From the NCBI RefSeq assembly GCF_036785885.1, contig NC_092312.1, forward strand, positions 24,446,001 through 24,510,000: a stretch of DNA of 64,000 bases. The letters run 5' to 3'. The position numbers and the translations under genes are program-made. Shown here piece after piece: positions 1 through 64,000 of this stretch (position 1 is the first letter of the stretch; each line of letters begins with the position of its first letter). The stretch comes from Coffea arabica (lineage: Eukaryota > Streptophyta > Magnoliopsida > Gentianales > Rubiaceae). Below the pieces are notes generated by a model. The model had not been told where the DNA came from and searched no databases. It worked only from the letters and a program-made list of their open reading frames with translations.

Positions 1-538
1 CGTTCTGACACAAGCATAATTTCTCTGATCACAATACATAATGGATCCTAAATCGTTAGGTTAGTGAAATATTTGTCATATTGGAATTTTTCAAACATAT
101 GACAAATTTAGATAAATCAAGAATATAGATATATATATATATATTTATTTTTAATGAATATCAACGTATTTTTTTCCTAAACTGCATTACAATAGGAAAC
201 TAAAATGCTGTCAATTTACATCATTCCTGTAATTTCTACAATATATAAATGGCATTGTTGACTCATGAATTTTTCCAATTTACCATCAATGGACATTTTT
301 CCCCCACTTAATACGAGACTAAACGTAATCTAGGTTTTTGCATGAGATTTTTGGTCTTTGAGTACTCCAATTAGTATTTACTGGTTAAGAAGTTTTCCAC
401 GAGTAAAAGGATGGCCTGGCCTATCATATTTCATAGCTTATGACAACATATGTTGATGTTTACATATCTCCTTTTGCCAAAAAATTAAGCATTCATGATG
501 TTAACACTATTGGTAATTGTTCGTTTGGATATTATTTT
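1..538. other. Intergenic, nothing recognised
   Basis: AT-rich sequence with a short TA run near 130-145. I see no coding exon, RNA gene or clear repeat boundary here. Confidence 0.5.
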
Positions 539-1293
539 GGGATAATATCAGAAATCTCCCTTGAAATTTCTCCTAATATTACTTAACATCTCTGAAGTTT
601 CTAAAATATCACTTACCTCCCTTATTAATTGCAAAAAGACTATATTAACCTTCACTTGATACATAACTCATATATCAAATAAATGAAGCACATAAAATAA
701 AAATAAAAAAAGAAACAAAAGTCACTTTCTTCTCTATCCCTTTTCTCCAACATTTTCTCTTACTCATTTTTTTGGATTACTATGAGATTTTGTATTTGTA
801 TATTATAGTAAATTAAATTTTGTTTATCTTTTACTTTTTATGATTGTGATAAAGTAGGATATGATTTCTTTGTTTATTTTGAATTGATTTTTATAATGAT
901 TAGTACAACTAAAATATTTGGGTCACTGGTTAAGAAGAAGTTGAAGAAAAAATATAAGATTCATAAAAAAACGATTTTGAGCATATAGAGTCAAATTGGT
1001 GCTAATTTATTTCCTTAAAAATATTTTTTTATTTTCCCAATTTATATTGTTAGAGATTATAGTTTTGTGATGTGGTGGTACTAGTGAAGATTGGTTTTTA
1101 GGTGGTGATTTTTCTTAGAGTAAACAAGGTAGCTTATGAGTATTTTTTATTTAGTAAAATGAGTAAAGTTGTAGTTTATGATTTTTTTTTAAACACAAAT
1201 AACAAAAGTAAGGAAGGTAAGTGATATTTTTAAAATCTTAGAAATACTAAGTGATATTAAGAGAAACCTTAGGGGAGGTTATGATATTATCCC
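539..1293. mobile_element. Non-autonomous TIR element with long (~95 bp) inverted ends
   Basis: The left end from 539 (GGGATAATATCAGAAATCTC) reappears as a reverse complement at the right end, which finishes GATATTATCCC at 1293. Similarity runs about 95 bases inward on each side and includes matching AATATCACTTACCT-type blocks. The interior is AT-rich and has no coding frame. The flanking 9-mers (530-538 and 1294-1302) agree at 7 of 9 positions, so the target-site duplication is weak. Long inverted ends with a possible 9-bp duplication suggest a Mutator-like MITE. The family is an inference; the inverted ends are read directly. Confidence 0.65.
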
Positions 1294-2637
1294 TATTTTT
1301 GTTTTCTAAAAACTTGAATTGACTTGGACATTGATTACATTAAATTTTTTTTTTGGGTGGTTGTTGAAATATAATTGGGCAACTTGAGGGTGAGGATATT
1401 CAAGCCTTGTGCACTTGCAAACTCAACTAAGATTGGTAAGAATTGTACGATAGATGACGATGAATGAATCACAGCCCTATTTCACTCAAAAGCAAAAAAA
1501 TGCAAATTTGTCAACTTTGAAAGTCATCGTTTCTCTTCATTTCCTTTTGAAATCAGGATGGCGTAGTATGATCAAGCTTGCAAGAAACCATCCAAGTGCT
1601 ACGTGTACTGGTTTTAGCTCACTTATCCACTTCTAAATTTTCATCCCTCTTAGTGCATAAAATAGAAAGGTGGTGTGATTCCAATAAATTTCTTCTTTTT
1701 TTTTTTGTGTACAAAATGTTTATATCTTGACAATATATATGGTGGGTAGACACCGTATAATGCAATAAATACAAATACTAAACTAATCAATATACACATA
1801 TATGGGAGATAGACACCTTATATAATAAATGTGGAAACTAAACTAATCAATATAAACACTAAGACAATAATATATAAAAAAAAAATACAACAATTTTTGT
1901 CACTCATTGAAATTTGCACCGACAAATTCCAATTCTAACCATTCAATTTTGAATCATGATATAATATGCAAAGGATTTGAATCCTTTATAATATGTTTAT
2001 ATGTTTTAGAAGGTGCAAATAATAATGCAAATGCTACACAATTACTTAAAGCAACTAGTATACATGATTATGTTTACTTAAGTACTTTCTTCTACACAAA
2101 AAATATTCTCTAATTTTATGCTACATATATGTTACAAATTCCTTTTTTATTAAAAGGAAATACAGGTAAATGAGCTGAAAATTTCTGGTATATATGGGGA
2201 CTTTTTTTACGCTATGACGATCTATACAAGTTACCCTACAAAACAAATAATACATGAATTGATCTATTCCTGCCTGATTTGATTTTTCCATCTGCTTCTA
2301 TAGTAGGGAAAAAAACAAAAAACCAAAGCACACAAGGTAAGAAAGATTTTTTAAAGTTTAAAATCTAGTTCATATCTTCAGCTCCTCGTTTGCTTATCAT
2401 TTAAGTTTCGATACGCCTCACTATCCCTAACAAAATCCTGAGAAACAGCTGTATAAAGATTTAAAATTCAACTTAAAACCAATTGGCCTAAGAACTAGCT
2501 AGTTGGTACTCGGTAGTTTCATTTTGGAACCTCAAAGAATCCCTCCTTTCTTGTACACTCGAACTCCCTTCCTACCCTCCCTTTCCAAAACTAATATCAA
2601 AGCATAATATAGGAACAGAGAAAGAACACCATCAAGA
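1294..2637. other. Upstream region of the phospholipase C gene
   Basis: AT-rich sequence without a supportable gene. The last ~150 bases before 2638 are C/T-rich, as in many plant 5' leaders, and should hold the promoter and 5' UTR of the NPC gene. I could not single out a convincing TATA box. Confidence 0.4.
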
Positions 2638-5600
2638 ATGGGTTCAGAACCTCCAAATCCATACCCCATCAAAACAGTTGTAGTACTAGTCCAAGAAAAT
2701 CGTTCATTTGATCACATGCTAGGTTGGATGAGAACCCTTAATCCAGAAATCAATGGTGCCACCGGAACTGAGTCCAACCCTCTCTCCACCGCGCAAACAT
2801 CCAATAACCTCCTTCTCTTCGGTGACAAATCAGTATATGTTGATCCAGACCCCGGCCATTCAATCCAAGACATTTTTGAGCAAATTTTTGGGGTGCCATG
2901 GAGCCAAGACGTTGCGTCCAAGAAACTAGAGCCAAGCATGCAAGGATTTGCTCAAAATGCAGAGAGAAATGAAAAAGGCATGTCTGAAACAGTGATGAAT
3001 GGATTCAGACCGGAAGCTGTTCCGGTTTATAAAGAGTTGGTGTCGGAGTTTGCTGTTTGTGATCGGTGGTTTGCAGCTGTTCCGGCTTCCACGCAGCCTA
3101 ATCGGTTGTTTGTGCACTCAGCCACGTCTCATGGTCTTACCAGTAATGATACAAAGATATTGGTTGAAGGGCTTCCTCAGAAAACCATATTTGAATCATT
3201 GGATGAGGCCGGGCATAGCTTTGGAATATACTATCAGTACCCTCCATCAACACTCTTCTACAGGTGTTCTTTTTCTTCTTTTTTTCTTTTTCGCTCTATT
3301 TTTTTCCCTATGTCCTTCTACCATGTTATTGACATACGAAAATGGAACTAGCAAGTATGATTTCTGTATGAAAATATATATTTTTGGAAATTTGTTTGAA
3401 TGGTTGGCGAGGATATATAGTAGTTCTACAACTAAGGGTGTGGAGAATACTCATGTAATTTTAGAGTAAACATTACAATTGCTAATTTTCAAAATACACG
3501 AATTTTTACGTGTGAGATCTCCACTTTGGAGATTCTCAATTAGTTTTGGAATCAAATAATCATCCTCGAAAAAATCTCTTAATTAAAGAAATAGAGGTGG
3601 TAATTACTATGTAAGGTACAAATTACAGCTGGATGCCCAGCTACTTAAAATTGAGTAGAGTACCACATGGTTGATTACTATAATGATTCTTTGTTCTTGA
3701 TGGATCCACTGTCCTCCTATTAATTACACGAATTTAAAAATGCATGATCTTTAATTTAACGGTACAAAGCCAGCTTCTATTTGGATTAAATAGTTACGAA
3801 TTGAAGGACGAGTGAGAACTTTTATGCCCTCATTTTCTGTTCTTTTGTTTTGTACAGTCGATTACTTCAAGTGTTACAGTATATTTTTAGTTTACGACTG
3901 AATTGGCAATTACAATGACTTCATCATCCTCTTTTTTTGGTCACAAAGGTCTCGGTTCTACGTTTTGCTGATTATACAAATCGTGAAATTGCATTTGATA
4001 GCGTCAAGGAATACACTAATGAGGTTCTAGTAGTGATTGTTGTCCAAAGTCATCCATTGGAATGTAATTTAAGGAAAAGAATTAAAAGTCAAATGCTTTC
4101 CTCAGGTCTTCTCTTACTAACGGTTCACTGTGCCATTTTCATGTAAACTAATTTTTTTCTTCTCAGTGTTGACATGTGAATTCACCATCCATCCTGCTTA
4201 GTATGAAAACTGAACCCAATTTGTGATCTTTTCTCGTGATAAAGTAAAGTTGTCATGAGATCTTGTTTAACAAGTAAGTCAATGGCCAATAGTCAGAACT
4301 ATACCACCTATTATACATTCAATAGGTTAAATTAGACATTTCGTTTGAGAAGTTGCATTACAAGGCAAGGAGTGCAGAGTATAGTAATTGTTGGTTCAAT
4401 GACATCAATCCACCACAGTCTTTTTCTTTGGTAATAACCAACATTAAGTACCATCTATGGTACAGTAAGATTGTGTTTTTCTTAATCAATAATTAGACAA
4501 AATTAAATATGAAACAGTTTCTTGCAAGAACCCATCTTCATCTGGGACATTCTTAATCGAAGTATATTAATCATTTTCCTCAAAAAAAAAAAAAAAAGAA
4601 GAAGAAGAAGAAGAAGGAGGTAATTCATTCGTTTTTAAAATTGATCGAAAAGCGGTCCTAGATCAACTCTGGAGATAACCAGTTGACTGGAGTAATAATT
4701 TTATTATGAGATTGCCAATTAATGCTAGTCAAATACATCAGTAGCAATTATCAGAACAATCTGGATGTTGTCAAATTAGAAAAAGAAACAAGGTTTGAGC
4801 TAAAAATGGTATTCGCCCTTTTGAGTTTTGATAAGTTAATTTTTCTGGATTTATCTCCTTAAACAAGTTACGCTTGTTATGATTACAGCTGCTGGCACTG
4901 CTAATGTTGTTTTATTGTTCACTTTTTTGTCATCCTATGTTTAGATCCCCGATATATTGAGTTTTCTTGACTGTTGACTATGTAAGACTAGGTAGCTTTG
5001 GGTTCATACGTGCTAGATAATGTTTATTTCATTGCAATGTGCCTTGAAAGAGCAGTGTTATTGAATGCAGGAATCTTCGAAAATTGAAGTACATAAAGAA
5101 CTTTCATCCCTTTGATCTCACTTTTAAAAGGCATTGCAAAGAGGGAAAGCTACCAAACTATGTAGTAGTTGAACAAAGGTATTTTGACTTGAAGATATTG
5201 CCAGGGAATGATGATCATCCTTCTCATGATGTCTTTGAGGGCCAAAAATTTGTCAAAGAAGTCTATGAAGCATTGAGATCAAGTCCCCAGTGGAATGAAA
5301 TGTTGTTCATAATCATATATGATGAGCATGGTGGTTTCTTTGATCATGTGCCAACACCGGTCACTGGTGTTCCAAGCCCAGATGACATCGTTGGTCCTGA
5401 GCCTTACAAATTTCAGTTTGATCGCTTAGGTGTTCGGGTTCCTTCCATTATGGTATCCCCTTGGATTGAGAAAGGAACGGGTAATACACCTGGATTGACT
5501 GTTCTTGAATGTACCTTTAAGATTATAACTGTGCGTTTTTGGTACCTTAGGGGAGGAAAGAAAGTTAAGAGTTTGAATCTTGATCTCGAGTAGCAGTAGT

Positions 5601-6379
5601 AAACAGAGATATGATCACTCAACCAGGCAAAATAATGAGGGACTAATGATAGTAGCTATTTCTTGTTCATGGGTACTTGAACTCACCCATCGGTTGATTG
5701 ATTTCATTTTGCAGTGTTACATGGGCCTTCAGGACCATATCCTACATCTGAGTTCGAACATTCCTCAATACCGGCAACTGTTAAGAAAATCTTCAACTTG
5801 AAAGAGTTTCTTACCAAGCGCGACGCATGGGCTGGCACTTTTGAGTCTGTGATCAGCAGAGAGACTCCAAGAACTGATTGTCCAGGTATCAGTTCTTTCT
5901 ATTCCTTTACATTGCATGTAAACTAGTTAATTTTACAAGATTACACGTCTACCTCTTTTCTCATGCACCATGCTTCAACCAGATATAGCTTTGTTCTGAT
6001 TCAGTTTCGGTTGTTATACGTATGGCGTACTGCAGTAACTTTGCCGGAACCAGTCAGATTAAGAGAGACTGAAGCAAAAGAAGATGCTAAATTAACGGAC
6101 TTCCAGAAAGAATTGGTTCAGATGTCAGCAGTTTTAGGGGGAGACCACATAAAGGACACTTATCCGCACAAACTAGTGGAAGACATGACTGTCGCTACAG
6201 CCGCGGATTATGTTCATAATTCCTTCAAGAAATTCTTAGATGAATGTGAGAGATTGAGGGAAAATGGAGCAGATGAATCTACTATTTGTTCTTTACCAGC
6301 AGATCCACCAGAGAAACAAGCAAAATCTCCTTCTTTTGTTTCCAAATTCTTTTCTTGTATAGCTTGCAATAACTCTTAA
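2638..6379 (+). CDS. NPC: Non-specific phospholipase C (NPC3/4/5-type), 4 exons
   Basis: Exons are 2638-3263, 5071-5480, 5715-5885 and 6036-6379. All introns are GT-AG with matching phases, and the product is 516 residues, the usual family length. NPCs hydrolyse phosphatidylcholine and other phospholipids (or GIPC sphingolipids for NPC4) to diacylglycerol or ceramide and a phosphorylated head group. Family motifs are in order: ENRSFDH at residues 20-26, [15 protein letters not shown] around 142-156 (Thr152 fits the proposed catalytic threonine), DEHGGFFDH at 293-301, the [14 protein letters not shown] block near 328-341, and FEHSS at 359-363. There is no N-terminal signal peptide, as in NPC3-5 and unlike NPC1/2/6. 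The C-terminus ends in a hydrophobic segment with two cysteines (510 and 513), which could be a lipid anchor. Intron 1 is long (1.8 kb) and shows no inserted gene. I cannot choose between NPC3, NPC4 and NPC5. Confidence 0.93.
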
Positions 6380-7030
6380 ACCCTGAAGCTGCTAGCATTC
6401 GATCTCCAGTCAATGTTTCTCAATCTTCGTTACACATGAAAAACTCACTAGTTTATTGTATTTGGTCTTTCTTTTAAGTGTAAAGGGACAACGCACTCCT
6501 GAAGTTGTTAACTTATGCGCTGCTAAACTTTTATGATCTATTCAACTTTTATGTATAAAGAAAATTGATTTGGTTGGAAGTCTTCAAATTGAATCTTAAC
6601 ATTGTTCTTGTTCACATGAATTCGCACTATAATTACCTTATTCCCTGGAGGGATAGCTTTCTTTGTAAAATCATGCTTGTATATATGTTGTCCAAAGGGA
6701 GAAGTGAAATACCAAGTAAAATGACAAAAAGGGGGCAGGGACAGTACTTAATCCCTCTGCAAATCAGCATTAGGATTTCCACCCGGTGGGGGAAAATTGG
6801 CCTATGGCAAGTGATTTAGAGTATCATCAAACCAGCTGCTATGGATTGTCATAAAAAGCATGTGATTTATTCAATCAACCAAAGTAAAAGCAATCAAGGC
6901 TAACCGAAAGAAAAAACGAAGAACAATATCATAAAAGCCATAGGGAATCAATTTCATGGGCACTAGAGGCTAAAGCAGCCACCTTGATCCTGTTATATGG
7001 AGCTGTAACTCCGAACTTGGCCTTCACAAG
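6380..7030. other. Intergenic spacer between NPC and the broken BAHD gene
   Basis: Holds the 3' UTR of the NPC gene (to roughly 6570, AT-rich) and the 3' flank of the minus-strand BAHD pseudogene. No other gene is visible. Confidence 0.5.
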
Positions 7031-8405
7031 CTAAGAGACTGTCTCCATGAACTCCTTGTCTGATTCAAGAGAAGTCATTATATGTGGTAGAAGGCAAATC
7101 TCAAAGTCCATGCTTCCACCTCCTTCAACTCCTGGACTCACAACCATTTTCCCATCGAATTTGTCTGCACGACCGGTTCGAACTGCTAATGGAATCCCAA
7201 GTCCAAAATCAATTCCGTACACGTTAAATCGTGGAGAGCCTGCCAAGAGTAATCTACTGGGATCGGGAGCATCACTACCAGATAGGATTGCCGATTGCAG
7301 CCATGATTCCATCTGCTCTTGTGATATTATGTAACCTATCTGATTGATCACTTCCTGGTGCAATAGCCATGCTGCCCATCCTAGGCCGTGTTCCAGTAAT
7401 TCACCACAGCCAGCTGTTGCTATCGCTGCTCGCAGATAGTTACCGAAGTAGTCCTCAGGCACTGGTGGAACTGACTTTGATCTTGCATTTGCAACCATAA
7501 CGAAGCTTGTTTTTCGATCTGATGGGAAGTTCCGAGCCCTTGTTATGCATCTCCAAAGATGAGCGGACACTGTCTGCAAGGAAGAAATCTCAGTAGCATT
7601 CCGCTCAGCATTTACTTTTGCTTTCAGCTTTCTCACTGTCTCAGATGAGAAATGAAATATTTTTTCCCTAATCATATCAGCTGGCAATATATCTGCTTCA
7701 TCTCTATTGATGATGACTTGATCATCATGGTCATAAATCAATGGAAGTCTGAGAAACGGATTATGTCGTCCCCGGGGAAACAGTCGATCATGTACTGGGA
7801 GCCTTGAGATTACACTAGTCTTTCCCTCCGCTTTGAATATCTCTGACCATGAGGTCAAGCTAGAAATGCCAGAGAGATACCATATGGTTCATGGAGCATC
7901 CAATGAAGATCCATCTATCAACTCGGTGACTTGAATGGTCAGCAAAGACTCGGTGTGACCATCATAGTTGATTGACCTCTCATGATCAAACAATGATCTC
8001 AAAATTCGGGGAACGTACGTCGTTGAAAGTACATCATCCATGGTCAAGTCCAATGATGCGAGAATAAATCGACCCCCAGGGCTTTTATTGCAATCGATAT
8101 AAATTGCCAATTCAGAAGGATTCTCATCTTTTTTTCTGCGTTACCAGACGACCTGCTAATGGATAGAAATGAACAAGGGTGAGAGAAAGTGATTCCTTGA
8201 GTTTCTGCACAAGTTCTTGAAGTTGGTTCTCATCATCGGTGTCAAATCCTGGAGGCTTTGCAAAAACGAAGCCCCTCTGCATATAGTTTGCAATGACCAA
8301 CATTACGTCCCATGGTGACGAGTAAAATGGTTGTTTTGACTCTTCCGGAGTGTATTTTGGTTTGATAAAACATTGAGACACATATTGGACTGTCGGAGAC
8401 TCCAT
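7031..8405 (-). pseudogene. BAHD acyltransferase pseudogene
   Basis: This is a close paralogue of the intact gene at 35681-37180; it starts MESPTVQYVSQCFIKPKYTP and ends EFMETVS like that gene. Breaks are visible by comparison with it. An extra A in the A-run near 8131-8139 shifts the frame. A base is lost near 7911, just before the HXXXD motif. About 12 bases are replaced around 7882, removing the G-D-G-T that holds the motif's aspartate. Further small insertions with a stop lie near 7860. The C-terminal half (7858-7031) is still open and keeps a DFGLG version of the DFGWG motif. BAHD enzymes transfer acyl groups from CoA thioesters to alcohols or amines and need the HXXXD histidine for catalysis. 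The copy lacks the 48-residue duplication of its sister. A Helitron end lies only 184 bases upstream of the start codon. Confidence 0.9.
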
Positions 8406-8541
8406 ACCTCTTAAACCTGTATCACTCTTGTTCCGGAGGAGTTGCCACAATTTCTACTTTGCACTTCTTCGTATTTAAGGTTCTAGCAAAATTTTGTATG
8501 GTGAGTTGGCTTTATTTTATTTTATTTGGTTTTATTTTGTT

Positions 8542-8588
8542 GTTATTTTCTAAATTGCGACGTGTGGGGCAGTGTCATTTATATTTGA
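8542..8588. repeat. Partial unit of the tandem repeat that the Helitron split
   Basis: The segment with TATTTTCTAAATTG and GTGTGGGGCAGTG matches the units at 27225-27330 and 27331-27412 (TATTTTCTAAATTC, GTGGGGCAATG). It ends in TTGA at 8588, exactly where the Helitron begins. The rest of the unit continues at 26318 on the far side of the Helitron. Confidence 0.75.
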
Positions 8589-8616
8589 CTAGTTTTTTAA
8601 GCCTCGCGCCCAACTT
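8589..8616 (-). other. Helitron 3' terminus (CTAG end with weak hairpin)
   Basis: On the minus strand the end reads GGGCGCGAGGC, TTAAAAAA, CTAG, then the host T. Helitron 3' ends carry a short GC-rich hairpin about 10 bases before CTRR. Here the stem is degraded: AAGTT can pair with GGCTT using two G-T pairs around a GC-rich loop. Confidence 0.75.
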
Positions 8617-8913
8617 GTGTTAATTTAATTTAATTGATAGCAGGTAGTTCGGTGTTAAAGATTTGCGTTGTCAAAATGTGACGAACTGTGTCAGGTTTCT
8701 GAGTGTGGTGGCAGGATTGGTGTTGTTTGTGCATGCATGGGTGCCATATATTTGCATTGAAGTTGACACTTGGCAGTTTGGGTTGTAGTCGTGCGACAAC
8801 TATTATGTTGTGTGTTTTTTTGTGTATCAGAGTGGAGGTTTTGTTCTATAAAAACGTGGAGTTTTGGAGTAGTGGTTCGTAAGCTTGTAATTTTTTTTTT
8901 TTTTTTGTATTAT

Positions 8914-9832
8914 TATGGAGATGAATCGTGTGTCTATTAGTCAATTAAATGATAATATCCATGCATGGGTTATTCGGGTTCAAGGGATTGTCTATTTAAA
9001 TGATGTTCAGGTGTCAGATGAGGTGTTACAATTATATTCTACGTATTATATAGGAAGTACGACAGTTCGTAGATTAACGAATAATTGAGTAGTTCTTGGA
9101 ACAGTTGCCTTCGAGTTAGTGATTACACAATATAGCTTTATTCAGTTGGTTGATCCATCACTGAGATTGCCAATTGATAATATATATAATTTTACTCCGT
9201 TTGCGAATCTGGGTTCCTTGAGATATTTCGGAGATTCGAGCTTAGGTATTTATTTGAGTTTGATTGAGTATATGTATATATATATGTTTCATTTAACAAT
9301 TATGGCTCTGTAACTATTTACGTTTTTGTTGTAGCAATTCTTGCTATTGTGATTTGAAGTCTTACCCTTGCAAATATTTATTATCGGAGGAAGATATATA
9401 CGGGTTCAAGAGTTTATTATACTAAATGAGGAGTATGTTTTATTTATAGAACATTTTTTAGTAAGTTTTTTTTTGTATTAGGAACATTTTTTATGTTCAT
9501 GTAATAATTATTTTTATTGTTTTTAGGATGAGACCAATGATATTTGCCATGTGGGAGGATTTTCTCGAGTCAGAAGGGATGCATCTTGTTCAGATTGCGA
9601 ATGAACATCCAGTTGTTTTAATCTGTAGGCCTAAAGTTAGTCGTTTTTATGGTGAATTGTTTATTTTATTTTTTTTCCATGCTTTTGATTAGGGTTGAAT
9701 AATTTTTTTTTAAATTGTTTCTTTGTTTTCAGGGGTGTCACTTGCTACACAGGAACATACCATTGTTATGTATAATGTCGATATTTCACGAGCTCGTGAA
9801 TTACACGAGTGGTACGAAGCCATGCCAGGAGA
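8914..9832 (+). pseudogene. RPA1-like remnant, opposite strand to the rest of the Helitron
   Basis: From the ATG at 8914 the reading starts MEMNRVSISQLNDN, then an OB-fold-like segment ending QLYSTYYIGSTTVRRL, followed by a stop near 9085. A second block at 9530-9655 reads RPMIFAMWEDFLESEG and VVLICRPKVSRF. A third at 9730-9832 reads GVSLATQEHTIVMY and then ARELHEWYEAMPGD. These are replication protein A large-subunit (DBD-A/B) features. The first and second blocks match the minus-strand RPA1 gene of this element (QLHSTYYIGNAWITKI; FTMWEEFLPSEG). It is therefore a second, diverged RPA1-like gene facing the first. It is truncated after DBD-B, with no zinc-binding C-terminal domain. Confidence 0.75.
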
Positions 9833-10225
9833 TGGGGGTAGTTAAATTGTACGAGATGTTTTGCCGGTCCAATGCTGTTGTTGGAATTATAGCTATGCAA
9901 TTATTGGTAAAAATGCTTTGAGTTGGTGTAGTTTGGTTGCTTGAAGGAGTTAGGCGTAGTTTAATGGAATGAGTTGTAAAATAATTCTAAGTTGAGTCAT
10001 GGCTGTTTTGTCGTATTTATCTTGTTGGTGTTCATAGCTTTTTTGGTTTAGTCTGTTAGGAGCAGTAAGTGTGTGTAAAAATTAGATAATACTGGCTTGT
10101 ATTCTATTTATCTTTAGCATTACTGTGCATTTCATATTTACTCAGAGATGTTTGTTACATTGATCAGGTACGAAAGTTGTGCTCTTTAAGCAAAAGTCCT
10201 AATTTATGTACATAAGGTAGTTTAC
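9833..10225. other. Helitron interior, nothing recognised
   Basis: AT-rich tail between the plus-strand RPA1 remnant and the duplicated RPA1 tail on the minus strand. No further gene or repeat is evident. Confidence 0.4.
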
Positions 10226-10430
10226 TTAGACAAAAGTTACTACATTGGTATTGGTATTTTTGGTGGCAGCGCAAATTTTTTCTACTTTGCGACGCTTCGT
10301 CGTAACTTCCGAGCTTGGATAAGGGAGGCGCTTTGACTGGAGCTGGACATTTTCTTCTTCAGTGGTAGTCTGAGTCGCAGGATCTGAACAAAAGTCTTGA
10401 TCTTTGTACATTATGTGGTCCACCTAAACA
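10226..10430 (-). repeat. Second copy of the RPA1 C-terminal tail
   Basis: Translates to an acidic stretch (TTTEEENVQLQSKRLPYPSS) followed by a basic TTKRRKVEK segment that looks like a nuclear localisation signal. It parallels the end of the RPA1 gene just upstream (STSEEEKGRLQSKHLLDPSS, then PKRHKP and a stop at 10478-10480). The two copies lie about 190 bases apart and have diverged, so this is an old tandem duplication of the last exon. Confidence 0.6.
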
Positions 10431-10824
10431 AAAGGTATCACATTAGTATTTATTTTCTTGATAGCAAGACAGGTTATTCATGGCTTATGACGCTTTGGTG
10501 TCATCTCCGAGCTTGGATCAAGGAGGTGTTTTGACTGAAGCCGACCTTTCTCTTCTTCACTGGTACTTTCACTTGCAGATGTGACTGTTAGTTGTGAAGT
10601 TGAGGTGTAGTTATCAGTAGTTGAAGCCGAGATAGCTATAGATCCCGATGCCTCGGATTCAGTATTAGAAAGATGGGTCGGATTGGCAATGCATTGTTGC
10701 GGTAATATTGGGAGGCATGCTACAATATTGTGGCGAGGGTTGTGTATGAACTGGACTGACCTTGTTGTATTTCTAACTTGGATATAGTAGTGAGTGTTTT
10801 GTAGCCTGTTATTGATGGTGGCTA

Positions 10825-12949
10825 TGACAGGTGTCGTGCCTGTGCAATAATAAATACCTGCTTAAGAAAAATAAATTTTCTGTGTATAGTAGTAAGCAGG
10901 GTCGAATCCACAGGGACTGGGAAAAATTCGATTCTTTTTAAATTCGAGACACGGGGGATTTTTATCAGATAAAACTAAAAATAAATAATTAAACAATTTA
11001 ACTAAAAATAATCAAACAATTTAACCAAAAATAAATAAATAATTAATACGAATGTAAATGGCAATTAAATAAATAATAAATAAATTCTAGTCAAGGATAC
11101 AACTACGTAGACACAGTCCATTCATCCGATCATTGATGCAAAGAAAGTTCACCTAATTTTATTAACAGGCTAGTTATAGTCGCCGATAAGCTCTAACGAC
11201 CAGCTTTTCCTTAATTTATTGATAACCAAGGTACGACCATTGATTACCCCTAACCAGGAAATACTCCTAGGTACGACCGTAGGAATTAATTTCCTAATTG
11301 CATTAAAAACTAGAAAAGCCTAACCCAAATTAATAACACGCTACGAGGGTTATTTAAATCAGATTGCATGTCCCCCTAGTATGTGAAAATACTAGTTGTC
11401 ACTAATATTAACCAACTAAACAATTACGGATTTAATTGATTAATTTGACAGGAGATTAAAAAGTCAAATTGCACATCGGGCCCTTGATATCCAATTAACA
11501 AAATAATCCCATGGAAATTAAAATAGAAAACATGCAAATATTAATAAATTAAGGAACACGTAAAATTAATTAGATCTCACAGATAATTGGGACTGCGTCT
11601 TCGCATTGATCCTTGACTAGAGAAGAAAATTAGCCACGCCTCATAAGAAAATCTTCACACAATTCAATTGAATTTAAAGACATCATCTTTCTTCGATAAT
11701 TGAGAGAGTGAATAACAAAGCTCTCGGAAGAGAATAAGAAAATTGCACACTAGAATTCAACAAACCAAAACAACTCCCTATTCTCTCCTCTGGAACATCC
11801 CTCGGAGAGAAAACTAAAAACTCCTCTATCCTCCTACGGAGCTTCTCTGGAGAGAAAACTCAAACTAGTCTAATGTCTCTTGAAGCTCGTCCGATTTCTT
11901 CATACATAAAAAACCAGCCAAAATGGAGACATCACCCCACGTCCTTCAAAGAGGTCATCATTTCTCTACACAATCATTTCCATTCCACTCAAAACAAAAG
12001 CAATTGTCGGTTTTCTTTTTGACCAAGTGCACACGTTCACCAAAAACCCTCTGTTTTGAAACTCGGACCGGACCGGCCGGTCGAACCGGGAACCGGCCAG
12101 GTAACCGGTCCGAGTCTTATTTAAAAACCGGAAATTTAAAACCCGGTCAAAGCCGGTCAAAAACCGGGTTTGACCGGAAAAAACCGGTTTTTCCGGTTCA
12201 ACAGTAATTTTTTTTAAAAAAAAATTCAAACTTTATAATATTATGTTTTGACCCTCTAAATTGTTAAAACTTATCGATATACCTCAAATATTTGATACTT
12301 TATAAATATTTTCCTAAAATTTGATGTTATTTTTCAATTAAACTCATAATTTTAATTCTAAACTTGTTAATATTTATTAAATAATATAAATTGCTACTTA
12401 ATTGTTCTAATTTCTTTATATTTTCTTGTTAAATATATTTGAAACATCAAATATATATGAATATACCTTTATTAATATCAATATATTATTAGATATTATA
12501 AATATAATATTTTAATTTTTAAATAATTTTTATTTATGACGTCATCCGGTTCGACCCCTATCGACCCCCGGTTGAACCCATTGACCCCTGACCCCTGACC
12601 TTGGCCGAGTCGCTATCCGGTCCGATTCTGAAAACATAGGCAAAACCACAAATGTGCAAAGAAAGCACACTTTAGACAATACAACTTATTTGCGGTCCCC
12701 ACCAACTTTGACATGTTGTCTAGCCAAATTGAATTCCCAAATGCAATTCCATTCTTCTACGTTGGTTTGCACCAAAATTGTGCAAAGTTTCACAATAATC
12801 TTCTCAAGAGGTTTCTGCTCCAATTTCTGAAATTATATCCAAATACCAAATATAAATATATATTGACAATTAAAGCAAATTAAAGCAATATTTGGCAAGG
12901 ATAAAAAGGAAAATTAACAATAAAATTACTAACAATTAACACCCTATCA
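10825..12949 (-). mobile_element. Solo LTR of a Ty3/gypsy-type retrotransposon
   Basis: The segment begins TG and ends CA and is bordered by a perfect 5-bp direct repeat GGCTA (10820-10824 and 12950-12954), the hallmark of LTR-element insertion. On the minus strand it runs from TGATAGGGTGTTAATTG to a 3' part resembling the U5 end of long-LTR gypsy elements (CCCTGTGGATTCGACCCTG near 10900-10925). No internal coding region is present, so it is a solo LTR of about 2.1 kb, including a nested element. The perfect target duplication suggests a moderately young insertion, younger than the Helitron it interrupts. Lineage (Tat/Ogre or Athila-like) is a guess from LTR length. Confidence 0.75.
12046..12640. 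mobile_element. TIR element nested in the solo LTR
   Basis: The left end (CTGTTTTGAAACTCGGACCG from 12051) and the right end (CCGGTCCGATTCTGAAAACA to 12635) are inverted copies. The ends are full of CCGGT/ACCGG words (12060-12200 and 12545-12625) around an AT-rich core. This is the pattern of a common plant non-autonomous TIR element with CCGGT-rich subterminal repeats. No clean target-site duplication was found. Boundaries are good to about 10 bases. Confidence 0.55.
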
Positions 12950-13270
12950 GGCTATGTCCAGCTAGTCTTCTACTTGTTCCATGCGTATGACTTCATGCTC
13001 TCTGAAGAATTGATTCAGCATAGTCATCTTCGATAGTGGCTGTTAGCAAACCGGTATCATCACATAGCTGGGTTTCAAAGCGCAATCTAAAAGTTGCAAA
13101 GTAGATATAGGTGAAATTGTTAGTAATAAATATGTGATTAGTTCGTAGCTCCGAAGTTTATATACAAGGAGGATTCATTACTGTTTGTTAAGAATGTAGG
13201 TGTAAGTTTTATAGCTGATACCTTGCGAGAGGTCTCGGATACGTCATTCGGCAAAAGAAACATGTGAAAT

Positions 13271-13910
13271 CCGTGTCGATATCTGCACCGATAGGCTTCA
13301 TACAAGTGGGATTGGGACAACTGAGGAAATAGTAACGCGAGTTGGTGTTTCGGATACGAATTTCTGCTTTGATCCAAAAGGGCTTTGTTTGCATATTTTT
13401 GTAATGAAAGTTAGGAAAAGTAAATTTTAAATTTAGTTTAGACATGGAGGTTAGGAAATTGACCTGTTGAGCAGTAGGGTCAATAGTATATATTTCTCGT
13501 AGCTGCAATGCAATTGGTGGATGGACTTGTTCATGAGCTTTGTCATAGAGTTTCTCTTGAATTAACTTCCGTATATAAGTAGCATTTTCAGCAATCCGTG
13601 TCGATATCTGCACCGATAGGCTTCACACAAGTGGGATTGGGACAACTGAGGAAATAGTAACGCGAGTTGGTGTTTCGGATACGAATTTCTGCTTTGATCC
13701 AAAAGGGCTTTGTTTGCATATTTTTGTAATGAAAGTTAGGAAAAGTAAATTTTAAATTTAGTTTAGACATGGAGGTTAGGAAATTGACCTGTTGAGCAGT
13801 AGGGTCAATAGTATAGCTGCGATTCAATTGGTGGATGGACTTGTTGATGAGCTTTGTCATAGAGTTTCTCTTGAATTAACTTTCGTATATAAGTAGCATT
13901 TTCAGCAATC
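13271..13910. repeat. Tandem duplication, period about 325 bp, of an RPA1 exon
   Basis: 13271-13595 and 13596-13910 are nearly identical from CCGTGTCGATATCTGCACCG to CATTTTCAGCAATC. The second copy lacks about 10 bases near 13815, so it cannot keep the same frame. The high identity marks this as recent relative to the rest of the Helitron. Confidence 0.9.
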
Positions 13911-15582
13911 CTGTTAGTAAGAGAGTGCATATTAGGATAGTACTAATAATAGGTTAAAGGTAGAGAATATTTATCTTACCATTGCCTCAATAGTGCAGCC
14001 TGGGGGATTTCTAGATTGAATATTATGATAGAAGTTGCCAGAGTCCCAATAGATATAGCTGAGAAATTGTGTAATTATTAGCAACACGGAAATTTCTACA
14101 GAATGTTTTATCGTAGTGCTATTTGAAAGTAGCTAGGTCTTACTGTGATGAGTGTTGAACTTTGGTCTTGCTATGATAATGATTGGCTGGTGAGGTATCA
14201 AGCTCTTTAATTGGGCACCTTCAGAAGGGAGGAATTCTTCCCACATGGTGAATAATAAAGGTTTTTCCCTGTTGCATGAAGAAGTTATAGAAAGTTTAAA
14301 GTTTTTGTGTTAGTTAAAAATGTTTCTATGACAGTCATCATCTTACTCTTCATTAAGAACAACAAATTCCTGAATTGGAACATAACGGTTGCCTCTGGGA
14401 ACAGTGCGAGAAGGTAAGGCATGGATGATGGCACATAAGATACCTAAGAAAAATCATATATGCTGCATCAGTTCAATAAAGTTTAACAGGTAAAAATTAG
14501 AAAGTAAGGTGAAGAGAGCTGTGTTGGCATGCTTATTCTTGTATTGTCATCTTCAATGAAGCCATGCAGCTCGCGAAATTGTGCAAATTGGTAGCAGTGT
14601 TCACAAGAGAGTGTATTATCAGGTGCAATAGCATGGATGAAGGTTCTCTTTGATATTGCCAGTTGATAGGCCGATGAAGCCATGAAGAATGGACTGGCAA
14701 TCTTTGTTATCCAAGCATTTCCAATGTAATAGGTGGAATGCAATTGCAAGATTGGATCAAGATCTTCAATATCGCGATCATACACAGAAGCTTGAATTGT
14801 GTTATTCTGTTTTTTTTCTTGTATGAGAAAAAATAATTAGATTTACTGTAATATAATTTCGTAGGGCCAAGAAAAATGCTTGCTGGAAATCGTATGTAGT
14901 AGTAAGAATTTGAGAATGTGCACTCACTGCTGCATCTGCGAAGATATATTTCTGATATGGAGTGCCAGTGTCTTTGCCATAACGAATAGGGCTCTTTTCT
15001 ATAATAACAAGCTTTGCAAACCAGTTTCTGTTCGCGTCTGTTCGGTCGGGAATGAGAACGCACTTGGTTTCTATGTTTGATCTGAAATTTTCATGGTTCA
15101 TATAAAGTAAAACTGATAAAATATCGCATATTATAATTTGTAGATTTCTAGATAGGTCAAGTAAATAACAGACTTAAGCACTGTAAAATCATAAGATACC
15201 TGGCAGTAGTCATTGCAAGTGTTTTTGCAATGCTTGTCAATAGCAGATTGCAGTAAGTTGCTTATTTTGAAGTCTGGAAGATATTATGCAGAATTTCATA
15301 TAAATGACAGTGAGGTGAAGAAAATAACGAGGAATCAAATGTTTATGGTAGATGTTTTTATATTTTATATATAAGCATTAGCTTGAAATATGCTTCTGAT
15401 GCAAGATAGATTGATGGAAATTGGAATTATATGAGAGTTGACAGAATGGAAGTTGGAGACGTAAGAGTATAAGGGAATAAGAATAAAAGACTTACCTTTA
15501 CAGGTAAAAAAGAAGGCTGCCGTGAACTGAAGGATATGGGGGAGGCTTCACATAGGATAGTAGTTTTCTAATATGCTGTTAA

Positions 15583-15584
<2 letters not shown>

Positions 15585-15630
<46 letters not shown>
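15585..15630. repeat. (AT)n microsatellite
   Basis: Uninterrupted AT dinucleotide run of about 46 bases inside the Helitron. Confidence 0.95.
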
Positions 15631-15632
<2 letters not shown>

Positions 15633-15639
15633 ATATATA

Positions 15640-17150
15640 CATAGACATAATAGCAAGGTTACTTCATGCATGAGTGCACCGCATAGAAAAAAAAATGACA
15701 TAATGATGGAATTATAGAATTGTGTGCTGTGGGAAGAGAAGGTTACACGTAGCTTATCAATTATATGCGTCATGCAAGTAGCAGTACAGGTGTTGGTAAT
15801 ATGAGCAAGTGAGATGTCTGATGTATTATAGGTATGACTAAAGCAGAGTTTTGTAATGCTTCTAACTATTATTCGTTTATATCATATACCTGTTTTCTTC
15901 GATGGTAGTTGAATTATGTCTTTAGTGCGTTGAAGAGAAGCTTCTGAAAGCAATGAGAGTGATTGATAGTAGACTCTGGTATTCTCTTTGTTGAAGTTAG
16001 CATTGGTTTTTGCTTGTTTCTCAGAGGTTGTATAAACTTCTGATAGGCGTGGGATTGGTTGCAAAATGGATGCCAGGTCAACAAGCATATTCGTGCTTTC
16101 GTGTCTGAATTGCGCAAAGCCTTTTATGGATATCTTTGAATACCTTTTTGCAAAGTTTTATAGAGAAGTTACTTTGTACTTGATTGTCTGAACTATATTT
16201 AGCTGCATTAGTCTCTTTTATACGTAAGCTAGGACATAGTTTTGAGTGATTAAAAATAAAATTAAATGCAGCGCAAGAAAATATTAGGAATTTAATGTGC
16301 CACTAGATAGACCTAAGAATCCGAGGGAAGAGTGAATATTTAACCTCATGCAACGTAAAAATAAAAGTTTCTTTGTTGTTGCAGTGATTAGATTCGTTAA
16401 CTGAATCAAGAGACAGAGTGATCAGATTTTTTAATACAAAAACTGAGGATCCGGCCTTCTCTAATGTAAAAATAAATATTTCTATGCTGTCTTGGTGATC
16501 AGATTTTGCAATATTTCTACTTTTTTGCTTAACAGATGACAAGCTCTCTTGCTTTTCTGCGAAGTCTGAATCTAAGTGAGAGATAGAACGATCTTTTCTT
16601 TCATGTTTCGCCTTGAAATTTGATATTTATGCAGTAGGTTAAATAATGATAATTGTTATTATGATTGCATTTGATAATTAGAAAGTCATCTTGTATAGGA
16701 CGTATAGATGTACCAGTGTATGTATATAGATATATGCATTTAATGTAGAATGAAGATCAACTGATTCTTTAAAGACGTTGGATGAAAAAAATGTCAGATG
16801 TGTAAACAAAAGCAACCATAGTTTTTCACTACTGTGTTACCATATAAGAATATAGGTTGTTTACAATATGTATGGGTTTAAACTTTACAAAAGATTAAGT
16901 CACACTGGAATTACACTGTTCATGTAAATTTATGAAAAAAGCGATCAATAATTTTGGAAGCAAGAACCCGACAACTTTGATCTCCTTACTGGGAAGAAAG
17001 CGGTCATATTGCTAGTTCAGAGCTAAAAATGAAGCATTGATTGCTCATAATATCAGTACATCATAAAACTGTTTGTCTATATTTTGACTAAAAGAAAGGT
17101 CATAGATGAAATCTAGGAAAATGTTGCATTAAACTAATTGAAATCGTGAG
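15640..17150. other. Helitron interior with no recognised gene
   Basis: Short minus-strand frames occur at 16117-15882 and 16542-16303. They may be the 5' portion of the RPA1 gene or an unrelated leader, but I recognise no domain. The second frame contains two similar ~30-residue segments (each with FIFTL), so a small internal repeat is likely. Confidence 0.4.
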
Positions 17151-17205
17151 ACCAGACGAAGCCGCTGGAGAATGCAAAGAACAAAGAAAACCTGGGACGG
17201 GGAAA

Positions 17206-17530
17206 GAATCTAGAGGTCTCTCGTACCCTCAGGTGGTTATCAAGAGGTTTGATCGAGCAGGGATTGACCGTACTGGAAATTCTTTTCTAACTAAATTTGC
17301 AACAATGGTTGGCTGATTAAGGCACAAGAATTTTGTTCAACTTCGAGGATGGTGCTGTGAAGGATCAGAAGTAGTTCTGATCTATGACCATTTACAAAGT
17401 AGTAGTTTGGACGAAGTCTTTCACAAGAATACAAGTTCTGCAATTATCCTCTTTTGAAAGCAAAGGTTCAATATAGTCGTCAGAGTTACGTTTTCATACC
17501 TGCATAATGTGGGAGAATTCATAGGGATGT
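17206..17530 (+). pseudogene. Fragment of a lectin-type receptor-like kinase
   Basis: The + strand reads PQVVIKRFDRAGIDRTGNSF, then FLTKFATMVG, a stop, RHKNFVQLRGWCCEGSEVVL, IYDHLQSSSLDEVFHKN, a stop, and KQRFNIVVRV. This is the N-lobe of an L-type lectin receptor kinase domain, resembling the class called receptor-like kinase S.2. The invariant Lys block (VVIKRF) and the hinge are visible. Catalytic-loop HRD and DFG motifs are absent because the piece ends near 17530. Stops show that it is not a gene. It lies inside the Helitron and opposite to its coding genes, as expected for captured host DNA. Sequence 17540-17770 may belong to the same or another capture but is not recognisable. Confidence 0.75.
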
Positions 17531-17775
17531 GAACACTTGTAATATAGCTTATTTTGTGGTTGAATTGGTGGGGGCGTGTCAAGGAAAAAAAGTACATAGA
17601 GAAGTGGAAATTCCTGCAACTTTTAGTTATAGTGATGAAGACAGAGACTGAACGAGTGGAAGAAGATTACCTTTGCAAGAGTGGTAATTGGTACATCATG
17701 AAAGTGGTGAAGGAGGCCTATGTAAGCTTTGTAAGTGTGCAGAGCCAACTATTGCTATCCGTTTAACATGATCAT

Positions 17776-18125
17776 TTAACAGTCTGATTTGCTCCAGATA
17801 TGTGTTGATGTCTCTCGCATTGGAATTGTCTTCACATTCTTGTAGAACAGGGGAATATGTTTTCTAAACACTGGGAGGAAAAGATTGAAACCAGTAACAT
17901 ATCTCATTCCAGGGATATATAATAACATTTCAGCTATCACAATATGGTCGACCTGTTTTTGTTGAAGTTCTAAAATTTTTCTTCCTCCTTCACAATTATT
18001 ACCAAATGCTGCGTGGGAAATCACATGACCGATTAAAGTTTGAAGATAAGGCTAAACATCTAGCTCACAAGATTCTTCCAGCGAAAGTTTTTCGTCCCAA
18101 CTTCTCAACATCTCACTGTCCAGTT
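17776..18125 (-). pseudogene. Fragment of a CYP72-clan cytochrome P450
   Basis: The minus strand reads SEMLRSWDEKLSLEESCELD, V, a stop where the family has Trp, then PYLQTLIGHVISHAAFGNN, CEGGRKILELQQKQVDHIV and LLYIPGMRYV. This is the C-to-F helix region of CYP72-clan P450s, whose consensus has a WPYLQ block, an ISRTAFGSSYEEG block and YIPG. Heme-binding and K-helix motifs are missing, so only about a fifth of a P450 is present. The frame decays after YIPGMRY. It is a captured, dead piece inside the Helitron, next to the receptor-kinase piece and on the opposite strand. Confidence 0.8.
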
Positions 18126-19452
18126 ATTAGGATCCCCCAGAAGGCGCAACTTCTCTTAAGAAGCTTCAACAGCTCTCTAGGGTAAGGAATGGAACTTCCC
18201 GGCACGCAGGAAAGAGTGGTTGAGTTTGAGCCTTGAGTTTATTGTACGACCTACGTCCTTCTCTTAAGTCAGTGCCAGAGAGATTTGAGTTTCTAGTCTG
18301 TTTTAAGACATTCCGAGCATCAAGGCAGGTGCTAGAAAGCCCTCCGCCCTTCTATGGCTTATTCCCTTCCGATCCAGAAATAGCTAGGGCCGATGGTTGT
18401 GCTTCCCCTGCCTCCTCTGCTTCCCCTTTATAAAGGGGGAGGAATCTCGGGTGTATGGCTGATTTAGAGGTTGATATTTCGTAGGAGGCAGTTGACTTTT
18501 TCCAAGCCTTATTCTCAGCTGAATCTAGTTTGAGATCCTTCAGGGGATAAAAACCTTATTGATGTTAATTGAGAAGTGTTGCGTCCAAAGTCGCCCTAAA
18601 AGCAAGTGATACGGAGGATGAGAATCTATCACATGGACTTTTACCCTATCTTTCCCGCTGCGAGTTTGTTGTCTATGTGTTGATGCTCTGGTAAGCACGG
18701 GGCGAAAGCCTCAACCTCATCATTTTCATTCTTTCAAGTGGAAAGCTCACGAGTTCATTTCACAGATCAGAATCAAGCCGGTTCGTCAAGCAGTCGACCA
18801 GGCCAGGGGCCAGATATCTTGAGAATGGAGCTACAAAATCCTAATGCTGAAGGTCAACCTATCGTGCGATAACGCGGCTTACTTTCATTCGGCCTCATTG
18901 TCCGGCTCACTTAGTTGTCCGAGGCAGATCCCTGCTATTAACGTTAGGGGTAGAGGCCCACCCCTTCACGCTCATGTCACGTCAAGCTGCTTAATTCAAT
19001 TCTATCTGCACCTGACACCAGCAAGATCAATCTCTTTCTTACTCATCCATTAACAAGGCAAAAGCAAGGTCCTTGAAAATACCTTTTGAAGTTGGGGTTT
19101 GAGCTCCTTAGTCGGTAAAACAAGGAAGAAACCTATGTAGTGGGTTCGACTCCCACAGGGTCATCCAGTGGTTGATGGTTCGAGGTTCAGACGCATCGAG
19201 CTCAAGCTCCTTAGATTTACGGATTCGAAAGGGGCCTAAATCCAACAAGAAGAGAAGGCAGGGTTCGGTGTTTAAAAGGTGGGGCTTAGGGGTTCAAGTA
19301 TCTCCATTTGTTACGACGACACCAGATCAGAGCGAGAGACGAGAACTGGATAGTTTTCTCACTGAAGTCGAAATAGATGGCCTGTTTAGTAATTAGAGCT
19401 AGCTGGCACATTTTCTCCTATTTAGGGGCCTAGTGAAATGTAGCTTTTCTAG
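18126..19452. other. Organelle-like (probably mitochondrial) DNA segment
   Basis: This block is visibly richer in G and C than the DNA on either side and has the texture of plant mitochondrial intergenic DNA (CTTCCGATCCAGAAATAGCT, AAGGCAGGTGCTAGAAAGCC, GGGGTAGAGGCCCACCCC). It contains a tRNA-like 3' half near 19138-19167. An open frame at 19172-19396 (SSSSLDLRIRKGPKSNKKRR...) does not match a gene I can name. Its edges coincide with the P450 piece on the left and the GTD-domain piece on the right. The mitochondrial origin is inferred from composition and style, not proven. Confidence 0.5.
19105..19167 (+). other. tRNA-like 3' half, probably non-functional
   Basis: GTGGG-TTCGACT-CCCAC forms a perfect T-arm (5-bp stem, 7-base loop), followed after eight bases by CCA. 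AGTCGGTA upstream resembles a D-loop. I could not close an acceptor stem or D stem, so it is a remnant or a t-element rather than a tRNA gene. Confidence 0.35.
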
Positions 19453-19640
19453 TATGGGATTTCAGCCTAACTTTTGCTCATTTGCACAGTAGCATTTTTT
19501 CCTTGTAGGCATCATATCGTAGATGAAGCTTCACTGGCAGTAGAAGAAGAGGCCTCTCTGTCTACTTCCAACTGATTGTAAAGTTTCTGTAGCAGTTGTT
19601 GTTGAGCGCAGAAGATTTGCTCGCATGCAGAATGGCACTA
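19453..19640 (-). pseudogene. Fragment of a GTD-binding (DUF593) domain protein
   Basis: The minus strand reads CAQQQLLQKLYNQLEVDREA, then SSSTASEASSTI, a stop and CLQGKNATVQMSKS. This matches the start of the GTD-binding domain, the coiled-coil domain of plant myosin-binding proteins of the MyoB/FLOURY1 family, whose consensus has LQKLYNELDVEREAS and then LRLQGEKAAVKME. Only about 60 residues remain and stops interrupt them. It is a third captured host gene piece, adjoining the organelle-like block. Confidence 0.72.
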
Positions 19641-20315
19641 CAAACTCTATACTCTGAATGAAGATCCCGTAAGAAGGATAGCAAATAACATATTGGTCAG
19701 GATAAGTTTTTTTTTTAAGAACAAGAAGTGAATGATATAGGTTAACACGTTATTTTTCGAGCATCAAGATATATACTTAACTTTAATAGTTACTACATGC
19801 TTAAACTGGACAACTGGTAAAAGAACAGTTACATTGTCTCAGGATAGACAAATCACAGACATGACTTAATACGAGGATGCAAACATTATTGTAGTCTAAA
19901 ATCATTCTTCAGTTGGAAACTGTTCATTCTGTTCAAAGTTTTCTCCTTTTTGTGCATATTCATTTCTGACTGAGCAACATTTGCGCTCTTAAAAATAGGG
20001 GCATATTTTTCAATGCCACTTCATTATGTCTACATAGTTGCTAGATTCCCTACACACATTGTGATAGTTATCAAATGAGGAAGAAGATTTAATGTAACGT
20101 TTCTATGCTGACCAGCTTGTAGAGAATGAGTTGTCAGTCTCCCATGACAAGGTATGTAGTCACAAAGCGACTCTAGTATTCAAGAAGTACTCAGTGCCCA
20201 ACAAACAGATTTTAAAAGCCAATTTTAACTAGAAATGAATACTAATCAAGAAAAACTCCTTTTTATACATTTTGGAGACTTTTTGTTCTCAAAGCAACAA
20301 GCAATGCGTAACACT
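19641..20315. other. Helitron spacer downstream of RepHel
   Basis: AT-rich sequence between the captured pieces and the RepHel stop codon. No gene was recognised. Confidence 0.4.
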
Positions 20316-23300
20316 TAATGCAGACCAATCATAGACAAGATTTCTTTGTATACGACATTTTTTGTGTAGTTTGTGTGCGCAGAGAAAAAAGTTAGTCGTC
20401 TAATAAGTACTTTCACATTATTTTTTGTTTTTCCTCATGATAATGCAACATATAATTGGCCGTGTGAAAATACAGGTTCTTTTAGATACAAGCCAACATA
20501 ATCTAATGTTTGCCCTTGTGTTTTGTTAATTGTCATTGCGAAGCATAATCTTAAAGGGAACTAAATTCTTTTAAAGAGGACGGAGCAAAGTTCATCATCT
20601 GAACATTGTAAAGAAATTCGAGGTATGAAAACTGACTTACCTGTATATGCAGCAAAAGAAATATCTGCTTGAATGACATTATTTTCGAACTCTTTGCATA
20701 TGAGTCGTGTGCCATTTGAAAGCTCTTCAGTTGGATTTATATTTTGGATTAACATAACAGGACAGTTCTTCTTCAATTTTAATTCATGTGAAGGCAATCC
20801 TTTTGGTGTAAGTGTATTTAGAAAATCTTGGTTCTCCAGTTGGTGCGATGTATCAAGAGCTTCATCAAAACTTAGATATGTTTTTTGTGGACTTGGGAAT
20901 TTGTTGATTAGCATATCATTGATTTCATGCACAAAATCATTCCGCCTCATCAAGATAGCTCTATTAACAATTGACGATAGATCACTGTTGAATGTCTCCA
21001 TATCTGGGAATACCATATTTACCAAAGTTTCCACTGATGAAGTATCGTGTACAAAAGGTAGATTAATTGGTGCTGGGATCTTAATTTCGTTCATATAATT
21101 TGATATTTCTGTACCATCACCAATTCGAAGTAGAAAATTGCTGAAGTTCTTATTCGAACGAACTCGCATATTTTCCTTTAGCCTTAGCTTTGTTAGTTGT
21201 TGCCATATAGGTGACATGACCAAGCTTGCACTAATAATATCTTCCTTATTGCCTTTTGTCACAACTGGTAATGTTTGGCGGAAATCTCCTTCGAAAACCA
21301 CAGTTTTACCACCAAATAACAGGTCGCGACTAGTGATATCTCTCATCATTTCATCAAACCGTTCGATTGATTTTCGTTTTGCCATACTTGCCTCATCCCA
21401 GATAATAAGCTTTGCATCTCTAATCAACTGTGCAATTGTAGTTTGTTTTCCAACATGGCAGCTCTTGGAATCATCATCATACAGGGGTATTTTAAATCGC
21501 GAGTGTGCAGTACGGCCTCCAGGCAAGATTGAAGCTGCAATACCCGAAGTTGCAGTTGCAAGTGCTATGCCACCAACCGATCTTATTTTTGCAAGAAGGG
21601 CTCGATATAGAAATGTTTTCCCCGTACCTCCTGGTCCATCCACGAAAAATGATGTTGAGGTATTACGTGTAACAGCATTTAAAATCTGTTCATAGGCATT
21701 TCTCTGATCATCGTTCAGTTGATCAATTGCTTGAAGGTCACTCTCATCTACAATTATATTCCTTTCAGTTTCTATATCTCTTGTTACCATTTCTTGTTGG
21801 GATTGTTGGATTAGTGGTGTGTTCAACTGATAATCAGCTAAACTCTTTCCCATTGATTGTAAGTAGTTGTCAATGCATTGTAGTACTTTCACTTCTACAA
21901 GATGAGTTGGGATTGAAGAATCTCGTTTTATATCTTTAGATAGGAAGTCTTAAAATTGTAGCCATAGTTGAGCAGGGTTCTTTGGGCTGCAATAAACTAA
22001 GATAGCAGCAAATAATTGGCGCAATGAATTGGGCATTTGGTAGGCAACTGCTTCGGATAAACACAGCTCGGCTGCATTATCTGTTTGTAATAGTCCCATT
22101 ATATCCGCAGCTTCATGGAATGAAACACAAACACGTCCATTTACAGTTCTTAAATCTGTAAATGAAGTTGGCTTCCTCACATGCATCAACAAAATTCGTA
22201 AATAATATCTTTCTCCTTCTGATGGATGTGCACCTAAAATACGGCCAATGACTTCCCTTTGCTTGTGTTGTTCCCAAATTTTTGATTGTTGATTCCATCT
22301 GAAGTATTCAGGAAATTGTGCGTACACACAATTCAAATTCTTTGCATAGTTGTCATACTTGTTCATGGAAAAGAATTCTGTTAGCATGGTTTTCTGTAAA
22401 GCTTGATTTTTTACAACACTATGAAGTGAGCTTTTTTCTGGAAATGTACTGGCTGTTTGTTTTCCAAATGTACTTGTAAGGTCATGACAGATGGATGTAT
22501 TTGATTCAAATCGAAACCAAAAATTCGCCACATTGCTTCGGGAGGGGATACCCATCTCACTGCAACATAATTTTTTATTTCATCCACATTGTTATTTGTC
22601 TCAATGTCACTCAATTGATACAAAACCCTATCATGTCCTTTGTATATATACTTGTATATATATTTGACAGCTTGAATCGTGGAGCATATTTCAACATTAA
22701 TATGACAATTAAATTTTACTAAGAGGTAAGGACAATAAGGCACTACCCAACGATTATCCAGATAATGGCCACGTACCTTAACTTTCTTCTTGTCATTTCG
22801 ACGATGGTATAGCAGATATGAGTTGGTTGTATGTATCGTTGACACACAGAATTGTTTGGGATATCAGTCTTTGCAACCAACATGCACACGCGGGATTCAT
22901 AGTACCACAAGGACCATGCATCATGTGTTTAACAACAAGAGTATGTAAATATTCGCGCTCATCGATATCAGGTAACTCGACACAAACAATTCGATTATAA
23001 GTTTTAGGAGAATACATCTTACTCCCCTGCTTTAGAATAATTAAGAAGTGGGCATAAGGAAGACCTCGTTTTTCAAATTCAATAACATACGGTATACGCT
23101 GCTATTTTTCTAAAAATATTTTTCTTGAAAAGTTCATTTTTTAATTGCTCTAATTTTGCTCTGAATACATGGGAAACTAAATCCAGGCGATTCTCAACCT
23201 TATCAGTTTAAGAAGTAAATTTTTAATTTCAGGCCAATTTCGATTACAAGTTATTGTTAAAAAAATGTCTGGTTTTCCATATCGTTGGACTAACGACATT

Positions 23301-25225
23301 GCATCCATGTAGCGACGCCTCATATCACGAGAGCCTCCAATGAATGATCCTGGAAGAATTATCCGTGTTCCAATATTGGAAGATGAAGATTCTCCTTGTG
23401 AGAGACTATCTATAAGACTTTGATATAACTCCGTTCGAAGCTGTGTCTGATTGCCATTCAGCCTATAGAAATCTAACCTTGTTAATTCGATTTTCACATA
23501 CATATCTACAATGTACTGTTGTAGCAGTCTCCCGATATGCAATAGCATGGAGCTAATTACCCGAATTCTCAGCATTCATTAATTGATCTGGTGTAGTTCC
23601 AGCACCGGGAGCTAGCTCAACTTCTTCCTCACAAGAAGCTGCCCCATGCACATTTGGAGTTCGAGCAATGCGTTTTATACTCTGATGCCAACCTAGTTCA
23701 GCACTGGCAAAAATGAGTGGGTATTGTAAGGGATCATAACAACTAAAGTAATGCTTCATAATCTGAGTTTTTCCATTTTTTCCATAAATCTGAATATGTT
23801 TTGACGTCACATGCTCATTATCACAATTATCTGTTCAAATAGCACCAACTTGAGATACAGTTGGTTTATTGAATACTTTTTGATCAATTGCAGGGCTAGA
23901 TTGCAGTACTATTTTATAATTATCTATGTTTGGTAGATTTTGTAAGCCTCGGAAAAACGTCGAATAAGGATTAATCTTCAAGATCCCTTCAAGTTTAGTA
24001 ATTAGGCTCTGCTGAAATCTATTAGAGATGGATAACCGATTTACCGTTTCATGATCAGTATCAAAAAAATATAACTGCACATTCCTTGCCTTTTCGCCAT
24101 CATTAGGGATTAACTGATTTATAAAGTGGTACATTTGACCTTGAATTCTAAAGGTGTATATTCCATTATAAGACTCATTTAATGATTTGTCACAGTTCAC
24201 TCCAATAGACATGAATGCAAACATGTTATTATAACTTCTAACACATCTGCGGAATTCAATAGCTTCTTCAGAATCCTCAAGATACAACATCATCAATTCT
24301 CTTGGCATTTTAGTAGGAAGTAATTGGGTTTCACCAAAAGAACAGCAAAATCCAGGTGGTTCAAACTGAAATTTCTTTGCTTTACAATGTTGGCAATCCG
24401 GAATATTTGGTAATATATCAGGCTCAGTGGCGACGACGCTTAATGGATCCGTTGCCAACATCTTACGTTGTTCCTGCCTTGCATCACTTCGTCGAACTGA
24501 TCTACACTTTTTGCTTGTTGGTGTAGACAAAACACTACCGCCGGCAATGATAGGCCCTGAGCATGCATCTCTTGAATAACCAGCAATACTACTGTTAGAA
24601 GTCGATGGCAAAGCTGTTGATTCTACGTGCGTTTCTTCTACATATTCATGCATTCGTCTAACTGATGTTTCTACACAATCTTGTCTTGTTCTTTTGTTAC
24701 TTGCATGACTGATAGAACTACCATTTGAATGCGAACAGATCGATCAAACATGATGTCCATCTCTATTGTTTACTCCTTCAGTATCGATACTGACCATACT
24801 CTTATATCTCAATTCCACATATGAAGGGCCGCTGGAAGGTTGCTCGATAGGTACAGAAAGTCTTGTTCTAGCAGCAGTATCTAAGGAATAAATATTTCAC
24901 TAATCTTTGTATTAGCATTATCAATACATCTAAAGTCCAGCATTTCTCATACCAATCGTAATTTTCTGAAACCTCGACAAATCAGCAGAACAGAAGCATT
25001 ATCAGGAAAGAGTGATATATGCTAAATACTCCAAGATAACTAATACATGAATTAATATAACATAGTATTCGTATTATGCACAGCTCACGTGTGCTACGTA
25101 TATCTATAACCATAGCACACACCTCGGTATTCTCTAGAACTGTCACTAGCACGCTGCTGTCGTCTCCTCGCATTCCTCTCTCTAGTCGCTTCTTCCAAGC
25201 TTACATATTTCCGTGGACGACCCAT
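20316..25225 (-). pseudogene. Helitron RepHel (rolling-circle Rep plus PIF1 helicase), decayed
   Basis: Exon 1 (25225-25123) begins MGRPRKYVSLEEATRERNAR, an AT-hook-like start, and ends at a GT donor. The next exon starts near 24880. The central Helitron-like N domain is seen at 23575-23180 (GGSRDMRRRYMDAM, PDIFLTITCNRNWPEI). The HUH nuclease site near 23060 reads KRGLPYAHFLIIL, where active elements have HxH. The two-tyrosine motif is KYIYKYIYKGHDR near 22640. The helicase (21892-20316) shows Walker A GPGGTGKTF, Walker [40 protein letters not shown] and LYVALS. Several frameshifts and in-frame stops split the reading, including two stops in the last 80 codons. The protein would nick, unwind and transfer single strands during rolling-circle transposition. 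Confidence 0.9.
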
Positions 25226-26282
25226 TAAAGAAACTCAGCTATACACAAGTAAGAAGGTTTCAATAAGAGTAGTACCATAACTTTTGATTCACAGAACCAC
25301 AAACAAAGCTTACTCCAATGCGCAGGCTCCATAAGAATTGAAAGGAAAGGAGCCGAAGTACAGCATATAAAATACCAGTCAGATTCTAATTTATATAAAC
25401 CTCTATATAAACCTCAATGATTAGAGAACAGACATGCATGACAATCAACAATAGCAGAATAATACAAGACCAATTATACCTTATATCTAACACAAGACCA
25501 GTTCAAAGTACCGAAGATTAGGAGAGAGTCCCAAAACCGAGACTAGTGGGCATTAAGTCTCACAGGATCCAGAGAAAGGGATTGAATCAACAAAATCAAA
25601 TTGGCCTTGGTGGAGGGAATTAGATATAAGATAGGTATATGAAAAATAAAAACGCGACCGAATTAACAAAATAAAATTGCCCTTGGCGGAGGAGATGGAT
25701 ATAAGATGGGTATATGGCAAACAAAACTGACGAGGTTGGTATTCCAAACTTTGCTGATCACAGGAAAATTGAAGATTTGGTTTTGCACAGGCTAAGAAAC
25801 ATACGAGACACAGTAATGAGATTGCAAAGCCTTCGTGCAGCTATTCTTGCACTCTTTCCAGAACACTTAGATTCAACTATGAAGAAAGACATGGTGTAGG
25901 AGGCAATTCAGTAGGAAGAGACAAAGGAAAAAAAAAAGCAACCGGCAAAGAAAGCTAAGAAAAGAATGAGAGGGTAATGGAAATTGCCAAGCTTTCTAGC
26001 AGCGGTTCTTGCACCGTACCATAATCCACCGCTAAGCATGTCCCTATTTGAGGACAGCACGTGGGGTACGAGCAGAATGGAACGGATGGAAACAAAGCCA
26101 CCATGCGGACACCAGCGAATCGAAAGCCATGCAGACAGCTGATAACAGCGAACTCACCACCCACAACAACTCCACGTGGATAGCAACAAATTTCCAGCAA
26201 AGCCACTACCACTGAATGGCACAAGACCAAACCGCCCCTCAAGTTCACACAAATCGCACTATAACCAGCCCATTTACACTGT
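25226..26282. other. Helitron 5' leader region
   Basis: Holds the RepHel promoter side. Two imperfect copies of a ~65-base block lie at about 25580-25642 and 25654-25716 (AACAAAATCAAATTGGCCTT / AACAAAATAAAATTGCCCTT). A plus-strand frame at 25714-25899 (MANKTDEVGIPNFADHRKIE...) has a leucine/arginine-rich helix-like stretch and a lysine-rich tail beyond a stop. I do not recognise it; it could be a fourth captured fragment. 25960-26280 is richer in G and C and has no frame of note. Confidence 0.5.
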
Positions 26283-26317
26283 AGCAATCCCAACTTCCAC
26301 CTTTAGTATAGTAAAGA
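26283..26317 (-). other. Helitron 5' terminus
   Basis: On the minus strand it reads TCTTTACTATACTAAAGGTG from 26317 inward. TC plus a TATACTA-AAAG-rich start is typical of plant Helitrons. The next plus-strand base is T (26318). Confidence 0.85.
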
Positions 26318-27420
26318 TTTTGAGTCACGTGGATACTTTTTCAATCCGTACATGTGGGTAGGGCTGTCAATAGGATTGAACTGGTCCGACCTCAGCCTAT
26401 TTGACCTGAAAGAAAAGGGGTCGAGCCTAGTATAATTATGTAGCGGGCAAAATTTAAATCTTGATTTAACGTCCAATTAAAATGTTGTTAGCCGAGATTG
26501 GGCCTCTATAGGCTCAGTCTGATTAAAGTCCAACCTATAATTATATATATTTTATTTATATTTTGATATGTAATTGTGTATATATATATATACACTCCCT
26601 AATGTATATAAACATAAATGCATTATTTTTTTAATATGTGATGTATAATTAGATTATTAGTAATTAGTGTTGATTTTGAAAAAACTTAGATTCATTAAAT
26701 AAATATATTTAAAGAAAAAACCTATTAAGAGTCTATGGACTAATGAAGATTTGGTATTTTCAAATCCTACCAGGAGCAAATTGAGAAGGTTATGGAGAAG
26801 TTTCAACCTTTGATGATGCATTAATTGTTGATCATATTTTTTTTAATTATTTTTCATGTATTTTAAAAGCATTAGACATGATTATTGTTGAAAAACTTTT
26901 GGTTTATGTACTTTTAATGAAGTTTTTACCATTTTATGCATAGTTTTAATATTGTAGATTATAAATTAACTTTACTATTTAATGGTTATAGTAATTATAT
27001 TCAGAAAATTAAAGAGTAATAAGTGAGTTTGGACTAAATCTAACTTAGGTTCAATGTTTGAATGTTTTGTGATGCAAATATGAACTTCACATATATTAGT
27101 TTGAAATTCATGACCTTAATCCCAAATGTCTTTATAATTAAGTGAGTCGAGTCTACATTTGTTAAAATTTGGCTTAGATGGCCAATTGACAGTACTAATG
27201 TGGGGGCAATGTTATTAATGTTGATTTTGAGGTGTCGATTTTGAGTCATGTAGATATTTTCTAAATTAATACATGTGGGGTAAAGTTTTTTTTTTTTGGC
27301 AGAAATGTGGGGTAATGTTGCTAATGTTGATTTGGAGTCATATGGATATTTTCTAAATTCGTACTTGTGGGGCAATGTTATAAAAGTTGTGGGGCAATGT
27401 TATAAAAGTTGATTTTGAGC
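26318..27420. repeat. Tandem repeat array (unit about 65-105 bp), interrupted
   Basis: Units share TTTTGAGTCAYGTGGATATT, TTCTAAATTCGTACATGTGG and GGCAATGTT(N)AATGTTGA. One unit is split by the Helitron (8542-8588 plus 26318-26358) and again by a hAT-like element (26359-27197), resuming at 27198-27224. Units 27225-27330 and 27331-27412 are whole. The last holds its own 22-bp duplication (GTGGGGCAATGTTATAAAAG twice at 27367-27411). Confidence 0.8.
26359..27197. mobile_element. Non-autonomous hAT-like element
   Basis: The left end TAGGGCTGTCAATAGG is the imperfect inverse of the right end CCAATTGACAGTACTA. The element is flanked by the identical 7-mer ATGTGGG (26352-26358 and 27198-27204), extendable to 8 with one mismatch. 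Short inverted ends beginning TAGGGCTGTCAA with about an 8-bp duplication fit hAT elements. The 839-bp interior is AT-rich with no transposase. Confidence 0.7.
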
Positions 27421-27874
27421 AGTGTGTTAGCAAATGTAGCTAGTCATATACTCATATGTCAGAAAAGGGGTTACATGGATGGTTTATTGGTTAGACTGAC
27501 GAAGAGATGATTGAGCCAACGAATTTAGAAAAACATGTCTAATTTAGAACTTATAAAAGGAAATATATAAATATTAATAAAAGGCTCAATTTTATTTTAT
27601 CATACTTTTACATATATAAATAATTATTTAAAGATTAATTATTTTATTCATTAATACAACAAGATTTTGAGAAAATTTTTTCAATTCTTTTTATTATCTT
27701 ATTTTAATATTATTAATTCTTTTTATCATCTTATTTTTGCCTAAAAATAAAATAGTTGTTTAAGTACTCAATTATTGTCACATCATGGTTACACTATTAA
27801 TTTGAAAGTTGAAGTGATTAACTTACAATGAGAAAGTAAACAAAAATTTTTAAGGAGACATTTGGCCAACAAGT

Positions 27875-27970
27875 AATGAACTAACCTAATAGTAAAGTTC
27901 TTGCACATTAAGACGAAATCCAAGATTCAAATCTTAACACAACCCATCCTAATGGCCGATTCACTAGGCC
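27875..27970 (+). repeat. Possible tRNA-derived SINE remnant
   Basis: CTAATAGTAAAGTTCTTGCA followed by CCAAGATTCAAATCTTAACA resembles the A- and B-box arrangement of plant SINEs (B-box consensus GGTTCGAATCC). Both boxes are decayed and no poly-A tail or target duplication was found. Confidence 0.35.
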
Positions 27971-28122
27971 AAATTGTTTAACTGCGATCCACTTTAATAA
28001 CTATGGTATAGTGGATTTTATTGCATCTATTGTGTGGCTTGTATATCCTCTTTCTATCAACTTTATATTTGTTGTCTATTGTTTTCTAAAAATATCTTGT
28101 TTTTTTTGTTTATAACTCAAGA

Positions 28123-28123
<1 letters not shown>

Positions 28124-28152
<29 letters not shown>
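28124..28152. repeat. (TA)n microsatellite
   Basis: Simple TA run of about 28 bases. Confidence 0.9.
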
Positions 28153-28153
<1 letters not shown>

Positions 28154-28429
28154 AGATGGCCAGTGATAGATGTGTTCAAGGTAGTGAATAATTTGTAAAG
28201 GTAAGTGGCTAGAATGATGGTCAAAGGGGTCGGTGTTTTTTAAATCATGTTGGATGGTTAGATGACGTTATTAGAGTTGAGATAGTTGAATTCTTTAAGA
28301 CTTTTTATAAGGTTAATGTCTAGTCTTCCACTGATAAATGTGTTTTGAGAAAATAGGGTCAATTTCCACTCAAAAGTCTTTTGATGAGCAAGATGTGTAT
28401 TTTTTATTTTAAAAAATGACCATTTTTTT

Positions 28430-31170
28430 CTTTAAGTTCCAGTTTTATTTCACCACGGCAAATAATAGTAAGTTCCCACAAGACAGGATCAACCTGTTTC
28501 ACACATTATCGCTAACTTCCAGAAACTTACAAAAACTTTATGGCTACACAGAAGAACAAAAACCACTTAAAGCAAAACATGGAAGATCAAACTGCCATGC
28601 AATGCTCAATTCCCAATATTCCGATTGCTTACGAAGTTAATCATTCTCTTAAATCTAAGTCTACAGACAAAGAGGGATCCATGTCCATTAAATTGGACAT
28701 GAGTAAAGCTTTTGATAGGGTTGAATGGCATTTTCTTAAAGGAATGAAGTTAGCTTTAGGATTTCATCCATCTTTTGTTGATTTTATGTCCAATAGTTCT
28801 TCTACTATTTTTTATTCCTTTTAACTAAATGGTGTTCAATTTGGTTATCTGCGATCTCAACAAGGTATTAGACAAGACGATCCTATTTCTCTATATTTAT
28901 TTCTTACATGTGCAGAGGCTTTTTCTTGTCTATTACAAGAAGCAGAGGCATGTGATAAATTGTCAGGAGTTCAAAATCAAATAGGACAAAGTGGTCCCAA
29001 ACTCTCTCTTTTATTATTGTAGACAATACTTTGTTATTTGGCAAGGTGAGTAGGGACAGACGCAAACATCCTATCAATGATTATTTTTTATCTATTCACC
29101 TATTCTACAAGAATAATAGGACACTACAAGAAGCTCCACATATTCAGGATATTTTGCAACTATATGAGAAACTTCTAGTCAAGAGGTCAATCTTAAGAAA
29201 TCAGCAATGATTTTTGGTAGTAATACTGATTTGTCAACCCCGTCAAAATATTACTTAGTTCCTAAATATTAAGGAAGTGGTCGCACATGAAAAATATCTT
29301 GGTCTTCCCACCATTATTGGACGGTCCAAATTTGAGGTATTCTCTTCTATCAAGAGCAGAATTTAGCAACGAATTCAAGGTTGTTATGGACAATGATTAT
29401 CAAAAAAAGGGAAAGAAATTTTGCTGAAAGCAGTAGTTCGGGCAATTCCTACATATTCGATGTCCTATTTCAAATTTCCACATTCTTTGTTGATGGATAT
29501 TGAATTAATGATGAGTAACTTTTAGTGGGGTGATGGAAATAAGGCTAGACCAATTCATTAGGTCCATTGGGATAAACTTTGCAGCAGAAAAAATGATGGA
29601 GGAATCGATTTTAGGCAACTTAATGCTTTTAATCTCGCATTGTTATCTAAGCAAGCCTGGTGCATTGCTACACTACACAACCATCTAGTCTTTCTCCTTT
29701 AGGTATATAAAGCTAAATATTTTTCCAATACTGATTTTTTTCAAGTTTAAGAAGGATCTCAGTCTTCCTGATCTTGGCACAGATTATGTGAGGTCAAAAA
29801 GTATATTGAAGTAGGAAGCAGATGGCGAGTTAATTCTGGCCATTCTATCAAAATTTGGAAAGATAGATGGCTTTCGCAGTCATCTACTTTTATAATTGTG
29901 TCACGATCTACTACATTACCAAAGAATTCCACAGTTGATTGTTTAATAGACTTTGACTGAAAATCTTGTCGAGTTGACTCATTGCAAGAGATTTTTTGGC
30001 CAGATGAGATTAAATTAATTCAAAGCATTCTAGCTGGAAACGATCGCAATAAGGATAAGCTAATTTGGCATTTTTTTTAAGGAATGGATGCTTTACTGTG
30101 AAGAGTGCGTATCACTTGATCAAGTAGCGATCCTTTAATTGGGAGAATTTGCCATCCAATAGTAGTATTCTAAAACAAAGTGTTTGGTCTTGATTTTGGC
30201 ACTTGAATCTTCCTGAGAAAATTAAAATTTTCTTATAGAGGGTGTGTAAATATGTACTACCAACCAGCACTAAACTCAATACTAAAAGGCTTCATTTAGA
30301 TATGGCTTGTCCTTTATGTCTCACTCTGGTTGATGATATTGATCATACCTTGTTAATTTGTCCTATAGCTATGCAATCGTGGCTCTTAGTTTCTTAAGCC
30401 AAAAAGTTCAACTGCATTCAACTAATTAGGTCAAATCTTGGCTTCCTAACTTTCTTTTTAGACTATCAAGCAAGGAGATGATATTGGTGAGTGTTATACT
30501 TTGTATTTTGGAGCGATTTTTGATGGACCTTATAGGTATTCTCTTAGTTTGGTCCCCCCATCTATAGCATTCCTAAATCAATTCCATGGACCAAATTCCA
30601 AAGATAAATTTAATATGCCTACCTCTATCAATCGAGGTCATCAATATCTCGTTGGATATGATCCAGTGCAGGTTTTGTTAAGGCAAATTTTGACGAAACT
30701 GTGTTTATGGATGACGGATTACCAGGGGTTGGTGTTATTATTTGAGATTATAATGGAAGTTTCATTGTTGAACTTTCCAAAAAAATTCTTGGGATATTGG
30801 AACCAAATATAATTGAACCATATGCGGCTCAATATGCTATTCAATTACTGCATGATTTGGGTTTCAATAAGATTGTTCCAGAAGGATATTCACAAATGGT
30901 CATCAAAATGTTGGATCATTTGGAATCTGATGATTCATCATGTGGTTTGTTGATTGATGACGCCATTGTTTATGTCAAGATTTCATGCGCTTCATATGGA
31001 GTCATAAATCTTTTAATGTTCTTACTCATAACCTTGCTAGGTATGCTGTTAATCTTTTAGATTCTTGTATATGGAGAATCTCTCCTTCATCTTTTACCAG
31101 TTCTACACTTATTGCAGATTTGATTTCATGATCAATAAAATTATTCTATTTTTATTATTAAAAAAACAAA
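28430..31170 (+). mobile_element. Decayed L1-type LINE, 5' truncated
   Basis: The ORF2-type reverse transcriptase starts MSIKLDMSKAFDRVEWHFLK at 28681 and continues with LNGVQFGYLRSQQGIRQDDP near 28828-28890. The catalytic box reads VDNTLLFGK (near 29018), where active plant L1s have ADDTLLFGK, so the second aspartate is lost. A zinc-knuckle-like CPLC...DHTLLIC lies at 30308-30360, and an RNase H-like region follows to about 31110. The 3' end has AATAAAATTATTC and a short A tail at about 31161. Many stops and small deletions break the frame. No endonuclease domain is visible. The 5' limit is uncertain and could lie anywhere between 28200 and 28510. Confidence 0.85.
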
Positions 31171-32699
31171 TATAAGTGGTTGCTGATAGGCTAATTTCCA
31201 GACATACCCAGCAAATCTATTCTTAGTCATCTGGAGCGTGGACACATAGAAAATGACCGGTCTCTTACTTTCGAAATCTTGCTTAATGTTATCCCTCATC
31301 TATCACCGTGTATGAATTTAGTCTCTTATTTTTAATAAAGTTGACCAGTGTAGGACCTTTGACACAAATTGAGAAAAGCTAATGAAAAAGTCACGTGAGT
31401 TGCACATGCATTGCTAAAACAAAACTAAATGACCAAATTGGTCCCAAACCTTTAAAGATTTAACCATTACGGATCGGAATTATAATAGCAAACAAAATTT
31501 GTCTCTTTAACTTTAAAAAAATTTTGGCCAAAGGTGATCCATTTATCTAAAAATTAAGAGTTGCTAATGAAGTTTAGAGACCAATTAAGGAACTTTCATA
31601 ACATTAGTCTAGAAAAATTATAACGACTTTAAAATCCAAAATAATTTATTAAATTTCTAAAACTCACAAAAAAAAAAACACATTAAAGTGAAGAAAATAA
31701 ATTTATATAACTTAAAAAATTTTCAAACAAAATGTTAATCATAGAGTTAATTTTTTCTTCTTTTAGCCGAAAATATCGTGGAGATATGTACTAAAAGTCA
31801 GAGAAAACTCTTCAGGATTATTTGCGACAAAGTACAAAAAACTATTTTATTCATTACAAAATATTCGGTGAGTTTTACACTTTTACGGTTGTATAAATTA
31901 TTTAGAAATTTTGAATATTTATTGAAAAATGGCACGAACCCATATAGGATGTCTCATCTTCGTTAGCGACTCTCAATTTTTTTTTTTTTTAAAAGGATTA
32001 CTTTAACCAAGTATTCTTTTTTTTTTTTTTTTTTTGTTTGAAGCATTACTTTGACCAAGTTATCTGTGTCTGCACATATTACTAAGGGACCATAATAGTT
32101 AAAACTATAAAGTTGAAAGACTAAATCAGTCAAGCAATTGTATTTTTCATGACGCAGATATGATTCACGTGTTTTCAATTGAAGGTACCTTTAGGTCCTT
32201 TACCATCATATTTTTCTTTGGGATACAATACAACCATGTTCAATGTCATTGAAAATTTTTTTTTTGGGGGGCAATGTCATTGAATTTGATACATAAAAGT
32301 CCTTTCTTGTGATTATGGGGTACAAGTCTATAATACTCACAAGATAATATAAATAGGGAACACAACCTACTTTGAGCATTCATATGAGGAATTTGATTTG
32401 ACTGAAAAATTTATTTGTTTCTTGGGGTAAGTTTCTCTAAAGAAGAGTCATGGAAATTGGTTAATTTCATATTCTTTTGGAGTAAAATTCTATAAAATAG
32501 TTTATTGAAATTATTAGACAAATTTAGGAAATTATTTGCCTTGGCAAAACATCTTATGACTATGTATGCTCTCTTTTTTCTTTTGTAACCAACTCTAAAC
32601 TTGTCGAGTGTAGAAACAACCTTGATTAACAGTGAAACCGGGCGCCACTTGGGACTATTTTCTAGAAAATGGGACTTAATATAGTATAGCTAGTAAATA
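31171..32699. other. Intergenic, nothing recognised
   Basis: AT-rich, with homopolymer T runs near 31979 and 32018 and an A run near 31670. No gene signal. Confidence 0.45.
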
Positions 32700-32838
32700 T
32701 GTAATGATTTATAGTCTAGTGACTAAGATTTAAACTTCAGGAATTAGAGATCTTGAATTCAAATTCCTATTTTCCTCATCTCTACTTATCAAATCCCATC
32801 ATTCCCCTTTCTATAAAAAAAAAAAAAAAAAAGAATTA
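32700..32838 (+). repeat. Possible SINE with poly-A tail
   Basis: TATAGTCTAGTGACTAAG (A-box-like) is followed 40 bases on by GATCTTGAATTCAAATTCC (B-box-like), a pyrimidine-rich body and an A run of about 17 at 32817-32834. This is the layout of a plant tRNA-derived SINE. The boxes are degenerate and no flanking duplication was established. Confidence 0.45.
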
Positions 32839-33839
32839 ATGTTCTATACACTGATAGTGTATATACTTTCACCATTAGATGCATGACACATAATTCGAAT
32901 TTGAATTTGAAACTCAAATTTTGCATATATGTTATATATTCAGCCGTGATAGTGTATACAACGTCAGTGTATATAAGATTTACTCTTAAAAAATATAATA
33001 ATTCATACACTAGTGTCCAACAGATTGGTCATTGTTTAAAGATACAAAATGGTTTTGTTGATTTCTATCGAATGAATGAAGCCGATTGCGAGTATCATTT
33101 GGAAACTAATCAAACAGTTAGAAGGAAGGTTTCTTGAATGGTTTTTTGAAGTTAAATTTCCTTTAAAAGTTAATTGAGGAAGAGTAAGGAAGAAAACATA
33201 TTTGAGAAAATTTGTGCTATATATATATTTTTAACTATATCAAATCTAATTAAAGACGAGGACTTACAAGTAATATAGTATCTTCATAACACATACCTTT
33301 ATTGTTGAGATTGTTTCGCCACCAGATAATTCCAAAGTTTAAACGGCTTTATTCATCTTTTTTCAATCCCTTTGTTTACTTTGTTTTGAGAAGCCATAAC
33401 TCTTTACAAGAAAGCGGTAGGTTACTTGCGAATCAAGTGGCTGCCTTAATGTCTTTGGACCGCTTTTCTAGTAACCAATTGGAGGGAGAATCTGCAAATC
33501 TGCGAAGCCCCTCACTCTCTCCTCTTTAGCTCTGCCAGAGTCCGCCCTCTCGTTTCCAAGCTTCCAAGAGGAGCAAGACAAAATCGCTCGCTCACTCTCT
33601 CTTTCTCGTCTGTCGGTGTCCACCATTTCTGAGCTTCCACCAGATTTCCGCCATTTCTGCCAGGCGAATTTGCCCCCTCCCGTTACTTTTACTACCTCAG
33701 CAGTCATCCCCAACCAACCATATTTTCTTTTTCCTTCTGAACTCTGAAAAGCTCGTGAGTGTGCTGCTGCTTAGCTTTCAAACAGCATAAAAGGTTTGAT
33801 CTCGCAATGCAAAAGCCTGATTTTTATGCATTTAGCAAA

Positions 33840-33950
33840 TTTTTTTGAGCTCGCGTTTTCTCGAAAATGCGAGTTCAATAATAAAATAAATTTTTTTTCC
33901 ACGTGAGCTCGCATTCCATATGTAACCTCGCATTTCCTGAATGCGAAGAT
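33840..33950. other. Pair of hairpins with a shared CTCGCATT word
   Basis: CTCGCGTTTTC and GAAAATGCGAG (33850-33873) form an 11-bp stem with one G-T pair. CGCATT and AATGCG (33929-33945) form a second. A third GCTCGCATT lies between them at 33917. The following ~300 bases are less AT-rich than their surroundings, but no exon is convincing. Confidence 0.4.
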
Positions 33951-35680
33951 CCCTAGCCGGAATTTCAAACCAAAATCATCACCCTCTTGTAGAATTTTTT
34001 TGAAATCCATCGCAAAGTTAGAAATTTGTCCGTTGCCAATCGCCGACGCCGACTCCCGCCATCTAATGGCAAACTTTGTAAAAAAATTTATGCCCTCTTC
34101 ATCTTTTTGTGTGGGTTGCAATTCTGGCTACAAACTCAACCAAAATTCACTGCACAATCGTTAAATGGGCCTACATGTGAGGCTAGGCTGCTCTATAACC
34201 TCTCCTTTCCCAACGGAAGCAAAGACCAAATTTCACTCTATTTATAGCAAAGCACTTGTCATCGGGGTAGAAGTAGAACATGATCAAGTCAAATGAACCT
34301 ATTTATGTTGACTACTTCCATTTTTTCGGATAAAATTGAAACAAAAAAGAAAAATAAAATAAAAAAATTGCGAGTGAAGATTAATAACTAGCTGCTCCAT
34401 TACCTTCTTCAAAAACCCATTTCCTATCCCTTACCAAATTTAACACAAGTCTTTTTCCTATCCCTTACCATATTTAAGACAAAGCCTTTCAAATGATATG
34501 AAGGACAAACTTCCAAATCTCAATTTACAAAAAACTGGAAAAAAAAAAAAACACAAATCAAGTAGCCAAGTCTTTTTGAAGATAATAGTTTCACTTGTGT
34601 ATCTAAACAATAGCAAATGATTTCTCTAAACATCATAGTACTCTACCAATTCTAGTCCGAATCCAGCACCATAATGTCCGTATCTTCGCATGTTCTTAGT
34701 GGCTTAACCGAAGAAGAAATAAAAAATTGGATGGAATAGGAAAAAACAACGACTTTGGTTTAGAAAGATGGAGGAGGAGGAGAAAAGATAAAGGAGGAAT
34801 TAGAATATGTGATGAAATTGACTGCAAAGAAGGGTGAATTCTTATTTTATTCAATTTGTTGGTTTATGTATATATATATATATAATTTTTATGTAAGCAA
34901 TATGATAAAACATGGCCTCTATAAGGGCATTTTGGGATTATCACACTAATTTTTTGCTGACCATACCAGCTTCACTAACTACTCAAGACGGTAGGGATGA
35001 TTTTGATAAAGGTTTGCTCGGCAGAGGGTTTGACTGTTATTTTGTCAAACCTCAAGGTTTGATTGGAAATTTGGTCAAATTTCGGGGGAGATAAATGTAA
35101 TTAATCCACTTATCATTGAGTAAACTAACTTTCTACAAATTTAGTATTACATTACAAAGTAGCTTACGACAAACCTATTTCATTTAAAATTGATTGGCTG
35201 TCTCACTAGTTGAATTCAAAATGTTATTTGAGCTTGCTGGCCTCAAAAGTGAGTCAAATTCTTTATGTATTTGTCATTGAATTTTATTGTAAAAATGCTA
35301 TTCATTGATGGAATCAATCCATTCAAAAGAAAGATATCTCTACACACTATAAAAAAAAAATCTGCCTCTAACACATTTAACAAGCAAAACAACAAAAAAA
35401 GTCTAAAGAATTTAAAGTCCAATCATCCATCACAAGATGCAATTTAATTTAGAATATCACCATACTGCTACCATGCATTATCATCATAAGCATCGAAATT
35501 ATAGCATTCACTGCAGGAAACCCTTATTTGGGTTGTTGGGTTTTTCCCCATTTTTGTGACAGGGTGGATGCTCTAACTAGAAGCAACGCCACCAGGTCGG
35601 CTACCTGGAGAGTCTGAAATTATAGCATTCGCTACAGGAAAACAATTCTTGAACTCAGTAATTAACTTGCCCTTCATAAA
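33951..35680. other. Intergenic, downstream of the intact BAHD gene
   Basis: No gene was recognised. A 26-base sequence at 35495-35520 recurs at 35616-35641 with two differences, and a CCAGGT-ACCTGG hairpin lies between them (35592-35608). Confidence 0.4.
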
Positions 35681-37180
35681 CTAAGAGACGGTCTCCATAA
35701 ACTCCCTGTCACATTCAAGAGACGTCATTGCATGTGGTACAAGGCAAATCTCGAAATCCATGCTTCCCCCTCCTTCGGCTCCTGGACTCACTATCAATTT
35801 TCCATCAAATTTATTTCCACTCCCATTTCGGATTGCAACTGGTTTCCCAAGTCCAAATTCAGTTCCATACATGTTGAATCGTGGAGAGCCTCCCAGAAGT
35901 ACAGTATTGGGATCAGGCTCATCAGCCCTACGAGGTAGGATTGGCGTTTGCAGCCATGAATTGATCCATTCATTTGAATGATTGATCACTGCTTGATGCA
36001 GCAGCCAGGCTGCCCATCCTAGGCCCTGTTCCAGCAATTCGCCACAGCCAGTTGTTGCCATTGCTGGCTCTAGGTAGTTACCAAAGCAGTCCTGAGACAT
36101 TGGTGGAACTAACCTTGATCTAACATTCATAATAGTAAAGAACGCTGTTTGGCGATCTAATGGGAAGTTTCGAGCCCTAGTGATACATCTCCACAGATGA
36201 GCTGACAGAGCCTGTAAAGAAGAAATCTCATTGGTATTGCGTTCAGCATTTGCCTTTGCCTTTATCTTTGCCACTGACTCTGATGAGAAATGAAATATTC
36301 TTTCCCTGATCGTGTCGTTATCTCCATCATCTATGCTGATGATGACTTGATCATCACGGGCCCTAAGTAGATGGCTAAGTAATGGATCATGTTGTCCCTG
36401 TGAAGGCAATCCATCATGTGCTGGTGTTCTTGAGACAGCAGTAATAGCGTCCAGCCATGTGTTTGCTTTGTCTCTGCTGATGATGACTTGATGATCATCA
36501 TGGTGAATGAATGGAAGTCTAAGAAATGGATCATGTGGTCCTCGTGGAAACCATCGATCATGTACTGGGGGTCTTGAGATAGCACTTGTCCTCCCCTCAG
36601 CTTTGAATATCTCCGACCATGAGTCCAAGAAATGCCAGAGAGACGTCCCATCTCCAACCATGTGGTTCATGGAACATCCAATGAAGATCCCATCTATCAG
36701 CTCAGTGATTTGAATGGTCAGCAGAGACTTGGTGTGACCAGCATAGTTGACTGACCTTCCGTGATCAAACAATGATCCTACAATTCGAGGAATATCTGTC
36801 GGTGAAGTTATATCATCTATAGTCAGGTCCAGGGATGCGTGAATAAATCGTGCCCCAGGCCCTTTACTGCAGTCGATATAGAATGCCAAATCAGAAGGAT
36901 TCTCTTCTTTTTTCTGTGTTGCAAGACGACCAGCCAATGGATAGAAATGAACAAGGGTTATAGAAAGAGACTCCTTTAGTTTCTGCACGAATTCTTGAAT
37001 TTGGTTCTCATCAGTGTCAAATGCCAGAGACTTTGCAAAAACGAAGCCTTTCTGCATATAGTGCATAAAGACCGCAACCACATCCCATGGTGCCAAGTAA
37101 ACTGGTTGTTTCGACTCTTCTGGAGTGTACTTTGGTCTGATAAAACATTCAGATAGATATTGGACTGCCGGAGTCTCCAT
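35681..37180 (-). CDS. BAHD acyltransferase, intact, with internal duplication
   Basis: Single-exon open frame of 499 residues. The HXXXD motif is HMVGD at residues 173-177 and the DFGWG-like motif is EFGLG at 441-445. BAHD enzymes are cytosolic and transfer acetyl, hydroxycinnamoyl, benzoyl or fatty acyl groups from CoA to alcohols or amines. The sequence resembles the group annotated as uncharacterised acetyltransferases near At3g50280 and HCT-like proteins. The substrate cannot be told. The family is usually 430-460 residues long. The excess is explained by residues 200-247 being repeated at 248-295 (ISRPPVHDRWFPRGPHDPFL versus VSRTPAHDGLPSQGQHDPLL), in the linker after the first catalytic domain. 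The broken paralogue at 7031-8405 has one copy. The start was chosen because MET-P-VQYLS matches MES-P-VQYVS in the paralogue. Confidence 0.93.
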   Translation of the reverse strand: METPAVQYLSECFIRPKYTPEESKQPVYLAPWDVVAVFMHYMQKGFVFAKSLAFDTDENQIQEFVQKLKESLSITLVHFYPLAGRLATQKKEENPSDLAFYIDCSKGPGARFIHASLDLTIDDITSPTDIPRIVGSLFDHGRSVNYAGHTKSLLTIQITELIDGIFIGCSMNHMVGDGTSLWHFLDSWSEIFKAEGRTSAISRPPVHDRWFPRGPHDPFLRLPFIHHDDHQVIISRDKANTWLDAITAVSRTPAHDGLPSQGQHDPLLSHLLRARDDQVIISIDDGDNDTIRERIFHFSSESVAKIKAKANAERNTNEISSLQALSAHLWRCITRARNFPLDRQTAFFTIMNVRSRLVPPMSQDCFGNYLEPAMATTGCGELLEQGLGWAAWLLHQAVINHSNEWINSWLQTPILPRRADEPDPNTVLLGGSPRFNMYGTEFGLGKPVAIRNGSGNKFDGKLIVSPGAEGGGSMDFEICLVPHAMTSLECDREFMETVS

Positions 37181-37217
37181 TCTTTCACCTGCGCTAGTCA
37201 GCTAGTCTGAATTTCAA

Positions 37218-37269
37218 CAGATGGAGCAAATTGTCAGAATTGACAGATGGAGCACATTGTCAGAATTTC
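37218..37269. repeat. 26-bp tandem duplication just upstream of the BAHD start
   Basis: CAGATGGAGCAAATTGTCAG at 37218 recurs at 37244 with one change. It lies about 40-90 bases upstream of the BAHD start codon, in the likely 5' UTR or core promoter. Confidence 0.85.
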
Positions 37270-37382
37270 AACATTGGAATCATTGTTATTAATACAGTGT
37301 CCCCTTGTTAGCTGGAAAGATGCCCCATCACTAGAATCTTTTAATATGAAATTCTTCTTGTTGCAAAAAATTGATGTAATGG

Positions 37383-37784
37383 CGGAAAGAGGGTCCAATA
37401 AAAAAATCTCAAGATGAAGCAACGGCAATTCGTTTGGCATTGATAAAAGCCAAGGAGCAAAAGTGGACAAGAATTACAATCAGTATCAAGGACAAGAACT
37501 TGCTTTCATCAGTCCACCAAGGAAGCTCCAATCACATTAAAACTTGTCACATTGGTAGAAGGCTCTAGCCGCTCCTTTAGTTTAGAAAATACCAGAAATA
37601 TGGATTTATGTCATAGGCTTAGCGTTCACGCTTTAAGCATTTTTTTGTGATGAGGAGAGGCTGCATCATACTCCTTAGTGCGATTATGCACTATTGTACA
37701 GCTTTGTTGGGGCCTTTGCCCAACACTTTGTAAAGTTACTGATGATTAATATAACTGTTACGTTTCCCAAAAAAAAAAAAAAGG
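37383..37784 (+). mobile_element. 5'-truncated LINE with 20-bp target-site duplication
   Basis: The frame reads an RNase H-like end (ISRDEATAIRLALIKAKEQK, WTRITISIKDKNLLSSV). This is followed by a typical plant L1 3' UTR (GTTGGGGCCTTTGCCCAAC, TTAATATAACTG) and an A run at 37769-37782. The 20 bases at 37363-37382 recur at 37785-37804 with three differences, giving both ends of the insertion. It lies about 200 bases upstream of the intact BAHD start. Confidence 0.85.
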
Positions 37785-37804
37785 GCAAAAAGTAGATGTG
37801 ATGG

Positions 37805-38380
37805 ACTACCTAAACATGATTAGCAAAATGGATGTAACATGATAATCAAATTGAAGTCCCTTTTTTTTTTTTTTAAAGTGGGAGGTTTTGACCAAAGACT
37901 TTCGATTTATAATTTCTCCCACTTTACTACTCAACCTAGCGCTTCCCTCAAATTGAATCTTTTAAAGACGGTTGTGAAAGAGTGGTAGATGCATTGACTA
38001 CCTAAATATCTATATCTATATTATATATAATGGGAGAGGATCTCTTTTAATGTAAATAATTTATGTCACTTAATGTTATGTTAAAATATCTTTTAAAATT
38101 AGTTTTCAAACTATTCAAGTTCTCTCTATTTCTCTACGATGATTTAACTCTTCACTATAATTAGATACATTCTTTCTTTTTCTCTATCATAATTTTAAAT
38201 ATAATAACTTCCTAAATAAAAAAGGGTAGTATTTATAGGTTTTTGGACAAAAAATATACATACTCTAACATAATTCTACGTACAATGACTTATTCTAAAA
38301 AATTTAATTATATATTTTGGAATAAGCACACAAGGAAAGTGTGCCAAAGCACTAGTGAATGGCAAATTGTAGGCAATATG
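37805..38380. other. Intergenic, nothing recognised
   Basis: AT-rich sequence with a T run at 37861-37874. No gene or bounded repeat. Confidence 0.4.
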
Positions 38381-39231
38381 CCTATAAGTTTTTAAAGTCA
38401 TATTTGATAACTCAATTCAACATTTAAACTTAATTGATTAAGATTTTAACATATTCAAATGTGTTTGATAACAAAACATTAAACATCTGAATTAATTAAG
38501 TGGCATTGAATTTTCTAAAAAAAATTTGCTCTTAAAAATAAGTGATAAGTTATTCACTTATTATTTAATGTGATATACATTCAAATGTGTCAAATTTATG
38601 CCTTGTTTGATAACTCAATTCAGCATTTAAATTTAACAGATTCAGATCTTAACATATTCAGACCGTTTGATAATAAAAAATTAAATATTTAAATTAATTA
38701 AGTGTCACTGAATTTCCCAGACAAAACTTGCTCCCAGAATTAAGTGACAAGTTATTCACTTATCACTGAATATGATATGCACTCAAATGTATTAGATTTA
38801 ATTTAACAATTCAATAGTTTAATAGATTTAGATTTTAGATTTCAGTTTTATCAAATGCACCCTTAGTATTTAATAATTAAATAACTTAATGGATTAAAAC
38901 TTATGATTTTAGATTTCGGATTTCAATTTTATTAAACGCACCCAGTGGTTTAGAGTGTGTTTGATAAAACTGAAATTTGAAAATTGAACTATAAAATCTA
39001 AATCCATTAAATTATTGAATTGTTAAGTATTAAATCAAATACATTTAAGTGTATATCACATTCAGAAATAAGTGAATAGTTTATCACTTATTTTTGAGAG
39101 CACGTTTTGTTTAGAAAATTCAGTATCACTTAATTAATTCAGATGTTCAATTTTTAGTTATTCGTCTGAATATATTAAGATTTAAATTGATTAAGTTTAA
39201 GTGATTAATTGCGTTATCAAACAGGCCTTAC
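38381..39231. mobile_element. Fold-back/MITE cluster of three related arms
   Basis: The arm 38597-38862 (TTGTTTGATAACTCAATTCA ... TTTTATCAAATGCACCCTTA) is repeated as a reverse complement at 38948-39231, ending TTATCAAACAGGCCTTA. A further partial direct copy lies at 38381-38590. Arms share ATTAATTAAGTG, AAGTGATAAGTTATTCACTT and similar words. Two inverted ~270-base arms around an ~85-base spacer make a long hairpin. The ends (TTTGATAA... / ...TTATCAAA) are typical of a widespread plant MITE type. It ends only ~205 bases before the AAE19 start codon. Confidence 0.75.
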
Positions 39232-39437
39232 ATAATTTATAAGTATTCATCGATTTGCAAATTGATTTATTTTAACATTAGTGGCCCACAGAATATTTAA
39301 AAATGTTGGAGTTATTGGCCCAACAAAAAAGTGATGAAAATCCATCCAGTAGGAAAAAGACGTGGGTGGCAGCACGCTTTTGGTGAAATCGTCTTGAATA
39401 CAAAACTCTGGCCCTGTCTTTTCCCAAACCACCCACC

Positions 39438-42400
39438 ATGGCGAACGATGCACCACCACCACCACCACCACCACCACCACCAATGCCGCCAGAGCTGAAG
39501 CTTCCTATATGCTGCGTATCACACTTATTCCAAAATGCCGCCACAAACTCACCTGACAAAATCGCCGTCATACACGCCTCCGGTGGCGCTAAACTAATTT
39601 CCCAGCAATACGACGGTCACTTGAGCTTCGACCAGCAGATTAGACCTGTTTCTAATCCTGAATTAGTTGACTCCAAAACGGCACCGCCTTTATTGTCTAA
39701 GCAGCCACCGGTTTACGGAGGCGACGAGTGCTTTACTTATTCTGAAATTCTCTCTGCAGTTAATTCTCTGAGTTCTCGGCTCAGGCGCATTCTTGATGGT
39801 GCTGATGACCCCCATATTATCAAACCTCAATCTGGTACTAATGCAGAAAGATGATTTTTTTTTATTTGTTTTGTTTTGGTTTTGTGGGTTAGAGTTGTAT
39901 GGTTTCATGATAATATTGATGTGATGATATGGTGAATTTAGTTTTTGTAGCAAATTCTGAAGTAATGTGTAATTCTGTAAAAGTTAAAATCAGTTTTAGC
40001 TATCTGATTCGTGTAAATGTGTAAAAGGACGGTAAAGCTGTCAGTTTTTGTTCTAAGTACTTGGTTTCTGCATAATCTTGCATAATCTGAAATTAATGTT
40101 TCTGCTCGACGTTGTGTGAAAAAATAAGCGTTATTTTAACGTTAGATTACTTTTCAATAGAAAAAATGTAAAGAAAGAGATGTAACACGGATGAAGAAGG
40201 GATCAATTGAAAGATATTTATTGGAGCATTGCCTTTTCTAACTGTAAATGATGAGAAATTTAATTGTCCAAGTTAATATTCTTGACGTTTATTTGTGTTT
40301 GTTTTTGCTTATCATATTTCTGGAGCAGGATACAAACTTGGTGGGCAACAGGCGAATAGTGATAAAAATTCTGAATCTATGGGCTTTTTTAGCCTGAGTG
40401 GAGAGCAGGTTACCAAGCTGCATGATAAATGTATGCCAAGAAGAATTGGGATATATATGGAACCTTCTGTGGAGTACATTGTTGCAGTCCTCTCTGTTTT
40501 AAGGTGTGGAGAGTCATTCATGCCTCTAGACCCATCTTGGCCCGAAGAAAGGATACTGTCAGTTGTGTTTTCTTCAAGAGCTGATCTTATTATTGGGTGT
40601 GAAAGTTTAGTTGATGATGGTTGTTTTCATCAGCTCGATAATGTACACTGGCTTGCTTCTCGTGGCTATTGTCCTGTTTTGTGTATTTCTATTAGGCAGT
40701 GCATTCAAAGACAAAGTCATTTATGTAGTTTAGTATGGCCCTGTGAAAGTGAATCGTCCAGACTCTTTTGTTACTTGATGTACACATCAGGATCAACAGG
40801 AAAGCCTAAAGGTGTATGTGGTACTGAAGCAGGTTAGCTGGTGTTCTAGGCTCTTTATTGGAACATCTTATGGATTTTAACTGCCTCAACTGTAAATGCT
40901 TAGTTTAAATCCAATCATTACTTTGAATTTTGAATTTCCTTCTGATATTCATCTGCATCACAATGTTTTCTGTCAGCCCTTTTTCAGGTCTACTAAATCG
41001 GTTCCTATGGATGCAAGACTTATATCCCATGCATGGACAAGATTATCTGGTTTTCAAGACATCCATAAGCTTTATTGATCATTTGCAAGAATTTCTGAGT
41101 GGCATACTAACTACTTCTACGTTAGTTGTACCTCCATTCAATGTGCTGAAAGAGAATATACTTTGCATGGTTGACTTTTTACAGGTAACTAGCTAAAGTA
41201 TTTGAAAATTGTCTACTAAAACTTGATAGAACTTTGTCAATTTTTGGGGTGTCATGTAAATGATATCACTGATGGAAGCAAAAAAATTTTTACTTTGGGG
41301 ACATGTAATGAGATCATAAACAACTTCTGGGCCACTTAGCCATTTAATATCTTATTCACATGAGGCAAAAGTTTTTGGCTTTTATGCTTTAGTAGTATGC
41401 TTCACGAAAGCACATGTAATAGCTTCACGTTCACTGGAACTAGTTTATCATATGTTGTTGATGGTGTCTTCTGCCTATAGTCTGTCTGTACTTTATTTCT
41501 CTTAAAAGCAAGTTGTAATTCTCTTGGACCACATGTCAAAGTTTAATTGCCGCTGCATACCTGAATTGTTTTTTCTCTGGGATGTCAATGTGTAGTATGT
41601 CTTGTAAAGAATGTAACCAAATTCTTACATTGCAAAAAAGCTAGAAGAAGCCAAGTGATGGAACAATGAGCACGATTTAACAACGGAGCTAAACAGGCTA
41701 TAATTGATATATTGCAGATCTTAAAAACCTTTCTTCTCGTTATACTGCACTTGAGATTCAAACATTGTTATAAATTTTGCGAAAGTAATAAGCAGCAATA
41801 TATCTCAACATGTTGAATAATTTTTTCTCAATTCTGAACATTTTTTTTTTTTTTACTTTTTGTGTTTTTGATTTCCCTTTTTCCTGTGGCTGCATTATTC
41901 TCAATAATTACAAAGGTTATGTAACCTCAGGAGTAGATGTCTAAATATAAAAAAACGCATTATAAGTTTAGAAAGTTAGCAATTTGATTTTATCTTCCTT
42001 TAAGATAAATGCATGTGCCAAGGTCCTGCATTCTTGCTCATGGTCCAGAGTATAAGAGCATTTGCTTTTTTTGTTTCTTTGACAGATATACTCTGTTAAC
42101 AGGCTCGTTGCAGTTCCATCACTATTGAGAGCAGTCCTCCTTCCTTTGCAAGGTCCACATTATATGGGACTTCGTAGTTCTTTGAAGTTGCTAGTTTTAA
42201 CTGGTGAAGTTTTGCACCTGTCCCTATGTGAGAGTTTGCTGAAGCTATTGCCCCATACTGCTATCTTGAACTTATACGGGAGTACAGAGGTTAGGAGACT
42301 TAATTGTTGCTACTTATCAGATGCCACCAGGAATAGCTATATCTTCAGTGCTTTTTGGTTTTGCTGTTACATTTCTGCTCCTTTTTCCAGTGCCTATGTT

Positions 42401-43165
42401 ATCTTTAATTAGGACCCCCTAAAATAAGAATACAAGATTGTCAAACAATAAAGGTAGAAGGGGTGTCAGACCTACATGCAACTCTGTAGGAAACTTTCCA
42501 TTTGAGCTAAGGGGCATAATAAAGTTGATGGCCATATTTCAAGAAATGCCATCTCCTCCTTGATAGCTGAAAAATGCTTTAGATTAACGTCTGAGGCATA
42601 AATGTTTAGAGATCTACCATTTTCTTCTTAATGGATCTTCTTAGTAGATCTGTCCAGGTTCAGTCAATCTTTTCTGTTCTTTCTCCACTATGTTTGGTTG
42701 ATATTGCAGTTTAGACTGTTGGACTTGATCAAACTGTCCTTTGATTTTTTGTACATCGAAAACTAGGATTCTTTTTTCTTTATTCCTTTTTTCTCAAAAC
42801 TTTTTGGACACAAAATCACGTATGTACCTAACACTAACCTGGTCCTGTCACCTATGTTTTGAAAATTTGGAAAGTGGGGTATGTGATTGTTTATTGTGAG
42901 AACCAAGTTCCAGAAACGCCTACAATATAGTTTTGTTATATGAAGACTTAGTTATAATGCTATCCCCTTAGGAAGGTTTTTGTAGTATGTTAGAGGAGCA
43001 TCTTATGCACTAAACTGCAGCCAGTTTTGCCATTCTGGAATTAGTTTTGCAGCCCAGGATCATATTTGTAATTTCTGTATTTATGGTTGCCTATGCAAAC
43101 TCTGTGTATGGATTGCTCAAGGTGTCGCAGCATATTGTGATGGTGATACTGCACTTCCTCCCCAA

Positions 43166-43197
<32 letters not shown>

Positions 43198-46100
43198 TAC
43201 ATTTTATCTGATGTTTTTGGAGCCTTGGAAATTCTGATCTGCAACTCGCTAACATTTCTCCTGGTTTTAGTCAATGTCTTGCACATTTCTTTCTTCAATA
43301 TCTTACATATTCAATTCTAAAACCAAGGTTGCAGGTGATTGTACATACTTTGATTGCAAGCAGTTGCCACTGATCTTGGAAAATGAGATTGTGAGCAGTG
43401 TTCCGATTGGCTTACCTCTTTCAAACTGTGATGTGGTGCTCATTGGGGAAAATGCACCAAAATATGGAGAAATTTACATTCGTGGACTGTGTAATGGTGT
43501 TGGATACTTTGATCATCTTTCCATTACTCCATTTGGCCCTGCAAAATTGCAACAAACTTCTTTTATTAATCATACCTCCAGGGATCCAAGACTACAGGGT
43601 TACTTCAAAACTGGTGATCTTGCAAGACAACTTCAAAGTGGTGATTTTATTTTTATCGGAAGGGAAGACCGCACCATAAAATTCAATGGGCAGCGGATTG
43701 CTTTAGAAGAGATAGAGAACACATTGAGGGAACATCCGCATATAGTTGATGCAGCAGTAACTTGCCTAAAAAAGCACGGAGAAATCTCAAGTATTGAAGC
43801 TTATTTGGTGCCAAAGAAAGTGCAAGACTGCAATGAAAACTTTAAATCTTCAATTAGGAGTTGGATGGTCAAGAAACTTCCACAAGCACTGATTCCTAGT
43901 CGTATCTTCTTTAGTGAATCATTTCCTACTACTTCCTCGGGGAAAGTGGATTATAATATGTTGGATGATTCCTCAAGTTCAAGGGCACATGGTCGGAGTT
44001 ATGTTGGAGAAATTTGGGATAATGATGACTTGAAATTTATACAAAAGGTTCTTGATAAGTATTCATGATTTAAGTGTTTTTCCTTGCTTTTTTATTTTTT
44101 TCTTCTTTGTGATGTTTGTCCAAACTGAACTCTCATTCTGCATAATTAGCATTAGCATTTGGTACTTCTTCAGTTTTATTATAATTTTTCCCTTTTCAAA
44201 TTATTGTGCCAATTGCAGGATATTCTGGTGATCTGGTAAATCTGAATTAATAAGTAGGAAAACTTGTGTATGTCTTTGCATGCTTTGCTTACATTTGAAT
44301 AGAGTAGATTGGAGTGATTGTGAACTTTAGTATTGTTTTTTATGACCAAAACATGTGAGAACTGTTAGCTTGTGCTAACTTATAACTCTGCTAGCTGGTA
44401 ATTTTTTATCTTGACATTGCCAACCAGTTTGACATCTCTCTTCTTTCTTTCACTCTAATCAAGACTAGTTCTAACTAACATATGGTAAGTATTAGTACAA
44501 GCACTGGATCATCAAACTTTTGGTACTTATTTTATCAATCATGTCTTTGAAGAGCTGGCTGTACTTATTTTGTTCTAAATTTTTTTTTAAAAATTTTACT
44601 TGTAAACATATACACACACACAAATGCATACTTATACAGTGCTTCCTTAGGTTCATAGCTGTGGCATCTGTTAGTATCGCATTTTTTAATTTTGCAGATT
44701 TGCCTTGTATAATGGATAACCTTCCATTCTTGTCTTTTTTTGATTAAAGAAGGTAATACCAAATGAAATGACACATTAGAAATACACAAAGATGAATTGA
44801 TACAATATAAAAAGTGGCTAATTGAAGTATAGAGTAGCTTGTGAACATTCGAACAGAAAACTAGAGAGCTAAAGGAATGAAAAACAATAGTTCATGTTAC
44901 TTTAAAAAGCAGCTGATGTATCTCTTCTGATGACTTATAAATTTGTTCTCAGAATGGTCTTTTTTCAAAATAGAGGGTGGTGAAGAGCTAAAAGGGTTGA
45001 TTATTTTATTTCTAATAAACTTCTTTTACTGCCTGTGTCGAAGTGTAAATCTGATGCTACAGTTTGGTAACATGCTTTTATTTAATTGAGAAATCTACCC
45101 ATGGATATATCACTGTCCAAATGTGGGGTATGCTGTGTATATACGGAAGTGCATTTCTTGCATAAAAAATTTAACATTTTTTATCTGCTTCCTAAGTTGA
45201 AATGCTCCAAACTTGATATGCCATTTGGTGGGCCTGTGGGACGTATTTTCTGATATGCACCTTTATAGAAATGTTTTACCATTAAAGATTTCGTTTTTTT
45301 TTTTTACTATTAAAGAGAGATCCATTTTGGTTTTTTTAAATTTTTTAGTTCATAATTAGATTGTACTAGAGCTAGTAAGTAAGCTAGTATTATTTCCTCA
45401 GGAAAGTATTTCTGACCAATATGTTTGGCTCCAATTAAGCAGGTTTTCAGTGAAGCTTTGATGGTTGACAACATCTCCATTCATGATAATTTTTTTCATA
45501 GTGGTGGTAATTCGGTGTCTGCAGCATATGTTGCTTACAACTTAGGAATCAACATGAAATTACTGTATGCTTTTCCAACCCCATTGAAGCTTCAAATGGC
45601 TCTTGAGAGGAAGATAGGTTCTTCCCATTATGACTCAAGAAATGAGGATAATGTGAATGTGGATTCAGGAGTAACGGATGAAATATTGCTCCCAGCGTAT
45701 TCCAAAACTGGCAGTCCTCATGGAATTAAGCCACGTAGAAGAATGTTTGGAGCAGTTGACAATTCAAATACAGAACATCCTACTAAATTATTGAAAAAAG
45801 ATTCAAGTTTGTGCATCATTCCAAAGGATGGTAATCTGAAAGATAATGGCTTCTGGAGTTCTCATTCATTTAATGCAGCATGTTCTGTCAGCCGTTGCAA
45901 CAAAATAATGTACTGTAATGGTGGGCATAATAATTTATGTCACACAATCTCCTCTCAGCAAATTTCAAGAGAAAGAAAAGGTTCTGTGCAAGAATTATGG
46001 AAAGTGAATATGGAGTCTTGTGTTGATGCATCTCCACTCATTGTATGTAAAGGGAGTGAAGTCTACCTTTTTGTTGGATCTCACGCTAAGAAATTTGTTT

Positions 46101-49100
46101 GTGTGGATGCCAGAAGGTATGGAAGATTTCGTAGCTCTTACATATCAAATCATCCTTGTGGATTTTTCAAATAGTATGTTTTGCATTGACACACCCTATG
46201 GCATGCTTCCCTATTAGGATGTTTGATTGCATTTGTAGATTTTATGTACGAGTTTGGGATTGAGAGTTTGTAAGTTGTTTTTAAGTAGTTATGGCCTACC
46301 TTAGAATTGTTCAGACCGCAAAGGAAATGTGTACAACAGTTGAGCAGCATAACCTGGAGGTGTACTTATGTTTTGTGATCACACTGCATATCGATTCTAA
46401 GCTAGGTTTCTGAAAAAACAAGTTCATTGGTCATAATATTACATGTTTGATAAAAAGATCTTGTCAGTTTCTAGTCAATGTGGCATGAAAAAAACGGTTA
46501 ATTGGAGAACTCAATCATAAATAAAAGTACCATAATAGCTTTTTCTGGTATTGTTGCATATTTTTCTGCTGAAATAGTACATTCGTTTCATTTCTTCTCT
46601 GTCATGGACATAGTTATACTATGTTTTCCTTGTGATGCAAAATTAACAATTTAAGAGCATGCTTTTCACTTTTTCCTTTTGACATTGTAATATGTAATGG
46701 ATCAAGAATTGATGCTCTCCATGAATTGCTTGCCTGTTCTATTTGTTTGAGTGAGAGAATGCTGCTTTTAGGCACACTATTTTCATTATATTGTTTTACT
46801 CCTAATTTACTAACTGCCTTTTAATTGATGCAGCGGCTTTGTGTTATGGGAGGTCAGACTTGAAGGAAGAATAGAAAGTTCGGCTGCAGTTTTGGATGAC
46901 TTTTCACAGGTTATGTCTTGCTCTCAACTGTGTTTCTTTTAGTATTTTTGCTCTGAGAAAATTTGTTTTGTAGGTTGTAGTTGGATGCTATCAAGGAAAC
47001 ATCTATTTTCTGCATCTGTCGGATGGCAGCATCTGTTGGAGGTTTCAAACTGGTGGTGAGGTATGATTGTTGTAATCATTTTCTCTGTTCTTATACAATT
47101 GCACATGCTTGAACTACATTTGGTTAATCTTCTCGTTGCTTTTTGTTTGTTATTGTGCTTGAGGGTTGCATGGAACATTAGGGGTCCATTATAAGATGAA
47201 TGGAAAAGTGAAAGGCTTACTTGGATCTCAGTAATTCAAAGCCTAAAGAGCATTGTGTGTAATTTAAAAGTGCAAGTACTCCTTTCATACATCAACTGAA
47301 GTGCATTCCAATTCTAAAGCTACAATAAATGCTTACCTGTTGCTTTTTGGACCATTCCTTCTCTCTTGATTTGTTACTGGCTGATTATGTAGATGTATGT
47401 TTTCACCATGTGTCCTTATTTGTGATGTTAAGTTCATAACAAGCTACTTTCCTCACTGTTGTTACTGCCTGCCCTTTATCTTTCCTGTTTGCTTTCTGAT
47501 TGTTGTACCCATTGCCCTTTCCACTTCTTCCTTCTCCTTGTAGTCTCAATCCCGTGGGTGCTTATTTTTTTATTTTTTATTTTTTTTACTGATTCCAGTC
47601 TGCACCAGCTCCCACTGATTTTCCCATTGTTTTCCTTCCTCTCTTCTCACAATTCCAGCCTATTCCCAGTAATGAAAATAAGATTTTTCCCATTGTCTTT
47701 AAAAAAGTCTTTTAGACAATGTTTTGAGGAGACAATCCACCTCTGAAAGACCTAAAAAAAAAATCAAAAGGGAGAGTACAGCAAGTCTCAATTCAGGAAA
47801 TGTTGAAGCAATAAAATTTTTTCTAAATCTCTGTGGACAAAAGGGTACCTTTATTAGCAAATGCATAGCTTATGCCGTCTTATAAACATGTAGAAAGTGG
47901 CAATAAAAATGAAAATTAATGTCGATTTATTTGTAAAACAGGTGACCAATCATTGTTTACATTGTTTGGTGACTTCAAATTTGTAATCTCTAATCTAGAA
48001 AAGATACAAATGTTTTAAATGGGACTGACTAATTATACTTTTGGATACTTTCCAGCCTGAGTCCTAGACTTGAAAGATCTTGTCAATGTTACTCTGGCAA
48101 ATGCTAAAAGTATGTTGCAATAGATTAAGGACCACTGAATTGGACATGGTGTTGGTAAACAATAAGTTGCTTGTTGCATTTGTATTTTTACAAATTCACT
48201 TGCAAATAAACTCTGGTGCATAACTCTTTTATTTGCTAAATGAAAGCATATTAACTCCCTCTCTGTAGATGATATTATATGTTGATGAAGAAGTTCATTA
48301 CCTCAATTGATTTCTAAACCTGAACTATCAGTTTCTTAGTTATTTGTGTTCATTCATGAGGTGTTTATAGCAAGTTTTGGAACTTGCTTAGTTCCATCAT
48401 AAGTATTTATCCTTCATCTTAACCATGATTTTAAGATCCAAAAATTACAGTATGAACTTTGATAGTGTATTAACAATTTGCAAAACAGATTCTTGTTTTC
48501 TTTTCTTTTTTTTGAAAAGCAAAAAACTATTCTTTCCTTGTGAGGTTGAACATTTATGTCCTGATGTTGGTACTGTAGTTTTGTTATCAGTTGAGAAGGT
48601 TGGTTGTGAAATTTAACTAATGAGAAAGTGAAATATTTGTGTTATAGCAAGTGCTGTTAAAATTCCCCTGATCTGTACTTGAATCACATTGGAATATGCA
48701 AGTTGTGCTCGGTTAGCCTTGTGCAAAACCTATACAAACTGTTTTCCATGAGTAGCTAGCACCTTGTTTTCTGATAGTAATGTCCAAGTCACACTTGGTT
48801 AGCCTTGAGCAATACAAACTGTTTTCCATGAGTAGCTAGTGCCTTCTTTTCTGATAGGTCCCTACTTATGGAATTATGTACTTGGTTTTCTTGGGTGAAA
48901 TCTTTATTCAGATATGCTTGAGTGTATTTTGGCATATAAAGAGGCTTAGATTTGCCTTATTTCAGTGATAATTAAATAGCATTTTAAATGTTATGGATAA
49001 TTACCGATGGTAAATCATCATATCCAAAATTTCAACTATTAATGCATGTACTTTATTATTTAGTTTCCCTTTCCAGAATAGCTTCAAACTGGGTAAAAAC

Positions 49101-52100
49101 TACATCAGCTTTACCTGTTTTTCCTTTGTTATATGAAGGTTAAATCTCAACCAGTGGTGGATAAGCTGAGGCACTTGGTCTGGTAATGTTTTATTTTGTG
49201 CTTCTTCTTTCTTTCTTTAGAGGGAGTATAGTTTTCCATAATTCATTATACTTTAGGAAACTTTATTCTTCTCAATGCTTGCATGTATGCATGATTTTGT
49301 TCAAGCATATAGAGTCAAGGGACCCTTGGATGCATTTCCTCGAAGTGCACCACTCCAAAAAAAAAAAGGAATGGTTTTTGGGTTGTAATTGATGGTTTTT
49401 GAGAAAAACTGTCAATTTCATTGAAAAGATTTTAAAAAGGAAGAAAGACAGGAAAGGTGTTTGCTGGAGTTCTTAGTTTACAGCCATGTGTTAAACATTT
49501 CGGATTTTGGGAACTTTTAATTTATTTCAGAGATTCTTCCGACAAGCAAAAGGAATGAGTGATATGTGGACAATGGAAAAGATACTAATGTCCTTAAAAT
49601 TCTTGTAATATTTAGGTCTAGTGCTTGATAGCAGAATATAATCATCACAGCCTTAAGTTCATTGAATGTTTTGGAAGCAGTTAATTGGCTCCAATTTTTT
49701 ACATTTCCTTCAGTTAGTCATCTTTATTTCCTGGTTATTTGAGGTTCAGTCAGGGTTGGTGGGTTCCCTTGTTTATTGCTGGCAATCTGTAATGTCAGGT
49801 TTGTAGCCTTATGAGCCAATAGAATAATTTTCAGCTATTATTCCCCATTTTAGCCACCCACAATCTGCCAAAGGGAACTTGGAACCTAAGCTTTTCTATA
49901 TGGACTGGTTTTTAGAATAATTACTGGAGCAATGTTTGTGTTGTGATGTATGTGGGATAAAAAGGTGAGTGGAAAACATGTTTGCGATGCAAGTAAAAAA
50001 AGTTTTTCCAAATAATAATAAAATTAACCAGGCACACTTCACTGGCAGCTTCTCTCTACATATAATCCAAATTTTAATGCATTTTGGCAATCTTCTCTGC
50101 AGGTGTGGATCATATGACCACAATCTGTATGGACTTGATTATAAAGGCTATTCTTGTAGTTACAAACTTTATTGCGGGGGGAGTATATTTGGTGCACCTG
50201 CTCTTGATGAGGTTTGTCATCCATTATTTAATCTTAATTTCCTTTCTTTTTTCCTCGTGTGTACCGTTAAGTTGCAGTTATTTTTCCTTTAAGTAGAAGT
50301 GGCTAATTGTGGAGGAGTTTAGTGCTTTGTCTCTTTGACTGGTTGACTTTCACTTCGTAGACCCATCTTGTAAACATTGTTGTCAATAGGAAATTTAATA
50401 GGTGGTTTGGTTTTCAGAAACTTCTTTGGGAAATTTAATTGTCAGTATGAAGATGTTAATTTGAAGAAACGTAAAGGTACTTATGACTTTGAATACTGTT
50501 AGCCACCGCATTATGATTTCTAGTTGGTAATGGCAGTTCAAAGGAAGCTGACTTTTGGTAAGTGGCTCAACTTTAACCCCTGCTGCCGGAGGTAGTTTAT
50601 AATTTTGAAAAACGATGAAAGCGTGATTTGATAAATTCCATTAAAGCTGTTACTATCTGGGTAAAGCTTCAGGATTTTAAATGTTATAATAGAATTCCAT
50701 TTTCTGATTTACATAAAATGCCTTTCTTATATAAGTGAAAATTTAGTTTACAAGAATATAATTGGAATTCAAAGGCTATATGAGACCTTATTCTAACTAC
50801 TTGCTCCCCTCTTTCAGCATACAATTTTTTTAGGGTTTTTCTCTTTATCCAATTGGCATACGTCTGCTTATGCTTTTTAATGTGCAATTTTTTTTAATGG
50901 ATCTATGCAAAAATAACCACTTAACTCTAAAGAAGCTTCTTTTCCTCTTAATTCTCTATGGCTTTTTGGTGTACATGCTGTTATCATTTGTAGTATCCTC
51001 TACCACTATACTCTGCATTACTGATAACTTGCATCCAAATTTGACAATTCCAAATTTTTAGATGCGTGAGAAGCTCTTTGTGGCATCTACTAGTGGGATA
51101 CTGACTGCATATTCCTTAAAGGTATTAGATCTGCAACTCTTAACTTCTGTTGAATTTGGTGTTTACACCATTGATGTCAGATTAAATGAAGGATGTTCTT
51201 TATGCAAGTTTCTGAACTGTGTAAGAAGGCGAGATAGATGTCTGTTTTGGGCACAAAACCCATGTGGCAATTAGACTATTCTGATGTTAAATTTTGGCAC
51301 TCTGTATTTGTTTTGGTTCAAATATGCCAATGACTTTTTAAAGTCTATGGGTCTGGTTCCTTCTCTAGTTTCAGATGTGAAATCCAGGATCTTCCATTGA
51401 TTTTGGAATATAACAAGTTTTTGCTGAAAAGAACAATCCATTTTTCTTCTCTCTTCTTCTTGTCCTTTTTGTTTTGTTTCATTTCATATTCATAGAATTA
51501 CAGCCCACTGAATACCAGTCATGCTACTGCTTTGATTACAGCAACTTCCTCAGAAACCACCATGCTGCTGCGGTCCTTGCTCCCATTCCCTTTCTGCCAT
51601 CGCCATAAAACTGACAATGCCCCTCTGTCTCCCTTGGCCTCCTATGCAGACATTGTAGCTGTCCTCCCTGATCCTCAGTGCACCTCAGATGGGGTTATTG
51701 TTAGTTTTTGGGACCTTAGATTTAGTTTTCTTTTTCATGCTGCATGTTAGAAACAAGTGTACATATGCGGTACTCTGAGATAATTAAGTTCCTTATGATA
51801 TGAGTATTGTTCTTGGCTGCCCATCTTTTTTCATCTGCTGGGAATCTATCTGGGATTAAGCTATGTTTTCATGCAGGATTTATCATGCAGTAAATCATGG
51901 ATCCAGGACTTAGAAGCACCTGTATTTGGATCTGTTTTAATCAATTTTAACAATGGAAATGGTATGTTAGAATTACTTATTACCAACCTTGTTGCTTCCT
52001 ACTTCATTAGTATATGTGTGCCATTTCTGGGGAAAAAAATGCTGGTGGGATGTTTGCATGGATATTGTGTAGATTTATTTCTCTCAGGCACTTCAAATTT

Positions 52101-55100
52101 CTGTATTGTATTCAGAGTCTAAAATCTTGTACCCACAGACTTCACAAAATTAATACATCTGGGTGGTCAAGAGCCACTTTCATATAACCCCGTCGTTGTC
52201 TTCCAGTTATTTGCTGCTTGGTTGATGGCAATATTGTTTCATTGGATGCTGATGGATCCATTCTTTGGAAGGTATGGCTACATGTCTCAGTTAATGGACC
52301 TATTAAATCACCTATTTGTGTTAAATTCCAATTGCTGGATACGTATCTTAGTGCTCTACTATTAATTGATTCTCAGGAGAGATTACATACCACTCAGGGT
52401 TAATTAGGCTCAGATCCTCTGAGAGATGTCTGGATTACCAATAGGTTTTCTGATATGTTGGAAACTACACTAGCATCCTTGGGAAGAGAAATAAATATAT
52501 AGGTTCATCATTGAAACCCCTTCAGAATATACATTCAGGGCTACGAAATTATTTGAAGAAATAAACAGATATACAAGTACACCCGAGAATCAGAAATAGG
52601 AAAAGGACAATAGTTATGTAGGTTTTTGTTCCTTGTCTTTAATTAGGAGTGCAATTGTCGCCCATTCAAATTCTTCCTTCCCATCCTTTCTGGGGTGCAA
52701 AATGGAAGGTACATGGTAACTACACCTCAAGAGTACCCCTCCTATGAGACACAGATTTTAACAAACGTAATAAACGGAAATGTACAGTAAATAGAAATGC
52801 CAAACCATTGAGAATTTCCTTTTTCCTCCACCCACTTATCCCTACCTCCTTGGAACAACCCATTTTGCCAGCCACCGTGGGCCTCTCCCTTCCTGTCCTA
52901 TTTGCCCCTGCCATTGCTGTAACACAGTGTCCCTTTCCTTCACTGTGCTTCCTAACCATTGGAACTCCAATGCAGTTACCACCTCCACTTCCTCTCTACT
53001 TAAAACCCTCCATGTTATCTTCCTTCTGCCACTATTCCTCCAACCAGCCCACCTTCTTCCTTGAACAAACTGCCGCTGTCCTCAATACCACCTCAATCTA
53101 ACTAAGAAATCATTAGCCCCAGCCATAAATTCCCTTTCTCCAAACGTTTGTTGTAGCAGCCACCTTCCCTGCTACCAATCCAACCAACTTTTCTTTCCAC
53201 GTCGTGCCTCTGATTCTGGTATTATTGCTCAAAAGATCCGTTTTCCATACCATAGCAACGTCAACATTTCAGATCCAGCCCATATGCTTGTGCATTTCCT
53301 GTGGAATGAGTGAACAAATTTGTTTGTGCAGTTGTGACTTTGTACCCATGTACCTTTTCTCATCTGAGAGTGACTCTGTGTTCTGTCTGCATGTGAGGGT
53401 GCTGATAGTGTTTCTGAGGTATGTGTATCAGCAACTGCTGTATCTATCTAGAATGCAGTTATCAAATGAGAATAAAAGGTTTGGTGGACGAGGACAGATG
53501 GTGCTGTACCAAAATCAGTAGGAGGTGGCCTGATGGAGGACCCTTTTTTTTGGGGTTTTAAGATTTTAATTTTTTAGCAATGTGCTAATGGCATCTTCTA
53601 GAACTTGCATGTTAGCACTTTGTCAATTAACAGATGTTACAAGAATAATGAGACAAGGGGAATACCCCTTGTGAGGCGTGGAGAGTCATTAATTGTTGGT
53701 TAACTTGCAGTGAAAAGGCTGAAACAAGATCCTGTACTTCATTTTGGCTTTGTTCCCTGGATATTGACTCTTAAAGCTCATTCCATTTGTTTCTATCTCA
53801 GGCACTTTGTGGTGGGCCAATATTTGCTGGACCATGCATATCTGAGACACTGCCCTCCCAGGTAAAATTTCTAAAATAAATGATTCTCCTATCTCTCAGC
53901 AATGAAATGGATTCGAACTTATGAGAAACAGCTAGAGCTATTACCGACACTTCTTAGAAGATAAATATTTTGATGGACAAAATATTGGAATGGATGGAGA
54001 AAAAATAGTAGATGGATTAGGGTTAGCCCTCTGTTAGGATCATTTGACTTGTTGGAGCTAGAGTAGTTATCACCTCTAATATATGGTAGCCTGAAGCGTG
54101 GTTATTAACTAGATAATGTTTTAGTTGTTGCTTGCTTGTTGATTACAATAGATGAAAAACCAGAATCATCCCAAAAGAATATAAATCGTCAATGTACTAG
54201 CTCATTCTATGGGCACTTTCGAGATGTGAATTTGTTCTAAAATTGCAGGATACCATATGTAGTGTGTAAAAATTAAAGCATTTATGTGCTGCAAAGACAA
54301 GTGTCATGAATATATCAATATGCTTTGTCATTACTAATTAGACTCTGAATTGACTTTTGTGACCATTAGTGTTTGTATATACACGTACAATAGCTGAAGT
54401 GAAACCAATGGTTATGAAAATATGCCACTAATTGTACTTTTATTCAAGTATGCCTGTCTTGCTGATTACTTTAGCAGTACGGTCAAAGAACGAAAAGGTC
54501 TACCACTTATTTTTGATACTTGAAACCTAATGCTTTTGAAGATTGAACTCGCTGAGATGAGTTTCATTTCTTGCACAGGTACTTGTATGCTCTAGAGATG
54601 GAAGCATCTATTCTTTCAAACTGGTAAGGCTTATTATTTTTCCGTACTCGTGGGATTTGGTTTCCTGAATATTGGCTAAATCACTTAGATGAGGACACGT
54701 CATGTCTCATTCACAAGTTGAAATCCATTTGATCTGCTTACGCATGTGTCACTTGGAAGTGTATGACCATTGTGTAGGATTGTGTGTTTAAATTCAATAA
54801 AAAATAGGATTGATTTCCTTCCATGATATAGATGCATGTGATACAATTAGTTCTCTTACTGTTCCAAATTGGATTCATTTATCATGAAACTTTTGAATGT
54901 AACTGACATGCTGAAGGTCCAAGGAGGTGACTGCATGGGGTAAATGGGTGATTGTAGCGGGATCTCTTTTGTCTGATTATGAGACAGTCAATTTTCACCC
55001 AAGCTTAATTGTTCACAGAAAATCTTTTCATTCCAGGAAAATGGAGATTTACTTTGGCAACAAGCTCTTGGATATCCAATCACTTCGTCAGCGTATATAG

Positions 55101-55476
55101 ATGAGAACTTAGAGCTAACTTCTGATGCCTCCCATCTGGCTGATAGGTAACTAATCATAATTCTGGTTGACTGGCCACATAAATCTCAAATATGAATTGG
55201 CTCAGACAAAAAGTGTCCCTTGTAACTTTCAGGTTAGTCTGCGTCTGCACCAGTTCTGGAAGTATCAGTGTCCTCCGCATCAACTTAGATGCCGCAGGAG
55301 GAGCGAGTCAACTACCAGAGAATGACATGGTTCAAGAAATTGCTAGATTGGAGCTTGGAGGAGATATTTTCTCCTCCCCTGTGATGATTGGTGGCAAGAT
55401 ATTTGTTGGCTGCCGGGATGATTATGTGTACTGTCTCGAATTTGAAGCCGACCGCGAAGCCAATTTGTCAGTGTAA
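39438..55476 (+). CDS. AAE19: Acyl-activating enzyme 19 / AASDH-like: adenylation, carrier and PQQ-repeat domains
   Basis: Seventeen exons with consistent GT-AG borders and phases: 39438-39834, 40329-40832, 40988-41184, 42086-42289, 43328-44047, 45443-46116, 46834-46909, 46974-47060, 49139-49182, 50103-50211, 51062-51121, 51877-51961, 52207-52271, 53802-53861, 54579-54623, 55037-55146, 55233-55476 (1226 residues). The adenylation domain shows [11 protein letters not shown] at 284-294, YGSTE at 430-434, then [22 protein letters not shown] and TSSGKVDY. A carrier domain follows with [10 protein letters not shown], Ser698 being the phosphopantetheine site. The C-terminal ~350 residues are beta-propeller-like PQQ repeats ([43 protein letters not shown]). 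This is the architecture of human AASDH/ACSF4 and plant AAE19: activation of an acyl or beta-amino acid as adenylate and loading on its own carrier. The physiological substrate is unknown. The N-terminus carries a run of ten prolines from a CCA repeat. Confidence 0.92.
39453..39483 (+). repeat. (CCA)n microsatellite in the AAE19 first exon
   Basis: A CCA trinucleotide run encodes consecutive prolines from residue 6. Repeat length is likely to vary between individuals. Confidence 0.9.
51500..51720. other. C-rich island inside AAE19 intron 11
   Basis: A pyrimidine-rich block (CTGCTGCGGTCCTTGCTCCC, CCCTTGGCCTCCTATGCAGA) that differs from the AT-rich intron around it. No domain was recognised. 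It is probably an old inserted fragment. Confidence 0.3.
52690..53300. other. C-rich insertion-like block in AAE19 intron 13
   Basis: Composition changes sharply from AT-rich to C-rich between about 52720 and 53290, with many CC/TTCC words and no sustained frame. This looks like a foreign repeat fragment in the intron, but I found no terminal repeats or target duplication and cannot name the family. Confidence 0.35.
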
Positions 55477-56249
55477 ATGACAATTTGGTCTTTTTTTCAA
55501 AAAAAAAAAAAAAAAAAAACGATTTGGTCTTTTGATTAATTAATCTGTCGTCCTCATCCCACATGCGTTTTGCCAAGAAAAGATGGACCTAAAGCACGGC
55601 CATATAATCTTTTAGGACAAAAATTAGGTTGGCTGAGCTTATGACATCTTCTGCCTGAAAAAGATTAGATTAAGTTTTGCTATTACATCAAATTAAGCTT
55701 CGTCGAAGCAGCTCTTCTTTCTTGCCCCTGAAATTGTATTGACATTTTATAGACCTGTATTCAATGTTGAACTAATTTGGCCCGTCAAATGGTAGATTCA
55801 TCTCGCTTAAGAACAAACAAGAAAATAGGAAAGAAACAGAAACAAGAGAGAGAGAGAGAGAGTTGCGCAACACAGAAAGCAGCCATGGGGATTTCAATGT
55901 AACAGTTTATAAAATGCTTTACGTATAATTTCGGCAAGGTCCAACTCTCGAGGGGGGAAAGGAAAGGGAGAGGAAGAAGAACAAATTACTGACTAGTGTT
56001 TCATATAATTATAATTTCTCAGTGTTTTCATGGAGGACCACGTTTAAATGTAGTTAGCATCATCCACCATTGTAGGGAATAGTTTCTCAAGAGCGTAACT
56101 ATCAAACTAGACTTTTCAAGGTGAAAATTCTTTCGAATCCGCTATCAACTCAAGCAATGTATATAGCCACAAATAATTTCCCTAACCATTATTTTATTTC
56201 CAAGAAGATCTACTTAACTTTCACATAAATTAGTACCAACTAATAATAA
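55477..56249. other. AAE19 3' flank
   Basis: Holds the AAE19 3' UTR, an A run at 55499-55519 and a short GA microsatellite (about 55843-55862). No gene. Confidence 0.5.
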
Positions 56250-56935
56250 GCTTTGGAACAGGTAGCGTGCGGGCGAGAACTCGGTAAGGTCGAACTATGA
56301 CCCTGGAAGCACAACAAAGATGAGAGCAGCAGAGGAAAGCGGGGCTTCTCCTCTGGTTTAACTCCGATGCTTGTGAGGAGTTGGATATTTATACCAGGTG
56401 GGGAGTTACTGTTCATAGGGATGTCTGCTTATAGATTAATCTTGTAAAACACTTCTATGATTTGGTGTCATTTATTGTTCTACCGTGCCAGATTGGATCA
56501 AGTCACATTCATGTCGGTTTGACCGCTTCAGATCCACGTCCACCTCGAGTGGTTCCTCTTCGACCTGCATTCCAAACTCTTTGGGCTATGGATGCAGGGC
56601 TGGAGCGGTTGTCAGAACAATCGCTCCGGAAGGTGTAACACCATTTGTACATGGTGTAACATCATCTGACAACCGCTCCGGAAGGTGTAACACCATTTGT
56701 ACATGGTGTAATATCATCTGTACAAGGTGTAACAATAGAACAACAGCGAGTAACATTAGAACAACATTTTTGTGGATCCCACACGGCGTGAAAATGGAAT
56801 TACAAGACGTGATCTGAGCCGCACAAATTTTTGAGGTCTCATCTAGGCCGTGAACTACCTGGGACGGTCTGACAACCGTCCAGGCCCCTCGTCCGCGGGC
56901 TATGAGCTGAGGTCGCAGCTCGGACCCCATTGTTG
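56250..56935. repeat. GC-rich repeat-like segment with internal 52-bp duplication
   Basis: Richer in G and C than either side. It carries a 52-bp direct duplication (56617-56668 and 56669-56720, around CGCTCCGGAAGGTGTAACAC) followed by a third partial ACAAGGTGTAAC. It also has a hairpin (GGAGCGGTTGT / ACAATCGCTCC, 56602-56627) and a CCGTCCCAGG-like paired stretch near 56860. No terminal repeats or family were recognised; a fragment of a mobile element is the best guess. Confidence 0.5.
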
Positions 56936-57784
56936 GTTAATCAGACTCATGAAATTTCTTTGTACTTGATTTCATAGGAAGAAGGTCTGTAGACTATTTG
57001 ATGAAACTAGCTCTTGGAGGGACTACATGGAAGAGATCATTGTTGTTGAACATAAGAGACGCTTTGTCTCTCTTTTAACAGAAGTAAATACGATGCAGCA
57101 GATGGTCAAGAGTAGAGGATAAGTCTTGAATTATTTTAGTGCATCACCAGAGGAAGTCTGGAATTAATTCTCTTGAAAATTTAAGATTGTTTGATTACAG
57201 CACCACCAGATTTGCGAATAGAAATTCTTATCAATTTTTTTTTAAAGTTTGTGTACTTTTTATTAAGCACAATGAATAGTCAGCCACGAAAACATTTCAT
57301 CAAACATTGTGTTCAAAAACTTGTCGAATCCATTCAAGAGGCGTACCACTGTATCATATATTTTACCTCCTGAAACTTTGGGTATCTAGTTGAGGTATTG
57401 TGGGGTTGGCGAAAAAGAAACCAATTTATTGGCAAAACCATTGTTGGTTTGCCTCACCTATGGTACTTTTTTTTTGTCGAAATGGAAGAATTTCTATAAC
57501 CTAATCTATCCTAATCTAAGGGGAAGGGGAGGGGAATTCGATGTGAATAGAGACTCCATCGAATAAAGCCAATTAAGTCTGCTACCTAAAGTGGCAATAT
57601 TTCCGGGCGGTTTGGAAATATTAATGGGCCCACCAACCGCGAGGCGTACTGCGAAAGCTGAAAATATAATGGAGTGTCACGGAATTCACATAAATATAAT
57701 GAGCCTAGGAATAAAACACCAAAGAGGAAGCGTAAGCAATACTAAACACAGCCATGCTGGTGGTATTTAACATAAACTGATTTT
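56936..57784. other. Intergenic, nothing recognised
   Basis: Mixed AT-rich sequence leading into the tandem array. A truncated array unit appears to start near 57760. Confidence 0.4.
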
Positions 57785-58648
57785 TGTGAAAGTAAAAAAC
57801 ATATTGCCCATAACATACCTGTTCTTTATGATTTTTTGGCATTACATCAACAAAATACTAGCTATTTACGGACATTTTATTCTGAATCATTACATTTATG
57901 TAAAATATATAAATGTTTGTAACTAAAATTGAAAAAATGTTACACTAATATTTTTACGAAAGGGAAACAAGTAGATTTTGTATTTAACAAATTTTACATA
58001 TGTGAAAGTAAAAAAGATATTACCCATAACATATCAGCTCTTTATGGGTTTTTTACGTTATATCAACAAAATACTAGTTATTTACGGGTATTTTATTCTG
58101 AATCATTACATTTATGTAAAATACATAAATGTTTGTAATTAAAATTGAAAAAGTGTTACACTAATATTTTTACGAAAGGGAAACAAGTAGATTTTGTATT
58201 TAACAAATTTTAAATATGTGAAAGTAAAAAAGATTGCGCCCATAACATACCAACTCTTTATGAGTTTTTTGCATTGCATCAACAAAATACTAACTATTTA
58301 AGGGATTTTACTCTGAATCATTACATTTATGTAAAATACGTAAATGTTTGTAACTAAAATTGAAAAACTGTTACAGTTATATTTTTATGAAAGGGAAACT
58401 GATAGATTTTGTATTTAACAAATTTTAAATATGTGAAAGTAAAAAAGATTGTGCCCATAACATACCAGTTCTTTATGAGTTTTTTGCATTACATCAACAA
58501 AATACTAGCTATTTATGGGCATTTTACTCTGAATCATTATATTTATATAAAAAACATAAATGTTTGTAACTAAAATTGAAAAATTGTTACACTTATATTT
58601 TTACAAAAGGAAAACTAGTAGATTTTGTATTTAACATAAATTAAATAT
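57785..58648. repeat. Four tandem copies of a ~216-bp unit
   Basis: Units 57785-58000, 58001-58216, 58217-58431 and 58432-58648 each begin TGTGAAAGTAAAAAA. Each contains CCCATAACATACC, ATCAACAAAATACTA, CTGAATCATTACATTTATG, ACGAAAGGGAAACAAG and AGATTTTGTATTTAACA. Neighbouring units differ by point changes and 1-2 base indels. The AT-rich unit is longer than typical plant satellites (about 160-180 bp), and the array is short. It could be a satellite seed or the internal repeats of a transposon. Confidence 0.92.
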
Positions 58649-61600
58649 GTTAAAGCAACATTACAGGTGGTTTTATGAGTTACTTAATTTGTTGACAAGA
58701 AACAATGTTTCTTTTGCAAAATTTGTTCATTAGAATTTTTCAAATAATTAGGGTAGAAAGGTAAATTTTCACAATCTTTTGTTAGCAATAGGCCCCAATT
58801 TCCTCCTAGGCAGTGACGAAGCCAAGATTTTTTCCTTGGGGGGTGCCAAAATTATTTTAATATGTTATGTTCAAAATAATTTTATTCTATTTAAATATAT
58901 GGCATCCTAAAATATCAAATATTAACTTTAATTATAATGGTACGTCTATTTAATAAATATGTAGCATAGTCATAACTAAAATTAAGACAAGAAATAACAT
59001 TTGATTGAATATCTTATAACATCACAAACCACCTACGTTGTACATTATGAAAAGATGCTTCAATATGTCACTTGTGCAAAAACAAATATATAACTATGCA
59101 GTATAAATATAACTATTTTCAATTAAAAAGAAATAAAAATTATGTTAACATACCTTGAATTTCATCCTCTTTTATTAAACGTAAATTGAGCTCTACGTTC
59201 TTTCATAAAACTAAATTCACATTTACACTTTGAAATCCCCTCAACTTTTCCTATTCCCATTCTACTTAACTTCAACGCCCAACAGGTCTTCAAGTTTCAG
59301 GTCACAAAAGACCTTTACACGTGTCCATTCAGCACATTTTCCCTACTGTTTGTAATCACAATTACTTACTTCTCCTGTTCCCCCAACTTTCCACACCTCT
59401 TCTTTGACTAGTAAACATATTGCAGCAACATCCCACTATTGACACCAATATTTTCTTAACAAATCAGAACGACCACAAAACGTTGGTTACCAGCAATCAC
59501 TAGAACCCTAACGAATTTGAATTGTATACAACAATTGGAAGCCTCAGTCCAGGTAACCTTGGTTCCAAGCTAATTCTTTTTCCCTTTTTCTATAGGGTAG
59601 GAAGTTGGTAATTGTCATATATTGCTATCAATTTCAGACCATATTGCTCCTGATTACATCAAGCAAATTTCAAAAGTTCCAAAGGGAGGGGAAACCAAAA
59701 AAAAAAAGGGCTTCAGTTATGGTCTCAGGAAATTTCTCGGAATAAAAAGACCGTAGGTTAATTTGTGAGGTTCCACTTTCTTTCTTACCCATCAATTTCG
59801 ATTTTTAAGTTGCTAAAAATTCGATGAACACACTGAGACAGCATAAGTATATAAATTGCATCCTTATGGGATACATCCTTACATCTTTGAATACATATTT
59901 TTAGTAGATATATTTCTACAATTGATTTTTTTTTTTTACAGTGTAAATATGTCTTTGTACGAACTGGTATAGACACATGAAACATCATTAATTACAATTC
60001 AACTTTTAATTCTTTTCATGCATGCATTGCATATTTAGATCCACTGTTAATTATTACAGGAAATATTAATCCTATATGTGTTTCTACATGTATATTGTGG
60101 TTTAAGAATTCAAGAGTTGTTGGAGGACAACTTCTGATTGAGTCACAACATTAGATGTCGATTTTCGAACAACGCAAATTCATTTCCATACCTGATGATC
60201 ACTTTGAATCATATATCTAACTATATTTTTCAGCCTGGCACTTGTTTGTACTCCAATCAAAACGAAGAAAACACATATTGCCTAATTAACCTCAAGTGAC
60301 AGTTGAGCCCTCAGTACTTCTACATTTGATTGCACGAAAATGGTGACAAGGATTAGGTGCAACTGGGCAGAGGGTATGCTACTAACCCATAGCATGGAGT
60401 CAACAACACACATGATGGCATAGTTTTTTGCGTTTTCTTGCACCTCTATTTTTTTTTTTGGGGGGTTAAATAAACAAAGTTTGTGTGATTTCGACTCTGA
60501 TTACTATAACGGGTCAGAGCATGCTTTCGAGATCGTAGATCGTTTATAAGAATTTTTACAAATCGCCCACAAATACAGCTCTCGCATCGACAACGAATTC
60601 GAATGCATGATTTTTTTTTTTTGTAAGAAAATGGTTCGTCTTTACCAATTGAACCAATTTCTTACACCTTTATGCCAACAATTCATGCATATATTGACAA
60701 AGGGATAAAACATAATCTCAGGCGTGTATTAAGTATTCTTTCTTTGTCATGGCCGGTTAGGCTTGTTCCCCACAGGCTGAACCTTGGCTGTCTAATTTAA
60801 GACTTTGAATGGTAATAGAGCTAAGCCCATGTATCTATTTTATGCATCAACAACATCACTTATGCTTCTATCCCGATCAAACATGCACAATAACGTGGAT
60901 GCTCCAATGAAAATACATAAAATCTTTTTTTTTTATTATAAAAACTTGCCAGCCTACTATCAGAATGAACCAAAATGATTAGATAAGTAGGAAACGTATG
61001 CATGGTGGTCCAGTGAAGTGACACAGCCAAAAACTTGAAAACCAGAAACTCAAAAATTGAATAATGAAAACGGCGGGGAAAGCAACTCAGCACCAGCAGC
61101 AGATTCCTCAGCAAGGTTACCCCATAGTAGACAAATCAATACAAGTATTAAGATAAGAAATATTAGCAAAAAAAAAAAAAACCCCTCATAGAACAATACT
61201 ACCTTTTCTATCAAAACTGTTCCATTAGTTGTTCCTCTTTGTCCCCTTAATTGTTTAGTACTCTTTACTTAGATAATTTCTGTAATTGTCTTACTCATTT
61301 AGAAGAGAGTTGTTAAGTTGGTAGAACCACCTTTGGTATGCTAATCTTACTGGCTTAGTGACAACAGGACATTAACAGGCAAATATTTACTTATGGTATT
61401 CTATTTGATGAAATTAGTACTTCTAGATGACGGATATTACAAGTTTCTTTGGTAATACCATGTATTTTTTCACAACAATTTTCTTTTGAAATCTTTATTT
61501 AATGTGTTATAAACGAGTCATTGATTAATTAATGTGTATTTCTATAATGTCGAAAATCATCAGGGATTTTCGTCACTTAACCATATAAAAATACGAACAT

Positions 61601-63525
61601 TTTCGAGCGAAATGGCTATAAAATTGAGATTTGGGTGACAAATTTCATCTTTTTTGTCTGAAAACTAAAGATTGCTTTGGAACACTTGCACAAATATTTT
61701 TGCCGTCCAACTCTTTCATATGGGTATATCCTATTTCCTTCATTTAACCTTAGCACAATGGATCTTCGTTGTTGACAGCACAAGATCCAAGCACAATCGC
61801 TCATTTTGGTAATCATTTATACATTTCAATGACAGAAAATAATAACATTAAAAATGATAAAAAACAAATGACAACAAGACAAGAAAAAGGAAAACAGCTG
61901 TTCCTCAAATAATTAAAATTAATGTCTTATCATTTGTTGCTTCTTATGAACGAAAGCAATTTGTTGCTTGTGAGGATTAAGTCTGCAATATATACAGCCC
62001 CAGTATCATCAGCTTTGGTCAATCCCTGAAAGGTAAATCAAAGAAATAATGAACTAAAAATTCTTCATTGGAAAATCTGTACAGGCCCAAGTTGAGCAGC
62101 AGCTATTGTCTGTACACATGGACAGATTGTTCCTCTTAACCATAATTATGGTGATGATGGAACCATGATAAGAGCATCCTAGCTGCTAATATTGAAAAGT
62201 CAATGCCATTATTTAATTAAACGCAATCAATGCTTACTTCTACAAAACCACCAAAAAAAAAGAAAGAAAAAGAAAGAAAGCTGAAACGTCACTTGCGTAT
62301 CAATTTTGAAGACATAGACAGATTGGAGAAAAATATATATGGTTTCAGCTAAGCCTCCATGCACAAGAGTTGTAATTTTCTCATTGGTCTGCCTAATGAG
62401 GTCTAGAGCAAATTTCTTGAAAATTGATGTTGAATTAATACAATGGAATTTAATATTTATATTACCAGGTTGTTGAGTTTTCAATTCTTTCACGATCAGA
62501 GATGAATTTTCAAAATCTGTCTAAGAAGCAGGACCTATTAATTTTCACTTAATTACTGAGAGGTTCCGAGTTGAACTTCTTGGTTTATGAAAATTATCCC
62601 AAATTTATATACAGAAGCACACAAAATTAATAGAAAATTACAAGGCATTAGGAGGTACTGTTTTAGAAGTAATTTTACCATTTGCATAGTTCTTGGATTT
62701 GGCTTCTTACTGTTTATATTTTGCATATCATCTATATATCCTATGTCATACATGTAATTGAATCAATAATAATTTGTAGGATACAAATTTATGACTCTTA
62801 GGAAATAGGAAATTACATAACTAGGCCAACACCTATTGATTGACCATTTCCATGTACACCAGTTCAAAAACTATGAAAATAAGGAAACAGCAAAGTCAGT
62901 CCATCCCTGTCCAGCTTTTAGTAGCAATGAAAAAACTAACTCTTGCTCAAAGTTTTGTGGGGCTTAATTACATATCAGCTAATGTTTGGGATTCAAACAC
63001 AAACACCTTCTAGTCATTGGATTTCCAACCTAAAAACTTGTTAATTAGAGCAATTTATGAACTTTTGAATTCTCAACTCTCAAAAAAAAAAAAAAAAAAT
63101 CCTCCTTAGCCTATAAACATTAAATACTATGATTAGATCTCACCACATCTTGTTAAAATTTATTCGATCATATCAGAGATCTTTCAACTTCACAAGTTGT
63201 GTCTTTCAATAGGCCCATAGAGCCTTATCACGAGTTAGTCTTCCAATATTGTATTTGTCGTTATAAACAGTGGCTCAAAATAATTAGCCGAGCCTTCATC
63301 TCATCAAAATAGAAAAAAGAGTAAAGTAAAAAAAAAAAAAAAAAAAGTCCCCCTCATGTTTGTCTTTGACCAAAACCCACTCTACTGACTCAGGAATCTT
63401 CTTTGGGCCGCCAAGATAACAATCTCCTAAAAAGAAAAACAAATAATTCCCCTCCAGTAACCTCCCAAAATAATAGTATCCATACCAATTCTCCTCTATT
63501 TATCTCTTTCTTTGACATCTTGGGA
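58649..63525. other. Long intergenic region upstream of XTH
   Basis: No gene was recognised in nearly 5 kb. The stretch 58800-58850 (AGTGACGAAGCCAAGATTTT, then CTTGGGGGGTGCCAAAATT) resembles a widely dispersed plant repeat, so at least part of this region is mobile-element debris. Poly-A or poly-T runs occur near 59698, 60447, 60608, 61168, 63081 and 63329. Confidence 0.45.
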
Positions 63526-63537
63526 AATATATATACA
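63526..63537 (+). promoter_or_regulatory. Probable TATA box of the XTH gene
   Basis: AAATATATATAC lies about 80-90 bases before the chosen ATG at 63618, a normal distance for a TATA box plus a short 5' UTR. Confidence 0.55.
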
Positions 63538-63617
63538 ACCTATTCATGCACGGCGTTTCCAGACAAAACAGTTTGATCAGAACACAAAAAACTTTTGATC
63601 ATTCATACCAGAGACAG

Positions 63618-64000
63618 ATGGACAAGTTCCACTTTCTTTGTACAATGTTACCATGTCTGATCCTCCTCTTTCTTCACCTATTATGTCCAGCCAACGCTGC
63701 TTTGAACAACATCGCAACTGTTCCATTCGGCAAAGGCTTCAGTCCGCTTTGGGGCGAACCAAACATCAAACGATCAGCAGATGACAAAACTGTCCAGCTT
63801 CATCTCAATCAGAACACAGGCATGCTTGCAATTTTTCATCTTGTTCTCCTGAATTTTGATCAGGTTTTACTTAGTTTTGAGCAAGCAGAAAAAGAAGAAA
63901 AAAAACTTGTACGCAAATAGTAAGATGGTTATCCTGAATTTATCATATGAAAACAGGTTCTGGGTTCAAATCATCTGATCTCTATAGCCATGGATTCTTC
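63618..64000 (+). CDS. XTH: Xyloglucan endotransglucosylase/hydrolase, 5' part only
   Basis: Exon 1 (63618-63819) encodes a signal peptide (MDKFHFLCTMLPCLILLFLH through CPANA) and then VPFGKGFSPLWGEPNIKRSA. This is the N-terminus of group III XTHs of the XTH28/30 type. Exon 2 starts at 63957 with SGFKSSDLYSHGFF and runs off the window. XTHs act in the cell wall, cutting xyloglucan and rejoining it to other chains or to water; the catalytic EIDFE motif would lie beyond 64000. The intron (63820-63956) starts with GC rather than GT: ACACAG/GCATGC joined to AACAG/GTTCTG gives the family sequence NTGSGF in frame. The ATG at 63618 is preferred over the in-frame ATG at 63546 because it opens directly into the signal peptide. 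Confidence 0.85.

Follow-up and report, generated by a model that had tools for sequence, protein, structure and literature searches.

Helitron ends are difficult to prove, as transposition leaves no duplication. Can both ends of such an element be checked from a single sequence when its target was a tandem repeat? The stretch of Coffea arabica DNA analysed here (64,000 nucleotides, hereafter the window) raises this question at positions 8589-26317, where the original prediction placed a complete Helitron whose empty site could be read from a repeat unit preserved nearby. The termini, the phased flanks and the pieces of Rep and helicase make it very probable that a plant Helitron, in minus-strand orientation, entered a repeat unit of about 60 bp between an A and a T, upstream of a BAHD gene (Table 1). 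The element is ordinary, and its site serves as a neat example for teaching. When a Helitron lands in a tandem array, both of its ends can be checked from a single sequence, and this could be used in genomes without a second haplotype, within the limits described below (position modulo one unit, GA slack and paralogous units). None of the paper titles and abstract openings listed in literature searches describes tandem repeats being used to read the empty site of a Helitron, although we do not claim that none exists.

Table 1. Features of the window at and around the Helitron (positions are those of the whole window).
Feature	Position	Strand	Evidence or remark
BAHD acyltransferase gene copy, apparently frame-broken	7014..8419	minus	PF02458 E=3.6e-37 for 7031-7888
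Left half of interrupted repeat unit	8541..8588	plus	tile search and phased anchored test
Helitron, 17,729 bp	8589..26317	minus	termini and flanks read directly; flank phasing
3' terminus ending CTAG, with degenerate palindrome	8589..8613	minus	sequence
RPA-like candidate piece, opposite orientation	8918..9313	plus	label assumed by us
Nested insertion (likely), about 2.1 kb, between GGCTATGAC and GGCTATGTC	10829..12949		
Possible RPA-like piece	13209..13911	minus	weak PF08646 match
RPA-like candidate piece	14483..14836	minus	label assumed by us
Receptor-like kinase gene fragment	17182..17454	plus	PF07714 E=2.3e-6
GC-rich passenger	18050..19420		GC content
PIF1-type helicase part of RepHel	20561..21949	minus	PF05970 E=2.8e-72; 7lcc 1029-1412 E=1e-69
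RepHel piece, Helraiser 815-956	21950..22579	minus	closes with an in-frame stop
RepHel piece with both catalytic Tyr (VKYIYKYIYKGHD), Helraiser 661-800	22411..22863	minus	
RepHel piece with HUH motif, Helraiser 582-652	22793..23101	minus	reads GLPYAH
Helitron_like_N (Rep) piece, Helraiser 424-541	23177..23575	minus	PF14214 E=5e-31
RepHel N-terminal piece, Helraiser 125-254	23835..24743	minus	ends in stop at 23835
5' terminus TCTTTACTATACTAAAG	26301..26317	minus	sequence reading
Right half of interrupted repeat unit	26318..26358	plus	ungapped identity, tile search, phased test
hAT-like non-autonomous insertion, 839 bp, in target array	26359..27197		
Leftover tandem array, diverged units of about 60 bp, unfilled target copies	27198..27420	plus	

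We first consider the termini. Read on the minus strand, the element starts with TCTTTACTA at 26317 and closes with ...GGCTTAAAAAACTAG at 8589, i.e. with CTAG, and it is flanked by A before and T after. The predicted TC...CTRR ends are therefore present, with the amendment that the element lies on the minus strand. Excerpts of PMC2267711 and PMC4778049 give TC, CTAG and the A/T target as Helitron features. Counting three placements and two orientations, the chance of finding TC with CTAG is about 0.0008 given the word frequencies of the window itself, and about 0.0045 when any CTRR is accepted. The 5' terminus has 4 mismatches in 16 with the maize HelitronFinder pattern, as excerpted from PMC2267711, and 252 of the 63,984 minus-strand positions in the window match that pattern equally well or better. 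This indicates that the 5' end is not of the maize HelA type. A 17-nt palindrome with two G.T pairs (TTGGGC-gcgag-GCTTAA, 8597-8613) lies eight bases from the 3' end. In Helitrons (Helitron1), a hairpin is expected to precede the 3' end by 10-12 nt. Here it is weak: the palindrome folds no better than shuffled sequences (z of +0.61 as DNA, -0.71 and -1.03 as RNA).

We then analysed the target. The flanks and the repeat were confirmed by reading at the coordinates originally given, except that 27198-27420 is not one intact unit: it comprises about three diverged units, with a 22-bp inner duplication and a poly-T stretch. The right flank (41 nt) is 80% identical, with no gaps, to both 27239-27279 and 27331-27371. 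We searched both strands of the window with the flanks, in tiles of 240 bp. The best match of the left flank is the array (score 43, against 30 for the next best elsewhere among 2094 tile scores), and the joined flanks score 52 at the array and at most 32 elsewhere (2082 tile scores). Their alignment crosses the junction with three single-base gaps, the junction itself being ungapped. In a second, phased test, we computed anchored scores against a single 60-bp unit derived solely from the array. The left score peaks at 41 at 8588 (29-32 at 8586-8587 and 8589-8591) and the right score peaks at 42 at 26318 (40 at 26319, 30 at 26317). None of 3910 positions sampled outside 26250-27480 and 8480-8640 reaches either peak, the sampled maxima being 27 and 14. 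As the finding itself supplied the phase of the unit, this analysis tests the claim rather than discovering it. The flanks joined at 8588/26318 thus form one repeat unit in phase with the array, as predicted.

A free scan of junction pairs, using the raw 223-bp array as target, gave a contrary result. It did not single out 8588/26318, which scores 52 while unrelated pairs reach 71 (444,059 pairs above threshold), and the highest value near the junction is 57, at 8585/26316. The free scan discriminates poorly because the right flank alone already gives about 45, and we set it aside as evidence. The phased test discriminates better, even if its phase came from the finding.

The repeat does not by itself fix the ends to the base. 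GA occurs at both 8587-8588 and 26316-26317, and with this 2-bp overlap there are three placements that rebuild the repeat with the same score (8586/26316, 8587/26317 and 8588/26318, 52 each). As a consequence, only the TC/CTAG and A/T rule selects 8589-26317: the proposed insertion between A and T is consistent with the repeat, but it is the Helitron rule that chooses it. The same overlap is what one would expect if a 17.7-kb segment had been inserted by repair at a 2-bp GA overlap, with Helitron genes inside it by chance. The shared GA and the equal scores of the three placements fit this scenario. We nevertheless regard it as extremely unlikely, given that the TC and CTAG ends are oriented with the RepHel pieces and are flanked by A and T.

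Returning to a Helitron insertion, its comparison with paralogous units shows entry between A and T and no target duplication, within the 2-bp GA slack and modulo one unit. A tandem array is blind to the gain or loss of whole units. An insertion that duplicated or deleted about 60 bp, or a multiple of it, would leave an identical junction, the tandem unit being 60 bp long. To our knowledge Helitrons generate no target duplication, and we know of no mechanism by which they would duplicate a 60-bp target. PMC2267711 and PMC4778049 moreover report insertion between A and T, and we consider a change by whole units highly improbable. The unfilled units of the array are paralogous copies of the target, the right flank differing by about 20% from two of them. 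The phased flanks thus support an insertion in one unit, as originally proposed, but to call this internal proof was an overstatement in view of the GA overlap, the unit modulo and the paralogous copies.

Between the right flank and the array at 27198-27420 lies a separate insertion (26359-27197). It has imperfect terminal inverted repeats (TAGGGCTGTCAAT and TAGTACTGTCAAT) and ATGTGGG on either side, and we take it to be hAT-like. Once it is skipped, keeping one ATGTGGG, the array continues with one single-base gap. It thus seems that two transposons entered this short array, with 41 bp between them.

To assess the coding content, we examined seven minus-strand open frames between 24743 and 20561. 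Six of them match Helraiser (PDB 7lcc) in the order of its protein (Table 1), so that pieces of both parts of a RepHel (HUH Rep and PIF1-type helicase) are present and collinear with it. Their orientation agrees with the one predicted from the Helitron ends. The remaining frame (23553-23834, minus) has no Pfam match. The helicase piece retains the Walker A motif GGTGKT with its Lys, and the piece at 22411-22863 retains both Tyr corresponding to Helraiser Y727 and Y731. By contrast with these, the first HUH His (Helraiser H593) is replaced by Tyr in GLPYAH. In Helraiser, mutation of the HUH His, the catalytic Tyr and the Walker A Lys abolished transposition, according to PMC4778049.

The reading frame is also broken. 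The six matched pieces lie in frames 2, 0, 0, 1, 0 and 0, i.e. with three changes. Between the second and the third, frame 0 has four stops and frame 2 is open, which we read as two further frame changes. A stop at 21950 divides two pieces sharing one frame, and the stop at 23835 separates the first piece from the unmatched stretch 23553-23834, which is in the same frame. Introns could explain some of these breaks; they do not explain the change of His to Tyr. An autonomous Helitron has an intact RepHel frame with its HUH motif, and this copy does not. Hence, of the predicted complete Helitron, the structure with its two ends stands and the gene does not: with a RepHel that is frame-broken and lacks one HUH His, the element is complete in structure only and, judging from its sequence, would now be too damaged to move itself.

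From these observations we infer the following course of events. A rolling-circle Helitron of the TC/CTAG type, possibly with RPA-like genes, would have entered a short tandem array. By analogy with Helraiser, the HUH Rep nuclease would nick at the 5' TC, the helicase would peel one strand off, and after a second nick at CTAG the strand would be joined into the AT target. The insertion would neither gain nor lose bases within the repeat unit. The RepHel gene would have decayed afterwards, a 2.1-kb insertion probably entered the Helitron, and the hAT-like element would have landed in this array at 41 bp from the Helitron.

The Helitron carries additional material. Excerpts of PMC5148889 and PMC4683698 describe RPA-like genes in several plant Helitrons. 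Here, the PF08646 match at 13209-13622 (minus) reaches 18.7 bits, below the Pfam cut-off of 28.5, and lies in a region with a tandem duplication (13268-13597 and 13593-13911, 95% identical). Chain 4gnx_C, which we take to be an RPA, was reached at E=0.38 only. Two further pieces are possibly RPA-like, one at 14483-14836 (minus) and one at 8918-9313 (plus). The former matches zero Pfam families, and 8891-9088 and 9089-9313 have no Pfam match above chance. The two resemble each other, with 14 of 35 residues identical between 8918-9088 and the minus-strand piece (E=9e-9, in one comparison). The receptor-kinase fragment, whose best PDB chain is the lectin-type kinase 6cth (E=2.7e-7), appears to be a captured or inserted passenger. 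Next to it, 18050-19420 has a GC content of 46.5%, higher than that of 17460-18050 (37.6%) and of 19420-20500 (35.1%), and we find this stretch reminiscent of plant mitochondrial DNA. It is unlikely, in our view, that this passenger of about 1.4 kb, beside the kinase fragment (17.1-19.4 kb), is organelle (mitochondrial) DNA. If true, the Helitron would spread organelle-derived DNA around the nuclear genome. A search of this passenger against plasmids in distant mode gave no match, in a collection that says little on plant DNA, while one exact stretch of it occurred 0 times in viral_contigs and a different one 0 times in genome_contigs (prokaryote and viral collections). Searches for tRNA and Rfam families returned nothing in the window, nor in 17000-20000 at E up to 1. 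Finally, 10829-12949 is likely a nested insertion, as suggested by GGCTATG, a sequence of 7 bp that recurs exactly at 10820 and 12950 (by reading, in a longer 9-bp form).

Such contents invite the question of whether 8589-26317 is a composite, with ends from different Helitrons that were adjacent, nested or truncated. The length of 17.7 kb, the similar pieces in both orientations, the passengers and the probable nested insertion all speak of a layered history. However, the two flanks together complete one unit in phase, which is what one insertion from end to end would produce, and we give the composite very little credence. A single Helitron insertion can be compared with known systems. Helraiser (Helibat1, from bats; PDB 7lcc) has the same order of Rep and PIF1-type helicase parts, the two catalytic Tyr, the Walker A Lys, the TC and CTAG ends and the A/T target, whereas the present copy has a broken RepHel frame, Tyr for H593, a weak 3' hairpin and further, possibly RPA-like, pieces. 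Plant Helitrons with RPA-like genes, the family context of rice Mothra (PMC4683698), share with it RepHel sequence, a gene fragment, a CTRR end and, possibly, RPA-like pieces. Compared by description only, this copy differs in its length of 17.7 kb, in the opposite orientations of its possible RPA-like pieces and in its probable nested insertion. Maize HelA-type Helitrons, as excerpted from PMC2267711, are alike in the TC and CTAG ends, the A/T flanks and a gene fragment inside; they differ at 4 of 16 pattern positions of the 5' end and, by reading, in the CG-AA-CG hairpin pattern, which the 3' end lacks here.

Family searches covered prokaryote and viral collections, which have little bearing on plants. 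A peptide pattern from the helicase ORF hit 2 stretches in viral_contigs and 22 in genome_contigs, none of them confirmed, and the exact patterns of the 5' terminus and of the repeat unit each occurred 0 times in viral_contigs. No second family copy was found in these collections, which is weakly informative for a plant element.

The Helitron lies upstream of a BAHD gene copy, with 183 bp between its 3' end and the start codon at 8405. The first frame of this copy hits a stop after 93 residues, which a sequencing error may also explain. A paralogue at 35664-37191 has 76-81% DNA identity with it, within an open frame of 506 aa. The similarity of the two copies stops at 8419 and 37191, and neither the flank search of the window nor the comparison of the paralogues showed a target array upstream of the second copy. 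The window has the look of nuclear DNA from a plant: in a scan of ten ORFs lying beyond the Helitron or on its margin, two matched the BAHD-type Transferase family, two Phosphoesterase (PF04185) and three parts of an AMP-binding enzyme. The position of the Helitron so close to the start codon may have caused the decay of the neighbouring BAHD copy.

The decayed Helitron likely carries a nested insertion of about 2.1 kb, with a copy of GGCTATG on each side; by reading, these flanking copies extend to nine bases with one mismatch. It also holds a tandem duplication of about 325 bp, whose copies are 95% identical: this duplication is recent and the Helitron around it is old. A GC-rich stretch, perhaps of organelle origin, is likewise internal to the element.

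Features within and around the Helitron (window positions)
Feature	Position
Likely nested insertion	10829-12949
Tandem duplication	13268-13911
GC-rich stretch	18050-19420
hAT-like element	26359-27197
BAHD start codon to Helitron	8403-8589
BAHD paralogue	35664-37191
202-bp tandem repeat	38403-38790
Palindrome	38604-39223
216-bp tandem repeat	57785-58655

The repeat array that harbours the Helitron also contains a non-autonomous, hAT-like element, 41 bp away. On its other side, the Helitron lies upstream of a BAHD acyltransferase gene copy, 183 bp from the start codon. This copy is apparently frame-broken, whereas its paralogue, 76-81% identical, has a long open frame. Elsewhere, the 202-bp tandem repeat has next to it a palindrome, perhaps a foldback element, that spans about 620 bp and is 73% identical to its own reverse complement, and the 216-bp unit occurs four times in tandem, with copies about 90% alike.
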